Source: Paraprevotella xylaniphila YIT 11841
Lineage (GTDB): Bacteria > Bacteroidota > Bacteroidia > Bacteroidales > Bacteroidaceae
NCBI RefSeq assembly: GCF_000205165.1
Contig: NZ_GL883826.1
Span: 1-57,246, forward strand
Reading direction: 5' to 3'
DNA: 57,246 nucleotides
The notes under the pieces were generated by a model that was not told the origin of the DNA, made no database searches, and worked only from the letters and a program-made list of their open reading frames with translations. This document shows positions 1 through 57,246 of this stretch, piece after piece (within the stretch, counting starts at the first letter, position 1; each line of letters starts with the position of its first letter). A program made the translations under genes and the position numbers.

Positions 1-144
1 CGGCCCATGCCGGGCGGGGGAACGGGTTTTATTCCCCGGGGGCTTCTGAAGGGAAAGCTTTATCTTTTACGTCTCCGAATTGTGCCCTGGTTTGTCACGT
101 TGGTATAATACCAGTTAGATACCGAGTGGAAAAGCCACGCAACT
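1..144. other. Left edge, no gene seen
   Basis: No open frame with recognisable similarity is visible here. The stretch is G/C-rich at its start (a CCCGGGGG-type run near 38) and then runs into the IS21-type end repeats. It may belong to a gene or element cut by the window edge. Confidence 0.4.
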
Positions 145-599
145 TTGACCCTTTTGGGCAATCAGGATTTGCCCACCTTTGGCTACAATATGATTGACCC
201 TTTAAAGTCCTGGTATTGGGGCAATATTATTTTACCCTTTTAAAATTTCTCGTTTTTCTTAGACCTTAACTTTCTCATACTTTCACCATATAACTTTATG
301 GTATGGGCTGTATGTATGATGCGGTCAAGGATTGCATCGGCTATTGTCGGTTCACCTACCATGTCATACCAGTTGGAGGACGGGTACTGCGATGTGATGA
401 TGACGGATTTCCGTTCATGCCTGTCCTCGATGATTTCAAGCAGTATGGGACGCTCCTTGGCGTCAAGCGGTACAATGAACAGGTCGTCAAGGATGAGTAA
501 CTGGCAGCGTTCAATCTTCTTGAGTTCCGTTTCAAGTGTACTGGAAAAACCACAGCGTGTTGCCCCCGTACGCCAAACGTCGTTGACCCTCGCGGCGAT
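145..599 (-). mobile_element. Truncated IS21-family element remnant
   Basis: This is the 3' part of an istB-like gene plus repeated end motifs. TTGACCC-type units occur at 145, 194 and 231 (degenerate), about 40-50 bp apart, as in the multiple terminal repeats of IS21-family ends. The transposase istA and the 5' half of istB are absent. Further TTGACCC units at 583 and 607 have the same orientation as those at 145-194, so they are not the matching opposite end. They more likely come from a second copy or a rearrangement. The complete IS1182-type element begins only about 30 bp further right. Confidence 0.55.
240..599 (-). pseudogene. istB-like ATPase, C-terminal fragment
   Basis: On the minus strand the frame reads a Walker B-like LLILDD followed by a block typical of IstB transposition helper ATPases (EIIEDRHERKSVIITSQYPS, then GEPTIADAILDRI). 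It stops at 240-242. The Walker A loop and the whole N-terminal region are missing, and the frame runs into a stop at 600-602. Only about 100-110 IstB residues remain, out of roughly 250 in an intact protein. IstB assists the IS21 transposase in target capture; this fragment cannot work alone. Residues upstream of about 545 do not look like IstB and are probably joined sequence. Confidence 0.65.
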
Positions 600-632
600 T
601 TAATCATTGACCCTTTTGTCTAAAATAAGAAA

Positions 633-2480
633 AAGAAGTTGTGTCAAAACGTTGGCACGACCTCTTTTATATTTTAAGTTCTGCTATATTTTCTTTTGGC
701 TATGCTGCTTTTTCCTCATGCATTTGGCAACAAGTTGCTATATTCCAATTATCTCGTGTTATAAATAGTCCCATAAACATATATTTGGCAACTGTAATGA
801 TCCCCTTTCCTTCTTTTATCAGTTTAGCACACATTTTTTTGATATTAAAGGCTATGGCAAAGAAAGCAAAGTCCATTGTAACCTTGTCTTTTCCCACATG
901 CCGGAATCTTCTGTATGCCATGTTGTATTTCATTTGTCCAAACACAGCCGCCGGTTCTATACACCTCCTGCCTCTACGCTTGATACCTTCTTCTGAGAGC
1001 AACCTTTCCCGTGCCTGCCGTTTGTATTGATTTAATCGGTGGTTGACTTCTATAATACGGTTCCCCCGGGCTTTAAAACAACTGCCACGCAAAGGGCAAC
1101 CTTCGCATCTTTTTGCTTTATACCGGGCACTTTCGGTGATGTATCCGCTCGCTGTCTTGTCACGTTTGGTTCCTATACGGTTCATGTGCTGTCCCATAGG
1201 ACAAACGTAATAATCCTCCCCCTCATTGTAATGGAGACTTTCGGCATGGAACGGGTTGGGAGTATAACGGGGACGCTGTTCTTTATGGAAGTAATTGTAC
1301 TTGATGAAGGCTTCTATCCCATTCTCCTGCATGAACCGGTAATTTTCTTCCGAACCGTAACCGGAGTCTGCCACACAGATATTCGGTAAACGGTTATAGC
1401 GGTACTGGAAAGAGTGGAAAAAAGGTATGAGGGTCAGTGTATCGGTAGGGTTGGGAAACAGACGGAAGTCCGTGATGAATTGGTTTTCAGTACCTATTTG
1501 CAGATTATATCCGGGTTTGGTCTGCCCGTTCTTCATGGCATCTTCTTTCATGCGCATGAATGTGGCACCAGGATCGGTCTTGGAATAGGAGTTACGTTCT
1601 CCAAGGGTATCAAGGTGATTGTCGTATTCTATCAGCTTGTCACGATACCCTTCAAGTTCCCTGGCCTGCTTCTTCTTTTCGCGCAGGGCTTCCTTTTCTT
1701 CCTTATCCTTTGTTGCAGGTTGGCGTTCCAGGGCTTCTTTAAGTTCATCCACTATGTCAGAGAGCCTGCAGGGAGTAAACTCCAGGGATGTGTCTTTTAT
1801 AGAGTTCTCCTGTGCAATGGCTTCATCCACCTGCTCCAAGAGAATACGGATTTTATCCATTAGTCTCGTACGGTTCCGTTCGACTCTCTTGCGCCAGACA
1901 AAAGTATATTTGTTGGCTTTGGATTCAATCTTTGTCCCGTCGATATACTCCACATCAAGGCTGATGAAACCTTTATCGGAAAGGACAAGAACCAACTGGG
2001 TAAATACATTATTTATTTCCTCCTTTACACGGTTACGAAAACGGTTGATCGTGATAAAATCCGGATGCTCATTACCGGCAAGCCAAATATAATGAATGTC
2101 ACGAAGGAGGTGCTTCTCTATTTTACGGCAAGAGTGGATATTATTCATATAGGCGTAGATTATCACCTTAAGCATCATTTTAGGATGATAAGGACAACGG
2201 CCCGTTTCCTTATAAAGCTTCTTGAAACTCTCAAGATTGAGATTGTCAATAACTGCATTCACGATGCGGACTGGGTCGTTCGCAGCTATGTTTTCATCAA
2301 TTCTTTGTGGAAAAAGAACGGTTTGGTTGGGAATGTAAGGACGAAAATGTAACTTTGCCATAACGAAAAACTTTATGCCTAAAGATACGAATACTTTGGG
2401 TAATAACAAAGCCCGGGCTTGAGAAAGTCTGGGCTTTGCGCATAAAAAAAGGCTGTGTCAGAGTTTTGACACAACCTCTT
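633..2480 (-). mobile_element. IS1182-family insertion sequence, apparently complete
   Basis: A single full-length transposase is flanked by imperfect terminal inverted repeats. The left end at 633-650 (AAGAAGTTGTGTCAAAAC) matches the reverse complement of the right end at 2463-2480 with 17 of 18 bases. The right end also forms a small hairpin (GTGTCA, then TGACAC). No clear target duplication could be identified by eye. The element lies next to tRNA-Phe, whose 3' end is 26 bp beyond its right end. Confidence 0.75.
700..2361 (-). CDS. IS1182-family transposase
   Basis: A DDE-type transposase of about 553 residues that cuts and moves its own element. The N-terminus (MAKLHFRPYIPNQ, then YHPKMMLKVIIYAYMNNIHS) is the DUF772-type region usual in IS1182/IS5-group transposases. 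An acidic position lies in DVEYIDGTKIES, and a Cys-rich cluster (CPMGQH, CEGCPLRGSC) precedes the C-terminal conserved EPAAVFGQMKYN with the third acidic residue. I chose the ATG at 2361. An upstream in-frame extension to 2409 adds 16 residues that look unlike the family, and it lies close to the terminal repeat. The frame is uninterrupted, so the element may be active. Confidence 0.85.
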   Translation of the reverse strand: MAKLHFRPYIPNQTVLFPQRIDENIAANDPVRIVNAVIDNLNLESFKKLYKETGRCPYHPKMMLKVIIYAYMNNIHSCRKIEKHLLRDIHYIWLAGNEHPDFITINRFRNRVKEEINNVFTQLVLVLSDKGFISLDVEYIDGTKIESKANKYTFVWRKRVERNRTRLMDKIRILLEQVDEAIAQENSIKDTSLEFTPCRLSDIVDELKEALERQPATKDKEEKEALREKKKQARELEGYRDKLIEYDNHLDTLGERNSYSKTDPGATFMRMKEDAMKNGQTKPGYNLQIGTENQFITDFRLFPNPTDTLTLIPFFHSFQYRYNRLPNICVADSGYGSEENYRFMQENGIEAFIKYNYFHKEQRPRYTPNPFHAESLHYNEGEDYYVCPMGQHMNRIGTKRDKTASGYITESARYKAKRCEGCPLRGSCFKARGNRIIEVNHRLNQYKRQARERLLSEEGIKRRGRRCIEPAAVFGQMKYNMAYRRFRHVGKDKVTMDFAFFAIAFNIKKMCAKLIKEGKGIITVAKYMFMGLFITRDNWNIATCCQMHEEKAA

Positions 2481-2505
2481 TACTGTATTTTGCTTTTCTT
2501 TGAAG

Positions 2506-2578
2506 TGGTGCCACCAGGAATCGAACCGGGGACACAAGGATTTTCAGTCCTTTGCTCTACCAACTGAGCTATGGCACC
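2506..2578 (-). tRNA. tRNA-Phe (GAA)
   Basis: A 73-nt cloverleaf on the minus strand. The acceptor stem GGTGCCA pairs with TGGCACC, the D arm is AGCTCAGTTGGTAGAGC, the anticodon loop is CTGAAAA with anticodon GAA, and the T arm contains GGTTCGATTCC. The 3' CCA is not encoded (the next bases read CTT). It is transcribed away from tRNA-Pro, from a promoter at about 2602-2609. Confidence 0.96.
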
Positions 2579-2601
2579 GACTTACTTCGGTTTTGCGAGT
2601 G

Positions 2602-2609
2602 CAAAGGTA
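2602..2609 (-). promoter_or_regulatory. Bacteroidetes -7 promoter element for tRNA-Phe
   Basis: The minus strand reads TACCTTTG, a match to the TAnnTTTG -7 consensus, 24 bp upstream of the tRNA-Phe 5' end. The following leader sequence is the same as that before tRNA-Pro. Confidence 0.65.
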
Positions 2610-2682
2610 AGGCAAAAAGAGGTTCAAACAAAATATTCCAAGAAAAAACTACGAATATTTTTTTTGTTTCAGAAAAAAACTC

Positions 2683-2690
2683 TATCTTTG
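2683..2690 (+). promoter_or_regulatory. Bacteroidetes -7 promoter element for tRNA-Pro
   Basis: TATCTTTG matches TAnnTTTG and lies 12 bp before the tRNA-Pro gene. The adjacent TTTGCACTCGCAAAA is an inverted copy of the tRNA-Phe promoter/leader. Confidence 0.65.
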
Positions 2691-2701
2691 CACTCGCAAA
2701 A

Positions 2702-2774
2702 CGGAAAGTAGCGCAGTTGGTAGCGCACTACGTTCGGGACGTAGGGGTCGGGCGTTCGAATCGCCTCTTTCCGA
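2702..2774 (+). tRNA. tRNA-Pro (CGG)
   Basis: A 73-nt cloverleaf. The acceptor CGGAAAG pairs with CTTTCCG, the anticodon stem CTACG/CGTAG closes loop TTCGGGA (anticodon CGG), and the T arm is GGCGTTCGAATCGCC. CCA is not encoded. A strong intrinsic terminator follows at once. Confidence 0.95.
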
Positions 2775-2778
2775 CATG

Positions 2779-2811
2779 AAGGCTTAATTCGTATAGGATT
2801 AAGCCTTTTTT
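2779..2811 (+). terminator. Intrinsic terminator after tRNA-Pro
   Basis: A perfect 10-bp stem AAGGCTTAAT/ATTAAGCCTT with a 9-nt loop, then a T run to 2811. It is near-symmetric, so it could also stop the converging receptor gene that ends at 2821. Confidence 0.85.
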
Positions 2812-2820
2812 GTTGATTTC

Positions 2821-4731
2821 CTAAAAGCTGAAATTGACACCTCCCATAAAAGTGGCTTTGGGCATCGGGTAGCCGGATATGATTTCGTAACGTTGCGCTA
2901 GTAAGTTTTCTCCACGAAGCCAAAGGGCAAGGTTGCGAGTGGCCTGGAACATTCCGCGAATATTCCACAAAACAAAATTTTCTGAGGTCTCATCGCCTTT
3001 CCCGTTTACCTTCACGTTCGTATAAAGACCTTGTATATATTGTACGCCGGAGGACAACAGCCATTTCTTTTTTGAAAAGGAAATGCCGACATATAACTTG
3101 TTTTCCGGTGCCGTTACGACAGGATGTTCCATGTGCAGGTAACTGTAGTTGGCGTCGGCCGACCATGTTTTGGATATACGGTATGCCATTTGTATTTCAA
3201 ATCCGGCATTCTTGATTTTTCCCGTATTTACGTTCATCATGCGATGGTCAATGGAAGCCGTGGTAATCATGTTTTTACCGTTGATGTAGAAAAGGTTGAA
3301 GCCATAGGACAGGCGATTGTCAAGCAACCGTTGGTTGAATGCAAGTTCATAGTTCCACATGCTTTCTGCTTTCAAATCCGGGTTGGCTGTTCCCCACATG
3401 AACATTTCGCGGATGAGCGGATAACGGAAACCTTTGCTGGCTGTAAGTTTGATTTCAGCGTTTTTCGGAACTTGAAAGGCCAGGCCAGTTTGCGGAATCC
3501 ATTCGGTTCCCGCCTGACCATGGTGGTCTATGCGGAGGCCGGCATTCCACGTCATCCACGAGCCGATTCTCTGGCGAAAGTCTATATAACCGGCGATTTC
3601 ATTATGTTGCTTGTCTACGATGTCCTTACGTTCTCCTTTTTGCGGACCTTCTACGAACTTGTTCCATGCTTCTCCGCCAAAGTGGTACCAGTCTATTCCG
3701 GCGGTCAGCAGGTTGCCTCGGAAAAGCTGTGAATTTTGATACCACGATACCCCCATCATATTGTCACGGGAGTGGAAACGGTAAGGCAATGGGCTTTCTC
3801 CTTCGCTCGGGGCATAGCCGTCATTGATTTTATGACGTCCCCAGTTGTAGAAAAAACTCAATCTCCCGGAAGTCTTTTCATAATGGTTCTCCAAAGCGAA
3901 AGACGTCATTCCCCGCGTGATGTTTTGGTCGGCGTCCAGTAACGGTTGGCTGACTTCACCCGGTTGTGAAGCATTAAAGTGGGTGATGTTCACGTCCGCT
4001 TCGGCTTTCCACTTTGAGGACAGCTCATATCCGAGTTTGGCATACCCGCCATATTGCTCGAAACCCATGTCTGCACGGTGTCCGTCGGTACGATTGTACG
4101 ATCCGCTGACGATGTTGGTGAATCGTCCTTTACGGATACGGTTGGTGGCTTCCGTTTGGAGCGTGTTGTAGGAACCGTAACCGACGTGGGCATGGGTGCT
4201 TATGCCTTCTGTCTGCATTTTCCTGGTGATGATATTAATGACTCCTCCCATCGCATTCGAACCGTATAAAACAGAAGCCGGGCCACGCAGTATTTCCACC
4301 TTCTCGGCCATTAAGGACTGGTAGGCATCAGCTATGGGATGCCCCATTAAACCCATGTACTGAGGATGTCCGTCTATCAAGACCATCAGCCTGCCGGAGC
4401 TTCCGCTGATGCCTCTCAAATTTATTTCTCCGGCAGCTCCGCCCGATACGCCGTATCCCATGATTCCGCGCGAGGAGACGAAAAGCCCCGGAACTTGCTC
4501 CGTCAGTATCGGAAGCAGCGAGGGCGTGTTGGCCTGTTCTATTTGTTTACGGTCTATGACGGAAACCGTAGCAGGGAGTTGTGCGGCATCGGTCTCATTT
4601 CGCGTGCCTGTCACTACGACTTCGTCCAAGGAACGGTCCTTTGGGGCGTTGCCCGTTTCTATTTGTGCTGCTGCGAATGGGGAATATAACATTCCTCCGG
4701 CTAGCAGGGATATGGCGAATGGCCTTTTCAT
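2821..4731 (-). CDS. TonB-dependent outer-membrane receptor (BtuB/FepA-like)
   Basis: A 636-residue outer-membrane active transporter. A signal peptide (MKRPFAISLLAGGML, cut near AAAQ) is followed by a TonB-box-like segment SLDEVVVTGTR. The plug domain includes VSVIDRKQIEQ, EILRGPASVLYGSNAMGG and GVINIITRK. The rest is a beta-barrel ending in the terminal aromatic GGVNFSF expected for BAM-dependent insertion. There is no SusC-type N-terminal carboxypeptidase-like extension and no SusD partner, so a metal-chelate, haem or cobalamin-type substrate is more likely than a glycan. The substrate cannot be read from sequence. The start at 4731 is preferred over an in-frame ATG at 4887, because it begins the signal peptide and lies just after a TAnnTTTG promoter at 4755-4762. 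Confidence 0.85.
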   Translation of the reverse strand: MKRPFAISLLAGGMLYSPFAAAQIETGNAPKDRSLDEVVVTGTRNETDAAQLPATVSVIDRKQIEQANTPSLLPILTEQVPGLFVSSRGIMGYGVSGGAAGEINLRGISGSSGRLMVLIDGHPQYMGLMGHPIADAYQSLMAEKVEILRGPASVLYGSNAMGGVINIITRKMQTEGISTHAHVGYGSYNTLQTEATNRIRKGRFTNIVSGSYNRTDGHRADMGFEQYGGYAKLGYELSSKWKAEADVNITHFNASQPGEVSQPLLDADQNITRGMTSFALENHYEKTSGRLSFFYNWGRHKINDGYAPSEGESPLPYRFHSRDNMMGVSWYQNSQLFRGNLLTAGIDWYHFGGEAWNKFVEGPQKGERKDIVDKQHNEIAGYIDFRQRIGSWMTWNAGLRIDHHGQAGTEWIPQTGLAFQVPKNAEIKLTASKGFRYPLIREMFMWGTANPDLKAESMWNYELAFNQRLLDNRLSYGFNLFYINGKNMITTASIDHRMMNVNTGKIKNAGFEIQMAYRISKTWSADANYSYLHMEHPVVTAPENKLYVGISFSKKKWLLSSGVQYIQGLYTNVKVNGKGDETSENFVLWNIRGMFQATRNLALWLRGENLLAQRYEIISGYPMPKATFMGGVNFSF

Positions 4732-4754
4732 AACTTTTTGATTTTTAGATGAAG

Positions 4755-4762
4755 CAAAGTTA
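4755..4762 (-). promoter_or_regulatory. Promoter -7 element for the TonB receptor
   Basis: The minus strand reads TAACTTTG (TAnnTTTG consensus), 24 bp before the ATG at 4731. This supports the shorter start. No cobalamin riboswitch or Fur-like palindrome was recognised upstream. Confidence 0.6.
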
Positions 4763-4850
4763 ACCGGAACTATTGGATAATGTATTACCTCAGCCACGGA
4801 TAGAACAACCATTTTTACCTTGTGGGATATGGTTTTGTCGTTTTGCTGAG

Positions 4851-4895
4851 GAGCGTATATATGCGGAGCGGATGGTCGTGGACGCATATACGCTC
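4851..4895 (-). terminator. Hairpin after the uracil-DNA glycosylase gene
   Basis: GAGCGTATATATGCG at 4851 and CGCATATACGCTC ending at 4895 form a long near-perfect stem that starts directly after the TAA of ung. There is no T run, so it may be a processing or REP-like structure, not a classical terminator. Confidence 0.5.
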
Positions 4896-5558
4896 TTACC
4901 AGTCTATTTCTTGAATCCCGTTGCTTTTTAAATAGGCATTGGCTTTGCTGAAGTGCTTGCAGCCTAAAAAGCCATGTTCGGCAGAACGCGGTGAGGGATG
5001 TGCGGCTTCCAATATCAGATGTTTTTTCCCGTCAATCAGGTTCTTTTTGGCTTTTGCATAGTTTCCCCATAGCATGAAAACCAGATGTTCCCGTTCCTCG
5101 CTGAGCTTGCGGATGACGGCATCGGTGAACGTTTCCCATCCTACGTTGCGGTGGGAACCGGTTTTGTATGCCCTTACCGTCAGTACGGAGTTCAAGGAGA
5201 ACACGCCCTGTTCGACCCAACGGTCTAAGTTGCCGGAAGCCGGGACGGGTTTTCCTAAATCCTGATGGATTTCCTGGAAGATGTTGGCTAAAGAGCCGGG
5301 GATGGGGATTCCGTCCGGGACGGAAAAGCAGACGCCATAATATTGCCCGGGAGTGGGGTAAGGGTCTTGCCCGAGTATGACAACCTTCACCTTTTCGAAA
5401 GGACAGGCATTAAAAATGTAAAAGATACGGGAACCCGGAGGCAGCACGTGGGCACGGGCGTATTCGTTCCGCACGAAAGCGGTGAGCCTCTCGAAATAAG
5501 GCTTGTCGAACTCTTCCTGCAAGCGTAGCCGCCAACTTTCTTCAATTTTCACTTTCAT
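4896..5558 (-). CDS. ung: Uracil-DNA glycosylase, Ung2 type
   Basis: A 220-residue family 1 uracil-DNA glycosylase, which removes uracil from DNA to start base-excision repair. The water-activating loop reads GQDPYP (residues 63-68, Asp65 as the catalytic base) and the C-terminal loop reads HPSPRSAEHGF. Two positions differ from the E. coli enzyme: GQDPYH has Pro for His, and HPSPL has Arg for the intercalating Leu. From memory, Bacteroides species carry a second Ung copy (Ung2) with this kind of motif. The start MKVKIEESW at 5558 was chosen over an upstream frame to 5663, because a promoter lies at 5587-5594. Confidence 0.9.
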   Translation of the reverse strand: MKVKIEESWRLRLQEEFDKPYFERLTAFVRNEYARAHVLPPGSRIFYIFNACPFEKVKVVILGQDPYPTPGQYYGVCFSVPDGIPIPGSLANIFQEIHQDLGKPVPASGNLDRWVEQGVFSLNSVLTVRAYKTGSHRNVGWETFTDAVIRKLSEEREHLVFMLWGNYAKAKKNLIDGKKHLILEAAHPSPRSAEHGFLGCKHFSKANAYLKSNGIQEIDW

Positions 5559-5586
5559 AGTACGATGTGAGTTTGCTTGTTTCGGG

Positions 5587-5594
5587 CAAAGATA
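5587..5594 (-). promoter_or_regulatory. Promoter -7 element for ung
   Basis: The minus strand reads TATCTTTG (TAnnTTTG), 29 bp before the ATG at 5558. Confidence 0.6.
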
Positions 5595-5740
5595 AGCAAA
5601 AATGTGTGTTTTCCTTGGTTTGTTTTTTAAAAAGAATGAAAATGATTCCATACGTTTTGCCAATGTGCCCTTTTTCCGTTAAATTAGAAGAATGAAACGG
5701 TTGTTTCGTTTTTTGTGTGTAACCCTAAAATAGAATATGT

Positions 5741-7864
5741 ATGAAGCAAAAGAATAAAGCGGTTACCCTGCATGAGGTCAGGCTGTTATTCGAAAATAAA
5801 TTTCCAGAATTGCTCGCCGGGGCTGTAGACAGCCCGGACGAGGCCTCTTTCCGTCAAAAGATAGACGCTTATTTGTCGGATGCGTCGTGGAATGCGGAAG
5901 GGGTGCGGGTGGTAAGGCGTTTGTTGGAGTATGACGGCCGGGTCGTTCATGAACTTTCGGTCGGGGAAGACGTGAAGGTGGAGACCCTTGACTTGTTGTG
6001 GCGTTTCTTGTCCGGACGTATGGAGGGAGAGGAGATTTCTCCGGATTTTGCGCTCGAATTGTACCACCAGTTTTCCAGATTGCATGCCGCCCCTTCCGGC
6101 GTGCCGGAGAAAGAGGATGTGCTCCGGTGGATGCGTCGTTGGCCGGACGGGCTGAATGAACAGGTGAGGGCCATCCGTGAGGCGAACAAAGAGAGGATTA
6201 TGGCGTTGTTGGTCCGGAAGATAGAACATCGTCCGGCTTCTTCCGGACGCTATGTGTTTCCGGAAGGGTGTGGCGAGGCGGAAAAGCTCGGATGGGTGCG
6301 CCAGTGGTGGGGCGAAGCCCGTTTCCATTTGTCTATGGCCGTAAAAAGCGCCGCCGAACTGAACCGGATGTTGGGCGGTACGCTTTCTGGCGAGACGATG
6401 CGCGTTTACCAACAGGCGCAGGAAAAAGGGATTCCCGTTTTTGTTACGCCTTATTACCTTTCCTTGTTGAATCCTACCGGGAAAGGCTACGACGACGCGG
6501 CCATCCGCAGCTATGTCATTTATTCGTCCCGCCTGGTCGAGACGTTCGGTGGCATCCGCGCATGGGAACGTGAGGACATCGTCGAGGAAGGCAAGCCGAA
6601 CGTGGCCGGTTGGTTGCTGCCCGGCGGGCATAACATCCACCGCCGTTATCCCGAAGTGGCCATCTTAATCCCCGACACGATGGGGCGCGCTTGCGGAGGC
6701 TTGTGCGCTTCCTGCCAACGGATGTACGACTTCCAAAGCCGGAGGCTGAACTTCGAGCTGGAGAAATTGAAGCCGAAAGAAAATTGGAACACCCGCCTGC
6801 GGAAGCTGATGGACTATTTCGAACACGACACGCAGATACGCGACATCCTGATAACGGGAGGAGACGCGCTGATGAGCCGCAATGCCACGTTGCGCAACAT
6901 CCTGGATGCCGTCTGCAAGATGGCCGTCCGCAAACGGCAGGCTAACCTGTCCCGTCCCGATGGAGAGAAGTATGCGGAATTGCAACGTGTCCGTCTGGGG
7001 ACGCGTTTGCCGGTGTACTTGCCGATGCGTGTGGACGACGAACTGTTGGACATCCTGCGCGATTTCAGGCAGAAAGCCGCAGAGGCGGGCATCACCCAAC
7101 TTTTCGTGCAGACGCATTTCCAGTCGCCTTTGGAGGTCACGCCCGAGTCGCGGGAGGCCATCCGGAGGATACTGTCTACCGGATGGGCGGTCACGAACCA
7201 GTTGGTCTACAACGTGGCGGCTTCGCGCCGGGGGCATACGGCAAAACTGCGGAAGGTGCTGAACAGCCTGGGTGTGATTTGTTATTACACGTTCACCGTG
7301 AAAGGCTTTGAGGAGAATTATGAGGTCTTCGCCCCGAATGCCCGTTCCTTGCAGGAAAGTGCCGAGGAGAAAGCATGGGGGCGTCTGGCACCGGAGGCTG
7401 AGCACGACTTTCTGGAAAGCCTGGGCGGCGCACCGGACAAGGCCGTGGCCGTCCGGCAGTTTTGTGCCGCGCACGACGTGCCTTTCCTGGCTACGGATCG
7501 TAGTGTGCTCAATCTGCCCGGCATCGGCAAAAGCATGTCTTTCGCTTTGGTGGGAGTGGACGCCAAGGGACGCCGCATCTTGCGGTTCGACCACGACCGC
7601 ACCCGTAGGCACAGCCCGATAATCGACCGTGTCCGCGAAGTGTATATCCGGGAGAACAAGCCGGTCTACCGTTACTTGTTGCAGTTGCAGGACATGGGAG
7701 AAGATATGGGTGAGTATGAAACGCTTTGGGCATATACCGAAGGCGAGACCGAGCGTCGCTTCCCGTTTTTTGAATATCCGGTTCCGGATTTCAGCGTGAC
7801 GGGCCGTTATACGAATCTGGATGTGGGGGAAGACGAAGTCCGGGACCTCCGGCCTGACAGGTAA
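5741..7864 (+). CDS. KamA-family radical SAM protein (lysine 2,3-aminomutase-like), 707 aa
   Basis: A large radical SAM enzyme related to lysine 2,3-aminomutase. The [4Fe-4S]/SAM motif is Cys318-x3-Cys322-x2-Cys325 (ACGGLCASC), followed by the SAM-binding ILITGGDAL. Around residues 440-520 are strands typical of the KamA barrel (FVQTHFQSPLEVTPES, VTNQLVYNVAA). The C-terminal LNLPGIGKS region is where the PLP-binding Lys lies in the family. The protein is much longer than KamA proper (about 420 aa): the first 300 residues are an extra domain I do not recognise. Similar long forms are known in Bacteroidetes without assigned function. It stands alone between ung (divergent) and trpB2 (convergent). 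Substrate unknown. Confidence 0.8.
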   Translation: MKQKNKAVTLHEVRLLFENKFPELLAGAVDSPDEASFRQKIDAYLSDASWNAEGVRVVRRLLEYDGRVVHELSVGEDVKVETLDLLWRFLSGRMEGEEISPDFALELYHQFSRLHAAPSGVPEKEDVLRWMRRWPDGLNEQVRAIREANKERIMALLVRKIEHRPASSGRYVFPEGCGEAEKLGWVRQWWGEARFHLSMAVKSAAELNRMLGGTLSGETMRVYQQAQEKGIPVFVTPYYLSLLNPTGKGYDDAAIRSYVIYSSRLVETFGGIRAWEREDIVEEGKPNVAGWLLPGGHNIHRRYPEVAILIPDTMGRACGGLCASCQRMYDFQSRRLNFELEKLKPKENWNTRLRKLMDYFEHDTQIRDILITGGDALMSRNATLRNILDAVCKMAVRKRQANLSRPDGEKYAELQRVRLGTRLPVYLPMRVDDELLDILRDFRQKAAEAGITQLFVQTHFQSPLEVTPESREAIRRILSTGWAVTNQLVYNVAASRRGHTAKLRKVLNSLGVICYYTFTVKGFEENYEVFAPNARSLQESAEEKAWGRLAPEAEHDFLESLGGAPDKAVAVRQFCAAHDVPFLATDRSVLNLPGIGKSMSFALVGVDAKGRRILRFDHDRTRRHSPIIDRVREVYIRENKPVYRYLLQLQDMGEDMGEYETLWAYTEGETERRFPFFEYPVPDFSVTGRYTNLDVGEDEVRDLRPDR

Positions 7865-7945
7865 GCAACCTCATTTTGTTCGAATCTTTTATTCTTTCGC
7901 GTATGGATGCCTAACTTGTTGTAAATCTGCGCGAAAGATACTGCG

Positions 7946-8018
7946 AAATCAATCTCCGTAGATTTGAAAATCAATCTCAGCCGAACGATTTTTCGTTCGG
8001 CTGAGATTGATTTCTCGT
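7946..8018. repeat. Dispersed palindromic repeat, copy 1
   Basis: It contains a perfect 20-bp inverted repeat (7968-7987 with 7994-8013, core ATCTCAGCCGAACG) separated by 6 nt, preceded by a half-unit AAATCAATCTCCG at 7946. The same units recur at 38559-38652. It lies between convergent genes and could serve as a bidirectional terminator. Confidence 0.7.
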
Positions 8019-8094
8019 TCTGCGCCAAATGATTTTGCAGCTTCCTGAGACCCCGTTTTGTCCGACTTTAATACTTTGGCTTCGTGCCTGTAAA

Positions 8095-8152
8095 CAAGCG
8101 TCCATGCCTCTTCGCCTTCGTAATCGGAAGGGCGAAAGGGCATGGACGCTTG
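8095..8152. repeat. Long nested hairpin between convergent genes
   Basis: Outer arms CAAGCGTCCATGCC (8095-8108) and GGCATGGACGCTTG (8139-8152) are a perfect 14-bp inverted repeat, with an inner TTCGCC/GGCGAA stem. It lies 32 bp past the 3' end of trpB2 and may terminate transcription from both sides. No T run is seen. Confidence 0.6.
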
Positions 8153-8183
8153 ATATGTTGCCGGATAGGCCGGATTCGTTGGT

Positions 8184-9545
8184 TTACAAATCCTTAATCT
8201 CATCCAGATTATGCTGGATGTCTTCGTCTTTCAGTTCGTAGTTGGTCAGGTTTCCGGCCAGGTACTGGTCGTAAGCGGCCATATCTATGAGGCCGTGTCC
8301 GGACAGGTTGAACAGGATGACTTTTTCTTCCCCGCTTTCCTTGCACGCCTTGGCTTCGTTGATGGCGGCAGCGATGGCATGACAGGATTCCGGTGCCGGA
8401 ATGATGCCTTCGGCCTTGGCGAACAGGCAGCCCGCGTCGAAGGATTCCAGTTGCTGGATGTCGGTGGCCTCCATCAGTCCGTCTTTCAGGAGTTGGGAGA
8501 CGATGACGCCCGCGCCGTGGTAACGCAGTCCACCCGCATGGATGTTGGCCGGAGCGAAGTTGTGTCCCAGGGTGAACATCGGCAGGAGGGGAGTGTAGCC
8601 CGCTTCGTCTCCGAAGTCGTATTGGAAATGTCCGCGCGTCAGTTTCGGGCACGATGCCGGTTCGGCTGCGATGTAACGTGTCTTTTTCCCTTCCTTGATG
8701 CTATGGCGCATGAACGGGAAACAGATGCCGCCGAAGTTGGAACCGCCGCCGAAACAGCCGATGATGATGTCCGGATATTCACCGGCCATTTCCATCTGTT
8801 TCTCGGCTTCCAGGCCGATGATGGTCTGATGCAGGGTGACGTGGCTCAATACTGACCCGAGCGTGTATTTGCAATTCGGGGTCGTGCGTGCCAGTTCGAT
8901 GGCTTCCGAGATGGCCGTACCCAAAGAACCTTGATAGTTCGGGTTCTTGGTCAGGATGTCCTTGCCCGCACGGGTGGACATGGAGGGAGAAGCGGTGACT
9001 TGCGCGCCGAACGTCTGCATGATGCTGCGGCGGTAGGGCTTCTGCTCGTAACTGATTTTGACTTGGTAGACAGCCGCTTCCAGCCCGAACACCTTGGCGG
9101 CGTAGGAGAGGGCCGCTCCCCATTGGCCCGCGCCGGTTTCTGTCGTCACGTTCGTCACGCCCTCCTTCTTGCAGTAGTAAGCTTGTGCCAATGCCGAGTT
9201 CAGTTTGTGCGAGCCGATGGGGCTGACGCTTTCGTTCTTGAAGTATATATGGGCCGGTGTCCCCAAAGCCTCTTCCAATCCGTAGGCTCTTACGAGCGGT
9301 GTGCTCCGGTAGTATTTGTACATTTCGCGCACTTCCTCGGGAATCTCTATCCACGCGTCCGTCTGGTTCAGTTCCTGACGGCTCAGTTCTTCCGCAAAAA
9401 TCGGATACAGGTCTTCCGGTTTCAACGGCTGCTTGGTGGCCGGATTGAGTGGCGGCATGGGTTTGTTCACCATGTCGGCCTGGATGTTATACCAATAGCG
9501 AGGGATGTCCTCTTCTGCCAGGAAATATCTTTTTTTCTTTTCCAT
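8184..9545 (-). CDS. trpB2: Tryptophan synthase beta chain-like protein, TrpB2 type
   Basis: A PLP-dependent enzyme of 453 residues that, in this family, condenses indole with serine to give tryptophan. The cofactor Lys is Lys114 in GSHKLNSA, and the phosphate-binding glycine loop is CFGGGSNFGG. The length and the N-terminal KKRYFLAEEDIPRYWYNIQ match the TrpB2 subgroup, which is longer than TrpB1 (about 395 aa) and usually lies outside the trp operon. No trpA or other trp genes are nearby, so salvage of free indole or a serine/threonine deaminase-like role is possible. Its upstream promoter sits directly next to the left end of the integrated element. Confidence 0.88.
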   Translation of the reverse strand: MEKKKRYFLAEEDIPRYWYNIQADMVNKPMPPLNPATKQPLKPEDLYPIFAEELSRQELNQTDAWIEIPEEVREMYKYYRSTPLVRAYGLEEALGTPAHIYFKNESVSPIGSHKLNSALAQAYYCKKEGVTNVTTETGAGQWGAALSYAAKVFGLEAAVYQVKISYEQKPYRRSIMQTFGAQVTASPSMSTRAGKDILTKNPNYQGSLGTAISEAIELARTTPNCKYTLGSVLSHVTLHQTIIGLEAEKQMEMAGEYPDIIIGCFGGGSNFGGICFPFMRHSIKEGKKTRYIAAEPASCPKLTRGHFQYDFGDEAGYTPLLPMFTLGHNFAPANIHAGGLRYHGAGVIVSQLLKDGLMEATDIQQLESFDAGCLFAKAEGIIPAPESCHAIAAAINEAKACKESGEEKVILFNLSGHGLIDMAAYDQYLAGNLTNYELKDEDIQHNLDEIKDL

Positions 9546-9594
9546 AATGCTTGTTGTATTCGATGTGTTTATTGAATTTCTTGTTCTTTAGTTG

Positions 9595-9602
9595 CAAACT
9601 TA
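9595..9602 (-). promoter_or_regulatory. Promoter -7 element for trpB2
   Basis: The minus strand reads TAAGTTTG (TAnnTTTG). The -33 position falls at about 9620-9625, within the presumed left attachment site of the mobile element, so the insertion may have rebuilt this promoter. Confidence 0.5.
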
Positions 9603-9620
9603 CTAAAAATCTCTGGAATA

Positions 9621-9636
9621 ACCTCGAAAAACGGGT
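9621..9636 (+). other. Proposed attL core
   Basis: ACCTCGAAAAACGGGT is repeated with a one-base gap at 20181-20195. It lies 234 bp before the integrase start. Another short repeat, TCATTACC, occurs at about 9752 and 20177, and could define different ends. Confidence 0.4.
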
Positions 9637-9869
9637 GAAATGACGCTAAACGACTTAATATCAGAGTTGTTACGGTGTCAAATGATGACAAGCCGAAAAA
9701 GCGGAAAACGCAAAGAAAAGCGGATTTAAGAAGAAGAATGGTTTGCAAATCATTACCCGTGAAAGAGTAAGATTTAACATATGGGAGATGCTATTGCACC
9801 GTTTGTCACCGATTTGCATATCAAGGTCTAACTCGTTGATATTTAACTTTGCAAACAAAAAAAACGAGT
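9637..9869. other. Element left end, no gene
   Basis: Non-coding. An AT-rich stretch contains the integrase promoter at 9844-9851. No convincing arm-type repeats were identified. Confidence 0.4.
9844..9851 (+). promoter_or_regulatory. Promoter -7 element for the integrase
   Basis: TAACTTTG matches TAnnTTTG, with a TTG-containing -33 region (CGTTGAT) upstream. It lies 18 bp before the chosen ATG at 9870. Confidence 0.6.
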
Positions 9870-11090
9870 ATGGCAAGAAGTACATTCAAAGTGCTGTTCT
9901 ACGTGAACGGCAGCAAGGAGAAAGACGGTATTGTCCCCATCATGGGACGAGTGACAATCAACGGTACTGTGGCGCAGTTCAGCTGCAAGCAGACCATCCC
10001 GAAAACCCTTTGGGATGCGAAAGGCAACCGAGCCAAAGGCAAGAGTGCCGAAGCACGGAACGTCAATCTGGCATTGGACAACATCAAGGCGCAAATCATC
10101 AAGCACTATCAGCGCATATCCGACCGAGAGGCATACGTAACGGCTGAAATGGTGCGCAATGCCTACCAAGGGGTAGGAAGCGAGTATGAGACACTGATAA
10201 AGGCTTTTGACAAGGATTGCGCCAACTTCCTGAAACGTGTCGGTAAAGACCGCAGCATCGGCACGTACAAGGTCATGGTAAGGGCAAGGAACTATGTCGC
10301 AGCCTTTATCAAGTCATTCTACAGACGGACGGACATGTCCATGCTGGAACTTACACCCGACTTCATCAAGGAGTTTGCGGCTTATCTTACGGCTGAACGG
10401 GGACTGAAAAACGCCACCATCTGGCTGAACTGCATGTGGCTGAAAGGGGTGGTCATGCGTGCGCACTATAACGGACTGATACCGAGAAATCCGTTTGCGC
10501 AGTTCCATATCAGCCCGAATGTTAAGGAACGGGAGTATCTGACAGAGGACGAAATCAAAAGAATCATGGCGCACGAGTTTGACAACCCCACCCTCGCATT
10601 GGTGCGGGATCTGTTTATTTTCGCCTGTTTCACCGCCTTGTCTTTCGTGGATATGAAAGAACTCACAACGGATGAAATAGTGGAGGTGAATGGTGAGAAA
10701 TGGATATTGTCGAAACGGCACAAGACAAATGTCCCGTTCCAAGTGAAGCTGCTGGATATTCCCTTGCAGATAATCGAACGGTACAAGTATCTGTCGGAAG
10801 ACAAGCTGGTTTTCGGGAAAATCAACTATTGGACGATGTGCAAACAGCTGAAAAAGGTAATGGCGGAATGCGGAATAGAGAAGCAAATCTCCTACCATTG
10901 CGCTCGTCATACGTTTGGAACACTGGCTCTTAGCAAGGGGATGCCCATTGAAAGCGTGAGCCGTGTTCTGGGACACACGAACATTGTCACGACTCAAATC
11001 TATGCGAAGATAACCACGCAGAAACTTGACAATGACCTGACGATGTTCGGCAACAAGCTGAACGCATCGTTCGGAAGTGTAACCCCATAA
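9870..11090 (+). CDS. Tyrosine recombinase / integrase
   Basis: A site-specific recombinase of 406 residues that would integrate and excise the element. It has an N-terminal arm-binding and SAM-like region (about 1-215) and a C-terminal catalytic domain with HCARHTFG (His-x-x-Arg), LGHTNIV (His) and the nucleophile Tyr in TTQIYAKI. The usual first catalytic Arg (TGLR-type motif) is replaced: the site reads CFTALSFVDMKEL. Many Bacteroides element integrases, including the CTnDOT type, show this change. The ATG at 9870 (MARSTFKVLF) fits the family; a TTG further upstream lies inside the promoter. Confidence 0.92.
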   Translation: MARSTFKVLFYVNGSKEKDGIVPIMGRVTINGTVAQFSCKQTIPKTLWDAKGNRAKGKSAEARNVNLALDNIKAQIIKHYQRISDREAYVTAEMVRNAYQGVGSEYETLIKAFDKDCANFLKRVGKDRSIGTYKVMVRARNYVAAFIKSFYRRTDMSMLELTPDFIKEFAAYLTAERGLKNATIWLNCMWLKGVVMRAHYNGLIPRNPFAQFHISPNVKEREYLTEDEIKRIMAHEFDNPTLALVRDLFIFACFTALSFVDMKELTTDEIVEVNGEKWILSKRHKTNVPFQVKLLDIPLQIIERYKYLSEDKLVFGKINYWTMCKQLKKVMAECGIEKQISYHCARHTFGTLALSKGMPIESVSRVLGHTNIVTTQIYAKITTQKLDNDLTMFGNKLNASFGSVTP

Positions 11091-11102
11091 CCAAGCATAG
11101 CC

Positions 11103-11480
11103 ATGAAACGAAGCATCATAACAACAGACGGTAACATCATCATGCCGACCGACATTAGCGCAACCGCCATGAGCGAATGGGAACTTTGCGACCTGTTCGG
11201 AGTAACCGCCCCGACATTCCGTGCAGGGCTGAAGGCTCTTTGCAAGAGCGGAGTTTTAAGGGAATACGGGATAAGGCGAAGCATACGGGTATCCGATAAT
11301 TGCTGTATGGAGGTTTACAACCTTGAAGCGATAGTTACCCTCGCTTTCCATATCGGCACATTCGGAGCGGAACGGGTACGCAATGCCGTTCTTGAAATAC
11401 TGTACCTGCGAAAAGAGAAAACAAGCATCTTCTTCTCGCTGAATACCAACGGTATATCCAAATCCGAATACTTCTCGTAG
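11103..11480 (+). CDS. Small DNA-binding-like protein of mobilizable elements
   Basis: 125 residues, starting 12 bp after the integrase stop, so probably co-transcribed. The middle part (SEWELCDLFGVTAPTFRAGL, then LKALCKSGVL) looks like a helix-turn-helix, followed by a segment (YNLEAIVTLAFHIGTFGAERVRNAVL) resembling proteins encoded beside integrases in Bacteroides elements. A role as excisionase or recombination accessory factor is inferred from position only. A strong terminator follows at 11554. Confidence 0.6.
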   Translation: MKRSIITTDGNIIMPTDISATAMSEWELCDLFGVTAPTFRAGLKALCKSGVLREYGIRRSIRVSDNCCMEVYNLEAIVTLAFHIGTFGAERVRNAVLEILYLRKEKTSIFFSLNTNGISKSEYFS

Positions 11481-11506
11481 CTGAATGCCTGACATAATTC
11501 ACTCGG

Positions 11507-11532
11507 TAAGTCAGTAATTCATTAAGTCAGTA
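11507..11532 (+). repeat. Short direct repeat TAAGTCAGTA x2
   Basis: TAAGTCAGTA occurs at 11507-11516 and 11523-11532, with 16-bp periodicity, just before the terminator. It may be a protein-binding site. Confidence 0.45.
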
Positions 11533-11553
11533 CGACAGACGCTCTGATTTTTT

Positions 11554-11595
11554 CTCCCGAAAAGCGTAATCCGACATTCGCTTTTCGGGAGTTTT
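11554..11595 (+). terminator. Intrinsic terminator after the integrase module
   Basis: A perfect 13-bp stem CTCCCGAAAAGCG/CGCTTTTCGGGAG followed by TTTT. It separates the integrase pair from the replication/mobilization genes. Confidence 0.85.
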
Positions 11596-11748
11596 CCGTT
11601 TGCACAACCCGTTTCCTGTCCCAAACCATTGAAAGTTTTTGTTTCGGGGGCTATTTGTCACCATTCTGCCGTGTTTTGCATAACAACCTATCCGATAATT
11701 GATTATATTTTTGCAGCTGGTAATTTTCAAACTTAAAACCATTTGATT

Positions 11749-12990
11749 ATGTCAGCTATCGAACAACAGGACAGCCACAGACCGCCATCGGATGGCGGCA
11801 TGGCAAAGGAAGAGTTTATCCGAGTGGGGACAACGCTCTATAAGATTGTGGAGCAGCCCAAACTGAACGGAGGGTATATAAGGAAACGCATCGCATGGAA
11901 CAACGAGACCCTGCGACAGGATTACGGCAAGGATTACATCGGCAGAGTTCCCAAGTATGACGGCTTCTGCACAGTACCCGAACACATCGGCTACCGTTCC
12001 GTGGTCGGCAAGTTCCTTAACCTCTACGAACCGATAGACCACCGACCGCAGGAGGGCGATTTATCGCATATCCAATCTTTGGTACGGCACATCTTCGGGG
12101 AACAGTACGAGTTGGGGATGGACTATCTGCAACTGCTCTACCTGCAACCAATTCAGAAGTTGCCTATCCTGCTGTTGGTGTCGGAAGAACGCAACACGGG
12201 CAAAAGCACCTTCCTGAACTTTCTGAAAGCCCTTTTTCAGAACAATGTGACTTTCAACACCAACGAGGATTTCCGCAGCCAGTTCAATTCCGACTGGGCT
12301 GGCAAGCTCCTTATCGTGGTGGATGAGGTGCTGCTCAACCGCAGGGAGGATAGCGAGCGGTTGAAGAACCTCAGCACCACACTTTCCTATAAGGTGGAAG
12401 CCAAAGGCAAAGACCGTGATGAGATTGCGTTCTTCGCCAAATTCGTGCTGTGTTCCAACAACGAGCATCTGCCCGTAATCATAGACGCAGGGGAAACACG
12501 CTATTGGGTGCGCAAGATAGACCGCTTGCAGTCCGATGATACCGACTTCCTGCAAAAGCTGAAAGCGGAGATACCCGCCTTTCTCCATTTCCTGCAACAC
12601 AGAAAACTGTCCACCGAAAAGGAAAGCCGGATGTGGTTCAACCCCACATTGCTGCATACAGAAGCCTTGCAGAAGATTATCCGTAGCAACCGCAATCGGC
12701 TGGAGATAGAGATGTCGGAACTGCTGCTTGACATTATGGTTGCAATGGATGTGGATAGCGTTTCATTCTGCCTTAACGACCTTGTCGTACTGCTGGTGCA
12801 CTCGCAGGTAAAGGCGGAAAAGCACCAAGTGCGTAAGGTGGTGCAGGAGTGCTGGAAACTGACACCTGCACCAAACGGGCTTACCTACACCACCTATCAG
12901 GGCAATTACAACAGAAGTTGTCACTATGAGCCGATAAAGAGGGTGGGACGCTTCTACACCGTCACAAGGAAGCAACTCGAATCCCTGTAA
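11749..12990 (+). CDS. SF3/D5-like helicase (replication protein of mobile element)
   Basis: 413 residues with a Walker A-type loop in SEERNTGKSTFLNFL and a Walker B-type LLIVVDEVLLN. These are followed by FVLCSNNEHLPVII (sensor/B' Asn) and an Arg-containing ETRYWVRKI. This is the pattern of viral- and plasmid-type superfamily 3 primase-helicases (D5/DUF5906-like). It probably unwinds element DNA for replication after excision or transfer. The ATG at 11749 was chosen. The primase gene lies 251 bp downstream, beyond a palindromic region. Confidence 0.75.
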   Translation: MSAIEQQDSHRPPSDGGMAKEEFIRVGTTLYKIVEQPKLNGGYIRKRIAWNNETLRQDYGKDYIGRVPKYDGFCTVPEHIGYRSVVGKFLNLYEPIDHRPQEGDLSHIQSLVRHIFGEQYELGMDYLQLLYLQPIQKLPILLLVSEERNTGKSTFLNFLKALFQNNVTFNTNEDFRSQFNSDWAGKLLIVVDEVLLNRREDSERLKNLSTTLSYKVEAKGKDRDEIAFFAKFVLCSNNEHLPVIIDAGETRYWVRKIDRLQSDDTDFLQKLKAEIPAFLHFLQHRKLSTEKESRMWFNPTLLHTEALQKIIRSNRNRLEIEMSELLLDIMVAMDVDSVSFCLNDLVVLLVHSQVKAEKHQVRKVVQECWKLTPAPNGLTYTTYQGNYNRSCHYEPIKRVGRFYTVTRKQLESL

Positions 12991-13241
12991 TACTATCATT
13001 TTTCTGTTGAATTGTTGAATATGGGTATAAATACACTGACAATAAACGATATACATTCTCAACAAAATCTCAACAAGCCAAAAGAGAAGTTGAGAGACCA
13101 CCGACACCCGTTTGTGGATTTCTCTTTTGGCGAGCGGTTTGTTGAGAAGATGTTGAGAGGTTACGAGGCTGTATATAAACATATTACATTGACAATTCAT
13201 CAAATCAACAAATTTTCATCAACTTCAAAACCGTATGTAAT
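12991..13241. other. Palindromic intergenic region, possible replication origin
   Basis: It holds a large inverted repeat. The arm 13057-13088 (TCTCAACAAAATCTCAACAA, then GCCAAAAGAGAA) faces 13120-13158 (TTCTCTTTTGGC, then TTGTTGAGAAGATGTTGAGA), and GTTGA/TCAAC motifs recur through the region. A 77-codon frame crosses it, but its sequence is shaped by the palindrome. The position between helicase and primase suggests an origin; this is inference. Confidence 0.45.
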
Positions 13242-14213
13242 ATGACAATCCAAGATGTAAAGCAAATCAAACTGGCAGACTATCTGCAAAGTCTGGGCTA
13301 TACGCCTGTAAAGCAACAAGGCAGGAATCTGTGGTACAAATCACCGTTACGGGAAGAAACGGACGCATCGTTCAAGGTAAACACCGAGCTTGAAAAATGG
13401 TATGACTTCGGCATCGGCAAAGGCGGAAACATCCTCGCATTGGCAGCGGAACTCTACCGTTCGGAAGATGTAGCCTATCTGTTGAGACGCATAGAGGAGC
13501 GGACAGCATACATCCGCCCTGCATCGTTCTCTTTTGGCAGACAGCATTCCGACAATCGTACTTATCAGGGATTAAAGGTTGGAGAATTGTCCTCCCCTGC
13601 TCTTATAGCCTATCTGCAAGAAAGGGGAATAAACATCGGACTTGCCAAAAGAGAATGCAGGGAGCTTCGGTTTATGAATGCCGACAAACCCTATTTTGCC
13701 ATCGGCTTTCCGAACATGGCAGGAGGATATGAAGTGCGCAACAGATACTTCAAGGGATGTGTCGCCCCGAAAGATATCACCCATATCCGACAGCAGGGCG
13801 GACAACGATGTATGTGTTACCTGTTCGAGGGGTTCATGGATTACCTTTCATTCCTTACCATCCGAGTAGAAAACAATCCGCAACACCCGCGATTGGACAC
13901 ACAGGACTATATCATATTGAACTCCGTTTCCAATCTTGCAAAAGCGGAAAGCATATTGGAGACCTACACCCAAGTCGGCTGTTTCCTTGACAACGACACG
14001 GCAGGACGGAACACTTGCAAGAAGCTGAAAGAGAAGTTTGGGGAACGGCTGCTTGACAAGTCAATGTACTATCGTGAGTATAAGGACTTGAACGACTACC
14101 TGTGCGGTAAGCCCTTGTCCCAATCGGCAGAGCCGATAAAGGAGAAGAAGCAAGTCCAATCCGCAAGGCGGATGATGCAGCCACCGAAAAAGAAAGGGGG
14201 ATTTCATCTGTAA
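13242..14213 (+). CDS. Toprim-domain DNA primase of mobile element
   Basis: 323 residues. The N-terminus (LADYLQSLGY, LWYKSPLREETDASFKV, WYDFGIGKGGNIL) matches the CHC2-type primase fold, but the zinc Cys/His ligands are not evident. The Toprim domain shows the Glu motif YLFEGFMDYLSFL and the Asp motif CFLDNDTAGRNT. The C-terminus is basic (ARRMMQPPKKKGG). It would make primers for element replication or complementary-strand synthesis after transfer. Similar proteins are standard in NBU/Tn4555-like elements. Confidence 0.82.
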   Translation: MTIQDVKQIKLADYLQSLGYTPVKQQGRNLWYKSPLREETDASFKVNTELEKWYDFGIGKGGNILALAAELYRSEDVAYLLRRIEERTAYIRPASFSFGRQHSDNRTYQGLKVGELSSPALIAYLQERGINIGLAKRECRELRFMNADKPYFAIGFPNMAGGYEVRNRYFKGCVAPKDITHIRQQGGQRCMCYLFEGFMDYLSFLTIRVENNPQHPRLDTQDYIILNSVSNLAKAESILETYTQVGCFLDNDTAGRNTCKKLKEKFGERLLDKSMYYREYKDLNDYLCGKPLSQSAEPIKEKKQVQSARRMMQPPKKKGGFHL

Positions 14214-14479
14214 TGTGCTCGTCTGCTTTCCGAAAGGTATTTAGACAGAAATACCATAGCTCAATAGGGCGTTTTCTTCACGCATTACTCCGTAACGCTA
14301 AAAACACCCTATCGAGCCAAAGGGAAATCCCTTTGGAAACCCTGTGCAAACGAGAGCAGAAGCCAAACTCGTTTGGATTATGCCGAGTGCAGCAAGGGTT
14401 CATTTGCATAATAAACCCTGTGAGCCGATGCCACAGGCAGAGAGAAGAAACATAACGATAACCGCAAAATAGAAATAAA
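14214..14479. promoter_or_regulatory. Probable origin of transfer (oriT) region
   Basis: It lies directly upstream of the relaxase, where MobV-type oriTs are found. A long imperfect hairpin pairs 14260-14275 (CTCAATAGGGCGTTTT) with 14301-14316 (AAAACACCCTATCGAG), 14 of 16 bases, with an inner GCATTAC/GTAACGC stem. Next comes a perfect palindrome CCAAAGGGAAATCCCTTTGG at 14317-14336. The nick site was not determined. Confidence 0.6.
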
Positions 14480-15787
14480 ATGGGATATTTTTCATTGGAC
14501 ATTAAGAAAGCAAAGGGTACATCGGACACCACTCAGTCCGACCATATAGAGAGAAAGATAATACCTAAAAACGCAGACCCGACAAGGACACATCTGAACA
14601 GGGTGCTTGTCGAATACCCCGATGGCGTTCACGGCAGGGATGAAGCGATTGCCCACAGACTGAACACGGCAGGCATCAGACGGAAAATCACACACGACCA
14701 AGTCCGTGTCGTTCGGGTGGTTTTGTCGGGTACGCACGAGGACATGATGAACATACAGGAAAAAGGAGAACTCGATGAATGGTGCAACGACAGCATCCAA
14801 TGGCTGCAAGCCACATTCGGCAAAGACAATGTGGTTGCCGCACATCTGCACATGGACGAGAAGACTCCGCACATCCACGCAGCCGTTGTTCCCATCGTGA
14901 CGGGTGAAAGGCGCAAAGCCAAGAAAGAGCAAACGGACGGTAAGCGCAAGTACCGCAAGAAAACAAATTCCGTCCGCTTGTGTGCCGATGACCTGTTCAA
15001 CCGCCAGACCTTGGTCGCCTACCACGACAATTACGCAAGGGTGATGGCGAAATACGGATTGCAGCGTGGGGTACGGGGTTCGGAAGCACGGCACACCACC
15101 ACCATGCAGTATTATAGGGACTTGAAAAAGAAGAATGAAGTCCTCGAAACTGAAACCAGACTGTTGCAGGAGAAGAAAGCCGAGGCGCAGGAGGAACTGA
15201 AGCAGGTGAAAGCGGAAATCCGTACCGACAAGCTCAAAAACGCAGCCACCGATACGGCAACCGCCCTTGCAAGCAGTGTGGGCTCTCTTTTCGGAAGTGG
15301 AAAGATGAAATCGTTGGAGCGCAGGAACGAGGATTTGCAAGACCGCATCCTTGAACTTGAAAACGAAGCCCGACAACGGGAACGGCAACAAGCCAAGCAG
15401 ATACAGGAGATAAGAAACGCTTACGAGCAACAGCACCGCAAGCTGTCGGAGTTTGCGGATTTTGTCAGACGCTACTTTCCATATGTGGAGAAGCTGATGC
15501 CTATAATAAACTTCCTGCGTGACCGATTGAAGTTCAATGACGGAATAATCAGAAGACTGTGCGAGTTCAAGGAGGTCGGGATAAAAGGCGAACTCTATTC
15601 TTCCGAATTTAACCGAAGTTTTGATACCCGACACTCCGTCTGCTCTATCAAACAGGATGAAAACGGTAAATTCGATTTCAAGATAGACGGGGTTTCTCAC
15701 GTGAACTGGTTCAGAAAGAAGATGAATGAGTTTAGAGAAGCCATCGGAATACCGAAGCCAAGACAGAATAGAAGTATGAAACTGTAA
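14480..15787 (+). CDS. MobV-family relaxase (plasmid mobilization/recombination protein)
   Basis: 435 residues. The N-terminal relaxase domain carries the three-His metal site with acidic residues in HLHMDEKTPHIH (His124, Asp126, Glu127, His131, His133). Upstream of it is a HLNRVLVEYPDG segment that includes His38 of THLN. Residues about 205-320 are a long charged coiled coil with many Glu, Gln and Lys. The protein nicks oriT and pilots the strand during mobilization by a conjugative helper. A terminator follows at 15794. Confidence 0.9.
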   Translation: MGYFSLDIKKAKGTSDTTQSDHIERKIIPKNADPTRTHLNRVLVEYPDGVHGRDEAIAHRLNTAGIRRKITHDQVRVVRVVLSGTHEDMMNIQEKGELDEWCNDSIQWLQATFGKDNVVAAHLHMDEKTPHIHAAVVPIVTGERRKAKKEQTDGKRKYRKKTNSVRLCADDLFNRQTLVAYHDNYARVMAKYGLQRGVRGSEARHTTTMQYYRDLKKKNEVLETETRLLQEKKAEAQEELKQVKAEIRTDKLKNAATDTATALASSVGSLFGSGKMKSLERRNEDLQDRILELENEARQRERQQAKQIQEIRNAYEQQHRKLSEFADFVRRYFPYVEKLMPIINFLRDRLKFNDGIIRRLCEFKEVGIKGELYSSEFNRSFDTRHSVCSIKQDENGKFDFKIDGVSHVNWFRKKMNEFREAIGIPKPRQNRSMKL

Positions 15788-15793
15788 ATCAAA

Positions 15794-15832
15794 AAAATCC
15801 GTGATAGTAGAATGGTATATCACGGATTTTTC
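15794..15832 (+). terminator. Intrinsic terminator after the relaxase
   Basis: AAAATCCGTGATA pairs with TATCACGGATTTT (13 bp), and a T run follows. It separates the mobilization genes from the cargo. Confidence 0.85.
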
Positions 15833-15907
15833 ATACTTTTGTATTGGATTGAGGCTACTCTTTCCAAAACATATTAGAATTAAGAAGAAGCGTTATGCTT
15901 ATCTTGT

Positions 15908-16023
15908 ACTTGAAAACGTAGGAAATTTTCAATTAGATGCAAGGATAGCATAGTGGTTCTCACGCATATAGCGTGGGCTACTATTGTTACATCTGCATCT
16001 ATGGTTTCCTACGACCTTCAAGT
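15908..16023 (+). ncRNA. Nested-stem structured element upstream of cargo (candidate RNA)
   Basis: Four nested stems can be read: 15908-15925 with 16005-16023 (ACTTGAAAACGTAGGAAA against TTTCCTACGACCTTCAAGT), GATGCA/TGCATC (15936, 15994), ATAGT/ACTAT (15950, 15980) and CACGC/GCGTG (15961, 15971). A related fragment TTCACGCTTTTTCGTAGG follows near 16042. It may be a 5' UTR element or a small RNA; no known RNA family was recognised. Confidence 0.45.
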
Positions 16024-16097
16024 AAGAGTGTGGCTTTGTAGTTCACGCTTTTTCGTAGGTTGGACTAAAATGTTTATTAAATATAATACAACAAATT

Positions 16098-16676
16098 ATG
16101 AAGAAGTTGATTGTATCATTCGCATTTGTTTTAATTGCTTTGACATCGTATGCTCAAAGTAGTTCCGAACACCTTACCTTTAAGGGAATTCCCATTGAGG
16201 GAAGTATGACTGAATTTTGTCAGAAGTTAAAAGCTAAAGGATTCACTTCTATTGGCAGTGAAAACAATCTTGCATTGTTTATGGGAGACTTTACAGGTCG
16301 TAATGCAACTATAGGTGTAACAGCTACAGATGATGGGAAAAGTGTATTTGCCGTAGCTGTGTTGTTTGACCCAAGTGGTGAATGGAATACGCTTGTTAAT
16401 ACTTATAACTATTATAAAGATTTATACACCCGAAAATATGGCAATCCGACTATTTCAAAAGAGAAGAACCCTGCCCATTCGGATTCCAATACAGCTTTAA
16501 TGGCAGAAGTTCATCAAGGAACTGTTGTTTGGGGTAGTGCTTGGGAGGTAACAGGAGGAAACATTGAATTATCGATAGAAAAAACTTCTGGTATTTATGA
16601 GGGTATGGTAATGATTCGTTATCGTGATTCTCAAAATGTAGAAACTAAAATTCAAAAAGATTTAGAGGATATTTAG
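16098..16676 (+). CDS. Exported protein of unknown function (cargo)
   Basis: 192 residues. It starts with a clear signal peptide MKKLIVSFAFVLIALTSYAQ, cut after Gln20 or Ala19. The mature part begins with a small domain (LTFKGIPIEGSMTEFCQKLK, then KGFTSIG) typical of small periplasmic or secreted proteins in Bacteroidales, but I do not recognise a family. The signal peptide is nearly the same as that of the next gene, which suggests related regulation or shared ancestry of the leader. The gene is A+T-rich and lies downstream of the structured element. Confidence 0.75.
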   Translation: MKKLIVSFAFVLIALTSYAQSSSEHLTFKGIPIEGSMTEFCQKLKAKGFTSIGSENNLALFMGDFTGRNATIGVTATDDGKSVFAVAVLFDPSGEWNTLVNTYNYYKDLYTRKYGNPTISKEKNPAHSDSNTALMAEVHQGTVVWGSAWEVTGGNIELSIEKTSGIYEGMVMIRYRDSQNVETKIQKDLEDI

Positions 16677-16766
16677 TATCCAATGTATGCGACTTATTCA
16701 AAATGTATCTGGTACATGAATAAGAAATACAATCCGTTAATTGTCAAATAATAACATAACAGAATT

Positions 16767-17426
16767 ATGAAAAAGCTTTTCGTATTATTCGCTTTAATGG
16801 TTATAGCTTTTACATCATATGCTCAAGTCTATAAAATGTATAAGACTCGGAACTATCATAATCAACTTCGCTTAAATACAATGACAGGCGAAGTACAACA
16901 AATTCAAGATGATGGTCAGTCTTGGGAAATTTGTAGTGCGAGAGAAATTTTAGGAGATAAAGAAGGACGATTTCGCCTTTATGAAACACAGAATATGTGG
17001 ACATTCATAATGCTTGATACATATACAGGTAAGAATTGGCAAGTCCAGTTTAGTGTCAAGGGTGAGGATTACATGTTTGCTGCACCAATCAACATATTTT
17101 CTCTTGCATATCCTGAGAAGTCGTCAAATTGGACTAATAGATTTCAGATGTTTGCCACTGACAACATGTGGACATTTATATTGTTGGACTCATATAATGG
17201 ACGACTATGGCAAGTTCAATATAGTACACAAGATTTAGACAACCTATTTTGTATTCCTATAAATAAATACGAATTAGTAGAAAATAACGAAAGGTGTATA
17301 TTCTCTATTCAGCCACTGACAAGTATGTATCAATACTATCTTATAAACGATAATACAGGTGATATGTGGAAATTTCAGTGGAGTACTAAGGGGGATGATT
17401 ATAGATGGATTGAAAGATTCAGATAA
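16767..17426 (+). CDS. Exported four-repeat protein of unknown function (cargo)
   Basis: 219 residues with signal peptide MKKLFVLFALMVIAFTSYAQ. The mature protein is built from four copies of a motif of about 40 residues, at about 21-56, 68-108, 125-165 and 177-217. The clearest two share NMWTFI-LD-Y-G--WQVQ, and the last shows NTGDMWKFQWSTKGDDYR. The repeat has the look of a short beta-hairpin or propeller blade ending in a Trp-rich strand. I do not recognise a named family. The gene ends 14 bp before the helicase gene, so the two are probably co-transcribed. Confidence 0.75.
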   Translation: MKKLFVLFALMVIAFTSYAQVYKMYKTRNYHNQLRLNTMTGEVQQIQDDGQSWEICSAREILGDKEGRFRLYETQNMWTFIMLDTYTGKNWQVQFSVKGEDYMFAAPINIFSLAYPEKSSNWTNRFQMFATDNMWTFILLDSYNGRLWQVQYSTQDLDNLFCIPINKYELVENNERCIFSIQPLTSMYQYYLINDNTGDMWKFQWSTKGDDYRWIERFR

Positions 17427-17440
17427 ATATTACTTCCAAT

Positions 17441-20056
17441 ATGCAGCCATTGTTCATTTGGGTAATTTGTATAATTGCTATTTCGGTTATTGTAATAGCG
17501 ATGGTACGAACACGCCTAAAAAACAAATCCAAAGAGCTTGCAGAAAAGCTAAACCATATATCTGCATATAGCGAGAAATCAAATTATGAGCAAGCAAAAG
17601 AGAGATTATCGGCTCTTAAGGAGGGGGCGTTTATAGATATTCCCTCAGACTTAAATAATGGCTTTTATGGCAGGGTAATCTCCGCAACGCAAGAAAAAGA
17701 TTTCATCAATCATTATAAGGTACATTTCCAAGAGGCATATTCACTTCTGAAGAAACTTAAAGCCTTTAACATCACTCCATCAGAAACCATATCCAAATTC
17801 ATTAACGACTTTGGAAGAATCAACAAACTTGTAAAACAACATAATGATGGTGTTATAACCTTTCTACTTGACACGCACAGGGACTTTTTCGACCATTGCC
17901 TAAAATACCCATTAGACAAGCAACAAAGACGCTCAATTGTTTCAGAAGAGGATAATTGTTTAGTAGTCAGCAGTGCAGGTAGTGGTAAAACCTCTTCAAT
18001 TGTCGGTAAGGTTAAATATCTCACCGAAATCAAGGGTATAGCACCTGAAAGAATTTTACTTATCAGTTATACCAACAAAGCAGCAGCCGAACTAACCGAA
18101 AGAATGGCGACCAATGGATTGAAAGGTTACACATTCCATAAGTTAGCCATTGATATTATAGGCAAAACGACAGGTACAAAACCATCTATTTGCGACAATA
18201 CAGATTCATTGTTTGTAGATATATATCACAAATTGTTAGATAAATCGTCTTTCAAGAAAAGTATAGTGGAATACTTTATTGATTACCAAACGAATGAAGC
18301 TGATTGGGAACAACGCAAGAATGAAAGACGGGAGCAATTATCAGGACTAAAGAATGTGCAGCTAAAGGCGATGTTCCCCGATATGGACGGCAGAGCCATA
18401 TATGTGAGAAGTGAACAAGAACAAAAAATATGTTTTGCTTTGTCCTCGCTGGGAGTGAAATTCAGATATGAAGAACCATACGAACATCAATTAGCAGATG
18501 AGATGCACTCACAATATCGTCCCGACTTCTCAATATATTTTAAGCAAGGAGGAGTAACCAAACGCATCTATCTTGAACATTTCGGAGTTGATGAACACGG
18601 GCTTGTTCCTGCTTGGTTCGCAAAAGATAAGGGTATAACCTACGAAGAAGCCAATCAGAAATACAATGATGGTATAACTTGGAAGAAAACTGCTCACGAG
18701 AAATTTGGCACACAACTTTTAGTAACATCAAGTGCAGATTTCCATTATTCTGATATTAGGGATAAACTCCGTAAACTATTAGCTGAAGCAGGTGTACCAA
18801 TTCAAGAAAAGACCGATGAGGAGTTATACGATTTAGTACTACCCAAAGGCAGCAAGCAGGAAAAGGCGTTTATACGACTTGTTGTTACTTTCGTTACATT
18901 GGTAAAATCAAGTTGTAAATCAGTTAAAGAGGTTTTAAAACAAGCCAAAAATGCAGATGATGAACGAAGTGTGTTTATCATCAAGAATATATTTCAACCT
19001 GTATATGAACGCTACATAAATGCGTTAAGCGATAGTAACCAAATTGATTTTACCGATGCTATTCTTCAAGCCACTGAGATATGTCGTACTTCACACCCTG
19101 TTGAATATGATTATATCATAGTGGATGAGTTTCAAGATATATCTGTTGACCGTTACAACTTCTTGAAAGTATTGCGAGAGGGTAATCCTCCTGCAAAGTT
19201 GTATTGTGTGGGTGATGATTGGCAGTCTATTTATCGTTTTTCGGGAAGTGATATGGCTCTATTCAATCAATTCCCCGAATATTTTGGAGCAACGGAGATA
19301 AACAAGATTGAAACTACATACAGGTTTGGAGAGCCTTTGGTTTCTTTATCGTCGAACTTTATACAACGCAATAAAGCCCAAATACAAAAGAATATCCATT
19401 CGTTCAGCTCAGAAATGAGAACCGAGTTGGAATTCTATGCTTATGATAGACGAGATTACTGCAATACGATAGGGCAACTTGTGGCTTCTATTCCATCGGA
19501 TAAATCAATATTCCTATTGGGGCGTTACTCTTTTGATGATTACTACCTCTCTTTTATGTACCAATCAATTAAAGAGGGTAATAGATTCTACTATGTGATA
19601 GGAGGACGAAAAATAGAGTTTTTAACCGTACATAAGTCAAAAGGTCTTGAAGCGAATTATGTAATACTCTTACAATGCAATAAAGATACATACGGTTTCC
19701 CATCACAGGTGAGTGACGACCCTGTGCTTAACTATGTGCTCACTAAGAGCGACCAATTCCCATACGGAGAAGAAAGAAGATTATTCTATGTTGCAATAAC
19801 AAGGGCTAAGATAAAAACGCTTGTATTATACGATAAGCGTTTCCCGTCTGTATTTGTGGATGAATTCTTGCACCCCGAAAAGGTGTCAGAAGAAAGCTAT
19901 GTAAAGCACCCTAACGCCAATAAAAGATGGACAAGAAGTGCAGACCAATTTTTATTGAAACTGCACAATGAAGGTAAGAGTGTCAAATATATTGCAAACA
20001 AAATGGGTAGAAGTCAAACTTCGATTGTAATGCGATTAAACAAACTAAAAAAATAG
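17441..20056 (+). CDS. Membrane-anchored SF1 helicase with nuclease-like insert (HelD/UvrD-like)
   Basis: 871 residues. A single N-terminal transmembrane segment (about 4-22) is followed by a helical region. The SF1 core shows Walker A SSAGSGKTSS (near 178-184), motif Ia SYTNKAAAELTERM, Walker B YIIVDEFQDIS, motif III GDDWQSIYRFSGSD, motif V LTVHKSKGLEANYV and motif VI LFYVAITRAK. Between motifs Ia and II lies a restriction-endonuclease-like segment: FRYEEPY, RPDFSIYF (Asp362) and IYLEHFG (Glu379). This matches the arrangement in DNA helicase IV relatives. The last 45 residues (KRWTRSADQFLLKLHNEGKS) are a Myb/SANT-like or HTH domain. A defence or DNA-processing role is possible but not shown. 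Confidence 0.82.
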   Translation: MQPLFIWVICIIAISVIVIAMVRTRLKNKSKELAEKLNHISAYSEKSNYEQAKERLSALKEGAFIDIPSDLNNGFYGRVISATQEKDFINHYKVHFQEAYSLLKKLKAFNITPSETISKFINDFGRINKLVKQHNDGVITFLLDTHRDFFDHCLKYPLDKQQRRSIVSEEDNCLVVSSAGSGKTSSIVGKVKYLTEIKGIAPERILLISYTNKAAAELTERMATNGLKGYTFHKLAIDIIGKTTGTKPSICDNTDSLFVDIYHKLLDKSSFKKSIVEYFIDYQTNEADWEQRKNERREQLSGLKNVQLKAMFPDMDGRAIYVRSEQEQKICFALSSLGVKFRYEEPYEHQLADEMHSQYRPDFSIYFKQGGVTKRIYLEHFGVDEHGLVPAWFAKDKGITYEEANQKYNDGITWKKTAHEKFGTQLLVTSSADFHYSDIRDKLRKLLAEAGVPIQEKTDEELYDLVLPKGSKQEKAFIRLVVTFVTLVKSSCKSVKEVLKQAKNADDERSVFIIKNIFQPVYERYINALSDSNQIDFTDAILQATEICRTSHPVEYDYIIVDEFQDISVDRYNFLKVLREGNPPAKLYCVGDDWQSIYRFSGSDMALFNQFPEYFGATEINKIETTYRFGEPLVSLSSNFIQRNKAQIQKNIHSFSSEMRTELEFYAYDRRDYCNTIGQLVASIPSDKSIFLLGRYSFDDYYLSFMYQSIKEGNRFYYVIGGRKIEFLTVHKSKGLEANYVILLQCNKDTYGFPSQVSDDPVLNYVLTKSDQFPYGEERRLFYVAITRAKIKTLVLYDKRFPSVFVDEFLHPEKVSEESYVKHPNANKRWTRSADQFLLKLHNEGKSVKYIANKMGRSQTSIVMRLNKLKK

Positions 20057-20097
20057 TCGAACTTTTTCTTTGATGTACCTTGTGTACATCGGACTAT
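20054..20097 (+). terminator. Terminator after the helicase gene
   Basis: An outer stem AATAGTC/GACTATT and an inner stem GATGTAC/GTACATC are followed closely by TATTATTTTT. It overlaps the end of the helicase gene. Confidence 0.65.
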
Positions 20098-20498
20098 TCT
20101 ATTATTTTTGTACACAGAAACGAGTTACTTGAAAGCAATTCAAGGTAGAACGCAGCAGATTGTACCGTTGCCAAGTCATTACCTCAAAAACGGGTAATTA
20201 TCCCAAAGTCCTTTGTATAAGGTACTAACAGAAGTTTTCCAGAATTACGCAAAAAGTTTGGAATATATGACGATTTGCAGGAAAATATGTAGGACATGCT
20301 TGATAAAAGTATTGGAAGTATGGTCGTGGCATACGGTATGGGGGTGGCGTGTGATGGTGTGGTCGTGTTGCATAAATATGCAGGAAAATCCGGGTCATTC
20401 AACTCTTCTTTCTTTTGGTAATAAGCGGAATATGATTTGTTTTGAATAAAAATAAGAAAATATCTGTATATTATGCATGCGGTGAGGCTTAAAATACA
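20098..20498. other. Element right end and argR upstream region, no gene
   Basis: Non-coding. It contains the proposed attR at 20181-20195 and the argR promoter region. Short frames here have no recognisable product. Confidence 0.45.
20181..20195 (+). other. Proposed attR core
   Basis: ACCTCAAAAACGGGT is a near copy of the sequence at 9621-9636. Sequence to its right should be the original argR upstream region. Confidence 0.4.
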
Positions 20499-20506
20499 TA
20501 TCTTTG
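20499..20506 (+). promoter_or_regulatory. Promoter -7 element for the arginine operon
   Basis: TATCTTTG matches TAnnTTTG, 28 bp before the argR ATG. A/T-rich near-palindromic sequence just upstream (about 20462-20480) is a candidate ArgR operator, but it does not match the E. coli ARG box well. Confidence 0.6.
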
Positions 20507-20533
20507 CATCGAAGTAATAAAGGATAGGGATTT

Positions 20534-21010
20534 ATGAGGAATAAGGACAGCCGTTTGGAAGCCATTAAGATGGTCGTGTCTGCACAGGATATTTCAAGCC
20601 AAGAGGAATTGTTGCACGAGTTGAAAAAGATGGGTTTCATACTGACTCAGGCTACGCTTTCCCGTGATTTGAAACAACTGAAAGTGGCCAAGGCGACGAA
20701 TGCCTCTGGTAAATATGTATATGTATTGCCGGCTTCGCCTCTTTACAGAAGGGTCTCGGATACTCACCTGACCGCTTCTGCCGTACATCAGGCCGGTGCT
20801 TTGTCCGTGAAATTTTCAGGTAATCTGGCTGTGGTTCATACTTTGCCCGGTCATGCAAGTCATATCGCATACGATATAGACAACAAAAGGTTTGAAGAAA
20901 TATTGGGGACATTGGCCGGAGACGATACCATCATACTGGTGTTAGCAGAAGGAGTTTCCTCCGAACTGGCCCTGCGGCGGTTGGCCGAAGTGATTCCCGA
21001 CATACAATGA
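20534..21010 (+). CDS. argR: Arginine repressor ArgR
   Basis: 158 residues. The N-terminal winged-helix domain (IKMVVSAQDISSQEELLHEL, ending in TQATLSRDLKQL) matches the ArgR DNA-binding helix, which reads T-A-T-x-S-R-D in the family. The C-terminal arginine-binding and hexamerization domain ends with LGTLAGDDTIILVL. It senses arginine and controls the arg genes. As the first gene of the cluster it probably represses its own operon, which includes the GNAT, argG, argC and argD genes that follow. Confidence 0.92.
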   Translation: MRNKDSRLEAIKMVVSAQDISSQEELLHELKKMGFILTQATLSRDLKQLKVAKATNASGKYVYVLPASPLYRRVSDTHLTASAVHQAGALSVKFSGNLAVVHTLPGHASHIAYDIDNKRFEEILGTLAGDDTIILVLAEGVSSELALRRLAEVIPDIQ

Positions 21011-21045
21011 ATATAAAGAACGTAGAAAATCGCGAGTAAGCGAGC

Positions 21046-21070
21046 GCAGACGGAGCTTGCTCCAGGTCTG
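21046..21070. repeat. Hairpin in the argR-GNAT spacer
   Basis: GCAGACGGAGC pairs with GCTCCAGGTCTGC around a TT loop (one asymmetric bulge). It may attenuate or stabilise the mRNA between argR and the GNAT gene. Confidence 0.5.
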
Positions 21071-21116
21071 CCGAGCGGGAGCGGTTTATGTAAACAGTAT
21101 ATAGTTTAAGAAAGAA

Positions 21117-21767
21117 GTGGAATACAACGATGGAATCAGAGTGGTTGTGGCAGATGCCAGCCACGAAAAGTATGTAGATGTTATTCTTGCGACCATAACG
21201 GATTCTGCGAAAAAGAGAGGCTCCGGGATAGCTTCCCGTACGCATGAATATCTGGCCACGAAGATGAAGGAACGCAAGGCGGTCATAGCTTTGGCCGGTG
21301 AAGGCGATGAAGAGGAGTTTGCCGGGTTCTGTTATATCGAAAGTTGGGGAAATAAGGAGTATGTGGCCAATTCGGGACTGATTGTCGTAGAGAAGTTCCG
21401 GCGTCATCATCTGGCTACCCGTATCAAGCAGACGGCCTTCACGCTTTCGCGCCTGCGGTGGCCCCATGCCAAATTGTTCGGGTTGACGAGCCAGAGTGCC
21501 GTGATGAAGATCAATACGGCGTTGGGTTACGTGCCGGTCACTTTTGCCGAGCTGACGGACGACGAGGCGTATTGGAAAGGTTGCGGCACGCCGGAGCATC
21601 CGTGTTGCGTCAATTATGACATCCTGCAGCGCACAGGGCGGCGGTATTGCGTGTGTACGGCCATGTTGTATGACCCTGCCGCGCATCCGAACGAGAAACT
21701 TCCGGTGGAACTGCCGGAGGATGTGGTGAAGATGGCCCGCGAGGCGGCTGCAAAAAATCTGCGTTAA
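21117..21767 (+). CDS. GNAT-family acyltransferase of the arginine cluster
   Basis: 216 residues with GTG as the likely start (the frame has no ATG before a conserved-looking VVVADASHEKYVD). The GNAT core shows the strand/loop SGLIVVEKFRRHHLATRIKQ, with an acetyl-CoA-type pyrophosphate loop (K-F-R-R-H-H-L-A). Its fixed place between argR and argG, and the lack of any argA or argJ in the cluster, suggest it acylates glutamate (acetyl- or succinyl-CoA) for the first step of arginine synthesis. That is inference; the sequence is not close to classical ArgA. The C-terminal part is Cys-rich (CGTPEHPCC, RRYCVC). Confidence 0.78.
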   Translation: MEYNDGIRVVVADASHEKYVDVILATITDSAKKRGSGIASRTHEYLATKMKERKAVIALAGEGDEEEFAGFCYIESWGNKEYVANSGLIVVEKFRRHHLATRIKQTAFTLSRLRWPHAKLFGLTSQSAVMKINTALGYVPVTFAELTDDEAYWKGCGTPEHPCCVNYDILQRTGRRYCVCTAMLYDPAAHPNEKLPVELPEDVVKMAREAAAKNLR

Positions 21768-21795
21768 TTGGAATAGACAAAATAAAAGGAATATT

Positions 21796-23001
21796 ATGGC
21801 AAAAAAAGTAGTAGTGGCATTCAGCGGAGGTTTGGACACCTCTTATACGGTGATGTATCTGGCCAAGGAAAAGGGGTACGAAGTGTATGCGGCTTGTGCC
21901 AACACGGGCGGTTTCAGTGCCGAGCAACTGAAGGCCAACGAGGAAAATGCTTATAAGTTGGGTGCCAAGGAATACGTCACGTTGGACGTGACGAAGGAGT
22001 ATTATGAAAAGAGCCTGCGTTACATGATATATGGCAACGTGTTGCGCAACAACTGCTACCCGATTTCGGTGTCGTCCGAGCGTATTTTTCAGGCCATCGC
22101 CATCGCACGTTATGCCAACGAGGTGGGGGCCGATGCGATAGCCCATGGCTCGACCGGGGCAGGCAACGACCAGATTCGTTTCGACATGACTTTCCTGGTG
22201 ATGGCACCGGGGATGGAAATCATCACGCTCACGCGTGACAGCAACCTGAGCCGCCAGGAGGAAGTGGATTATCTGAACCAGCACGGTTATTATGCCGATT
22301 TCACGAAGTTGAAGTATTCCTACAACGTAGGTATCTGGGGCACGTCGATTTGTGGCGGCGAGATTCTGGACAGCAATCAGGGATTGCCTGAGAGCGCTTA
22401 TCTGAAACATCCCACGAAGACGGGGACGGAGCTGTTGAAGCTCGGTTTCAAGAAAGGGGAGATTTGTAGCGTGAACGGTGTGGAGTATGACGACAAGATC
22501 AAGGCCATACAGGAGATAGAAAAGATAGGTGCTGCCTATGCCATCGGCCGCGACTGCCATGTGGGCGACACCATCATCGGTATCAAGGGGCGTGTAGGTT
22601 TCGAGGCGGCAGCTCCGATGCTGATTATCGGTGCGCACCGTTTCTTGGAAAAATACACGCTGAGCAAGTGGCAGCAATATTGGAAGGAACAAGTGGCCAA
22701 CTGGTATGGCATGTTCCTGCACGAAAGCCAGTATCTGGAGCCGGTCATGCCGGACATCGAGGCCATGCTGACCAGTTCGCAGCGCAACGTGAACGGCGTG
22801 GTGACATTGGAGCTTCGTCCTTACGGTTTCACAACGGTCGGCGTGGATTCCCCGGACGACTTGGTGAAGAACAAATTCGGCGAGTATGGCGAGACTCAGA
22901 AGGGATGGACGGCAGAGGACGCCAAGGGCTTTATCAAAGTGACTTCCACTCCGCTCCGCCTGTATTATGCGAACCATAAGGACGAGGAACGAATCAAGTA
23001 A
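21796..23001 (+). CDS. argG: Argininosuccinate synthase
   Basis: 401 residues, a normal length. It joins citrulline and aspartate with ATP to give argininosuccinate. The ATP-binding P-loop-like AFSGGLDTSYTVMYLAKEKG (residues 8-27) opens the protein. The family's HGSTGAGNDQIRF, with the citrulline/Asp contacts, and IWGTSICGGEI are present. It begins 28 bp after the GNAT stop and 38 bp before argC, so it is within the same transcript. Confidence 0.96.
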   Translation: MAKKVVVAFSGGLDTSYTVMYLAKEKGYEVYAACANTGGFSAEQLKANEENAYKLGAKEYVTLDVTKEYYEKSLRYMIYGNVLRNNCYPISVSSERIFQAIAIARYANEVGADAIAHGSTGAGNDQIRFDMTFLVMAPGMEIITLTRDSNLSRQEEVDYLNQHGYYADFTKLKYSYNVGIWGTSICGGEILDSNQGLPESAYLKHPTKTGTELLKLGFKKGEICSVNGVEYDDKIKAIQEIEKIGAAYAIGRDCHVGDTIIGIKGRVGFEAAAPMLIIGAHRFLEKYTLSKWQQYWKEQVANWYGMFLHESQYLEPVMPDIEAMLTSSQRNVNGVVTLELRPYGFTTVGVDSPDDLVKNKFGEYGETQKGWTAEDAKGFIKVTSTPLRLYYANHKDEERIK

Positions 23002-23039
23002 ACCATGGCGGCGGAAGATAAAAAAAACAGATATTTCAA

Positions 23040-24014
23040 ATGATAAGAGTTGGAATCATAGGAGGGGCAGGATATACGGCCGGCGAACTTTGCCGCATCC
23101 TGTTGAACCATCCCGAAGCGGAGATAAAGTTTGTCAATAGTTCCAGCAACGCCGGGAATAAGATCACCGACGTGCACGAAGGGCTGTATGGGGAGACCGA
23201 TTTGGTGTTTACGGACCAGTTGCCTTTCGACGAGGTGGACGTGATCTTTTTCTGTTTCGGGCATGGCAAGAGCGCGGAGTTCTTGCAGGCTCACGATGTG
23301 CCTTCCCGGGTGAAGATCATCGACTTGGCGCAGGATTTCCGTCTGGTGGCTCCGGGCAATGACTACGTGTACGGTCTGCCAGAATTGGACAAGGCGGCCA
23401 TTGCCGGGGCGCAGCATGTGGCCAATCCCGGTTGTTTTGCCACTTGCATCCAGTTGGGGTTGTTGCCTTTGGCTGCCCACGGCCTGTTGAGTGGCGACGT
23501 GTCGGTGAATGCCATCACGGGGAGCACCGGTGCCGGGGTGAAGCCCGGCGCGACCACGCACTTCAGTTGGCGCAACAACAACATGAGCATATACAAGGCT
23601 TTCAACCACCAGCATGTGCCGGAAATTTGCCAGTCTCTCCGTGCCTTGCAGCCGGACTTCGACGGAGCGATAGATTTCATTCCCTATCGCGGCGACTTCG
23701 CCCGAGGAATTTTTGCCACCGAGGTGGTCCGTGTGGACGCGTCGGCTGATGCCGGGTATTTTGCTGGGCTTTATAAGGAGTATTATAAGGACGCGGCCTT
23801 CACGCACTATGTGGACAAGGCCATCGACATGAAGCAAGTGGTCAACACCAACAAGGCTTTGGTGCACGTGGATAAGTTCGGCGATAAATTGTTGGTCACG
23901 GCCACGATAGACAATTTGCTCAAAGGCGCTAGCGGGCAAGCCGTGCAGAACATGAACCTCATGTTCGGGTTGGACGAAACAGTCGGTTTGTGCCTGAAAC
24001 CGTCCGCATTCTAA
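23040..24014 (+). CDS. argC: N-acetyl(succinyl)-gamma-glutamyl-phosphate reductase
   Basis: 324 residues. An NADPH-dependent reductase with N-terminal Rossmann loop GIIGGAGYTAGELCRIL and the catalytic Cys in VANPGCFATCIQLGLLPL. The TGSTGAGVKPG motif and the HFSWRNNNM segment are typical of Bacteroidetes ArgC. It makes the N-acyl glutamate semialdehyde used by ArgD. In this lineage the acyl group is probably succinyl, given the carbamoyltransferase at the end of the cluster. Confidence 0.95.
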   Translation: MIRVGIIGGAGYTAGELCRILLNHPEAEIKFVNSSSNAGNKITDVHEGLYGETDLVFTDQLPFDEVDVIFFCFGHGKSAEFLQAHDVPSRVKIIDLAQDFRLVAPGNDYVYGLPELDKAAIAGAQHVANPGCFATCIQLGLLPLAAHGLLSGDVSVNAITGSTGAGVKPGATTHFSWRNNNMSIYKAFNHQHVPEICQSLRALQPDFDGAIDFIPYRGDFARGIFATEVVRVDASADAGYFAGLYKEYYKDAAFTHYVDKAIDMKQVVNTNKALVHVDKFGDKLLVTATIDNLLKGASGQAVQNMNLMFGLDETVGLCLKPSAF

Positions 24015-24058
24015 ACGGGGGCGCGACGGAATGTCATATTTAAGAAAGGAGGAATAAA

Positions 24059-25192
24059 ATGAATCTATTCGACGTATATCCGCTTTTCGATGTGAACATC
24101 GTAAAAGGGAAAGGATGCCATGTTTGGGACGACAAGGGGCAGGAGTATCTGGACTTGTACGGCGGCCATGCCGTAATCAGTGTCGGTCACTGCCATCCGC
24201 ATTATATAGAGAAGCTAGCACGGCAACTTGGCCGGTTGGGTTTCTACAGCAATTCCGTGGTCAACAAGTTGCAGGTGGAACTGGCGGAGCGTTTGGGCAA
24301 GGCCTGCGGTTATGAGGACTATCAGCTCTTTCTGATTAATTCCGGTGCGGAAGCCAATGAGAATGCGTTGAAGTTGGCCAGTTTCTACAATGGCCGCAAG
24401 CGCGTGTTGTCCCTTTCAAAAGCGTTCCATGGGCGTACGTCTTTGGCCGTGGAGACAACGGACAATCCTAAAATCATAGCTCCCATCAACGCCAACGGGC
24501 ATGTGACTTACTTGCCTTTGAATGATTTGGACGCTTTCAAGGCGGAGTTGGCCAAAGGCGATGTGTGTGCCGTGATTGTGGAGTGTATTCAAGGGGTCGG
24601 AGGTATCCGGTTGGCCACAGCCGAGTTCATGCAAGGCGTGCGGCAGGCATGTGACGAAACGGATACGGTGTTGATTTGCGATGAAATCCAGTGTGGTTAC
24701 GGCCGTTCGGGCAAGTTCTTCGCCCACCAGCATTTGGGGGTGAAGCCGGACTTGATTACGGTGGCCAAAGGCATCGGCAACGGTTTCCCCATGGGGGCGG
24801 TGCTGATTTCGCCCAAGTTTACTCCGGTGTACGGCCAGTTGGGCACGACTTTCGGTGGAAACCATTTGGCTTGTGCCGCCGCCTTGGCCGTGTTGGACAT
24901 CATGGAAGAGGAGCATCTGGTGGAAAATGCCGCCAAGGTCGGAAATTTACTGATGGAAGGCATAAAGGCTTTGCACCTGCCTCATGTGGTGGATGTCAGA
25001 GGGCGCGGCCTGATGATAGGCGTGGAGTTGGACGTGCCTTACAAGGAAATCAGGAACAAGTTGCTCTTTGAGGAGCATTGCTTTACGGGATGCAGTGGCA
25101 CGAATGTGCTGAGGCTCTTGCCGCCGCTTTGTCTGAGTGAGGTGGAAGCGGCTGATTTCTTGAAACGGTTGGAACGTGTAGTGAATAATTAA
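24059..25192 (+). CDS. argD: N-acyl-ornithine aminotransferase
   Basis: 377 residues, a class III PLP aminotransferase. It shows YLDLYGGHAVISVGHCHP, the cofactor-stacking NSGAEANENALKLA, LICDEIQCGYGRSGKFFAH and the Schiff-base Lys in VAKGIGNGFPMGA. It converts N-acyl-glutamate semialdehyde to N-acyl-ornithine. A clear AAGGAGG-like RBS (AAGAAAGGAGG) precedes the ATG at 24059. A terminator-like hairpin follows. Confidence 0.94.
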   Translation: MNLFDVYPLFDVNIVKGKGCHVWDDKGQEYLDLYGGHAVISVGHCHPHYIEKLARQLGRLGFYSNSVVNKLQVELAERLGKACGYEDYQLFLINSGAEANENALKLASFYNGRKRVLSLSKAFHGRTSLAVETTDNPKIIAPINANGHVTYLPLNDLDAFKAELAKGDVCAVIVECIQGVGGIRLATAEFMQGVRQACDETDTVLICDEIQCGYGRSGKFFAHQHLGVKPDLITVAKGIGNGFPMGAVLISPKFTPVYGQLGTTFGGNHLACAAALAVLDIMEEEHLVENAAKVGNLLMEGIKALHLPHVVDVRGRGLMIGVELDVPYKEIRNKLLFEEHCFTGCSGTNVLRLLPPLCLSEVEAADFLKRLERVVNN

Positions 25193-25201
25193 TGAATAAT
25201 C

Positions 25202-25256
25202 AAGCGGAGATAAACCGGTCGCAGGCGTATGCCGGAGACCGGTTTGTCTGCTTTTA
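25202..25256 (+). terminator. Terminator-like hairpin between argD and proC
   Basis: AAACCGGTC pairs perfectly with GACCGGTTT, the stem can extend through AAGC/GCTT, and CTTTT follows. It splits the cluster into an arg half and a proC-proB-proA-argF' half, or acts as a partial attenuator. Confidence 0.65.
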
Positions 25257-25271
25257 AGGAGGAGAGTGACA

Positions 25272-26069
25272 ATGAAGATTGCAATTATCGGTGCGGGCAA
25301 TATGGGAGGAGCCGTTGCCCGTGGTTTGGCAAAGGGAAGCTTGGTCAAGACATCGGATATCACGGTGTCCAATCCCAGTCGGGGTAAGTTGGAGGCATTG
25401 AAGGTTGAGTTTCCGGAGTTGAACATCACTTGTGAGAATTCCCGGGCGGCGACAAGGGCTGATGTGGTTATATTAGCTGTGAAACCCTGGAAGATACAAG
25501 AGGTGATAGAGGAAATCAAAGGTGGTTTGGATTATGACAATCAGGCGATAGCCTCTATGGCAGGTGGGATTGGCACGGCGCAACTTTGTACTTATTTGGA
25601 TCGTGGCGACGGAGAATACCCCGGAGTGTACTATTTGATACCGAATACGGCCATTGCGGTTATGAGCGGTATGACTTTTATGACTTCCGTTTGTTCCACG
25701 CCGGAATTGGACGCCCAAATGCTGGCGATGTTTAAGGAGATGGGGGATGCCATGTTGGTTGAGGAACGCTTGATGGACGCGGGAATGGCTTTGGCTTCCT
25801 GTGGCATAGCCTATGTGATGCGTTACATCCGTGCGGCTACCGAAGGTGGTGTGGAATTGGGCTTTTATGCCAAGGATGCGCAGCGCGTCATCATGCAGAC
25901 CATGAAGGGTGCCGTGGATTTGTTGGAGGCCGGAGGATTGCATCCGGAAATGGAGATTGATAAAGTGACGACGCCCGGAGGCTTGACCATCCGTGGGCTG
26001 AATGCGATGGAGGAGGCAGGGTTCACCCAAAGCGTCATCAAAGGATTGAGGGCTTCGGTGAAGAAATAA
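25272..26069 (+). CDS. proC: Pyrroline-5-carboxylate reductase
   Basis: 265 residues. It reduces pyrroline-5-carboxylate to proline. The N-terminal NAD(P) loop is IIGAGNMGGAVARGL, SNPSR marks NADP preference, and VVILAVKPWKIQEVI follows. The C-terminal dimer domain ends with TTPGGLTIRGLNAMEEAGF, the P5C-binding signature. The ATG at 25272, preceded by AAGGAGGAG, is a better start than the GTG at 25266. Confidence 0.93.
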   Translation: MKIAIIGAGNMGGAVARGLAKGSLVKTSDITVSNPSRGKLEALKVEFPELNITCENSRAATRADVVILAVKPWKIQEVIEEIKGGLDYDNQAIASMAGGIGTAQLCTYLDRGDGEYPGVYYLIPNTAIAVMSGMTFMTSVCSTPELDAQMLAMFKEMGDAMLVEERLMDAGMALASCGIAYVMRYIRAATEGGVELGFYAKDAQRVIMQTMKGAVDLLEAGGLHPEMEIDKVTTPGGLTIRGLNAMEEAGFTQSVIKGLRASVKK

Positions 26070-26085
26070 GGAAAGGAGTGTCTTT

Positions 26086-27174
26086 ATGTCACAACAATAT
26101 AAACGCATAGCCGTCAAGATAGGAAGTAACGTTCTGACCCGTAAGGACGGGGCTTTGGACGTGACACGCATGTCGGCTTTGGTGGACCAGATTGCCGAAC
26201 TGCGGGAAAACGGTATCGAAGTCATATTGATTTCTTCCGGTGCCGTGGCTAGCGGGAGAGGCGAGCTGAAAGAGGCCGTCTCGCGCAAGATGGACAGCGT
26301 GGACCAACGGCAACTGTTTTCCGCAGTGGGGCAGGCCAAGCTCATCAACCGCTATTACGAACTGTTCCGCGAGCACCGCTTGCCGGTGGGGCAGGTGCTG
26401 ACGATGAAAGAGAGTTTCAGTACGCGCCGCCATTACCTGAACCAACGGAACTGTATGATGGTGATGTTGGAAAACGGGGTTATTCCGATTGTGAACGAGA
26501 ATGACACAGTCAGCGTGACGGAGCTGATGTTTACGGATAACGACGAACTGTCCGGTTTGATTGCCACGATGATGGACGTGCAGGCTTTAATCATATTGAG
26601 CAATGTGGACGGCATATACAACGGCCTTCCCGGCGAACCGGGCGTGGAGGTTATCCGTGAGGTGGAACCGGAACGGGATTTGCAGGAGTATATCCGTACG
26701 GAGAAATCCGGTTTCGGACGCGGCGGGATGATGACCAAATGCTCCATAGCCCGCAAGGTGGCCGACGAAGGCATCGAGGTCATCATTGCCAACGGCAAAC
26801 GCGACGACGTGCTTACGGACTTGGTTTTACGTCCCGGCAGCCGGGTGTGTACCCGTTTTGCTCCGCGTGAAGGCAATGTTTCGAGCGTGAAGAAATGGGT
26901 GGCTCACAGCACAGGGTTCACGAAAGGGAAGGTTTACCTGAACGACAAGGCGGTGGAAGCCGTTTGCGGCGACCGTGCCGTGAGTATCCTGCCGGTAGGA
27001 GTCACGCGTGTGGAAGGCGATTTTGAAAAAGGCGACTTGGTACGTATCATGTCGCCCGAGGGGCAGAATCTGGGAGTGGGGCGCACGGCATATAGCTGCG
27101 AGGAGGCCGTCCGGGTCATCGGGCAGCACGACTGCAAGCCTTTGGTGCATTATGATTATTTGTATTTGGAGTGA
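26086..27174 (+). CDS. proB: Glutamate 5-kinase
   Basis: 362 residues. It phosphorylates glutamate in the first step of proline synthesis. The amino-acid kinase domain has KIGSNVLT, LISSGAVASGRGEL and PIVNENDTVSVTEL. The C-terminal PUA domain (about 275-362) is present, as in E. coli. The start lies 16 bp after the proC stop with a GGAAAGGAG RBS. A hairpin at 27199-27220 precedes proA. Confidence 0.95.
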   Translation: MSQQYKRIAVKIGSNVLTRKDGALDVTRMSALVDQIAELRENGIEVILISSGAVASGRGELKEAVSRKMDSVDQRQLFSAVGQAKLINRYYELFREHRLPVGQVLTMKESFSTRRHYLNQRNCMMVMLENGVIPIVNENDTVSVTELMFTDNDELSGLIATMMDVQALIILSNVDGIYNGLPGEPGVEVIREVEPERDLQEYIRTEKSGFGRGGMMTKCSIARKVADEGIEVIIANGKRDDVLTDLVLRPGSRVCTRFAPREGNVSSVKKWVAHSTGFTKGKVYLNDKAVEAVCGDRAVSILPVGVTRVEGDFEKGDLVRIMSPEGQNLGVGRTAYSCEEAVRVIGQHDCKPLVHYDYLYLE

Positions 27175-27198
27175 ATCCATGCTTTCCGGTGTGGGGCG

Positions 27199-27220
27199 CA
27201 CGTGTCCGGTGCCGGACGTG
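27199..27220. repeat. Hairpin in the proB-proA spacer
   Basis: CACGTGTCCGG pairs with CCGGACGTG around TG, with a small bulge. It may stabilise the transcript or cause partial termination; no T run is seen. Confidence 0.5.
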
Positions 27221-27268
27221 GAACCGTGTAGGTGAAAAATCAATGAAAACAATAATAAAAGGAAAACT

Positions 27269-28519
27269 ATGGATTTGACTTCTCTGTTTGAACGGGCAAG
27301 AGCAGCCGGCCGCGAGTTGCTGCAATTGCCGGTAGGACGTGTGGATGAGATACTACGTGCGGTAGCGGATGAAGCTTTGGCACAGTCGGAATACATCCTG
27401 TCGGAGAATGCGCGCGATTTGGAGCGCATGTCTCCCGATAACCCGATGTACGACCGCCTGAAACTTACATCGGCGCGTTTGGAAGGCATTGCCGCAGACA
27501 CGCGTCATGTGGCGGATTTGCCTTCTCCTTTGGGAAGGGTGCTGAAACATACCGTATTGCCCAACGGATTGGACTTGAAACGGGTGAGCGTGCCGTTCGG
27601 CGTGATAGGGGTGATTTATGAGGCACGCCCCAACGTGAGCTTCGATGTCTTTTCGCTCTGCCTCAAGGCCGGGAGTGCCTGCGTGCTGAAGGGCGGAAGC
27701 GACGCCGACTTTTCCAACCGTGCCATTGTGAAAGTAATCCACGGCGTATTGGAGCGTTTCGGTGTGAATCCGGACATCGTCGTCTTATTACCGGCCGAAC
27801 GTGAGGCCACGGCGGCTTTGTTGCAGGCACGCGGTTATGTGGATTTGCTGATTCCGCGTGGCAGTAGTGCTTTGATTCAATATGTGCGCGAGAATGCCCG
27901 TATTCCGGTCATCGAGACCGGAGCCGGAGTTTGCCATGCTTATTTTGACGTGGATGGGGATGTGCGGAAAGGTGCCGCTATTGTCAACAATGCCAAGACG
28001 CGCCGGGTGAGCGTATGCAATGCGTTGGATAGCGTGTTGGTTCATGCCTCCCGTTTGTCCGACCTGCCGCAATTGTGCGCTCCGTTGCAGGAGAGCCGTG
28101 TGCGCATTTATGCCGACAGCCGCGCCTTGACCGCCCTACAGGGGCATTATCCGGCAGATCTGTTGGAAGCGGCTACGGAGAAACATTTCGGTACTGAGTT
28201 TATGGATTACAAAATGGCCGTGAAGACGGTGGACTCTTTGGACGAGGCGCTGGCCCATATCGCCCGTTTCGGTTCGGGACATAGCGAGTGTATCATCACA
28301 GAGAACGCTGGTGCAGCCGAAAAGTTCTTGCAGTTGGCGGATGCCGCCTGCGTGTATGCCAATGCGCCGACCTCGTTTACCGACGGGGCTCAGTTCGGAC
28401 TTGGAGCCGAGATAGGCATCAGCACCCAGAAGCTGCATGCCCGCGGCCCGATGGCGTTGGAAGAAATCACGACCTACAAATGGTTCGTGCAGGGCGACGG
28501 ACAGGTACGCCCGAAGTAG
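27269..28519 (+). CDS. proA: Gamma-glutamyl phosphate reductase
   Basis: 416 residues. It reduces glutamyl-5-phosphate to glutamate semialdehyde, using the product of ProB. An aldehyde-dehydrogenase-like fold shows [20 protein letters not shown], the cofactor region [15 protein letters not shown] and the catalytic Cys in [20 protein letters not shown]. The C-terminus has [20 protein letters not shown], typical of ProA. It is encoded right after proB and before the carbamoyltransferase. Confidence 0.96.
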
Positions 28520-28549
28520 TCCGATTATCAATCATTAAACAACAATCTT

Positions 28550-29512
28550 ATGAGAGTATTTCAAAACGTAGAAGACTTAGGCGATTTGAAAGCCGCCTTG
28601 CGCGAGGCTTTCGAGGTAAAGAAGAATCGTTTTCAATATCAGGAACTGGGGCGGAACAAGACTGCCCTCCTCATCTTCTTCAACAACAGCCTGCGCACGC
28701 GGTTGAGCACGCAGAAGGCAGCCATGAATCTTGGCATGAACGTCATCGTGCTCGACGTGAACCAAGGGGCATGGAAACTGGAGACGGAGCGTGGCGTGAT
28801 TATGGATGGCGACAAGAGCGAACATTTGTTGGAGGCCATTCCCGTGATGGGATGTTATTGCGACCTTATCGGAGTCCGTTCGTTTGCCACCTTCGAAAGC
28901 CGTAAGGACGATTATGAGGAAAAGATATTGAACCAGTTTATCCGTTACTCCGGCAAGCCCGTATTCTTTATGGAGAGTGCCACGGTGCATCCCTTGCAGA
29001 GCTTTGCTGATTTGATTACCATCGAAGAGTATAAACGGACGGCGCGCCCCAAGGTGGTGCTCTCGTGGGCTCCTCATCCCAAGGCGTTGCCGCAGGCCGT
29101 ACCCAACAGTTTCGCCCAATGGATGAACGCCGCCGATGTGGATTTTGTCGTGACGCATCCTGAAGGTTATGAACTCGATCCGAAGTTCGTAGGTGACGCC
29201 CGTGTGGAGTACGACCAACTGAAAGCCTTCGAAGGAGCCGACTTCATCTACGCCAAGAACTGGAGCTGTCCCGGTGTGACCCGTCCGGCGGACTACGGAA
29301 AGGTGTTGAACAAGGACATGAGTTGGACGGTGGATGCCGCTCACATGGCTGTGACGAACAACGCTTTCTTCATGCATTGCCTGCCTGTGCGCCGCAATAT
29401 GATTGTGACGGACGATGTGATAGAAAGCCCGCAATCGTTGGTCATCCCCGAGGCTGCCAATCGTGAGATTTCAGCCACAGTAGTGCTTAAACGAATGCTT
29501 GAGGCATTATAG
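28550..29512 (+). CDS. argF': N-succinylornithine carbamoyltransferase (ArgF')
   Basis: 320 residues. It transfers carbamoyl phosphate to an N-acylated ornithine. The carbamoyl-phosphate motif reads FFNNSLRTRLSTQK, then HPLQSFADL and HCLPVRRNMIVTDD. The proline/serine position that separates succinyl- from acetyl-ornithine enzymes is Ser90 in DGDKSEHLLEAIPV. From memory, B. fragilis has Pro90 and X. campestris has Glu92 there, and small residues favour succinylornithine. So the pathway here probably uses succinylated intermediates throughout. The gene is fused to the proline cluster by position, not placed with argG-argD. Confidence 0.9.
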   Translation: MRVFQNVEDLGDLKAALREAFEVKKNRFQYQELGRNKTALLIFFNNSLRTRLSTQKAAMNLGMNVIVLDVNQGAWKLETERGVIMDGDKSEHLLEAIPVMGCYCDLIGVRSFATFESRKDDYEEKILNQFIRYSGKPVFFMESATVHPLQSFADLITIEEYKRTARPKVVLSWAPHPKALPQAVPNSFAQWMNAADVDFVVTHPEGYELDPKFVGDARVEYDQLKAFEGADFIYAKNWSCPGVTRPADYGKVLNKDMSWTVDAAHMAVTNNAFFMHCLPVRRNMIVTDDVIESPQSLVIPEAANREISATVVLKRMLEAL

Positions 29513-29523
29513 CCTTGACACAT

Positions 29524-29562
29524 CTGGCCGGCAAGCGTAGGGTGTCCTTGTTTGCCGGTCAG
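29524..29562 (+). terminator. Hairpin at the end of the arginine/proline cluster
   Basis: CTGGCCGGCAA pairs with TTGCCGGTCAG (one bulge), just after the argF' stop and facing the converging NigD-like gene. The T run is weak. Confidence 0.5.
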
Positions 29563-29623
29563 GTTAAAAGGAATACAAAGGAAAGCCAAGGTCTTTTTAT
29601 GAAGACTATTTGGGCGTGAAGTA

Positions 29624-30313
29624 CTAAAAGCCGAACTGCCACGTTTTCCGCCCGTCGAAAGTCAGAACCGTGAAGGCGATGCTGTCACCTTCTTGTAGGC
29701 CGAGAGGAAGAAGGGGGAGGCTGGCATATACCGTGGTGGAATATGAATACGGGTCGCCGGGCTGTCGGTGATAAAGTGACAAGTGGTAAATTGTTCCGGT
29801 GTAGGAAGAACGGGTGGAATCCGTCCGGTATCCCCATTCCTGCCTGCCACCTTGTGTTTTAGGTGCGAGGTGAAGGTTGAGGTAATCTCCTCCATGCCAT
29901 ATACTGTTGATTGCCAATGGAGCGTCATCGTCCGACGGTTCTTCTTTCGGTTTCAAGAGGTTGACCGTCTCGGCTGTATAGACTTTAGCCACAGGATGCC
30001 CTTCTTGGTAGTCGGCTGTCACTTCGTAGCCGCATACGAGACGGTAGGCGGCATCAGGCTGCAAGCCTTGTATAGGGCTATTGATGGCATATATTTTACC
30101 GTCGTCGGTGACAAAATGCGTGCCGTTGCCTCTTGCATCGGTGTAAACCTCGACGAATTCCGTCAGAAGTGAGGGATATACGTATCCGTTTTCTTCATCG
30201 TCACTACATGCTGTACAGCACAGGCAGCCTATAAGAAACAGACAGGCTTTCCCCCTTTCCGGCAGGAACCGGAAAAGCGGAAAGCCTGTTTTTAATCCCA
30301 AATGCCTTTTCAT
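29624..30313 (-). CDS. NigD-like lipoprotein
   Basis: 229 residues. It begins MKRHLGLKTGF. After a hydrophobic segment, CLFLIGCLCCTACSDDEE gives a lipobox with Cys36 as the likely lipid anchor; acidic residues right after it suggest surface export. The mature part has the pattern of the NigD family of Bacteroidetes (N-terminal OB-like and C-terminal beta domains). That family was named from a bacteriocin-associated gene and has no fixed function. The ATG at 30313 lies 4 bp after the stop of the acyltransferase gene, so the two are co-transcribed. Confidence 0.65.
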   Translation of the reverse strand: MKRHLGLKTGFPLFRFLPERGKACLFLIGCLCCTACSDDEENGYVYPSLLTEFVEVYTDARGNGTHFVTDDGKIYAINSPIQGLQPDAAYRLVCGYEVTADYQEGHPVAKVYTAETVNLLKPKEEPSDDDAPLAINSIWHGGDYLNLHLAPKTQGGRQEWGYRTDSTRSSYTGTIYHLSLYHRQPGDPYSYSTTVYASLPLLPLGLQEGDSIAFTVLTFDGRKTWQFGF

Positions 30314-30317
30314 ATCC

Positions 30318-31475
30318 TTATTTCTGATGGGCGGCCATATAATTAAACACCGGATTGGCATACATCGTGAGCAGGCGTTCGCGTAAGAAAGCCGTGTCAG
30401 GGTTGGGTAAGGTTACTTTTTCCAGACGGTTTTCGAGGTAAGCTTCAAAACGTGCTTTCTCTTCAGAAGTGTAATGTGCTGCAAACTCTTGTGTGCCCCG
30501 TAGCAAGTCGGCAGCCACATAATTTCCGGCGTATAACTTGTAATTGCGGTGAATCTCCTTGTCGATATGAGATGCCACGGCCGTGAACAGTTCCGTCTTG
30601 GGCATATCGGCGGGTAATGTGCCCAACCAATCGTTCAGCGGGCCTGCCATCCGGAAGCATATCCTTCCTTTGTATCCGAAAATCCCGGTCTGCATGTTCA
30701 CCAGGTCGTCTTTCGGACTCTTCTTGAAACCTTCGATGTCGCGCTTCTGTTGGAATTCCTGTGCTTTCAAATAATCGCAAGGGTCGTATTCGTATGAAAG
30801 TGCAGTCGGTACGAGATTCAGCTGTTTCAGGCGGTCGATGGTGCTTCCTTCTCCTCCCATGGCCATCATTTTGAGGATGGAATCCTGCGTGCGGTCGTTT
30901 GAATCCTTGGCGCGTCCTTCCCGTTGGGCAATCCAGATGTTCTCATGTTTTGTAGCGATGGCATAGTGCATGTAGCGGCTCAACCGTGTGCTGGAAGCTA
31001 GCATTTGGCGCAGGCTCACAGAGCGTTGCACGATGAATGCCTTGTCCACCCTTACCAGTTTTTTAATCCATGGGCGTATCAACAGATTGTCGCCGATGGC
31101 AATTTCCATAGTGTTGCCGAAACCGTTGTCCAAGAGACTGATGGAAAGGAAAGCAGAGTCCATCACGATGTCGCGGTGGTTGGTGATGAAAGTATGCGGT
31201 ACACTTTTGTCTACCGACTGGCTGTTCTCCAACACCAGGCCGTCGCTGCATTTGCCGACAATACCGTGAAGCAAAGGGTAGAAGAAAGTCTGTTGCACTT
31301 CTAAGTTTGTCCGGCAACGGCGAAGACGGTTGCATGCCACTTCGTAAGGTACTTCGGGCAAGACCTGTTCGGTGGCGGCGCGGAATTCCGGGTCGGCTAT
31401 CAGTTCTTCAAAAACGGCCGGGAGTTCTTCCGGGTCGTATGGACGGATTTCGTCGAATTCTTCAGGCGTACGCAT
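30318..31475 (-). CDS. Acyltransferase, PlsB/PlsC-like (glycerolipid synthesis)
   Basis: 385 residues. The acyltransferase block I motif appears as FITNHRDIVMDSAF (His-x5-Asp, one residue longer than the standard His-x4-Asp), and block III may be IWIAQREGRAKDSNDRTQD. There is no strong transmembrane helix, so it is probably a peripheral membrane enzyme. It likely acylates a lysophosphatidate-type or other lipid. It starts 15 bp after the ddl stop in a minus-strand operon with ddl and rluD. Confidence 0.75.
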   Translation of the reverse strand: MRTPEEFDEIRPYDPEELPAVFEELIADPEFRAATEQVLPEVPYEVACNRLRRCRTNLEVQQTFFYPLLHGIVGKCSDGLVLENSQSVDKSVPHTFITNHRDIVMDSAFLSISLLDNGFGNTMEIAIGDNLLIRPWIKKLVRVDKAFIVQRSVSLRQMLASSTRLSRYMHYAIATKHENIWIAQREGRAKDSNDRTQDSILKMMAMGGEGSTIDRLKQLNLVPTALSYEYDPCDYLKAQEFQQKRDIEGFKKSPKDDLVNMQTGIFGYKGRICFRMAGPLNDWLGTLPADMPKTELFTAVASHIDKEIHRNYKLYAGNYVAADLLRGTQEFAAHYTSEEKARFEAYLENRLEKVTLPNPDTAFLRERLLTMYANPVFNYMAAHQK

Positions 31476-31490
31476 AAGCGGATAATTGAG

Positions 31491-32498
31491 TTATGACAGT
31501 TTGTTTTCGATGATGTCGGTCAACACGTCTTTCATGTCCATTCCGGCAGCCCGTACCTGTTGGGGAATGAAACTGGTGGCGGTCATGCCCGGTGTGGTGT
31601 TGACTTCCAACATGTTGATTCTTTCTTTCTCTTTGCCGTTTTCGTCGGTGGTGTGCGTGATGATATAGTCCACCCGGATGATACCGTTGCATCCCAATAT
31701 GTCATATATCATGGAGGTGATGAGGCTTACGCGCTCGGCGGTTTCTTCTTTCAGGCGTGCCGGCGTGATTTCCCTGACCTGTCCGTTGTACTTGGCGTTG
31801 TAATCGAAAAACTCGTTGTCGCTCACTACTTCGGTGGCGGGCAGCACCACTTCTTTCTCTTGCGTCTTGTAGCAACCTTGGCTGATTTCCGTTCCTTCCA
31901 TGAACGCTTCCACCATGACTTCGTCACTTTCGTGCATGGCTTTCAGGATGGCTTCGTGTATTTGGTCTGCACTTTTTACTTTCGTCACACCGAAACTGGA
32001 ACCGCCCGCATTGGGCTTCACGAAACAGGGTAGGCCTATTTTCTCTATGATTTCGTCGTCGGTGACCAAATGCTCGAACCCTTTACGGACGATGAGGCTT
32101 TCGCTGACACTGACACCGAATCCTTTCAGGTACTGGTTCAGGGTGAATTTATTGAATGTCATGGCCTCCACGAGCACGTCTGATGTGGAGTAAGGCAAAT
32201 GGATGAGGTCGAAATATCCTTGCAGGATGCCGTTCTCGCCCGGAGTGCCGTGTATGGTGATGTAGGCGAAATCAGGCCGGATACGCTTGCCGCCTTCCAT
32301 GAAACTGAAATCGTTGCGGTCCACGTTCGAACGGCTCCCGTCTTTCAGGTGAGCCTCCCATGCCATGCCTTTGATTTCGATGATATAAACTTCATATCTT
32401 TCCTTGTCGAGAAAGGAATAGATGCCTTCGGCGCTCCGAAGGGAAACGTCGTGTTCGGAGGAATCCCCTCCGGCTACAATCGCGATTGTTTTTTTCAT
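31491..32498 (-). CDS. ddl: D-alanine--D-alanine ligase
   Basis: 335 residues. An ATP-grasp enzyme that makes D-Ala-D-Ala for peptidoglycan. It shows AIVAGGDSSEHDVSLRSAEG, ITIHGTPGENGILQGYFDL, PCFVKPNAGGSSFGVTKV (ATP contact Lys and glycine loop) and the metal site NGIIRVDYII with LEVNTTPGMT. With murF at 54683 the window supplies two consecutive steps of cell-wall precursor synthesis, but from separate loci. Confidence 0.95.
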   Translation of the reverse strand: MKKTIAIVAGGDSSEHDVSLRSAEGIYSFLDKERYEVYIIEIKGMAWEAHLKDGSRSNVDRNDFSFMEGGKRIRPDFAYITIHGTPGENGILQGYFDLIHLPYSTSDVLVEAMTFNKFTLNQYLKGFGVSVSESLIVRKGFEHLVTDDEIIEKIGLPCFVKPNAGGSSFGVTKVKSADQIHEAILKAMHESDEVMVEAFMEGTEISQGCYKTQEKEVVLPATEVVSDNEFFDYNAKYNGQVREITPARLKEETAERVSLITSMIYDILGCNGIIRVDYIITHTTDENGKEKERINMLEVNTTPGMTATSFIPQQVRAAGMDMKDVLTDIIENKLS

Positions 32499-32532
32499 TT
32501 TTTGCCGATATTATAAAAGCTTATGTTCTTGT

Positions 32533-33624
32533 TTATTCCATACCCCTATGCGCGGTGTAACTGCGCCACCGTTCCAATAGTGCCGTCATGTCTGCCGGGA
32601 GTTCCGAAGTGAAATACATCTCCTGTCCGCTGCGCGGATGTATGAATCCCAACGTCCGGGCATGGAGTGCCTGACGCGGACATACGGCAAAGCAGTTCTG
32701 TATGAATTGCTTATATTTGCTGAATTGTGTGCCGCGCAGGATCTCGTTCCCGCCATAACGTTCGTCGTTGAAAAGCGGATGGCCGATATGCTTCATGTGG
32801 GCACGGATTTGATGGGTACGTCCGGTTTCCAACCTGCATTCCACGAGCGTGACATAATTGAAATTCTCCAGTACGCGATAGTGGGTGACGGCATGTTTCC
32901 CGATTCCGCTGTCCGGTGGAAATACTGCCATCTGCATCCGGTCTTTCGGGTGGCGGGCGATGTTGCCTTCGATACGTCCTTCTTCATCCTGAAAGCTTCC
33001 CCAGACCAAAGCATTGTACAGCCTTTGGGTGGTTTTGTTGAAGAACTGCCGCCCCAGATGCGTTTTGGCATCGGCATTTTTGGCCACTACGAGAAGTCCG
33101 GAGGTGTCCTTGTCTATGCGGTGTACCAACCCTACAGTCGGGTCGTTCGGGTCATAGTCCGGATTGTCTTTCAGATGCCAGGCGATGGCATTGACCAACG
33201 TGCCGGTATAATTCCCGCAGCCGGGATGTACCACCAATCCCGCAGGTTTGTCCACCACCATCAGGTCTTCGTCTTCATACACGATGTCGAGGGGAATGTC
33301 TTCCGGGATGATTTCATTTTCATATTTAGGCCGATCCAGGAGAATGACGATTTCATCGAGCGGTTTCACCTTATAGCTGCTTTTCACCGGCCGTCCGTTT
33401 ACGAGGATGAATTCCTGCTCGGCAGCCCGTTGCAGCCGGTTGCGCGACGTATTGTATAGATGTTCCATAAGGAATTTGTCTATTCTCATCGGCTTTTGTC
33501 CGCTGTCCGCTGTCAGGCGGTGGTGTTCGTACACCGATACGCCTTCTTCGTCTGGTTCTTCGTCCGTGAACGGAATGCCGTTCAATGGTAGCCTGTCTTT
33601 GTCGTTGCTACAGTCCGTATTCAT
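32533..33624 (-). CDS. rluD: Ribosomal large subunit pseudouridine synthase, RluD type
   Basis: 363 residues. An N-terminal S4 RNA-binding domain (RIDKFLMEHL, then SRNRLQRAAEQEFILVNGR) precedes the RluA/RluD catalytic domain, whose Asp lies in LVHRIDKDTSGLLVVAKN. The C-terminal RTHQIRAHMKHIGHPL is conserved. It modifies uridines of 23S rRNA, probably near helix 69. It is in a minus-strand operon with the PASTA protein upstream and ddl downstream. Confidence 0.92.
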   Translation of the reverse strand: MNTDCSNDKDRLPLNGIPFTDEEPDEEGVSVYEHHRLTADSGQKPMRIDKFLMEHLYNTSRNRLQRAAEQEFILVNGRPVKSSYKVKPLDEIVILLDRPKYENEIIPEDIPLDIVYEDEDLMVVDKPAGLVVHPGCGNYTGTLVNAIAWHLKDNPDYDPNDPTVGLVHRIDKDTSGLLVVAKNADAKTHLGRQFFNKTTQRLYNALVWGSFQDEEGRIEGNIARHPKDRMQMAVFPPDSGIGKHAVTHYRVLENFNYVTLVECRLETGRTHQIRAHMKHIGHPLFNDERYGGNEILRGTQFSKYKQFIQNCFAVCPRQALHARTLGFIHPRSGQEMYFTSELPADMTALLERWRSYTAHRGME

Positions 33625-33645
33625 TGTGTCATGAGGGAACGTGTG

Positions 33646-34302
33646 TTAAAAATCATCCGGGGCCGTGACATCCCGGTCTTCGTCATAAAGCTCTTCTTCC
33701 GTGACGGGAATAGAGTCGTTGCCGGAAACGTAGAGCGAATCGTCGCCAAAGCTTCCGCTTCCTACCTGTAGGGTCAATTCGGCATCAATAGGGATACGGT
33801 CGCCCCCGAAGATATTCTTTCCACGGTATTTCACACCGTACACCCAATCTCTTTCACCGTCTACGTATTCACACGGGCTGAGTTTGAATCCCATGGCCGT
33901 CAACCGCGCTTCCGCCTCGCGCAGGGAGCTGTTGTCGGCAATGTCCGGCATCGGGAGGGTGGGAGTGCGTGTCGTATTGATGGTCAGGTAGATTTCCCGC
34001 CCGGGTTTCACTTGGCTGTTGTTGGCCGGAGTCTGTTCCAATACCGTACCGGAAGGCAGCGTCTTGTTATATCCGGAATCCGTGACGACAGCCACTAACC
34101 CTTGCCTTTCCAAAGTCTGGCGTGCGTCGTACACACGCATGCCTTTCACGTTCGGCACGGTGATTTCCACCCCATGCATGGTGTAGCGTTCCAGTCCGAT
34201 CCAGATGCCGGCAGCGATGGCTACTATGATTAGGAACATCGCCAGCAGATTCACCCAAATGATTTTGCTAGTCAGTTTGCCGAAGAATTCTTTTATGGTC
34301 AT
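33646..34302 (-). CDS. PASTA-domain membrane protein
   Basis: 218 residues. An N-terminal transmembrane helix (about 15-37, IWVNLLAMFLIIVAIAAGIW) anchors three PASTA-type repeats. The first starts VTVPNVKGMRVYDARQTLER-like (here EITVPNVKG), the second follows TLPMPDIADNSSLREAEARL, and the last ends with ELTLQVGSG. The C-terminal tail is acidic. PASTA domains bind peptidoglycan or beta-lactam-like ligands, but no kinase or penicillin-binding domain is fused here, so it is a stand-alone cell-envelope protein. The start at 34302 was chosen because the upstream extension (to 34383) is another, unlikely signal-like stretch. Confidence 0.8.
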   Translation of the reverse strand: MTIKEFFGKLTSKIIWVNLLAMFLIIVAIAAGIWIGLERYTMHGVEITVPNVKGMRVYDARQTLERQGLVAVVTDSGYNKTLPSGTVLEQTPANNSQVKPGREIYLTINTTRTPTLPMPDIADNSSLREAEARLTAMGFKLSPCEYVDGERDWVYGVKYRGKNIFGGDRIPIDAELTLQVGSGSFGDDSLYVSGNDSIPVTEEELYDEDRDVTAPDDF

Positions 34303-34410
34303 TGCGAGTACCTGTGTATGTTCGGGGGACAAAGGTACTAATAAAAAAGAAAAAAGAAGTAAGGGTTTCCTTACTTCTTTCAATTTCTTTCGGAAAAAGA
34401 TGGCTATAAC

Positions 34411-34566
34411 TTATTTACCGTGTCTTTCGTCGGATACGGAAAGTTTCTTACGGCCTTTGGCACGGCGTGAAGCCAATACTTTGCGACCGTTTTTCGTAGT
34501 CATTCTTTCACGGAAACCATGCTTGTTCTTTCTCTTTCTGTTGTGGGGTTGAAATGTTCTTTTCAT
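34411..34566 (-). CDS. rpmH: 50S ribosomal protein L34
   Basis: 51 residues, extremely basic. It opens [18 protein letters not shown] and continues with [20 protein letters not shown], the universal L34 sequence, then a short acidic tail [11 protein letters not shown]. It is a component of the large ribosomal subunit. The gene lies divergent from efp, with a promoter at 34610-34617. The start codon ATG is at 34564-34566 and the stop TAA at 34411-34413. Confidence 0.96.
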
Positions 34567-34609
34567 TGTTATATTCTGTTTTTATTTGTTTCTTATCGGG
34601 TTCGGGGTG

Positions 34610-34617
34610 CAAAATTA
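34610..34617 (-). promoter_or_regulatory. Promoter -7 element for rpmH
   Basis: The minus strand reads TAATTTTG (TAnnTTTG), 43 bp before the L34 start. Confidence 0.55.
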
Positions 34618-34691
34618 GGCACTTTTTTTAAATTAAGCAAGAGATAAGTCATTTTCTACCAAAACTTTTGTGTTTTTTTTCTTTTTTCCAT

Positions 34692-34699
34692 TAACTTTG
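34692..34699 (+). promoter_or_regulatory. Promoter -7 element for efp
   Basis: TAACTTTG (TAnnTTTG), with TTTTGTG about 20 bp upstream as a -33 candidate. It lies 63 bp before the efp ATG. Confidence 0.6.
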
Positions 34700-34762
34700 C
34701 AGCGCAAACGGAAGTGTGCATTGATTATATACATTTAAAATAGAATACAAAGCAAGATTTTT

Positions 34763-35326
34763 ATGATTAACGCTCAAGACATTAAAAAAGGTACTTGCAT
34801 TCGTATGGATGGCAAGTTGTATTTCTGTATCGATTTCCTGCATGTGAAACCGGGTAAGGGCAATACCTTCATGCGTACGAAGTTGAAAGACGTGGTCAAC
34901 GGTTATGTGCTCGAACGTCGTTTCAACATCGGCGAAGCCTTGGAAGACGTGCGTGTGGAGCGTCGCCCCTACCAGTATCTTTATCAGGAGGGCGAAGATT
35001 ATATTTTCATGAACCAGGAAACTTTTGAGCAGATACCTATCGCCAAAGGACTGATTAACGGTGTGGATTTCATGAAGGAAGGCGAAGTCGTGGATGTGGT
35101 TTCGGATGCTTCTACCGAGACGGTGCTTTACGCTGATGTGCCGACCAAGGTGGTATTGAAGATAACCTATACGGAACCGGGACTGAAAGGCGATACGGCC
35201 ACCAATACCCTGAAGCCTGCCACGGTGGAGACTGGTGCGACGGTGCGTGTGCCTTTGTTCGTGAACGAGGGTGAGATGATAGAAGTCGATACTCGCGACG
35301 GTTCGTATTTGGGCCGTGTGAAGTAA
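34763..35326 (+). CDS. efp: Translation elongation factor P
   Basis: 187 residues, the standard length, with KOW-like and two OB domains. The tip of domain I reads [16 protein letters not shown], with Lys32 at the position that touches the P-site tRNA and is often modified in EF-P. The C-terminal GSYLGRVK is conserved. It rescues ribosomes stalled at polyproline. A strong terminator follows. Confidence 0.95.
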
Positions 35327-35355
35327 CGGAAGATATTTTAGTTTTTAATGACGGA

Positions 35356-35400
35356 AAGTGAATAATAAGGTGTTTTGCACCTTGTTGTTCACTTTTTTTT
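35356..35400 (+). terminator. Intrinsic terminator after efp
   Basis: AAGTGAATAATAAGGTG pairs with GCACCTTGTTGTTCACTT around TTTT, and eight T follow. It shows little sequence overlap with the downstream glycosyltransferase gene. Confidence 0.88.
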
Positions 35401-35500
35401 GTTACATTTGCCTGACGATGCCGTGGCGCGTCCCGTCGTGGCTCGTTTGGAAGATAGGATGTCCAATGAGGGTTAGTCTCTCGTAGCGTGAGTTGAAACA

Positions 35501-36592
35501 ATGAAATATTCTCTGATTATACCGGTTTATAATCGTCCTGATGAGGTGGATGAACTGTTGGAAAGCCTTACCGGGCAGACGTTTACGGACTTTGAAACGG
35601 TCGTGGTGGAGGACGGTTCTTCCCGCCCGTGCCGCGATGTGGTGGAGAAATACGCCGGACGTCTGTCGGTGAAGTATTATGACAAACCTAACTCTGGGCC
35701 GGGCCAGACCCGTAACTACGGGGCGGAACGCAGCAGCGGCGAGTACCTGATAGTGTTGGATTCGGACTGTGTGCTTCCGGCGGGATATTTGCAGGCCGTA
35801 GATGACGAGTTGAGGAGCGAGCCTGCCGATGCTTTCGGCGGTCCCGACCGGGCACATGAATCTTTCACGGACGTGCAAAAGGCCATCAGCTATGCCATGA
35901 CCTCGTTTTTCACTACGGGAGGCATCCGGGGGGGGAAGAAGAAAATGGATAAGTTTTATCCGCGTTCCTTCAACATGGGAGTGCGGGCGGAAGTCTACCG
36001 TCGGTTGGGAGGCTTCTCCAGAATGCGTTTCGGCGAGGATATAGATTTCAGCATCCGGATATTCAAGGCCGGGTGCAGTTGCCGTTTGTTTCCCTCTGCC
36101 TGGGTATGGCACAAGCGGCGCACGGACATGAAGAAGTTTTTCAAGCAAGTGCATAATTCCGGCATTGCGCGTATCAATCTGTATAAGAAATATCCCGAAT
36201 CGCTGAAGTTGGTGCATCTGTTGCCCATGGTGTTTACCGTGGGGGCATGCTGCCTGCTGTTGGCCGCACTTGTAGGATGGGTAGGTTCTGTCTGGATTTT
36301 TCAGATGACCCACCGTTACGTCTATGCCGTGGAGATGCCGGGCTTGGTGCAGCATGCGGCTGTGTTCCATGCCTTGTCGTGGATACCCTTGTTGCCCTTG
36401 TTGTTGTTCGCCCTGTTGATTTGCACGGATGCCACGGTGGCCAACCGCAGTTTGAAAATCGGCGTACAGGCGGTGGGGGCTTCGTTTGTCCAACTGACAG
36501 GCTACGGTACGGGATTCCTCCGTGCATGGTGGCAGCGGTGTGTGCGCGGTAAGGATGAGTTTTCGGCTTTCGAGAAGAATTTCTATAAATAA
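35501..36592 (+). CDS. Family 2 glycosyltransferase, membrane-anchored
   Basis: 363 residues. The GT-A nucleotide-sugar domain starts YSLIIPVYNRPDEVDELLES, with VEDGSS and the DXD-type LDSDCVLP that binds the metal. Then MRFGEDIDFSIRI supplies the acidic residue used as base in GT2 enzymes. Two or three transmembrane segments follow (about 248-275, 297-318). It likely adds sugars to a lipid-linked or surface polysaccharide. The acceptor is unknown. The gene is followed, within 5 bp, by radC, so they share a transcript. Confidence 0.85.
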   Translation: MKYSLIIPVYNRPDEVDELLESLTGQTFTDFETVVVEDGSSRPCRDVVEKYAGRLSVKYYDKPNSGPGQTRNYGAERSSGEYLIVLDSDCVLPAGYLQAVDDELRSEPADAFGGPDRAHESFTDVQKAISYAMTSFFTTGGIRGGKKKMDKFYPRSFNMGVRAEVYRRLGGFSRMRFGEDIDFSIRIFKAGCSCRLFPSAWVWHKRRTDMKKFFKQVHNSGIARINLYKKYPESLKLVHLLPMVFTVGACCLLLAALVGWVGSVWIFQMTHRYVYAVEMPGLVQHAAVFHALSWIPLLPLLLFALLICTDATVANRSLKIGVQAVGASFVQLTGYGTGFLRAWWQRCVRGKDEFSAFEKNFYK

Positions 36593-36596
36593 AGCT

Positions 36597-37343
36597 ATGG
36601 AGACGGCGAAACTGAACATCAAGCAATGGGCCGAAGACGACCGTCCGCGTGAAAAATTGATGCAGAAGGGGCCTTCGGCGCTGAGCAATGCCGAGCTGTT
36701 GGCCATCCTTATCGGTTCGGGCACAGTGGAGGAATCTGCCGTGGGCTTGATGAAACGTGTCATGGCCGATTGCGACAACCGTTTGAAGGCGTTGGGGCGC
36801 ATGTCGCTCGAAGAACTGACCGGGAATGTAGAGGTATGTGACAAGGAGACCGGGAAGAAAAAGAGGGTGCGCCGTTACAAAGGGTTGGGCGAAGCCAAGG
36901 CCGTGGCTATCATGGCGGCTTGCGAACTGGGACGCCGCCGGATGGAGGAAGATGCTGCGGAGCTGCCTTCCATCCGTTCCAGTGTGGACTTGTACCATTA
37001 TTTCCTGCCGCAGATGCAGGATTTGTTCCACGAGGAATGTTATGTGCTTCTGATGAACCAGGCTTGCCGCATTTTGGATAAGATACTCGTAAGTAAAGGC
37101 GGGTTGACGGAGACGGCGGTCGACATCCGCCTGATTTTGCGCGAAGCCCTGTTGCACCGTGCGCCTGTCATTGCGCTTTGCCACAACCACCCGTCGGGGC
37201 AGGTGCGCCCCAGCATGGAGGACGACCGGCTGACCGACCGGCTCCAGAAGGCTTGCCGGATGATGAATATCCGTCTGTTGGACCACATCATCGTGGCCGA
37301 AGGCGGTTTTTACAGTTATTGTGAAGAAGGTAAATTAGTATAA
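36597..37343 (+). CDS. radC: RadC family JAMM/MPN+ protein
   Basis: 248 residues. An N-terminal helix-hairpin-helix-like segment (ALSNAELLAILIGSG, VRRYKGLGEAKAVAIMAACE) is followed by a JAMM metal site with VSKGGLTETAVD and the HNHPSGQVRPSMEDD pattern (His-x-His-x7-Asp type). The name comes from an old radiation-sensitivity assignment that was later withdrawn; the biochemical function is not settled. I chose the ATG at 36597 (METAKLNIKQW), since the sequence upstream belongs to the previous gene. Confidence 0.88.
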   Translation: METAKLNIKQWAEDDRPREKLMQKGPSALSNAELLAILIGSGTVEESAVGLMKRVMADCDNRLKALGRMSLEELTGNVEVCDKETGKKKRVRRYKGLGEAKAVAIMAACELGRRRMEEDAAELPSIRSSVDLYHYFLPQMQDLFHEECYVLLMNQACRILDKILVSKGGLTETAVDIRLILREALLHRAPVIALCHNHPSGQVRPSMEDDRLTDRLQKACRMMNIRLLDHIIVAEGGFYSYCEEGKLV

Positions 37344-37365
37344 CAAGATAAATAAAGATCGATAT

Positions 37366-37698
37366 ATGGAAGAGGAAAAGAAAATGCCGGAGAAATTGCA
37401 GGTGGAAGAGAAAGTGATCGAGATGCTCAAGACGGTGTACGACCCTGAGATACCGGTGAATGTGTACGACCTCGGATTGATATATAAGATAGACTTGGCA
37501 GACGATTATGCCCTGAGCGTGGACATGACGCTTACGGCCCCGAACTGCCCGGCTGCGGATTTCATCGTGGAGGACGTGCGCCAGAAGTTGGAGAGTATAG
37601 AGCAGGTAAGGTCGGTGGAGGTCAATCTGGTGTTTGAACCCGAGTGGGACAAGGACATGATGACCGAGGAAGCCAAAATGGAATTGGGATTCTTGTGA
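37366..37698 (+). CDS. SufT/MIP18-like Fe-S assembly protein (DUF59)
   Basis: 110 residues. The family motif reads VYDPEIPVNVYDLGLIY, and the reactive Cys lies in TLTAPNCPAADFI. DUF59 proteins take part in Fe-S cluster maturation; in Bacteroidetes a stand-alone SufT-like copy is common. The stop codon TGA shares one base with the ATG of the next gene (TGATG at 37696-37700), so the two are translationally coupled. Confidence 0.85.
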   Translation: MEEEKKMPEKLQVEEKVIEMLKTVYDPEIPVNVYDLGLIYKIDLADDYALSVDMTLTAPNCPAADFIVEDVRQKLESIEQVRSVEVNLVFEPEWDKDMMTEEAKMELGFL

Positions 37699-38465
37699 TG
37701 AAAAGCGTATATTTTCTTTCGGATGCCCATCTGGGATGCCGTTCCATCCCGCACGACCGTACGCGGGAACGCCGGTTGGTGCGCTTTCTGGACGGCATCA
37801 AGGATAAGGCTTCGGCGGTTTACCTGTTGGGGGACATCTTTGATTTCTGGTATGAATATAAGACGGTGGTGCCCCGTGGCTATACCCGTTTCCTCGGGAA
37901 GCTCAGCGAATTGGCCGACCGGGGAGTGGAGGTACACTTCTTTACGGGCAACCACGACATCTGGTGCGGCGATTACTTGGTGAAGGAATGCGGCGTGACG
38001 CTGCACACCGAGCCGATGACGGTGGAGATGGGCGACAAGGTGTTCATGTTGGCGCACGGTGACGGTTTGGGCGACCCCGACCGCAAGTTCCGTTTCCTGC
38101 GTGCCGTGTTCCGCAACCGCCTTTGCCAACGCATGTTTTCCTGCATCCATCCCCGTTGGGCTGTGGATTTCGGCCTGTCGTGGGCGGCGCACAGCCGCCT
38201 GAAGCATGGCGTGGAAGGCGGTGACCCTCCGTATCTGGGTGAGGACAAGGAGTATCTCGTCCGTTTTGCCAAGGAATACCTGAAAGCCCATTCCGAAATC
38301 AACTATTTCATTTTCGGCCATCGCCACATCGAGCTGGACCTGATGCTGACCCGTTCGAGCCGTGTCCTGATTCTGGGCGACTGGATTACGCAGTTCACTT
38401 ACGCCGTGTTCGACGGGGAGAACCTGTTTATGGAGAACTATGTAGAGGGCGACACTTGCCTGTAA
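37698..38465 (+). CDS. LpxH-like UDP-2,3-diacylglucosamine diphosphatase
   Basis: 255 residues, a calcineurin-like metallophosphatase. All five metal motifs are visible: SDAHLG, GDIFDFWYE, GNHDIW, LAHGDGLGD and FGHRHIEL. Such enzymes hydrolyse UDP-2,3-diacylglucosamine to lipid X in lipid A synthesis. It could instead be an LpxH2 or LpxI-type variant. The ATG overlaps the previous stop. A dispersed palindromic repeat follows at 38559. Confidence 0.85.
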   Translation: MKSVYFLSDAHLGCRSIPHDRTRERRLVRFLDGIKDKASAVYLLGDIFDFWYEYKTVVPRGYTRFLGKLSELADRGVEVHFFTGNHDIWCGDYLVKECGVTLHTEPMTVEMGDKVFMLAHGDGLGDPDRKFRFLRAVFRNRLCQRMFSCIHPRWAVDFGLSWAAHSRLKHGVEGGDPPYLGEDKEYLVRFAKEYLKAHSEINYFIFGHRHIELDLMLTRSSRVLILGDWITQFTYAVFDGENLFMENYVEGDTCL

Positions 38466-38558
38466 CCTTTGTAGCGTGTCTGTCGCTGTTTCCGCCGGAC
38501 GGTTTGCGGAAATGAAAGTTCTGTAAAATACATGACAGAATCTGCTCTGTGCTGTCCG

Positions 38559-38652
38559 GAAAATCAATCTCCGCAGAACGGAAAATCAGTCTCAGCCGAT
38601 TGAAAAATCAATCTCAGCCGAACGATTTCCCGTTCTGCGGAGATTGATTTTT
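38559..38652. repeat. Dispersed palindromic repeat, copy 2
   Basis: A perfect 21-bp inverted repeat (38561-38581 with 38630-38650, core ATCTCCGCAGAACG) encloses two more ATCTCAGCCG half-units at 38588 and 38608. It shares units with copy 1 (7946-8018). It lies between the convergent LpxH-like and transglutaminase-like genes. Confidence 0.7.
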
Positions 38653-38713
38653 GTTTTGTATTTTATTGAAAATTAGCGGATTGCTTTTTGGTGCAGAAAA
38701 GTAAGATGTTTTG

Positions 38714-40684
38714 TCACCACCACACCTGTCTTCCCTGCTCGTAGGTGAAGATGCGTTCTTCCTTTCCTTTGGACAGGTCGCGCAGCCAGTACAGCCCGCC
38801 GGACGGGACGTTGCGGAACCGCAGGCAGATGTTCGCGGCTTCCTGTTTGCCCAAAGAACTCCATCCCTGCCCGTTCCAGTAGAACAGCTCGTAAGTGTCG
38901 CCGATGTCTATCGTGTTGCCGTCGCCCCGTGCGGTGTAGATGATGCGTTCCAAGGCCACGGGGCGGCCAAAGTCCATGCCGGCCCATGCCCCGGCCGGGA
39001 GGGGCGCGTCGAAGAACGTGAGCAGGTCGTCGTCGAACACCTTGTCCTTCGTGCCCTCCGGGTTCCCCTCCCAATGGCCGTCCGTGCCGATGATTTTGCC
39101 CTTTATCTGTTTGTGGCTTCCCCTTTCATAAAAACGGATGTCGGCGATGTTGCAGTATGAGCCTTCCTTGGGTTGGTAGAACCGCCAGTAGCGGTAGGGG
39201 CGTACGGTGTCGGACAACAGGATTTCCTTTCCTGTGGCCGAGCAGTCCGTCACGCGATGGAGTACGGTTTTCTCCTTGAAACGGGCTTCGTTGGAGGCTT
39301 GGAACTCCCCGCTGTCGATACGCATGATGACTTCCTGTACATGGGGCAGGACGGGATATTTGCGCCACAGCACGAGGTCGGTACGTCGCGTCGTGTCGGC
39401 TATGACGGGACGTACCTTGCCGCCGTAGGCAAAAAGGAACGGGGCGGCCAAAGGTTTCATTTTTCCTCCTTCCTCATAACATACGGGCAGGTAGACCGTG
39501 TTCATTCCCACTTTATGGAATGTGGCTTTCCCGTCTTCCATCCGTGCAAAGTCCACCGGTACCCATTCCTTGTTGTCGAACACCGTGAGGAAGGCATAAT
39601 GCCCGTCTTTTCCTTCCGGCACGTGGATGGCCGCATCCCGGCAGTCCATGTATTCTTCCGTCACGTCCCTGACGAACGGGTTGCGGAACATGTCCGGCAC
39701 GTATTCTTCCGTTTGGAGCATCCGGCGGAGTTCCGGGTTCATGGCGTATGTGCGCCGGAACACCTTGGGCATGCGTTCGCCCAACTTGTGGGGCTGTCCG
39801 GGGTTGCTGCATGCACCGCTGAAAGGGATGCGCTTGCCGTCCTCGGCCAGCAGGATGTTCCAGGAATGGCCCAGGCTGCGGAAAGCCCATTGCGGTGTGA
39901 AGTCCATTGCCACAGGGATGCCCTGGCTCCGGAACACGGACGTGGCTATGGTGCCGTAATCCGCACAAGTACCGATGGGAAGCCTCAGGCGGGTACGCCA
40001 ACGATGGACGGGCAGCAGGATGGTTTCGTCCGTGATGCCCGGTTTCATGTAATACCACAGGTTGTCGTTCAGCTTGATACCGGCCTGCAGGGCGGAATTC
40101 CGGTACAGGTCGCAATAGGCCAGTTCGTCGAGATGGTCGGGGTGGAACGAGCGCAGATGCGTGCGCCAACCGTCCAAGGGCTGAAGTTCCTCGGCCTTGT
40201 AAGGCAACAGGTATTCACAGAAATCCTCAAAGCCCAGATGCCGTGCCCATGGTCCTTCCTTCCATTGTACGAACGCGCTGTCTATGTTTTGGATGAGGAA
40301 ACCGGCGGTGACGATTTTCACGTCCTGCACTTTTCGGGGACGCAAATGGCCGAACCTCCGGCTGAGGGCTACCAGAGAGTCCCGCACCACCCATTTGTCC
40401 GTCGTGTCCTTCATGGCCGTGAGCAGGGAGTCCACGGCGTTATAATATGGTGTGAATGCCGCCGTGTCGGTTTGCGAGTAATGCCCCGGCATGTGCCGGA
40501 TGAGGTATTTGGCGGCCTCCAGTTTCAGGGAGTCACCGGCATAATGCGCCAGTACTTTTTCCAGTTCCGTGCGGTTTTCCCCGGCCATTTCCAAGGCTTC
40601 CTCAAGCAGGGGGTCGTGCGTGCGGTCGCAGGCCGGGAATGCCATGCCGCATGTGATGGCCGCAAAAAGGATGTATCTTCTCAT
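38714..40684 (-). CDS. Lipoprotein with transglutaminase-like and discoidin-like domains
   Basis: 656 residues. The N-terminus (MRRYILFAAITCGMAFPACD) carries a lipobox with Cys19. A transglutaminase-like core lies around residues 240-300: the nucleophile Cys in PIGTCADYGT and the His in SLGHSWNILLAEDG. The last 140 residues (RYWRFYQPKEGSYCNIADI, VALERIIYTARGDGNTI) look like an F5/8 type C (discoidin) domain. It is the last gene of a minus-strand operon and overlaps the O-antigen-ligase-like gene by 4 bp (ATGA). It might cross-link or hydrolyse a peptide. That is inference. Confidence 0.75.
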   Translation of the reverse strand: MRRYILFAAITCGMAFPACDRTHDPLLEEALEMAGENRTELEKVLAHYAGDSLKLEAAKYLIRHMPGHYSQTDTAAFTPYYNAVDSLLTAMKDTTDKWVVRDSLVALSRRFGHLRPRKVQDVKIVTAGFLIQNIDSAFVQWKEGPWARHLGFEDFCEYLLPYKAEELQPLDGWRTHLRSFHPDHLDELAYCDLYRNSALQAGIKLNDNLWYYMKPGITDETILLPVHRWRTRLRLPIGTCADYGTIATSVFRSQGIPVAMDFTPQWAFRSLGHSWNILLAEDGKRIPFSGACSNPGQPHKLGERMPKVFRRTYAMNPELRRMLQTEEYVPDMFRNPFVRDVTEEYMDCRDAAIHVPEGKDGHYAFLTVFDNKEWVPVDFARMEDGKATFHKVGMNTVYLPVCYEEGGKMKPLAAPFLFAYGGKVRPVIADTTRRTDLVLWRKYPVLPHVQEVIMRIDSGEFQASNEARFKEKTVLHRVTDCSATGKEILLSDTVRPYRYWRFYQPKEGSYCNIADIRFYERGSHKQIKGKIIGTDGHWEGNPEGTKDKVFDDDLLTFFDAPLPAGAWAGMDFGRPVALERIIYTARGDGNTIDIGDTYELFYWNGQGWSSLGKQEAANICLRFRNVPSGGLYWLRDLSKGKEERIFTYEQGRQVWW

Positions 40685-42453
40685 AAGGCTTTGTCTTTTC
40701 TATGTGTTTTTGGAGTGTGGGTTTGCCGGAGCAGTCCTTCCGCTTCTTCTTTCATTTTCCGTACGGCAGGCGAATCCACCTTGGCACGGAAGGCTACTAT
40801 CCGCCGCGCCATGTCCCGTGCCTTTCCGCCTTCGCCCGTGGCTTCGTACAGCTTCATGAGGCGGTAGAGGGGATAGGCGCGGTCGGGCAACAGGCTGAAA
40901 GCCTTGCGATAGGCCGTTTCGGCCTCACGGGCGGCTCCGAGGTCAAGGTAATTGTTCCCCATCATGACATGGAACATGGGGTCGCAACTTACGAGCGTGC
41001 CTTGTCGCAGGGTGGCGTTGCTGTCGTTATACCGTCCCAGTTCGCGCAGGGCATTACCGTAGGTGAACAGGTACTCGGGCCGGTTTTCCAACAGATTGTA
41101 ATTCTTTCGGAAATCATCCACGAAGGCGGCATCCTGTATGCCGGAGAGGGCACGGTATTCCCTGTAGGCTTCCACCCGTGTCCTTGTTCCTGCCGTCCAC
41201 CATGCGGCAGGCACGGCCAACGATACGGCCACGACGGCTCCTGCGGCCTTTTTCCACCAGACGGTCCCCATGCCGGTTCCGGCCTGCAGGCTTACGGCGT
41301 AGGCCGCCCATCCCGTAGCCCACAGGCGGAACGGCCATAGGGCGAACGGATAGGAAAACATTGAGGCCACGAGCAGGGCTATATAGCCGCAGGCCGACAC
41401 TTCGCGTTTTCGCACGAGGATGAAAGCCGTCCACGAAGTAATCGTGAGCGCGCAGGCCATGCCGATGAGACCCTGCTCCACGCCCACTCCGGCCAGACCG
41501 TTGAAGGCATATTCCGGACTTCCGGCCACGGACAGCAACGGGGAATTCGGATGCCCGGCGAAGAACGCGGCTTGTGCTTCCCCGTAGGCGTGGGCGAAAC
41601 CGCCCAGTCCGTGTCCTGTCAGCCATTCCGCCATCCATGCCTTTCCGGCTACGATGGCCATCAGCAGGCGGCCGTCGGCCGAACCTTGTTTCATGAAATA
41701 AGCACATGCACCGAGGATGGCGGCTGCGGCCAACCCTCCAAGCACCATGCGGTGGTGGCCACGCCATAGCATGACGGCAAGGGCTACCGCCAGAGCCACC
41801 CATGCCGTGCGGCTCCATGTGGCGGCCAACACCGGCAGTCCGGCTGCCCATAGGGCGTATACGGTTGCACGGGATACTTTGTCCGGACGGGACAATCCTG
41901 TCCATGCCCCTTTATGGTCGTACAGCCATGCGGCGGCTACTGCCAGCGCAATGGCCACCAGGATGGCGTACGGGCCGGGATTGAAGAATGTGCCCGTCAG
42001 GGCATAACGGTAGTGGTGTGAAGGTTCCCAACCGGCCAGTTGGGCGATTCCGGTATAGGTTTGGTAAAGTCCGGCCAAGCATAGTCCGGCGGTCCATACC
42101 TGCCCGAATGCCTTTCCGCAAAAAGGGATGGCGAGGCGCAAGGCCGCATAGGCAAGGCACAAGGCTTCGGCTTCGCGGAAGTCTTCCGTGGCCGGATAAG
42201 GGGAGAGGAACCAATAGTTGCAGGCCATGTAAAGTGCCCATAGCAGGACGATGGCATCCAAGGCGTGCGGCCTTGGCCACTGCTGTGCCCGGAGGGAGGC
42301 ACAGGAAGCCGCGATGGACAACATGGCCACCATCCCGTAACACCATACGTCGGAAACAGACGGGTAGGCCACCGTCTGCCATACCGCCGGGAGGCACAGG
42401 CAGGTCGTCAGGATGGCGGCCATGCCGTATCGTGTCAGGTCATGCCGCTTCAT
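40681..42453 (-). CDS. O-antigen ligase/Wzy-like membrane protein with C-terminal TPR
   Basis: 590 residues with about eleven hydrophobic segments. The Wzy_C-type region includes ATWSRTAWVALAVALA and a large periplasmic loop with WLTGHGLGGFAHAYGEAQ and AFNGLAGVGVEQGLIGM. The C-terminal 150 residues are TPR-like (YLFTYGNALRELGRYNDS, GNNYLDLGAAREAETAYR). Proteins of this type join glycans to lipid or protein acceptors at the periplasmic face. It overlaps the S26 peptidase gene by 14 bp. Its operon neighbours suggest that it could modify an exported peptide or lipoprotein. Confidence 0.72.
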   Translation of the reverse strand: MKRHDLTRYGMAAILTTCLCLPAVWQTVAYPSVSDVWCYGMVAMLSIAASCASLRAQQWPRPHALDAIVLLWALYMACNYWFLSPYPATEDFREAEALCLAYAALRLAIPFCGKAFGQVWTAGLCLAGLYQTYTGIAQLAGWEPSHHYRYALTGTFFNPGPYAILVAIALAVAAAWLYDHKGAWTGLSRPDKVSRATVYALWAAGLPVLAATWSRTAWVALAVALAVMLWRGHHRMVLGGLAAAAILGACAYFMKQGSADGRLLMAIVAGKAWMAEWLTGHGLGGFAHAYGEAQAAFFAGHPNSPLLSVAGSPEYAFNGLAGVGVEQGLIGMACALTITSWTAFILVRKREVSACGYIALLVASMFSYPFALWPFRLWATGWAAYAVSLQAGTGMGTVWWKKAAGAVVAVSLAVPAAWWTAGTRTRVEAYREYRALSGIQDAAFVDDFRKNYNLLENRPEYLFTYGNALRELGRYNDSNATLRQGTLVSCDPMFHVMMGNNYLDLGAAREAETAYRKAFSLLPDRAYPLYRLMKLYEATGEGGKARDMARRIVAFRAKVDSPAVRKMKEEAEGLLRQTHTPKTHRKDKAL

Positions 42454-43363
42454 TTTCGTCAGTTTGGGGAGATTGGGGATAGAGCAGGTTCAGTCCGGCG
42501 CGTTCCTTGCGTTCGCGTCCGGTAGTGCGGTCTATGGATTCCACCACTTCCGATACCACGCCCACGATGTATTCTTCCGGCACGAAGCCCCAATAGCGCG
42601 AGTCGCGTGAGTTGGCGGCATGGTCCCCGCATACGAAGTAGTAATTCCTTTGGAACCGGTAGTAGGGCAGGGGCTTCCCGCCGGAGAGGCAAACGTTCCG
42701 TTCCCCGTCCCAAATGAGCGGTTTGCGGGTCTCGAACTCGATGGCCATGCGGTAGATGTCCGCCTTGCGCCAGTCGTCCATCCGGATGATGTCGTCGCGT
42801 CTCGGCACGTAGAGCGGCCCCATGTTTTTCGCGCTCCATCCCAAGCGCGGGTCGCCCGTCAATATCGGCCACATTACGCCCCACGGCAGTTGGTCGTCGG
42901 GCACGCTTTCCAGTTGTTGCTGCATGTCGGGCACGCCTATCGTGCCGTGGTAGTTGTTGTTGACGGGGCGGCTGTGTACGAACGAGATGGTGTCGCCCGG
43001 CAGGGCCACACACCGTTTCACGTACACATAGTTGATTTTGAATCCTATTTTCCCGTCGTTGACAGGGTAGTTGAAGACGATGATGTCGTTCGGGCGCAGT
43101 CCGCGCCGTCCCCTTGTGCGCCAACACTCCAACCTGCCGTCCGTGAAGTCGAGGGATTTGTATATCCGCGCCCCGAAGATGAGCTTGTCCACCTTAACCT
43201 TATCTCCCGGCATCAGGGTGGGTTGCATGGAGTCCGACGGCACGATGAAAGTGTCTGCCACGAAGGCGCGCCAACCGTAGTGTATGCCCACGGCCAACAC
43301 GGTAGCTACACACAAAAGGCTAAGGGCGAATATACCTTTATATATATAAGTGCCTATTGTCAT
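42440..43363 (-). CDS. lepB: Signal peptidase I, S26 family
   Basis: 307 residues. One N-terminal transmembrane segment (about 7-28) is followed by the nucleophile Ser45 in VPSDSMQPTLMPGD and the general base Lys116 in VYVKRCVALPGDTI. Box E reads FVCGDHAANSRDSRYWGFVP. It is complete and larger than some housekeeping LepB proteins. It sits in an operon with a NVEALD-type small protein, so it may cut that leader specifically. A remnant of a second S26 start is at 45594-45633. Confidence 0.9.
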   Translation of the reverse strand: MTIGTYIYKGIFALSLLCVATVLAVGIHYGWRAFVADTFIVPSDSMQPTLMPGDKVKVDKLIFGARIYKSLDFTDGRLECWRTRGRRGLRPNDIIVFNYPVNDGKIGFKINYVYVKRCVALPGDTISFVHSRPVNNNYHGTIGVPDMQQQLESVPDDQLPWGVMWPILTGDPRLGWSAKNMGPLYVPRRDDIIRMDDWRKADIYRMAIEFETRKPLIWDGERNVCLSGGKPLPYYRFQRNYYFVCGDHAANSRDSRYWGFVPEEYIVGVVSEVVESIDRTTGRERKERAGLNLLYPQSPQTDENEAA

Positions 43364-43380
43364 TAAGGCTTTATAATGAG

Positions 43381-43893
43381 CTATTTTTTTAAGGCTTTTC
43401 TATATAAATTCCACATTTTAGGAGTTTCAATAGGATCCCCCACTAATATTATTTGGTTTTTGGGAGATAGTAAGAAAGTGGAATATTTTACTTTTTCCAA
43501 AATTGGATTTAGCTTGATTAATTCTTCATATGTATGGGTCTTATGTAATCCATAAAGATTAATCATAGAATCAACGTTGGACGATAGTCTAATGTCCTTG
43601 GGTAGCACAAAGGTTATGCTTGTTGGTTGTAAGTCTCGGTCTTCCATATCCAAACTGTAGATATACCAATTATTAACATGCATGTTACAAGCAGAACAGT
43701 CCCCTGTATCCTTTATTAAAACAAGAATCTTATTTTGTTCTTTTTGAAGAATGGAATCTTTAGGCATTTTGATGTTATTATTAGTGAGTGTCTTCACTTT
43801 TTGTTTTATTTCCTGTTCATGGCTATTACATGAGAAGAAGCATAACGCAATAAGGCTTGCGAAGACTATACGTTTGATTTGTTTATTTTTCAT
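43381..43893 (-). CDS. Thioredoxin-like lipoprotein with CxxC
   Basis: 170 residues. MKNKQIKRIVFASLIALCFF is followed by the lipid Cys22. The CxxC is Cys65-Ser-Ala-Cys68 in TGDCSACNMHVNNWY, and the C-terminal KVKYSTFLLSPKNQIILVGD resembles the cis-Pro-like last strands of AhpC/TlpA-type folds. A related C-terminal fragment is encoded at 46185-46487. In this operon it would be well placed to form or break disulfides in the Cys-rich small protein. Function inferred. The ATG at 43893 overlaps the end of the propeller gene. Confidence 0.65.
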   Translation of the reverse strand: MKNKQIKRIVFASLIALCFFSCNSHEQEIKQKVKTLTNNNIKMPKDSILQKEQNKILVLIKDTGDCSACNMHVNNWYIYSLDMEDRDLQPTSITFVLPKDIRLSSNVDSMINLYGLHKTHTYEELIKLNPILEKVKYSTFLLSPKNQIILVGDPIETPKMWNLYRKALKK

Positions 43894-44881
43894 TGAAATC
43901 ATATGTGTAAATTATGTTTGGAGTTTCTGAGCACATTGCATATAATATGTTATCTTCGGAAATACTAAATAAGTCAAAAGGCTTATCAAATAGAATACGT
44001 CTTTTTAATTCACCCTTCCATGACCATAATTGAACTTCTAATATAATATTTAATTTTTTATATAGTTCACTCATTGTATACCCTCTGCTATAAAGTGCGA
44101 CAATGTAATGTGAATTAGCACTTATTTTATGATAACAGCATTGGGATTCATAGGCACTATTTTTCTGTGGGCGTTCAAATGAATCTTTAATTTTTATTTC
44201 TTTCACTAAATTACCATTAGTATCATATGAACGGATTAAATTCATATAATAATAGAAATCCCATATTTGTTTTTTGTCAGTTCTTCCTACTGTAGATTTA
44301 AAATTAAACTTAAATCGCTCTTCTTTCTGTAGTGATTGCTCTGGATATTCTCCAAAAAAACTATATTCTCCGTCTTTATATAGGATATGTTCTCCTTCTT
44401 GTCCATTGGTAAGCCCTGAGGCAATATAACTGTCAATACCTGTTTTAACAAGTTGGTTTAGTGCGTCGGGGATGATGATAGGTGTCCTGTCAATGCACTT
44501 TAGCCGACCGTTTTTTATTGTTATTTCTTTTTCTATATTAGCATCCAATGCAAAAAAAGAACTATCTGTACATGAAAAATAGTTGCGATTTAAATTGATG
44601 AATTCATCTAAAGTGTGTCCTTTACTTCCTCCTGAAAATAATAGGTTTAAACTATCCTTGTTCAGGACAACGAATAACTTATCGGAAGCATTGGGCTGCA
44701 TAAAAAGTAGTTTGTCGTGAAAGACATTTAAAGAACGTGGATACGTGATGATGCTATCTATGTTATGTTGGGTTAATGTCTGTTTTTCAATAGGCGTTTT
44801 TTCTAAATCGCACTCTTCTTTTTGTATATTTTGGCAACTAAAGAGTGTTGCGATAGACATTACTATTATTTTTAATTTCAT
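43883..44881 (-). CDS. BF3164-like six-bladed propeller lipoprotein 1
   Basis: 332 residues. MKLKIIVMSIATLFSCQ gives a lipobox with Cys16. The mature part shows propeller-like strand pairs such as NVFHDKLLFMQPNASDKLFV, SCTDSSFFALDANI and HKISANSHYIVALYSRGYTM, as in the TolB-like BF3164 lipoprotein family. Function in the family is unknown. It lies 100 bp after the small NVEALD-type gene. The ATG at 44881 was chosen because the longer frame has no lipobox at the start. Confidence 0.65.
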   Translation of the reverse strand: MKLKIIVMSIATLFSCQNIQKEECDLEKTPIEKQTLTQHNIDSIITYPRSLNVFHDKLLFMQPNASDKLFVVLNKDSLNLLFSGGSKGHTLDEFINLNRNYFSCTDSSFFALDANIEKEITIKNGRLKCIDRTPIIIPDALNQLVKTGIDSYIASGLTNGQEGEHILYKDGEYSFFGEYPEQSLQKEERFKFNFKSTVGRTDKKQIWDFYYYMNLIRSYDTNGNLVKEIKIKDSFERPQKNSAYESQCCYHKISANSHYIVALYSRGYTMSELYKKLNIILEVQLWSWKGELKRRILFDKPFDLFSISEDNILYAMCSETPNIIYTYDFNEK

Positions 44882-44968
44882 GGCATGCATAATAAAATAG
44901 AGTGTTTGTTTATACTCAATTATTAAAAGCCGCCTTGGTTTATTGAACACCAAAACGACTTTTTTCAA

Positions 44969-44983
44969 AAGAGGATTCCTCTT
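44969..44983 (-). terminator. Possible leaky terminator after NVEALD gene 1
   Basis: AAGAGGAATCCTCTT on the minus strand overlaps the stop codon of the small protein gene; TTG and then AAAAAAG follow. It is weak, and would let the propeller, CxxC and S26 genes be made at lower levels than the small protein. Confidence 0.35.
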
Positions 44984-45281
44984 ATTTAGTACATTTGCTA
45001 GACTCTGTATAATCAGAACAGTCTTCTGTCATACAAGTAGCGCAATACATCGTATTTAAAGAACCTTCACCTCTGTCTCTTAGAACTTTGTAGCATTCGT
45101 ATTCTTTCTTTTCCCCCTTGTCGTCATCTTCATAGTCGGATGCTAATACTTCAATGTTTTCAAGAAACAAATCGCTTTCACTCGCGACTTTGTTTTTTTC
45201 ATAAGTTTGATACCCCGAGTATCCTGTAGTACCAATTACCATTGCACCAATTAAAGATGCCAAAGTTGTTTTCATTTTCAT
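44982..45281 (-). CDS. NVEALD-type exported small protein 1 (Cys-rich tail)
   Basis: 99 residues. A hydrophobic leader (MKMKTTLASLIGAMVIGTTG) is followed by SDLFLENIEVLA (NVEALD-like motif, residues 37-48), and then an acidic, variable tail with five Cys at 63, 80, 83, 88 and 97. The first 48 residues match the second small protein in 42 positions, while the tails do not align. This leader/variable-tail pattern is like that of precursor peptides. It precedes propeller, CxxC and S26 genes. The mature form and activity are unknown. Confidence 0.75.
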   Translation of the reverse strand: MKMKTTLASLIGAMVIGTTGYSGYQTYEKNKVASESDLFLENIEVLASDYEDDDKGEKKEYECYKVLRDRGEGSLNTMYCATCMTEDCSDYTESSKCTK

Positions 45282-45312
45282 GGATCTTTCTTTTTAGTCG
45301 TTTATAATATTT

Positions 45313-45337
45313 CTTTGTGAGGCTCTTCCTCCCAAAG
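45313..45337 (-). promoter_or_regulatory. Conserved 5' UTR hairpin of NVEALD gene 1
   Basis: The minus strand reads CTTTGGGAGG-aaga-GCCTCACAAAG, a hairpin with CTTTG/CAAAG and GAGG/CCTC stems. The same hairpin, with compensating-type changes, is at 47951-47975. It probably acts in mRNA stability or translation. Confidence 0.5.
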
Positions 45338-45345
45338 TGTCATTG

Positions 45346-45353
45346 CAAAAGTA
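45346..45353 (-). promoter_or_regulatory. Promoter -7 element for NVEALD gene 1
   Basis: The minus strand reads TACTTTTG (TAnnTTTG); the following GCAATGACACTTTGGGAGG is the same as before gene 2. Confidence 0.6.
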
Positions 45354-45593
45354 TATGATTTAAAAATGGGCTGCAAATATTTTCAAGAAAGATTTCTATT
45401 ATGACGTGCTTTTGACGCAAAGGATGTAGGACTTGACGCATTTGTATATAAAATACTTTGATGGGTGTCAAAATTACATCTTATAAAATAACCTTGTGGG
45501 AGATGTTTCAGGAGGTTGGGAGGGCAGAGTAGTAACTCGTACCATACGTTGTTTTACAATGGATGGATATTAATATAGGGCGAATGGTATGTT
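45354..45593. other. Intergenic region between duplicated modules
   Basis: AT-rich, non-coding. The part at about 45465-45515 (TGTCAAAATTACATCTTATA, then GGGAGATGTTTCAGGAGG) resembles 48090-48145 upstream of the other copy, so it marks the duplication edge. No other feature is seen. Confidence 0.5.
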
Positions 45594-45633
45594 GGGCGAA
45601 TATACTTTTATATATGTAATCTCCCGTATTCAT
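45594..45633 (-). pseudogene. Remnant of an S26 signal peptidase start
   Basis: The minus strand reads MNTGDYIYKSIFAQ, close to the intact peptidase start MTIGTYIYKGIFAL, and the DNA GGGCGAATATAC-TTTATATAT is shared. The frame is lost after about 13 codons. The ATG overlaps the stop of the preceding DoxX-like remnant (ATGA). Confidence 0.6.
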
Positions 45634-46151
45634 TTTTGCAGGGTTTGTTTTTCTTTTTTCCTTATCCATGCGATGAGGAGGAACCCGGTCAACAAGCAGA
45701 AGCCATGCCGGTATGCGACCTAACTGTTCCATGCGGCGAGCTGCTTGAGGTGCGTGACATGGTGTATCGGTTTGGTTGGGCGAGTGTCTAAATTCCATTT
45801 GGCACGGATGATACTGTTTTCCACGATGAGGATACCTTTTTCGTTGCGGAGTATGGACTTCAGGGTCACTTCATCAGCATAACAGGTTTCCATTGTGTTT
45901 CTTTCGTTCAAGCCCGGGAGAGACATGAGGCAAAGGGAGATGTCTCCTTGCTTCGCCAAGGTGTTAAGTGCCTTCAGTTTCTCCCAATCCTCCGCTTTCA
46001 GTTCTTTCCTTGCCGTAATGATGGCCAATGGCCTGCTTCCCGACAGGTTGATCAGCGAATCCGTCACTTCTTCGTATTGCCCGTTGAAGATGGCGAAGTC
46101 GGGATGCCCATTGAGGTTTGTTCCCCGGTTGTAAGGCAGAAAGTCCTGCAT
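45630..46151 (-). pseudogene. DoxX/MauE-like redox membrane protein, C-terminal remnant
   Basis: An open stretch (46151 to 45720) reads MQDFLPYNRGTNLNGHPDF, then EVTDSLINLSGSRPLAIITA and DEVTLKSILRNEKGILIVEN. It resembles the C-terminal domain of Bacteroidales DoxX-family proteins. The N-terminal membrane part is missing. After a TAG at 45720 the same frame continues with FCLLTGFLLIAWIRKKEK, a probable final transmembrane helix ending at the next stop. Frameshift or stop mutations have inactivated it. It is part of the decayed second module. Confidence 0.45.
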
Positions 46152-46184
46152 GGTGGTCTATCATAAAGGTGGGAGCGATAATGT

Positions 46185-46487
46185 TTATCGTCCCACAGAA
46201 TCTTTCGGTTCTCCTAACTTCTCTTTCACGATGCGCCAAAATAACTTTTTAATACGTGGGTTACTTGTAGGGTCGCCTACTAATATGACATTGTTTTGTT
46301 CGTCTAATAAAAAAGTTTGTAGCAACGATGATTTGGGAATATTCCTATTTTTATTTAAAAAAGCATTTACAGTATCTACATAAACATGGCTGTTCAGGTC
46401 TGCCTTTTTCCTCATAGACAAACGTAATTCGTTTCTTTTGAAAGAAAGAGGTTGAAATATAAACTCTATTAAACTTAATTTATTCAT
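46185..46487 (-). pseudogene. Thioredoxin-like lipoprotein, C-terminal fragment
   Basis: 100 codons, starting just after the propeller 2 stop. The C-terminal half matches that of the intact CxxC lipoprotein (SSLLQTFLLDEQNNVILVGD against YSTFLLSPKNQIILVGD). The lipobox and the CxxC are absent, so it is probably truncated and non-functional. If translated it would be cytoplasmic. Confidence 0.6.
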
Positions 46488-46494
46488 AGCATAC

Positions 46495-47580
46495 TTAGGA
46501 TGGATTCTCTTGTATTTTGAACGTAACTAACAGTGGATTCATAAAACCTTTGTCTAAATAATCTTTTATTAAATTGTAGATGTATGATTCTTTAGTGACA
46601 AAATCAGGATATATTAAGGCATAAAATGTATCTGAACTTGCACCGATAACAGTTAGTCCCGTATCTTTGTCTGAAGGACCTGCGTATGCTTGTCCGCTTT
46701 TTTTGTTGTAAAATACATCATAATAAGTTTGTGATGGCCCTGCTGTTCTTAAATATAAGTAATCCGAATTTTCTTGAATAGACAAGATGGACTTGAAATA
46801 AGATTGCATATTGTCAGTCTTATTAAATTCATCATAGTTCTTAGGCAAATATTCTTCAGGTAGGTTTTGGCCATTGAAGTCAACATGGTATTTGGGCTTT
46901 AATTGTCCATTCTCATAGTTATCTATCGTGAATTGTCCATAATCCGGATATACTACATAGTTTGTATTAGAATAAAGAAAGTGACTATAAACTAATTGAT
47001 ACCCTTTACGTTCTCTTAAACCCGTTAAAACGCTGACGCTGTCCAACTGGTAAATGCTATAATCTTTGTTTGTAGAAAAAAGCAAATAGGATTTTTTATC
47101 ATAAGGCATGAAACTATAGAAGTTCCCCATGTCAATATTGTCTATCTCTCTTTTACAAATGAAGCTTCCGTTTTCTGAATTATAAACCTTAATACCACTA
47201 AGGTCTAATATTTCTATGTTAGATTCATCTTTGTTGAAATTTACATCTCGCAAGTCAATGTATTCATTTCGTGCGTTCCCTCTTCTTCCTGCCGTGAACA
47301 GAAAATCGCCTTTATGATTGAATACATAAACAGTCTTAGCTTTGTAATCCCAAAAAAGTATACGGTTTGTCCCTATTATGCACTTTTGAGCAAGAGACAA
47401 AAAAACAGAATCCGCTTCGCTCCCCAAAGGAACAATATCATTTACCTTTATTAAAGAAGACCAATCAGAAAACTCAGTGTTGGTTAGTTTAATAGTTTCA
47501 TAATTCTCTTCTTTTTGTGTGCAAGAGAATAAAATAAATAAGGATAAACAAATCCCCAATGAAAAATTACGTATATACAT
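46495..47580 (-). CDS. Six-bladed beta-propeller lipoprotein 2
   Basis: 361 residues. MYIRNFSLGICLSLFILFSC gives a lipobox with Cys20. Repeated strand patterns appear (ILFWDYKAKTVYVFNHKGDF, EILDLSGIKVYNSENGSF, YLLFSTNKDYSIYQLDS), typical of Bacteroides 6-bladed beta-propeller lipoproteins. It is the only intact gene besides the small protein in the upstream, decayed module. Ligand unknown; the family often sits beside NVEALD genes. The start at 47580 was chosen for the lipobox. Confidence 0.7.
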   Translation of the reverse strand: MYIRNFSLGICLSLFILFSCTQKEENYETIKLTNTEFSDWSSLIKVNDIVPLGSEADSVFLSLAQKCIIGTNRILFWDYKAKTVYVFNHKGDFLFTAGRRGNARNEYIDLRDVNFNKDESNIEILDLSGIKVYNSENGSFICKREIDNIDMGNFYSFMPYDKKSYLLFSTNKDYSIYQLDSVSVLTGLRERKGYQLVYSHFLYSNTNYVVYPDYGQFTIDNYENGQLKPKYHVDFNGQNLPEEYLPKNYDEFNKTDNMQSYFKSILSIQENSDYLYLRTAGPSQTYYDVFYNKKSGQAYAGPSDKDTGLTVIGASSDTFYALIYPDFVTKESYIYNLIKDYLDKGFMNPLLVTFKIQENPS

Positions 47581-47652
47581 GGTATCGTATGTGATAATGA
47601 AAAACAAAATGCAGGCTCTTAATTGATGTCAAAAGCCCGAATTTTATAAAAA

Positions 47653-47919
47653 TTAGCAGTCACTTGGTACACAGTCATCGGCATCACCGAATCTCTTACA
47701 AGTTACGGAATTTTTATAGTCAATCTGGTAAGGACACGGACTAGAAATTACCTCCCATCCTTTATAACTTTCATTATTTGCCAAGGCTTCAATGTTTTCA
47801 AGGAACAAATCACTTTCATTCGCTGCTTTGTTCTTTTCATAAGTTTGATACCCCACGTATCCCGTAGTACCAATTACCATTGCACCAATCAAAGATACTA
47901 AAGTTGTTTTCAATTTCAT
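47653..47919 (-). CDS. NVEALD-type exported small protein 2 (Cys-rich tail)
   Basis: 88 residues. The leader MKLKTTLVSLIGAMVIGTTG and SDLFLENIEALA (37-48) are nearly the same as in small protein 1. The tail of 40 residues is different and has four Cys at 62, 74, 83 and 88 (SSPCPYQIDY, TCKRFGDADDCVPSDC). A hairpin with GGCT/AGCC follows before propeller 2. The longer frame to 47973 is upstream UTR sequence that is conserved as RNA, not as protein. Confidence 0.75.
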   Translation of the reverse strand: MKLKTTLVSLIGAMVIGTTGYVGYQTYEKNKAANESDLFLENIEALANNESYKGWEVISSPCPYQIDYKNSVTCKRFGDADDCVPSDC

Positions 47920-47950
47920 AGTTCTTATTTTAAGTTCGTTTATAATGTTT

Positions 47951-47975
47951 CTTTGTGAGACTCTCCCTCCCAAAG
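47951..47975 (-). promoter_or_regulatory. Conserved 5' UTR hairpin of NVEALD gene 2
   Basis: The minus strand reads CTTTGGGAGG-gaga-GTCTCACAAAG, the same fold as at 45313-45337, with a C-to-T change that keeps G:U pairing. Confidence 0.5.
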
Positions 47976-47983
47976 TGTCATTG

Positions 47984-47991
47984 CAAATATA
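47984..47991 (-). promoter_or_regulatory. Promoter -7 element for NVEALD gene 2
   Basis: The minus strand reads TATATTTG (TAnnTTTG), with the same downstream leader as gene 1. Confidence 0.6.
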
Positions 47992-48354
47992 TGTGGTTTG
48001 GGAATAAACTGCAAACTTTTTGAATGATTTTTTTAAATTTCGTTTTTAACACAAAAATGTATTATTAAGCATATTTCTATTCAAAATAGCTTGAAGAGTG
48101 TAAAAATTATATCTTGTAAAAGGTGTTGTGAGAAATGCCCCAAGGAGTCGGAAAGACACTGTAGAAACAACCGTCAAACGATTCTCCGATGTGCTCCAAA
48201 CGATTTTTTGTTCTGCTGTGAACGGAGGACAGGGCTAAGGCCAACGGGATAGAGATGCCTGCTTCCATATACAATGTGTTCATTCAAAAAAAGGTTCGCA
48301 TCCTTCATACTTGCTGTAATTCAGTTTGTTAAGGTGAACTTTCTCGGGGATTAG

Positions 48355-48388
48355 CCTTCACCGGGCCTTCACTCGGGCTTCATCGGGG
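48355..48388. repeat. Three 11-12 bp tandem repeats
   Basis: CCTTCACCGGG, CCTTCACTCGGG and CTTCATCGGGG follow one another directly. No function is apparent. Confidence 0.55.
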
Positions 48389-48410
48389 GACGGTGTGGGA
48401 CAGGAACGAA

Positions 48411-48442
48411 AATCGGGCGCGGAAGCGATTCCACGCCCGATT
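48411..48442 (-). terminator. Strong hairpin downstream of ackA
   Basis: AATCGGGCG-c-GGAA-gcga-TTCC-a-CGCCCGATT, 13 paired bases with single-base bulges. It lies 58 bp past the ackA stop. There is little T run. A second hairpin, CTCATAT/ATATGAG at 48457-48475, is closer to the gene. Confidence 0.5.
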
Positions 48443-48499
48443 ACATCAGGGGTAATTCTCATATCAATATGAGAAAAGCATATTGGGCATAATTAAGGC

Positions 48500-49693
48500 T
48501 CACACCAAAGCCATGGTGTCTTTGGCAATCATCAGTTCCTCGTCGGTCGGGATGACACATACCGTCACTTTGCTGTCCGGTGTGGAGATGATGGCTTCTT
48601 CGCCACGTACGGTGTTGTTTTTGGCTTTGTCGAGCGATACGTCCAGATAGTCCAGACCGTTGCAGAAAGCTTCGCGCATGTCGGCCTGGTTTTCTCCCAC
48701 GCCTCCGGTGAAAAGGATGATGTCCACCCCGTTCATGGCCGCAGCGTAAGCACCGATATACTTTTTCACGCGGTAGGCGTACATGTCGAGAGCCAAGCGG
48801 CAGCGTGGGTTGCCTTCGTGGGCTGCGGCAATCACCTCACGCATGTCCGAAGAAACTCCCGTGACACCGGCCACGCCGGATTTTTTGTTCAGGAGATTGG
48901 ACATTTCAGAAGGAGCAAGCCCTTCCTTGTCCATGATAAAGGTTACCGCGCCGCCGTCTACATCGCCGGAACGGGTACCCATCATCAGGCCTTCCAGCGG
49001 AGTCAGTCCCATGGAGGTGTCGATACATTTGCCGTCTTTTACGGCCGAAATGGAACCGCCATTGCCCACATGGCAAGTGATGATACGTTTGCCGGCAGGG
49101 TCTACGCCAAGGTATTCGCAGACACGTTGGGATACATAACGGTGGGACGTGCCATGGAAGCCGTAACGGCGGATGCCGTATTTTTCATACATCTCGTAGG
49201 GCAGGGCATACATATAGGCATAGTCGGGCATCGTCTGATGGAAGGCTGTGTCGAATACGCCTACCTGGGGAATCGAAGGCAGAAGGGCCGATACGGCATT
49301 TACACCTTTCAGGTTGGCGGGATTATGTAGCGGGGCCAAGTCGTTGCAGGCTGTGAAGGCTTCCAACACTTCGGGAGTGAGCAACACGCTTTGGTTGAAC
49401 TTTTCTCCTCCGTGTACCATACGGTGTCCTACGGCGCCAAGCTCTTCCAACGATTTCAAGGCACCGAGTTCCGGGGCGGTCAGGATGTGGAAGATGAATT
49501 GTACGCCTTTGGTATGTTCGGGGATGTCTTCCTCGATGATTTTCTTCGTCCCGTCCGGCAAGGTCATTTTCAGGAAAGAACCGGGCAGGCCTATTTTTTC
49601 TATGCCGCCCTGTGCCATGACGGAATGGTCGGTCATGTCGTATAATTTATATTTGATGGAGGAACTTCCGCAGTTCAATACTAAAATCTTCAT
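48500..49693 (-). CDS. ackA: Acetate kinase
   Basis: 397 residues. It makes ATP and acetate from acetyl phosphate. It shows the N-terminal LVLNCGSSSIKYKLYDM, then VGHRMVHGGEKF, the catalytic region VFDTAFHQTMPDYAYMYALP, HVGNGGSISAVKDGKCIDTS and FTGGVGENQADMREAF. It is encoded 34 bp after pta in a two-gene operon that forms the main acetate-producing route of fermentation. Confidence 0.96.
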   Translation of the reverse strand: MKILVLNCGSSSIKYKLYDMTDHSVMAQGGIEKIGLPGSFLKMTLPDGTKKIIEEDIPEHTKGVQFIFHILTAPELGALKSLEELGAVGHRMVHGGEKFNQSVLLTPEVLEAFTACNDLAPLHNPANLKGVNAVSALLPSIPQVGVFDTAFHQTMPDYAYMYALPYEMYEKYGIRRYGFHGTSHRYVSQRVCEYLGVDPAGKRIITCHVGNGGSISAVKDGKCIDTSMGLTPLEGLMMGTRSGDVDGGAVTFIMDKEGLAPSEMSNLLNKKSGVAGVTGVSSDMREVIAAAHEGNPRCRLALDMYAYRVKKYIGAYAAAMNGVDIILFTGGVGENQADMREAFCNGLDYLDVSLDKAKNNTVRGEEAIISTPDSKVTVCVIPTDEELMIAKDTMALV

Positions 49694-49727
49694 ATTATAT
49701 AAATAGGTGTAATTTTAAAGTTTCCGT

Positions 49728-50741
49728 TTATTTTTGTTCTTTTGCCGCGATGGCCTGATTAGCCGTGACGGCTACCATGGTGTAAACGTCCTCAATGGAG
49801 CATCCTCGGGAAAGGTCGTTGACCGGACGTGCTATGCCTTGGAGGATAGGGCCGATGGCTTCGGCATGTCCCAGACGTTGTACCAATTTATAGGAGATGT
49901 TGCCGACTTCAAGGTTGGGCACAACTAGCACGTTGGCATGTCCGGCGATTTCGGAACCCGGGGCTTTGCTTTCGCCTACGCTCGGCACAAGCGCGGCATC
50001 AGCCTGGAGTTCACCGTCGATGCTGAGGCCAGGAGCCATTTCTCGTGCCAACTTGGTGGCTTCCACTACCTTGTCCACGACTTCATGTTTGGCCGAACCT
50101 TTGGTGGAGAAGCTCAGCATGGCTACTTTCGGGTCGATTCCGGCCACGGCTTTGGCTGTGCGGGCGGTACAAACGGCAATCTGTGCCAACTGTCCTGCAT
50201 CGGGTACGGGGGTGACGGCTACGTCGCCCATGACCAAAATGCCGTTCTTTCCGTAATTAGGAGCTTTGGTGAGCAACAGCATGGCTCCGGAAACGCAGGT
50301 GATGCCCGGGGCGGTCTTGATGATCTGGAGGGCAGGGCGCAATACGTTGCCGGTCGTGTTGCGTGCACCGGCCAACTGTCCGTCGGCATCACCGGCCTTA
50401 ATCATCAGGCAACCGTAGAACAAGGGGTCCTGCACTTTTTGGTGGGCTTCTTCTATCGTCATGCCTTTTTTCTTACGCAATTCGAAAAGCAATTGGGCAT
50501 ATTCTTCTTTTTTCGGGCTGGTAGCCGGGTCTATGATAGTAGCCTTGGATATGTTTCCCAATCCCCATTTTTTTGCCGCTTCTTCTATTTCTGAAGGGTT
50601 TCCTAATAAAATCAAGTCGGCCACCTCGTCGGTAAGAATCTGGTTGGCAGCCTTTAATGTGCGCTCTTCCGTACCTTCAGGAAGAACGATGCGCTGCTTG
50701 TTAGCTTGAGCGCGTGAGACAATCTCTTTGATTAAGTCCAT
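49728..50741 (-). CDS. pta: Phosphate acetyltransferase
   Basis: 337 residues, the short class I form. It converts acetyl-CoA to acetyl phosphate. It shows IVLPEGTEERTLKAANQIL, LIKAGDADGQLAGARNTTGN, ILVMGDVAVTPVPDAGQLAQ and MLSFSTKGSAKHE. The start MDLIKEIVSRA at 50741 was chosen over an upstream frame, because a promoter lies at 50792-50799. It is the first gene of the pta-ackA operon. Confidence 0.95.
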   Translation of the reverse strand: MDLIKEIVSRAQANKQRIVLPEGTEERTLKAANQILTDEVADLILLGNPSEIEEAAKKWGLGNISKATIIDPATSPKKEEYAQLLFELRKKKGMTIEEAHQKVQDPLFYGCLMIKAGDADGQLAGARNTTGNVLRPALQIIKTAPGITCVSGAMLLLTKAPNYGKNGILVMGDVAVTPVPDAGQLAQIAVCTARTAKAVAGIDPKVAMLSFSTKGSAKHEVVDKVVEATKLAREMAPGLSIDGELQADAALVPSVGESKAPGSEIAGHANVLVVPNLEVGNISYKLVQRLGHAEAIGPILQGIARPVNDLSRGCSIEDVYTMVAVTANQAIAAKEQK

Positions 50742-50791
50742 ATTTAAAATCTTTAAATTGATAACTCTACATTGCAATTAGTAGGATTGTG

Positions 50792-50799
50792 CAAAATTA
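50792..50799 (-). promoter_or_regulatory. Promoter -7 element for pta-ackA
   Basis: The minus strand reads TAATTTTG (TAnnTTTG), 51 bp before the pta ATG. Confidence 0.55.
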
Positions 50800-50905
50800 C
50801 TGCTTTTTGACCGAATAACCGTATGATTCCTATTTTATTTTTTTATATTCCGGAATGGTGTTCCTCTCATAATTTTTATGTTACTTTGGTATCAAAAAAT
50901 ATTTT

Positions 50906-52879
50906 ATGTCCCTTGATTTTCGTCCTTTGTCTTTAGCAGACCGTTCGCTTGTATGGAAGTATACTGAAAACGCAGGTCGCCGCAACTGTGATTTGTCTTT
51001 TGCCAATCTTTATGCCTGGAGAATGCTTTATCGCACGGAAGTGGCGGAGTGGGGCGGTTTTCTGGTGTTTCGTTTTTATGCAGATGGGCATTTGGCTTAT
51101 CTTATGCCTGTGGGCGAGGGGGATTGGTGTGCCATCCTGCAGGCTTTGAAAGAAGATGCGTGCCGGTTGTCTCATCCTCTTTTACTGTTAGGCGTTTGTG
51201 AGGATTTGATGCCGCAGGTGGAAAGGTGCATGGGGGAGGACTGCCGTGTGAATGTCAATCGGGACCATGCGGATTATGTCTACTTGCGCGAGTCTTTGGC
51301 TACCTTGTCCGGTAAGAAGTTGCAGCCCAAACGTAATCATGTGAATCGTTTTAAAGCCTTGTATCCGGATTATCGTTATGAGGAACTGGCGGAGCAATGG
51401 GTTCCGGCTTGTTTGGATTTGACTCGCCGTTGGGTGGAGGCGCGTCAGGACGAAGCGGAGAAAAGGGCGGTGGCAGCGGAGTCGGAAGCCATTCAACGTG
51501 CATTGGCACATCGGGATGAACTGGATCTGAGGGGAGGTGTATTGTTGGTTGGGAGACAGGTCGTGGCATTTACTTACGGGGCCCCGATTTGTCGTGATAC
51601 CTTTGATGTGTGCGTGGAGAAAGCCGATGTGGAGTTTGAGGGGGCTTATACGGTAATCAACAAGGAGTTCGTTTCACGGTTGCCGGCACAATATAAATAT
51701 GTGAACCGGGAAGAAGACTTGGGGATGGAAGGCTTGCGAAAGGCTAAACTGTCTTATCAACCGGAAATGTTGTTGGTGAAATACAGTGTGTGGTCGTCTT
51801 GTACGGTGAAGGCGGAGATTGAAGAGGGTAGGCTGACACCGGAACAGCATTTGATAAAATGGCAGACCCGTGCATTGTGGAGCTTGTGTTTCGGTGATAC
51901 GGAAGAGTTTATGAAACTTTATTTTACCCGTAAATATACTCCTGAAAGAAACAGTTGCCTCGTAAGGGACGGGCGTGTGGTTGCGGCTTTGCAACGTTTG
52001 CCATACCGGATGATGTTTGGAGGAGAGGTTGTTCCTGTGGCTTATGTTTCAGGGGTTTGCACGCAGCCGGAATGCCGAGGCAAGGGACTGATGACGGAAC
52101 TGATGGGGCAGGCTCACCGTAAAATGTATGCCGACGGGTGTCTGTTCAGCCTTTTGATTCCGGCTGATGAGGGCTTGTTTGCTTTTTACCATCGTTTTGG
52201 CTATTATACTTGTCCTGGGGTGGCATTACCGAAGCGAGAGGAATCATGCGATGCCGATAAGGTGGTATGTGAAGTTTATACCGCTATGCATGAAATTGAA
52301 CCAGTGTTGGGGGATTTGCAGTTTGATTTGGATGTTTTTTTGCGCCGTGCCCCTTATGCTGTGTTGCATGATGAGACAGACTTGTATACAGTGTGTGCAG
52401 ATTTGTTCCTTGGGAACGGTTGTGTCGTGGTGGCGCGTTGCGACGGACATTGCGTCGGACTGGTTTGGGCCGTCCCGCGTGAAGGGAAACTATGGGTTTT
52501 GGAGTGTTTTTCCGTTTCTGCGGTCGTTGAGAATATTTTGTATAAGCAGGTGCGGGAGGCATTCGGCTTTGCCGGGAATGTCGCAATGATTCGTCAGGAA
52601 AACAGGGGGCAGTTGCGTGTGATACATGTGTATGAGGTCTTGAAGTTGTATGCGCGGCAACATGCGGACACGGCCGGTCGGATACGTGTGGTCGGAGATG
52701 AGGATATCACGGAGAATAACGGAGTTTACGTGTGGGGCGATGGGCAATGCCGGAAAGAAGGGTACGGTGCCTTTTGTTGTTCGGAAAGCGGCGGGGTTTG
52801 TCGTAGCATACATATTCGGGAGCTGCCGGAAATGCTTTTGGAAGACGCCTGTCCTTATTTGGGTTTGATGATGAACTGA
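50906..52879 (+). CDS. DUF2156 (LPG synthase C-like) fused to a GNAT/Eis-like acyltransferase
   Basis: 657 residues in two parts. Residues 1-295 match the phosphatidylglycerol lysyltransferase C-terminal (DUF2156) type: CDLSFANLYAW, KLQPKRNHVNRFKALYPDYR, LLVGRQVVAFTYGAPI and YKYVNREEDLGMEGLRKAKL. Residues about 330-650 are a GNAT of the Eis-like kind, with the acetyl-CoA loop VCTQPECRGKGLMTELMGQA and FYHRFGYYT. In Bacteroides these two parts are, to my memory, often neighbouring separate genes, so the fusion is notable. It probably acts on tRNA-dependent or CoA-dependent aminoacylation of a lipid or small molecule. Substrate unknown. Confidence 0.78.
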   Translation: MSLDFRPLSLADRSLVWKYTENAGRRNCDLSFANLYAWRMLYRTEVAEWGGFLVFRFYADGHLAYLMPVGEGDWCAILQALKEDACRLSHPLLLLGVCEDLMPQVERCMGEDCRVNVNRDHADYVYLRESLATLSGKKLQPKRNHVNRFKALYPDYRYEELAEQWVPACLDLTRRWVEARQDEAEKRAVAAESEAIQRALAHRDELDLRGGVLLVGRQVVAFTYGAPICRDTFDVCVEKADVEFEGAYTVINKEFVSRLPAQYKYVNREEDLGMEGLRKAKLSYQPEMLLVKYSVWSSCTVKAEIEEGRLTPEQHLIKWQTRALWSLCFGDTEEFMKLYFTRKYTPERNSCLVRDGRVVAALQRLPYRMMFGGEVVPVAYVSGVCTQPECRGKGLMTELMGQAHRKMYADGCLFSLLIPADEGLFAFYHRFGYYTCPGVALPKREESCDADKVVCEVYTAMHEIEPVLGDLQFDLDVFLRRAPYAVLHDETDLYTVCADLFLGNGCVVVARCDGHCVGLVWAVPREGKLWVLECFSVSAVVENILYKQVREAFGFAGNVAMIRQENRGQLRVIHVYEVLKLYARQHADTAGRIRVVGDEDITENNGVYVWGDGQCRKEGYGAFCCSESGGVCRSIHIRELPEMLLEDACPYLGLMMN

Positions 52880-53653
52880 TTATGTGCGTTCTTCCGTGAG
52901 AAAACGTTCCAACTCTTCAGCGGACAGGCGGAGATGGAATGTGTCTTTGTAGGCTACGGAGATATTGCCCGTTTCTTCGGAAACGATGACGGCCAAGGCA
53001 TCGGTTTCCTGCGATATGCCTTTGGCGGCACGGTGGCGCAAGCCTAATTCTTTCGGAATGTCCATGCTGTGGGATACCGGCAGGATGCAGCCTGCTGCTT
53101 TGATACGTTTCTTGCTGATAATCATGGCTCCGTCGTGCAGCGGACTGTTTTTGAAAAAGATGTTCTCGATAAGCCGTTGGTTGATGTTGGCATCGATGAG
53201 TTCGCCAGAGCGTATGATGTCGTTGAGGGGCAAGTTACGTTCGATGACGATTAATGCCCCGACCTTTTGTTTGCTCATGCTCATGCAGGCCATGACGATG
53301 GGCATGATGTCGTCCTTGTTTGTCTTTTTATTGTCTTTCTTGTTGCGCCGGATGAGTTTGAGGAGGCTTTCCACTTGCCGGTGTGTACCAATCGTGAAAA
53401 AGAAGTTGCGGATTTCTTCTTGGAACAGGATAATCAGTGCCAGTGTACCGACGCTGACCAGCTTGTCGAGGATGGACCCCAAAAGCTTCATTTCCAATAT
53501 TTGGGAGACAAACAACCAGAATACGACGAAAATCAGCACGCCGAAGAATACGTTCAGTGAACGCGACTCTTTCATGACCTTGTAACAATAGAACAGCATC
53601 AGCGCGACAAGGAAGATGTCGATAAAGTCTTTCAGTCCGAATTCTAATGGCAT
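52880..53653 (-). CDS. cdaA: Diadenylate cyclase CdaA
   Basis: 257 residues. Three N-terminal transmembrane helices (to about residue 80) precede the DisA_N domain with ALIVIERN, the metal Asp in SPLHDGAMII and RHRAAKGISQETDALAVIVSE. It makes cyclic di-AMP from two ATP; the messenger controls potassium and osmotic balance. It lies 13 bp downstream of folP on the same strand, an arrangement common in Bacteroidetes, so the two are co-transcribed. It converges on the DUF2156-GNAT gene with no gap (stops back to back). Confidence 0.93.
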   Translation of the reverse strand: MPLEFGLKDFIDIFLVALMLFYCYKVMKESRSLNVFFGVLIFVVFWLFVSQILEMKLLGSILDKLVSVGTLALIILFQEEIRNFFFTIGTHRQVESLLKLIRRNKKDNKKTNKDDIMPIVMACMSMSKQKVGALIVIERNLPLNDIIRSGELIDANINQRLIENIFFKNSPLHDGAMIISKKRIKAAGCILPVSHSMDIPKELGLRHRAAKGISQETDALAVIVSEETGNISVAYKDTFHLRLSAEELERFLTEERT

Positions 53654-53666
53654 GGAAATGTTTTTT

Positions 53667-54518
53667 TTATTTCTGTTCGTTCATTTGATTGAATATTCTC
53701 ACGGCTTCCACACACGCTTTTACGTCATGCACACGCAAAATGTCTGCCCCTTTGGTCAAGGCGATGGTGTTCAATACGGTAGTTCCGTTCAGTGCTTCTT
53801 CGGGGCTGCTGTCGAGCAGTTTGTATATCATTGATTTGCGCGAAATGCCCACTAATAAGGGAAGTCCGAATAGCTTGAAGTCTTCCAAATGCTTGAACAG
53901 CTCGTAGTTGTGCGCCAAAGTTTTTCCGAATCCGAATCCAGGGTCTATAATGATGTCTTTGACGCCTCGGGCGTACAGCTCTTGCACCTTGAGAGCAAAG
54001 TATTGCATGATTTCCATGCGGAGATGGTTATAATGTATATGTAGCTGCATGTCTTGGGGAGTGCCTTGCATGTGCATCATGATATAGGGGACGTTCAGAC
54101 GAGCTACGGTGTCGAACATCCGCTCGTCCATTTGTCCGCCCGATATGTCATTGATGAGGGCTGCGCCGTATTCTTCCACACACATGGAGGCCACGTCTGC
54201 CCGGAATGTATCGACGGAAACGATGGCTTCGGGGGCGACTTCGCGGATGATTTCGAGACCTTTTCGAAGGCGCGCCATTTCTTCCTTCGTGCTGACGTGT
54301 TCCGCATTGGGACGCGAAGAATAGGCACCAATGTCAATCATGTCGGCTCCCTCCGTAATAATCTGTTCCACCCGGTATGCGATGTCGGACGTGGTTTCCT
54401 TGCGGCTTCCGGCATAAAAGGAGTCGGGCGTGACGTTCAGGATGCCCATGACTTTCGGTGTGGAAAGGTTCATAAGTTGTCCGTTGACTCTTATGGTACG
54501 TTCTATATGTCCTTCCAT
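53667..54518 (-). CDS. folP: Dihydropteroate synthase
   Basis: 283 residues. It joins pABA with the pterin pyrophosphate, in folate synthesis; it is the target of sulfonamides. It shows KVMGILNVTPDSFYAG, GADMIDIGAYSSRPNAEHVS, VSVDTFRADVA, DISGGQMDERMFD, IIIDPGFGFGKTLAHNYELF and LLVGISRKSMIYKLL. The start MEGHIERTIRV at 54518 fits the family better than the frame extending to 54614. Confidence 0.94.
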   Translation of the reverse strand: MEGHIERTIRVNGQLMNLSTPKVMGILNVTPDSFYAGSRKETTSDIAYRVEQIITEGADMIDIGAYSSRPNAEHVSTKEEMARLRKGLEIIREVAPEAIVSVDTFRADVASMCVEEYGAALINDISGGQMDERMFDTVARLNVPYIMMHMQGTPQDMQLHIHYNHLRMEIMQYFALKVQELYARGVKDIIIDPGFGFGKTLAHNYELFKHLEDFKLFGLPLLVGISRKSMIYKLLDSSPEEALNGTTVLNTIALTKGADILRVHDVKACVEAVRIFNQMNEQK

Positions 54519-54655
54519 TGTTTTTGCAGTATTTACATGCAAATGTACACAGAATAATCCGTTTTTTCGTGCTTCTTGGATTATATTTATATAACATAGG
54601 TGGCATCTCGGCAAAATATTTCAAGCAAGTTTGATATTTTGCTCTCGATTTACAT

Positions 54656-54663
54656 TATATTTG
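54656..54663 (+). promoter_or_regulatory. Promoter -7 element for murF
   Basis: TATATTTG (TAnnTTTG), 20 bp before the ATG at 54683. Confidence 0.55.
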
Positions 54664-54682
54664 TGGGGTAAAATACAGAATT

Positions 54683-55981
54683 ATGAAGATAGCAGAACTT
54701 TATGAAATTTATAAGCAGCATCCGGTGGTGACCACCGATAGCCGCAAGTGCCCGCAAGGGGCTTTGTTCTTTGCATTGAAAGGGGATTCTTTTAATGGAA
54801 ATGCTTTTGCAGCCCAAGCTTTGGAGCAAGGGTGTGTTTACGCGATAGTGGATGAAGCTGAGTACGCAGTAGGGGACGACGAGCGTTACATTTTAGTGGA
54901 AGATGTACTGGCGACATTGCAACAACTGGCTCACTATCACCGGAAACAATTTAAGATTCCGGTAATTCAGGTGACGGGGACCAACGGAAAGACCACGACA
55001 AAAGAACTCACAGCGTCGGTGCTTTCCCAAAAGTACAACGTATTGTATACGCAGGGAAATTTGAATAATCATATCGGGGTTCCGAAGACTTTGTTGGAGC
55101 TAACCTCGGAACATACTATTGCCGTCATTGAAACCGGGGCAAGCCACCCCGGGGAGATTAAGGCTTTGGCTGAAATTGTGGATCCGGATTTCGGATTGAT
55201 TACCAATGTGGGCATGGCACATTTGGAGGGGTTCGGTTCTTTCGAGGGGGTCGTGCGTACGAAAGGAGAGCTTTATGACTATTTGCGTGCCAAGCATGGT
55301 ACGGTTTTCATCAACCATGATAGTGAAGACTTGAAGCGCATAGCCGGGGGCTTGCACCAAATTTGTTATGGGAGCCCATGTGACGAGGTTTTGAGCGTGG
55401 AAGGAGAGGTGCTCGAATGTGCTCCCTTCCTGAAGTTCCGTTGGCGGCCTGCCGGAGGTGAGTGGCAAGAGGTGCAGACCGGATTGATAGGTGCCTATAA
55501 CATGCAAAATCTGTTGGCCGCAGCAACGATAGGACGTACTTTCGGGGTAGAAGTGGATGCTGTTAACCGGGCATTGGCGGCATACGAGCCTAAAAACAAT
55601 CGTTCCCAACTCACGGAGACGGATGATAATAAGCTCTTGGTGGATGCTTATAATGCCAACCCTACCAGTATGAGAGCTGCCATAGAAAATTTCCGGGATA
55701 TGAAAGTGGAACGCAGGATGGCTATACTCGGGGATATGGGTGAGTTGGGGGACTGCAGTTGGAAAGCCCATCAGGCCATTGCCGATTTATTGGTGGAATC
55801 CGGTTTCGAACATGTGTGGTTGGTGGGGCCGAAGTTCAAGGCGGCGCGTCATCCTTTCCGTACGTTTGATAATGTGGAGCAGGTAAAGAAGGCTTTGGAA
55901 ATCAAGAAACCCAAAGGGTATTATATATTGATTAAAGGCAGTCATAGTACGAGGCTTTACGATTTGCCGGATTACCTTTAA
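54683..55981 (+). CDS. murF: UDP-MurNAc-tripeptide--D-Ala-D-Ala ligase
   Basis: 432 residues. It adds D-Ala-D-Ala to the peptidoglycan precursor. N-terminal TDSRKCPQGALFFALKGDSF binds the UDP part, the ATP loop is VTGTNGKTTTKELTASVL, and FGLITNVGMAHLEGFGSFEG and DAYNANPTSMRAAIENF are conserved Mur motifs. It pairs functionally with Ddl (31491-32498). A hairpin terminator follows at 56082. Confidence 0.95.
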   Translation: MKIAELYEIYKQHPVVTTDSRKCPQGALFFALKGDSFNGNAFAAQALEQGCVYAIVDEAEYAVGDDERYILVEDVLATLQQLAHYHRKQFKIPVIQVTGTNGKTTTKELTASVLSQKYNVLYTQGNLNNHIGVPKTLLELTSEHTIAVIETGASHPGEIKALAEIVDPDFGLITNVGMAHLEGFGSFEGVVRTKGELYDYLRAKHGTVFINHDSEDLKRIAGGLHQICYGSPCDEVLSVEGEVLECAPFLKFRWRPAGGEWQEVQTGLIGAYNMQNLLAAATIGRTFGVEVDAVNRALAAYEPKNNRSQLTETDDNKLLVDAYNANPTSMRAAIENFRDMKVERRMAILGDMGELGDCSWKAHQAIADLLVESGFEHVWLVGPKFKAARHPFRTFDNVEQVKKALEIKKPKGYYILIKGSHSTRLYDLPDYL

Positions 55982-56002
55982 TGAAGTATGTTTTTATATG
56001 AA

Positions 56003-56022
56003 AAGAGACAGTGTGTCAAAAC
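56003..56022. repeat. Sequence like the IS1182 terminal repeat
   Basis: AAGAGACAGTGTGTCAAAAC resembles the terminal repeat at 2463-2480 (AAGAGGTTGTGTCAAAAC) with a two-base difference in length. It may be the scar of a lost element; no transposase is near. Confidence 0.35.
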
Positions 56023-56081
56023 TCAATTTTAGTCTATATGAGTTTTTGATTTGAAACTTGAACATCCTTAAAGGCAAAAAG

Positions 56082-56125
56082 AAGAGTCGTATCATTCTCA
56101 AAATAGAGCTTGATATGACTCTTTT
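56082..56125 (+). terminator. Hairpin terminator downstream of murF
   Basis: AAGAGTCGTATCA pairs with TGATATGACTCTT (one G:U or mismatch), followed by TT. It is on the murF side of the two small minus-strand frames. Confidence 0.55.
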
Positions 56126-56196
56126 CGGCTTTGTGGTTGCAGTATGTAACTTTTTGGGGTGTGGGGAGTTATGATATGCCTTTTCGTGTATTGGTG

Positions 56197-56331
56197 TTAA
56201 AAACCGAATAAATCATCAGTCCATTCTATTTGGGCACATAAATTACCATTTTCTTCTTTAAACGTCACGGTGAGAATGTCACGACCGGTCACATGTTCTC
56301 TTTCCTTTACCAAAACGTGGTATTGCCTCAT
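56197..56331 (-). CDS. Very small hypothetical protein (44 aa)
   Basis: MRQYHVLVKEREHVTGRDIL, continuing to a C-terminus IEWTDDLFGF, is an uninterrupted 44-codon frame. It looks beta-rich and acidic. It follows the 66-codon frame by 58 bp on the same strand, so the two may form a pair. No family is recognised. Such short frames in a non-coding region can be chance. Confidence 0.35.
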   Translation of the reverse strand: MRQYHVLVKEREHVTGRDILTVTFKEENGNLCAQIEWTDDLFGF

Positions 56332-56389
56332 GTTCCCATATCAACTTCTCTGGTTTCACATTTATTTATAATATATTTAAATGAACTAT

Positions 56390-56590
56390 TTAAATTTTTA
56401 CCAGTTTCAGTTTGAGGGCATCAGGTATTTCTATGCCTACCATTCTGTCATATTCTTCTATGGTCTCAACATTGTTGGATACATAACTTAGAAGCAATTT
56501 CACTGTCATCCGGTTTAGTCTGATTTTAATGGGTACTTCTCCATGGTCGTATGATTTCCCTCCTGGGGAGTTTGCAAAAACATCCTTCAT
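56390..56590 (-). CDS. Small hypothetical protein (66 aa)
   Basis: MKDVFANSPGGKSYDHGEVP is followed by IKIRLNRMTVKLLLSYVSNN and a C-terminus with EEYDRMVGIEIPDALKLKLV. A mixed helix-strand protein with no family recognised. Upstream of 56590 there is no clear TAnnTTTG promoter. Pairing with the 44-residue frame is possible. Confidence 0.4.
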   Translation of the reverse strand: MKDVFANSPGGKSYDHGEVPIKIRLNRMTVKLLLSYVSNNVETIEEYDRMVGIEIPDALKLKLVKI

Positions 56591-57210
56591 CTTTTAGGCA
56601 ATATTCCAACTTATTGTCATATAGTGAGTTATGTTCTTAAATATTCTCCAATATGTAACGTCTGTATCCTGAGCGGATTATCTTGCATCCTGAAGGATGT
56701 TTTTGTAAACTCCATGTGGTAGGGGTAGTCTGCGGGAAGGACGGCATTCCTTATAGAAGGCTTCCGTGCCCCTATTCTGCCCCACAGCGGTGAATGTTTG
56801 GTGAATCCGTGGTGGAGGCTAGAACATGGCATCCTTCACCGTAAGCGATTGATGATGAGAGTGTCTGAAAGATGCGAATGTGGAACCGGATAGACTTCCT
56901 GTATGGAGGGGAGGGCGGCTAAGGGCTGCCTGAGGATGAGGTTTTACGCGGCAGTGAAGCTTTGTCACGGTTCCTCCCCTGTTCGCGTTTGGACGGAAAA
57001 TCACTTTCAGCTGAAAAGCATAACGATTAATTAATATACAATGAAAGATCATTCGGCTTAGAATGACTTCCGGTCCTGCCCCGGCCGGTGCGTCACAAAG
57101 ATGTGCCGGAGGGCAACGCGGATGCACTTCCCGGTACTGCAATCCCCCAACCCATGCAAATCTCATTTCTAGAGCAAAAAAATGTAGTGTCTTTCTCTCT
57201 GCCTCTTTCT
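56591..57210. other. Non-coding region at right end
   Basis: 620 bp without a convincing gene. Frames here are short and have compositions unlike protein. A GAGGGGAGGG-type segment near 56908 has a partial inverted match CCTCCCCT near 56973, so part may be structured. No intron or RNA family could be named. Confidence 0.45.
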
Positions 57211-57234
57211 GCTGTAAAACACGTGTTTTACAGC
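57211..57234. repeat. Perfect 24-bp palindrome
   Basis: GCTGTAAAACAC joined directly to GTGTTTTACAGC with no loop. It is followed by GTGTTTC, close to the window end. It could be an operator for a dimeric regulator or part of a repeat family. Confidence 0.65.
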
Positions 57235-57246
57235 GTGTTTCTTGTC

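Follow-up and report, generated by a model that had tools for sequence, protein, structure and literature searches.

A probable maturation and export locus for NVEALA-type cysteine-rich peptides with cognate lipoproteins in Paraprevotella xylaniphila

Conotoxin precursors join a constant leader to a hypervariable tail that carries a cysteine framework. The precursors described here share this constant leader and hypervariable cysteine-framework tail, but they are bacterial, lie in a locus of their own and are paired with a propeller gene, and the likeness is one of design only. In Bacteroidetes, bacteroidetocins are, according to the available part of their description, small multi-cysteine peptides cut from a 15-16-aa double-glycine leader, and their loci also encode an ABC peptidase-transporter, a thiol oxidoreductase and a membrane protein (PMC6671954). 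The locus analysed in this work agrees with that account in its small multi-cysteine peptides, putatively released from a leader, and in the thiol oxidoreductase and membrane protein encoded nearby. It differs in an A-x-A site that follows a membrane helix, an S26 signal peptidase, a cognate propeller lipoprotein and, in some loci, an RND pump. No description of such a system was found in the literature searched. We propose, with a probability of roughly 0.7, that the locus matures and exports peptides which pass through Sec, are cleaved by a peptidase and carry disulfide bonds, each of them having a cognate lipoprotein of its own.

The window, that is, the whole stretch of 57,246 nucleotides of P. 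xylaniphila YIT 11841 that was analysed, contains two precursor units on the minus strand, a complete unit b (45395-38714) and, upstream of it, a unit a whose later genes are decayed (Table 1). The complete unit reads NVEALA-b, propeller, CxxC lipoprotein, S26, Wzy_C/TPR protein and transglutaminase-like lipoprotein, the six gene types that an earlier, sequence-only reading had listed on this strand and in this order, and several neighbours overlap (Wzy_C/transglutaminase, 4 bp; S26/Wzy_C, 14 bp; propeller/CxxC, 20 bp counted from the first ATG). The family name that it gave, NVEALD, has to be corrected to Pfam NVEALA (PF14055), and it had overlooked the second unit upstream, the MauE relative, the pump and the likely cognate role of the propeller. 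In the window itself, the search for pump genes found none. Unit a comprises NVEALA-a, propeller-a, a cut CxxC remnant, a C-terminal remnant of the MauE/BT_3928 family (ORF 45720-46151; NF045576 E=3.9e-11, 42.7 bits, under the cut-off of 250) and a possible S26 start.

Table 1. Features of the two precursor units in the window
Feature	Position	Strand	Basis
Promoter-like site, unit a, TTTG-N20-TAnnTTTG	47984..48015	-	pattern match
Promoter, 5' UTR and leader block, unit a	47779..48030	-	blastn, query 71-322
NVEALA-a precursor, 88 aa; 47-aa leader ending ENIEALA; tail with 4 Cys	47653..47919	-	PF14055; start is an ATG inside listed ORF 47653-47973
Propeller-a lipoprotein (DUF5128)	46495..47580	-	PF17170 E=1.8e-20, 73.8 bits, cut-off 22.9; start is an ATG inside listed ORF 46495-47607
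CxxC thiol-oxidoreductase lipoprotein, C-terminal remnant	46185..46487	-	tblastn against L017 protein, 40%/87 aa, E=3e-19
MauE/BT_3928-family membrane protein, C-terminal remnant, internal stop at 45720	45645..46175	-	tblastn 44%/178 aa
Possible S26-start remnant, 13 aa, weak	45595..45633	-	tblastn 69%/13 aa, E=0.87
Promoter-like site, unit b, TTTG-N20-TAnnTTTG	45346..45377	-	pattern match
Promoter, UTR and leader block, unit b, partner of 47779-48030	45141..45395	-	blastn, subject 126-380
NVEALA-b precursor, 99 aa; leader ending ENIEVLA; tail with 5 Cys	44982..45281	-	PF14055
Propeller-b lipoprotein	43883..44881	-	profile of 31 other precursor-linked lipoproteins, E=1.7e-28
CxxC thiol-oxidoreductase-like lipoprotein	43381..43902	-	C69/C72, StoA/ResA profile matches
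S26 signal peptidase	42440..43363	-	PF10502 6.3e-27; TIGR02227 91.2 bits, cut-off 47
WaaL-like membrane protein, C-terminal TPR	40681..42453	-	model match to WaaL 7tpg_B
Transglutaminase-like lipoprotein with F5/8-like part	38714..40684	-	C240/H273, model

Each NVEALA gene is preceded, 65 nt 5' of its ATG, by a match to TTTG-N20-TAnnTTTG, which we take to be the Bacteroides promoter consensus; the window holds four matches against 0.67 expected by chance, and at least four were reached in 0 of 100 shuffles. The promoter and leader blocks of both units align over 256 columns at 84% DNA identity; the similarity stops with the final codon of the motif EALA, and directly after it the two copies are unrelated (blastn). 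Promoter and leader would be the constant part, and tail and propeller an exchangeable cargo pair. PF14055 scores NVEALA-a at 37.9 bits and NVEALA-b at 22.9, or 27.2 with the neighbours in frame (cut-off 27). The leaders in the window do not have the double-glycine ending of bacteroidetocins: they end EALA before NN (NVEALA-a) and EVLA before SD (NVEALA-b), both after a membrane helix. The N-terminal hydrophobic helix would direct the precursor to the Sec route and hold it in the inner membrane.

The NVEALA motif resembles an A-x-A site for signal peptidase, displaced to about 22 residues beyond the helix. P3 is Ala in 127 of 135 precursors and P1 is Ala in 97, Ser in 26, Thr in 6, Gly in 5 and Cys in 1, counts that are partly built in because the site pattern admitted only small residues there. 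The motif is truly absent from 2 of 142 precursors, and a second A-x-A lies near the helix in 18 of 124 leaders. Among 404 within-genome precursor pairs, 214 of them contributed by G062 and G080, two genomes that belong to a single genus, identity falls from 0.88-0.94 at P4-P1 to 0.19 at P1' and about 0.07 beyond +6. Site pattern and identity step, together with the co-occurrence given below, suggest that a dedicated S26 would cut at N-V-E-A-L-A.

Like signal peptidase I (LepB), the cluster S26 keeps conserved boxes and a Ser/Lys dyad, which we take to be S45 and K116, invariant in 27 of 27 S26 sequences; it differs in its proposed site, so far past the helix, and in forming a separate clade, the four LepB-type sequences included falling outside it under midpoint rooting and not making up one clade themselves. 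Among 101 genomes of the source organism's family (S26 at E<=1e-20, NVEALA at E<=1e-3), S26 occurred in 19 and NVEALA in 22, with both in 16, S26 only in 3, NVEALA only in 6 and neither in 76 (Fisher p=3.7e-11); one exception, G069, has an NVEALA gene by our own model. Six of the 22 NVEALA-positive genomes thus had no S26 match at this threshold, and profile search and locus inspection of G091 revealed an intact cluster S26 between CxxC and OLIG, which leaves five (G048, G087, G074, G077 and G038, the last resting on a doubtful 988-aa frame) with only LepB-type genes found, as assessed from frame length and pairing. The S26 is not an absolute requirement, and LepB may cut precursors too. These genomes would agree with the housekeeping LepB being the enzyme that cuts precursors, the S26 of the locus having another substrate, but S26-positive genomes account for 91 of the 99 NVEALA matches, which together with the Fisher test makes this unlikely. 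The dedicated leader peptidase of the sequence-only reading is favoured by the kept dyad and the co-occurrence, and weakened by the five LepB-only genomes.

The survey of NVEALA neighbourhoods that the same reading had suggested was carried out with our own HMMs, and the partners recur, as a gene set that many Bacteroidota carry. S26-centred regions (n=20) contained OLIG in 13, TGASE in 13, NVEALA in 12, PROP in 11, CXXC in 11, HlyD in 10, TolC in 9, RND in 9 and BT3928 in 4; NVEALA-centred regions (n=39) contained PROP in 29, CXXC in 18, TGASE in 8 and RND in 5; and TGASE loci (n=78) contained OLIG in 50, PROP in 32, S26 in 30 (28 with at least 200 aa) and NVEALA in 24. These sets are not independent because they overlap (e.g., L069 and L248 are one contig). 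S26 lay within 3 kb of OLIG in 11/20 (S26 set) and 26/30 (TGASE set), of TGASE in 12/20 and 24/30, the latter set being chosen by TGASE, and of NVEALA in only 5/20 and 8/30. Since only 6 of the 39 NVEALA regions had S26 and 5 had OLIG, most of the enzyme action would be in trans. Bacteroidota have many exported proteins, and unrelated export genes might be neighbours by chance; this is contradicted by the 20 control stretches, nearly empty of partners (LepB-type genes in one, MG2 in one), by the Fisher test and by a locus of like kind in Sphingobacterium, and we consider it extremely improbable.

The CxxC lipoprotein has no Pfam family match, C69 and C72 are invariant (11/11), and its profile matches the thiol oxidoreductases StoA (E=4e-4) and ResA (E=0.007), in agreement with the disulfide-type enzyme initially proposed. 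Cysteine counts were even in 95 and odd in 31 of 126 tails, far above chance (p=5e-9), and no tail had exactly one Cys. Family and even counts suggest that the freed tail would be oxidised by the local CxxC lipoprotein, probably partnered by the MauE-type membrane protein where present. The unit b tail of the window, with its odd number of Cys, goes against the parity trend.

Propeller-b has no Pfam family match and was missed by the final propeller model, though it was a seed of that model's first version; the profile match in Table 1 reaches 94.9 bits, whereas none of 500 shuffles scored above 7.4 bits. TolB_like is matched by 24 of the 32 precursor-linked lipoproteins of its set. Tails covary with neighbouring propellers (r=0.56, 0/999 permutations) and leaders barely do (0.13). 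With near-duplicates removed, the tail-propeller r is 0.35 (0/1999 permutations), and nearest neighbours agree between tail and propeller in 24 of 92 cases (1.0 expected) and between leader and propeller in 0 of 92. Over all pairs, tail and propeller give a Spearman value of 0.03, and leader and propeller one of 0.13: the tail signal is confined to the related pairs. From adjacency and covariation, most tails appear to have their own propeller lipoprotein, which would most likely confer immunity to the peptide or, failing that, serve as its receptor.

The tails may be candidate bacteriocin-like toxins and the propellers their cognate immunity lipoproteins, as suggested by this covariation, by hypervariable tails after a constant leader and by up to 19 NVEALA matches per genome. 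The local thiol oxidoreductase, which bacteroidetocin loci also have, points the same way, but the available part of that report describes no obvious immunity gene in the bacteroidetocin regions (PMC6671954). Among 127 propellers found by our own model, a small precursor ORF was detected upstream of 79 and not of 48, as expected of orphan immunity genes; however, some of the 48 are detection misses, and among the 79 hits are 11 small ORFs without NVEALA match, several of them doubtful. This is a possible reading, to which we give somewhat less than an even chance. The covariation would equally suit signalling or binding peptides, the propeller being surface receptor or carrier of its own tail (pheromone, metal or host ligand), and so would tail families common to several genera with similar propellers and, by eye, an ECF-sigma-like ORF and possible anti-sigma just before TGASE in Sphingobacterium (L203, 8849-9903); we regard this as rather unlikely.

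The tail would then putatively be processed by the WaaL-like and transglutaminase-like proteins. Among solved structures, WaaL O-antigen ligase best matches the fold of the membrane part of the former (7tpg_B, E=2.3e-6, prob 1.00, TMt 0.61), which differs from it in a C-terminal TPR, in a Wzy_C score of 21.1 bits, under the Pfam cut-off of 31.7, and in the column before N318, presumably the position of the WaaL catalytic His, which in 45 sequences is F in 37, Y in 5, L in 2 and V in 1 and never His. The transglutaminase-like protein shares with that core an invariant Cys and His (C240 and H273, 50/50), and its model (pLDDT 93.4) has mostly transglutaminases as top Foldseek matches, with TM of only 0.08-0.18; it differs in an F5/8-like C-terminal part, in Pfam matches that are all below cut-off (Transglut_core 16.1 bits, cut-off 23) and in that the 26 columns following the His contain no conserved Asp; D261 (49/50) precedes the His. 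Both proteins are without the full set of canonical residues. The secreted-peptide system of the sequence-only reading is supported by neighbourhoods, co-occurrence, A-x-A site, identity step, Cys parity and covariation; the glycan or lipid joining and the cross-linking that it proposed are putative. WaaL fold, invariant Cys and His and closeness of S26 to TGASE could still indicate that these two attach the tail to a glycan or lipid and so keep it on the cell; the incomplete residues of both families, and a pump association that suggests release, speak against it, and we think it improbable.

In our preferred reading of exported peptides, the gene order suggests that, where pump genes adjoin, an RND/HlyD pump would capture the peptide in the periplasm, with exit via TolC. 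More broadly, and tentatively, at odds only just short of even, this may be a widespread Bacteroidota peptide arsenal or language by a new route: Sec, a dedicated S26 at a displaced A-x-A, local oxidation, WaaL-/transglutaminase-like modification, RND periplasmic capture, and exchangeable tail-propeller cassettes behind a constant promoter and leader. If so, single genomes of some common gut bacteria would yield up to a dozen or more distinct peptides rich in disulfides by one shared route, undescribed in the literature searched, most of them with their own lipoprotein, and the families NVEALA, DUF5128 and TolB_like, now without a role, would gain one. Expression tables of B. thetaiotaomicron, in the part available, name BT0662 an O-antigen ligase, BT0663 hypothetical, BT0664 a 6-bladed propeller, BT0667 signal peptidase I and BT0669 an RND adaptor, in separate rows with neighbouring numbers (PMC10434189); as candidate homologues of this locus, these genes may offer a way to test the system in a laboratory strain.

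The NVEALA (PF14055) precursors join a constant leader to an exchangeable tail. In an alignment of 256 columns that starts ahead of the promoter and takes in the leader, the DNA of the two units of the window is 84% identical, and in both units this likeness stops with the final codon of the motif (EALA or EVLA); past the motif, tails and propellers are unrelated, the best propeller alignment being 29% over 51 aa. A tandem duplication of whole units was ruled out, since the likeness covers promoter, UTR and leader only. The same boundary was found in 404 same-genome precursor pairs drawn from 23 genomes or records holding at least two precursors (214 of the pairs came from two genomes of one genus), where identity falls from 0.88-0.94 over the four residues that precede the proposed cut to 0.19 at the residue that follows, and to about 0.07 at +6 and beyond. 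One tail used as query matched no solved protein at E<=1. In one surveyed locus (L070), five consecutive NVEALA genes with near-identical leaders and different tails were observed, with no propeller called in between.

The window is a single entire contig of a 3.79 Mb genome, and the order of the six minus-strand genes that the sequence-only reading had taken for one secreted-peptide maturation system was borne out: NVEALA-b, propeller-b, CxxC lipoprotein, S26 signal peptidase, Wzy_C/TPR membrane protein and TGase-like lipoprotein, the last two joints overlapping by 14 and 4 bp. The second unit lies upstream: behind NVEALA-a and propeller-a it has the remains of a CxxC lipoprotein and a MauE/BT_3928-family protein, and possibly a leftover S26 start. 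In both NVEALA genes a TTTG-N20-TAnnTTTG site lies 65 nt upstream of the ATG, and the window contains four matches to this pattern (spacer 19-21) vs 0.67 expected. Elsewhere in the window, a group of ORFs judged by eye resembles an integrative element. The simplest account of the locus is that the precursor would leave the cytoplasm via Sec and be cut at a displaced site by the dedicated S26, after which the tail would be oxidised locally, modified and then exported, most tails being paired with a matching lipoprotein. No description of such a system was found in the literature searched by family, component, accession and BT_0662-0669 names, exclusive of subscription journals and preprints, and none of six sought terms is present in a study on RiPP mining (PMC10352776).

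Coordinates of features in the window and in the surveyed loci (L numbers)
Source	Position	Feature
Window	45395-38714 (minus)	Complete six-gene set
Window	9849-14213	Recombinase-like, small DNA-binding-like and primase-like ORFs
L032 (window's own genome, C81)	852-11509	Paralog of the window Wzy_C/TPR gene and its neighbours
L037	194-4624	WaaL-like and TGase-like genes
L033	5657-10997	WaaL-like gene
L016	12366-13385	Radical-SAM-like ORF
L081	14161-15174	Radical-SAM-like ORF
L203 (Sphingobacterium)	8849-9903	ECF-sigma-like ORF and possible anti-sigma
L259 (genome G091, C46)	1498-3142	Cluster-type S26 and its neighbours
L070	17910-19739	Five consecutive NVEALA genes

We propose that the NVEALA motif is a displaced signal-peptidase site. 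Among 142 distinct precursors gathered from the loci, 135 match a position-limited site pattern; of the seven that do not, five were judged to carry a motif of this kind in a frame that is truncated or short, and two to be without one. Alanine occupies P3 in 127 of the 135, and P1 is Ala in 97, Ser in 26, Thr in 6, Gly in 5 and Cys in 1, counts that are descriptive and not proof, the pattern having admitted small residues only at these two positions; neither the identity step nor the unrestricted choice at P1' depends on that limitation. The median distance from the hydrophobic core to the site is 22 residues (range 15 to 27, n=124), and in ordinary signal peptides the cut site is nearer to the core than this. 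A second A-x-A near the core end was present in 18 of the 124 leaders.

The dedicated peptidase and its proposed substrate tend to occur together. Across 101 genomes of the family, S26 (E<=1e-20) was detected in 19 and an NVEALA protein (E<=1e-3) in 22, both being present in 16, S26 only in 3, NVEALA only in 6 and neither in 76 (p=3.7e-11). One of the six NVEALA-only genomes, G091, has a cluster-type S26 that escaped the single-sequence search, and a broken gene was ruled out there, as it is one intact 238-aa ORF between a CxxC/DUF1573-like protein and a Wzy_C/TPR gene. The remaining five showed LepB-type S26 genes only, and a strict dependence on S26 was rejected on account of these 5 of the 22 NVEALA-positive genomes. 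In the window's own genome, no relative of the window S26 was found at E<=0.01 beyond the LepB-type genes on contig C61, and the twelve NVEALA matches at E<=1 (six above 1e-3, two in doubtful-looking frames) are spread over eight contigs, so that most of the enzymes' action would be in trans.

That the parts belong together is supported by their recurrence in 20 regions centred on S26 and 39 centred on NVEALA; the 20 control stretches, picked by round coordinates and not at random, lacked them apart from a pair of LepB genes and a single MG2 gene. The NVEALA-centred regions came from the E<=1e-3 list, contigs already taken around S26 not being repeated and genome G038 being omitted; one of them (L156) has no precursor by our own model, and several loci cover one contig twice. 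A scan with the TGase-like family, based on the best 80 of 334 matches, gave 78 loci in several orders of Bacteroidota; 50 of them have the Wzy_C/TPR protein, 32 have propellers, 30 have S26 and 24 have NVEALA. In the S26 set and in this TGase set, respectively, S26 lay within 3 kb of the Wzy_C/TPR gene in 11/20 and 26/30 cases, of the TGase-like gene in 12/20 and 24/30 and of NVEALA in 5/20 and 8/30, and HlyD lay within 3 kb of the Wzy_C/TPR gene in 9/13 and 13/50. Pump genes also flank NVEALA genes in L154 (HlyD and RND) and L194 (TolC and HlyD), and a WaaL-like/TPR gene 56% identical to that of the window lies at a contig end of the same genome, next to genes for TolC, HlyD and two RND proteins. 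Among further neighbours, MG2/macroglobulin-like proteins recur by our own model near S26, CxxC, WaaL-like or TGase-like genes (L085, L086, L088, L038 and L033), the one run against Pfam falling below the cut-off. Judged by eye, WaaL-like genes in L037 and L033 have small lipoproteins of a different kind in their vicinity, which may form a second class of precursor; radical-SAM-like ORFs lie near precursor loci in L016 and L081, and the sigma-like pair of L203 just precedes a TGase-like gene.

Regarding the enzymes, Ser45 and Lys116 of S26 are kept in 27/27 sequences, and a tree of 55 sequences, rooted at the midpoint, places four LepB-type proteins, which do not form one clade themselves, outside the cluster-S26 clade; L213 and L250 fall outside as well. 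The Wzy_C/TPR protein has a WaaL-like fold, yet it lies under the Pfam cut-off and has F or Y in 42/45 sequences at a column that we take to be the position of the WaaL His. The TGase-like lipoprotein (model pLDDT 93.4) has Cys240 and His273 in 50/50, with no conserved Asp after the His, and its fold search gave transglutaminase matches at TM 0.08-0.18, so that at most the core is comparable. For these two proteins we therefore claim a place in the locus, not the joining and cross-linking chemistry of the sequence-only reading, as the canonical residues are incomplete and the Wzy_C cut-off was missed.

Local oxidation is consistent with the composition of the tails. After removal of tails shorter than 15 aa or 0.70 alike (135 to 127), cysteine was present in 126 of 127, its number being even in 95, odd in 31 and never exactly one (binomial p=5e-9), and it makes up 7.7% of tail residues vs 0.8% of leader residues. 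Both cysteines of the CxxC lipoprotein are kept in 11/11 relatives, and its profile retrieves StoA and ResA; in L081 and L082 the protein runs on into a part that we label DUF1573-resembling. MauE-family proteins occur in several loci (by Pfam in the three tested; by the BT3928 model in 4/20 S26-centred regions). According to a paper on bacteroidetocins (PMC6671954), Bacteroides are without general disulfide machinery, which local thiol oxidoreductases likely supply.

The gene after the precursor (n=135) encodes a model-called propeller in 70 cases and another protein of at least 300 aa in 32, the rest being NVEALA (9), CxxC lipoprotein (6), a shorter ORF (6), nothing (9) or the contig end (3). 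These propeller counts are low because our final model misses diverged propellers. Pfam found DUF5128 in 28 of the 30 model-positive partners examined; of the 32 large model-negative ones, all of them examined, it found TolB_like in 24, DUF4221 in 4 and DUF5128 in 2 (these may overlap). Propeller-b, one of the 32 and without a Pfam match, is recognised at E=1.7e-28 by a profile built from the remaining 31. Tail similarity followed propeller similarity (r=0.56, 99 pairs, 0/999 permutations; leader vs propeller 0.13), also with near-duplicates removed (92 pairs; r=0.35, 0/1999, vs 0.08, 70/1999, for leaders). In 24/92 cases (1.0 expected) the other locus that held the nearest propeller also held the nearest tail, but in 0/92 did it hold the nearest leader; Spearman coefficients over all pairs were 0.03 for tails, because most tail pairs are unrelated, and 0.13 for leaders. 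A lipoprotein so matched to its tail might protect the maker of the peptide, a role to which we give somewhat less than even odds, or might receive the peptide, which seems unlikely. One Cys pattern, set by eye, fits 12 tails, including all six paired with a CxxC lipoprotein; the other six adjoin three model-positive partners, two large model-negative ones and one NVEALA gene. Judged by eye, a Sphingobacterium precursor whose leader lacks the NVEALA motif seems to share one tail type with the window's genome.
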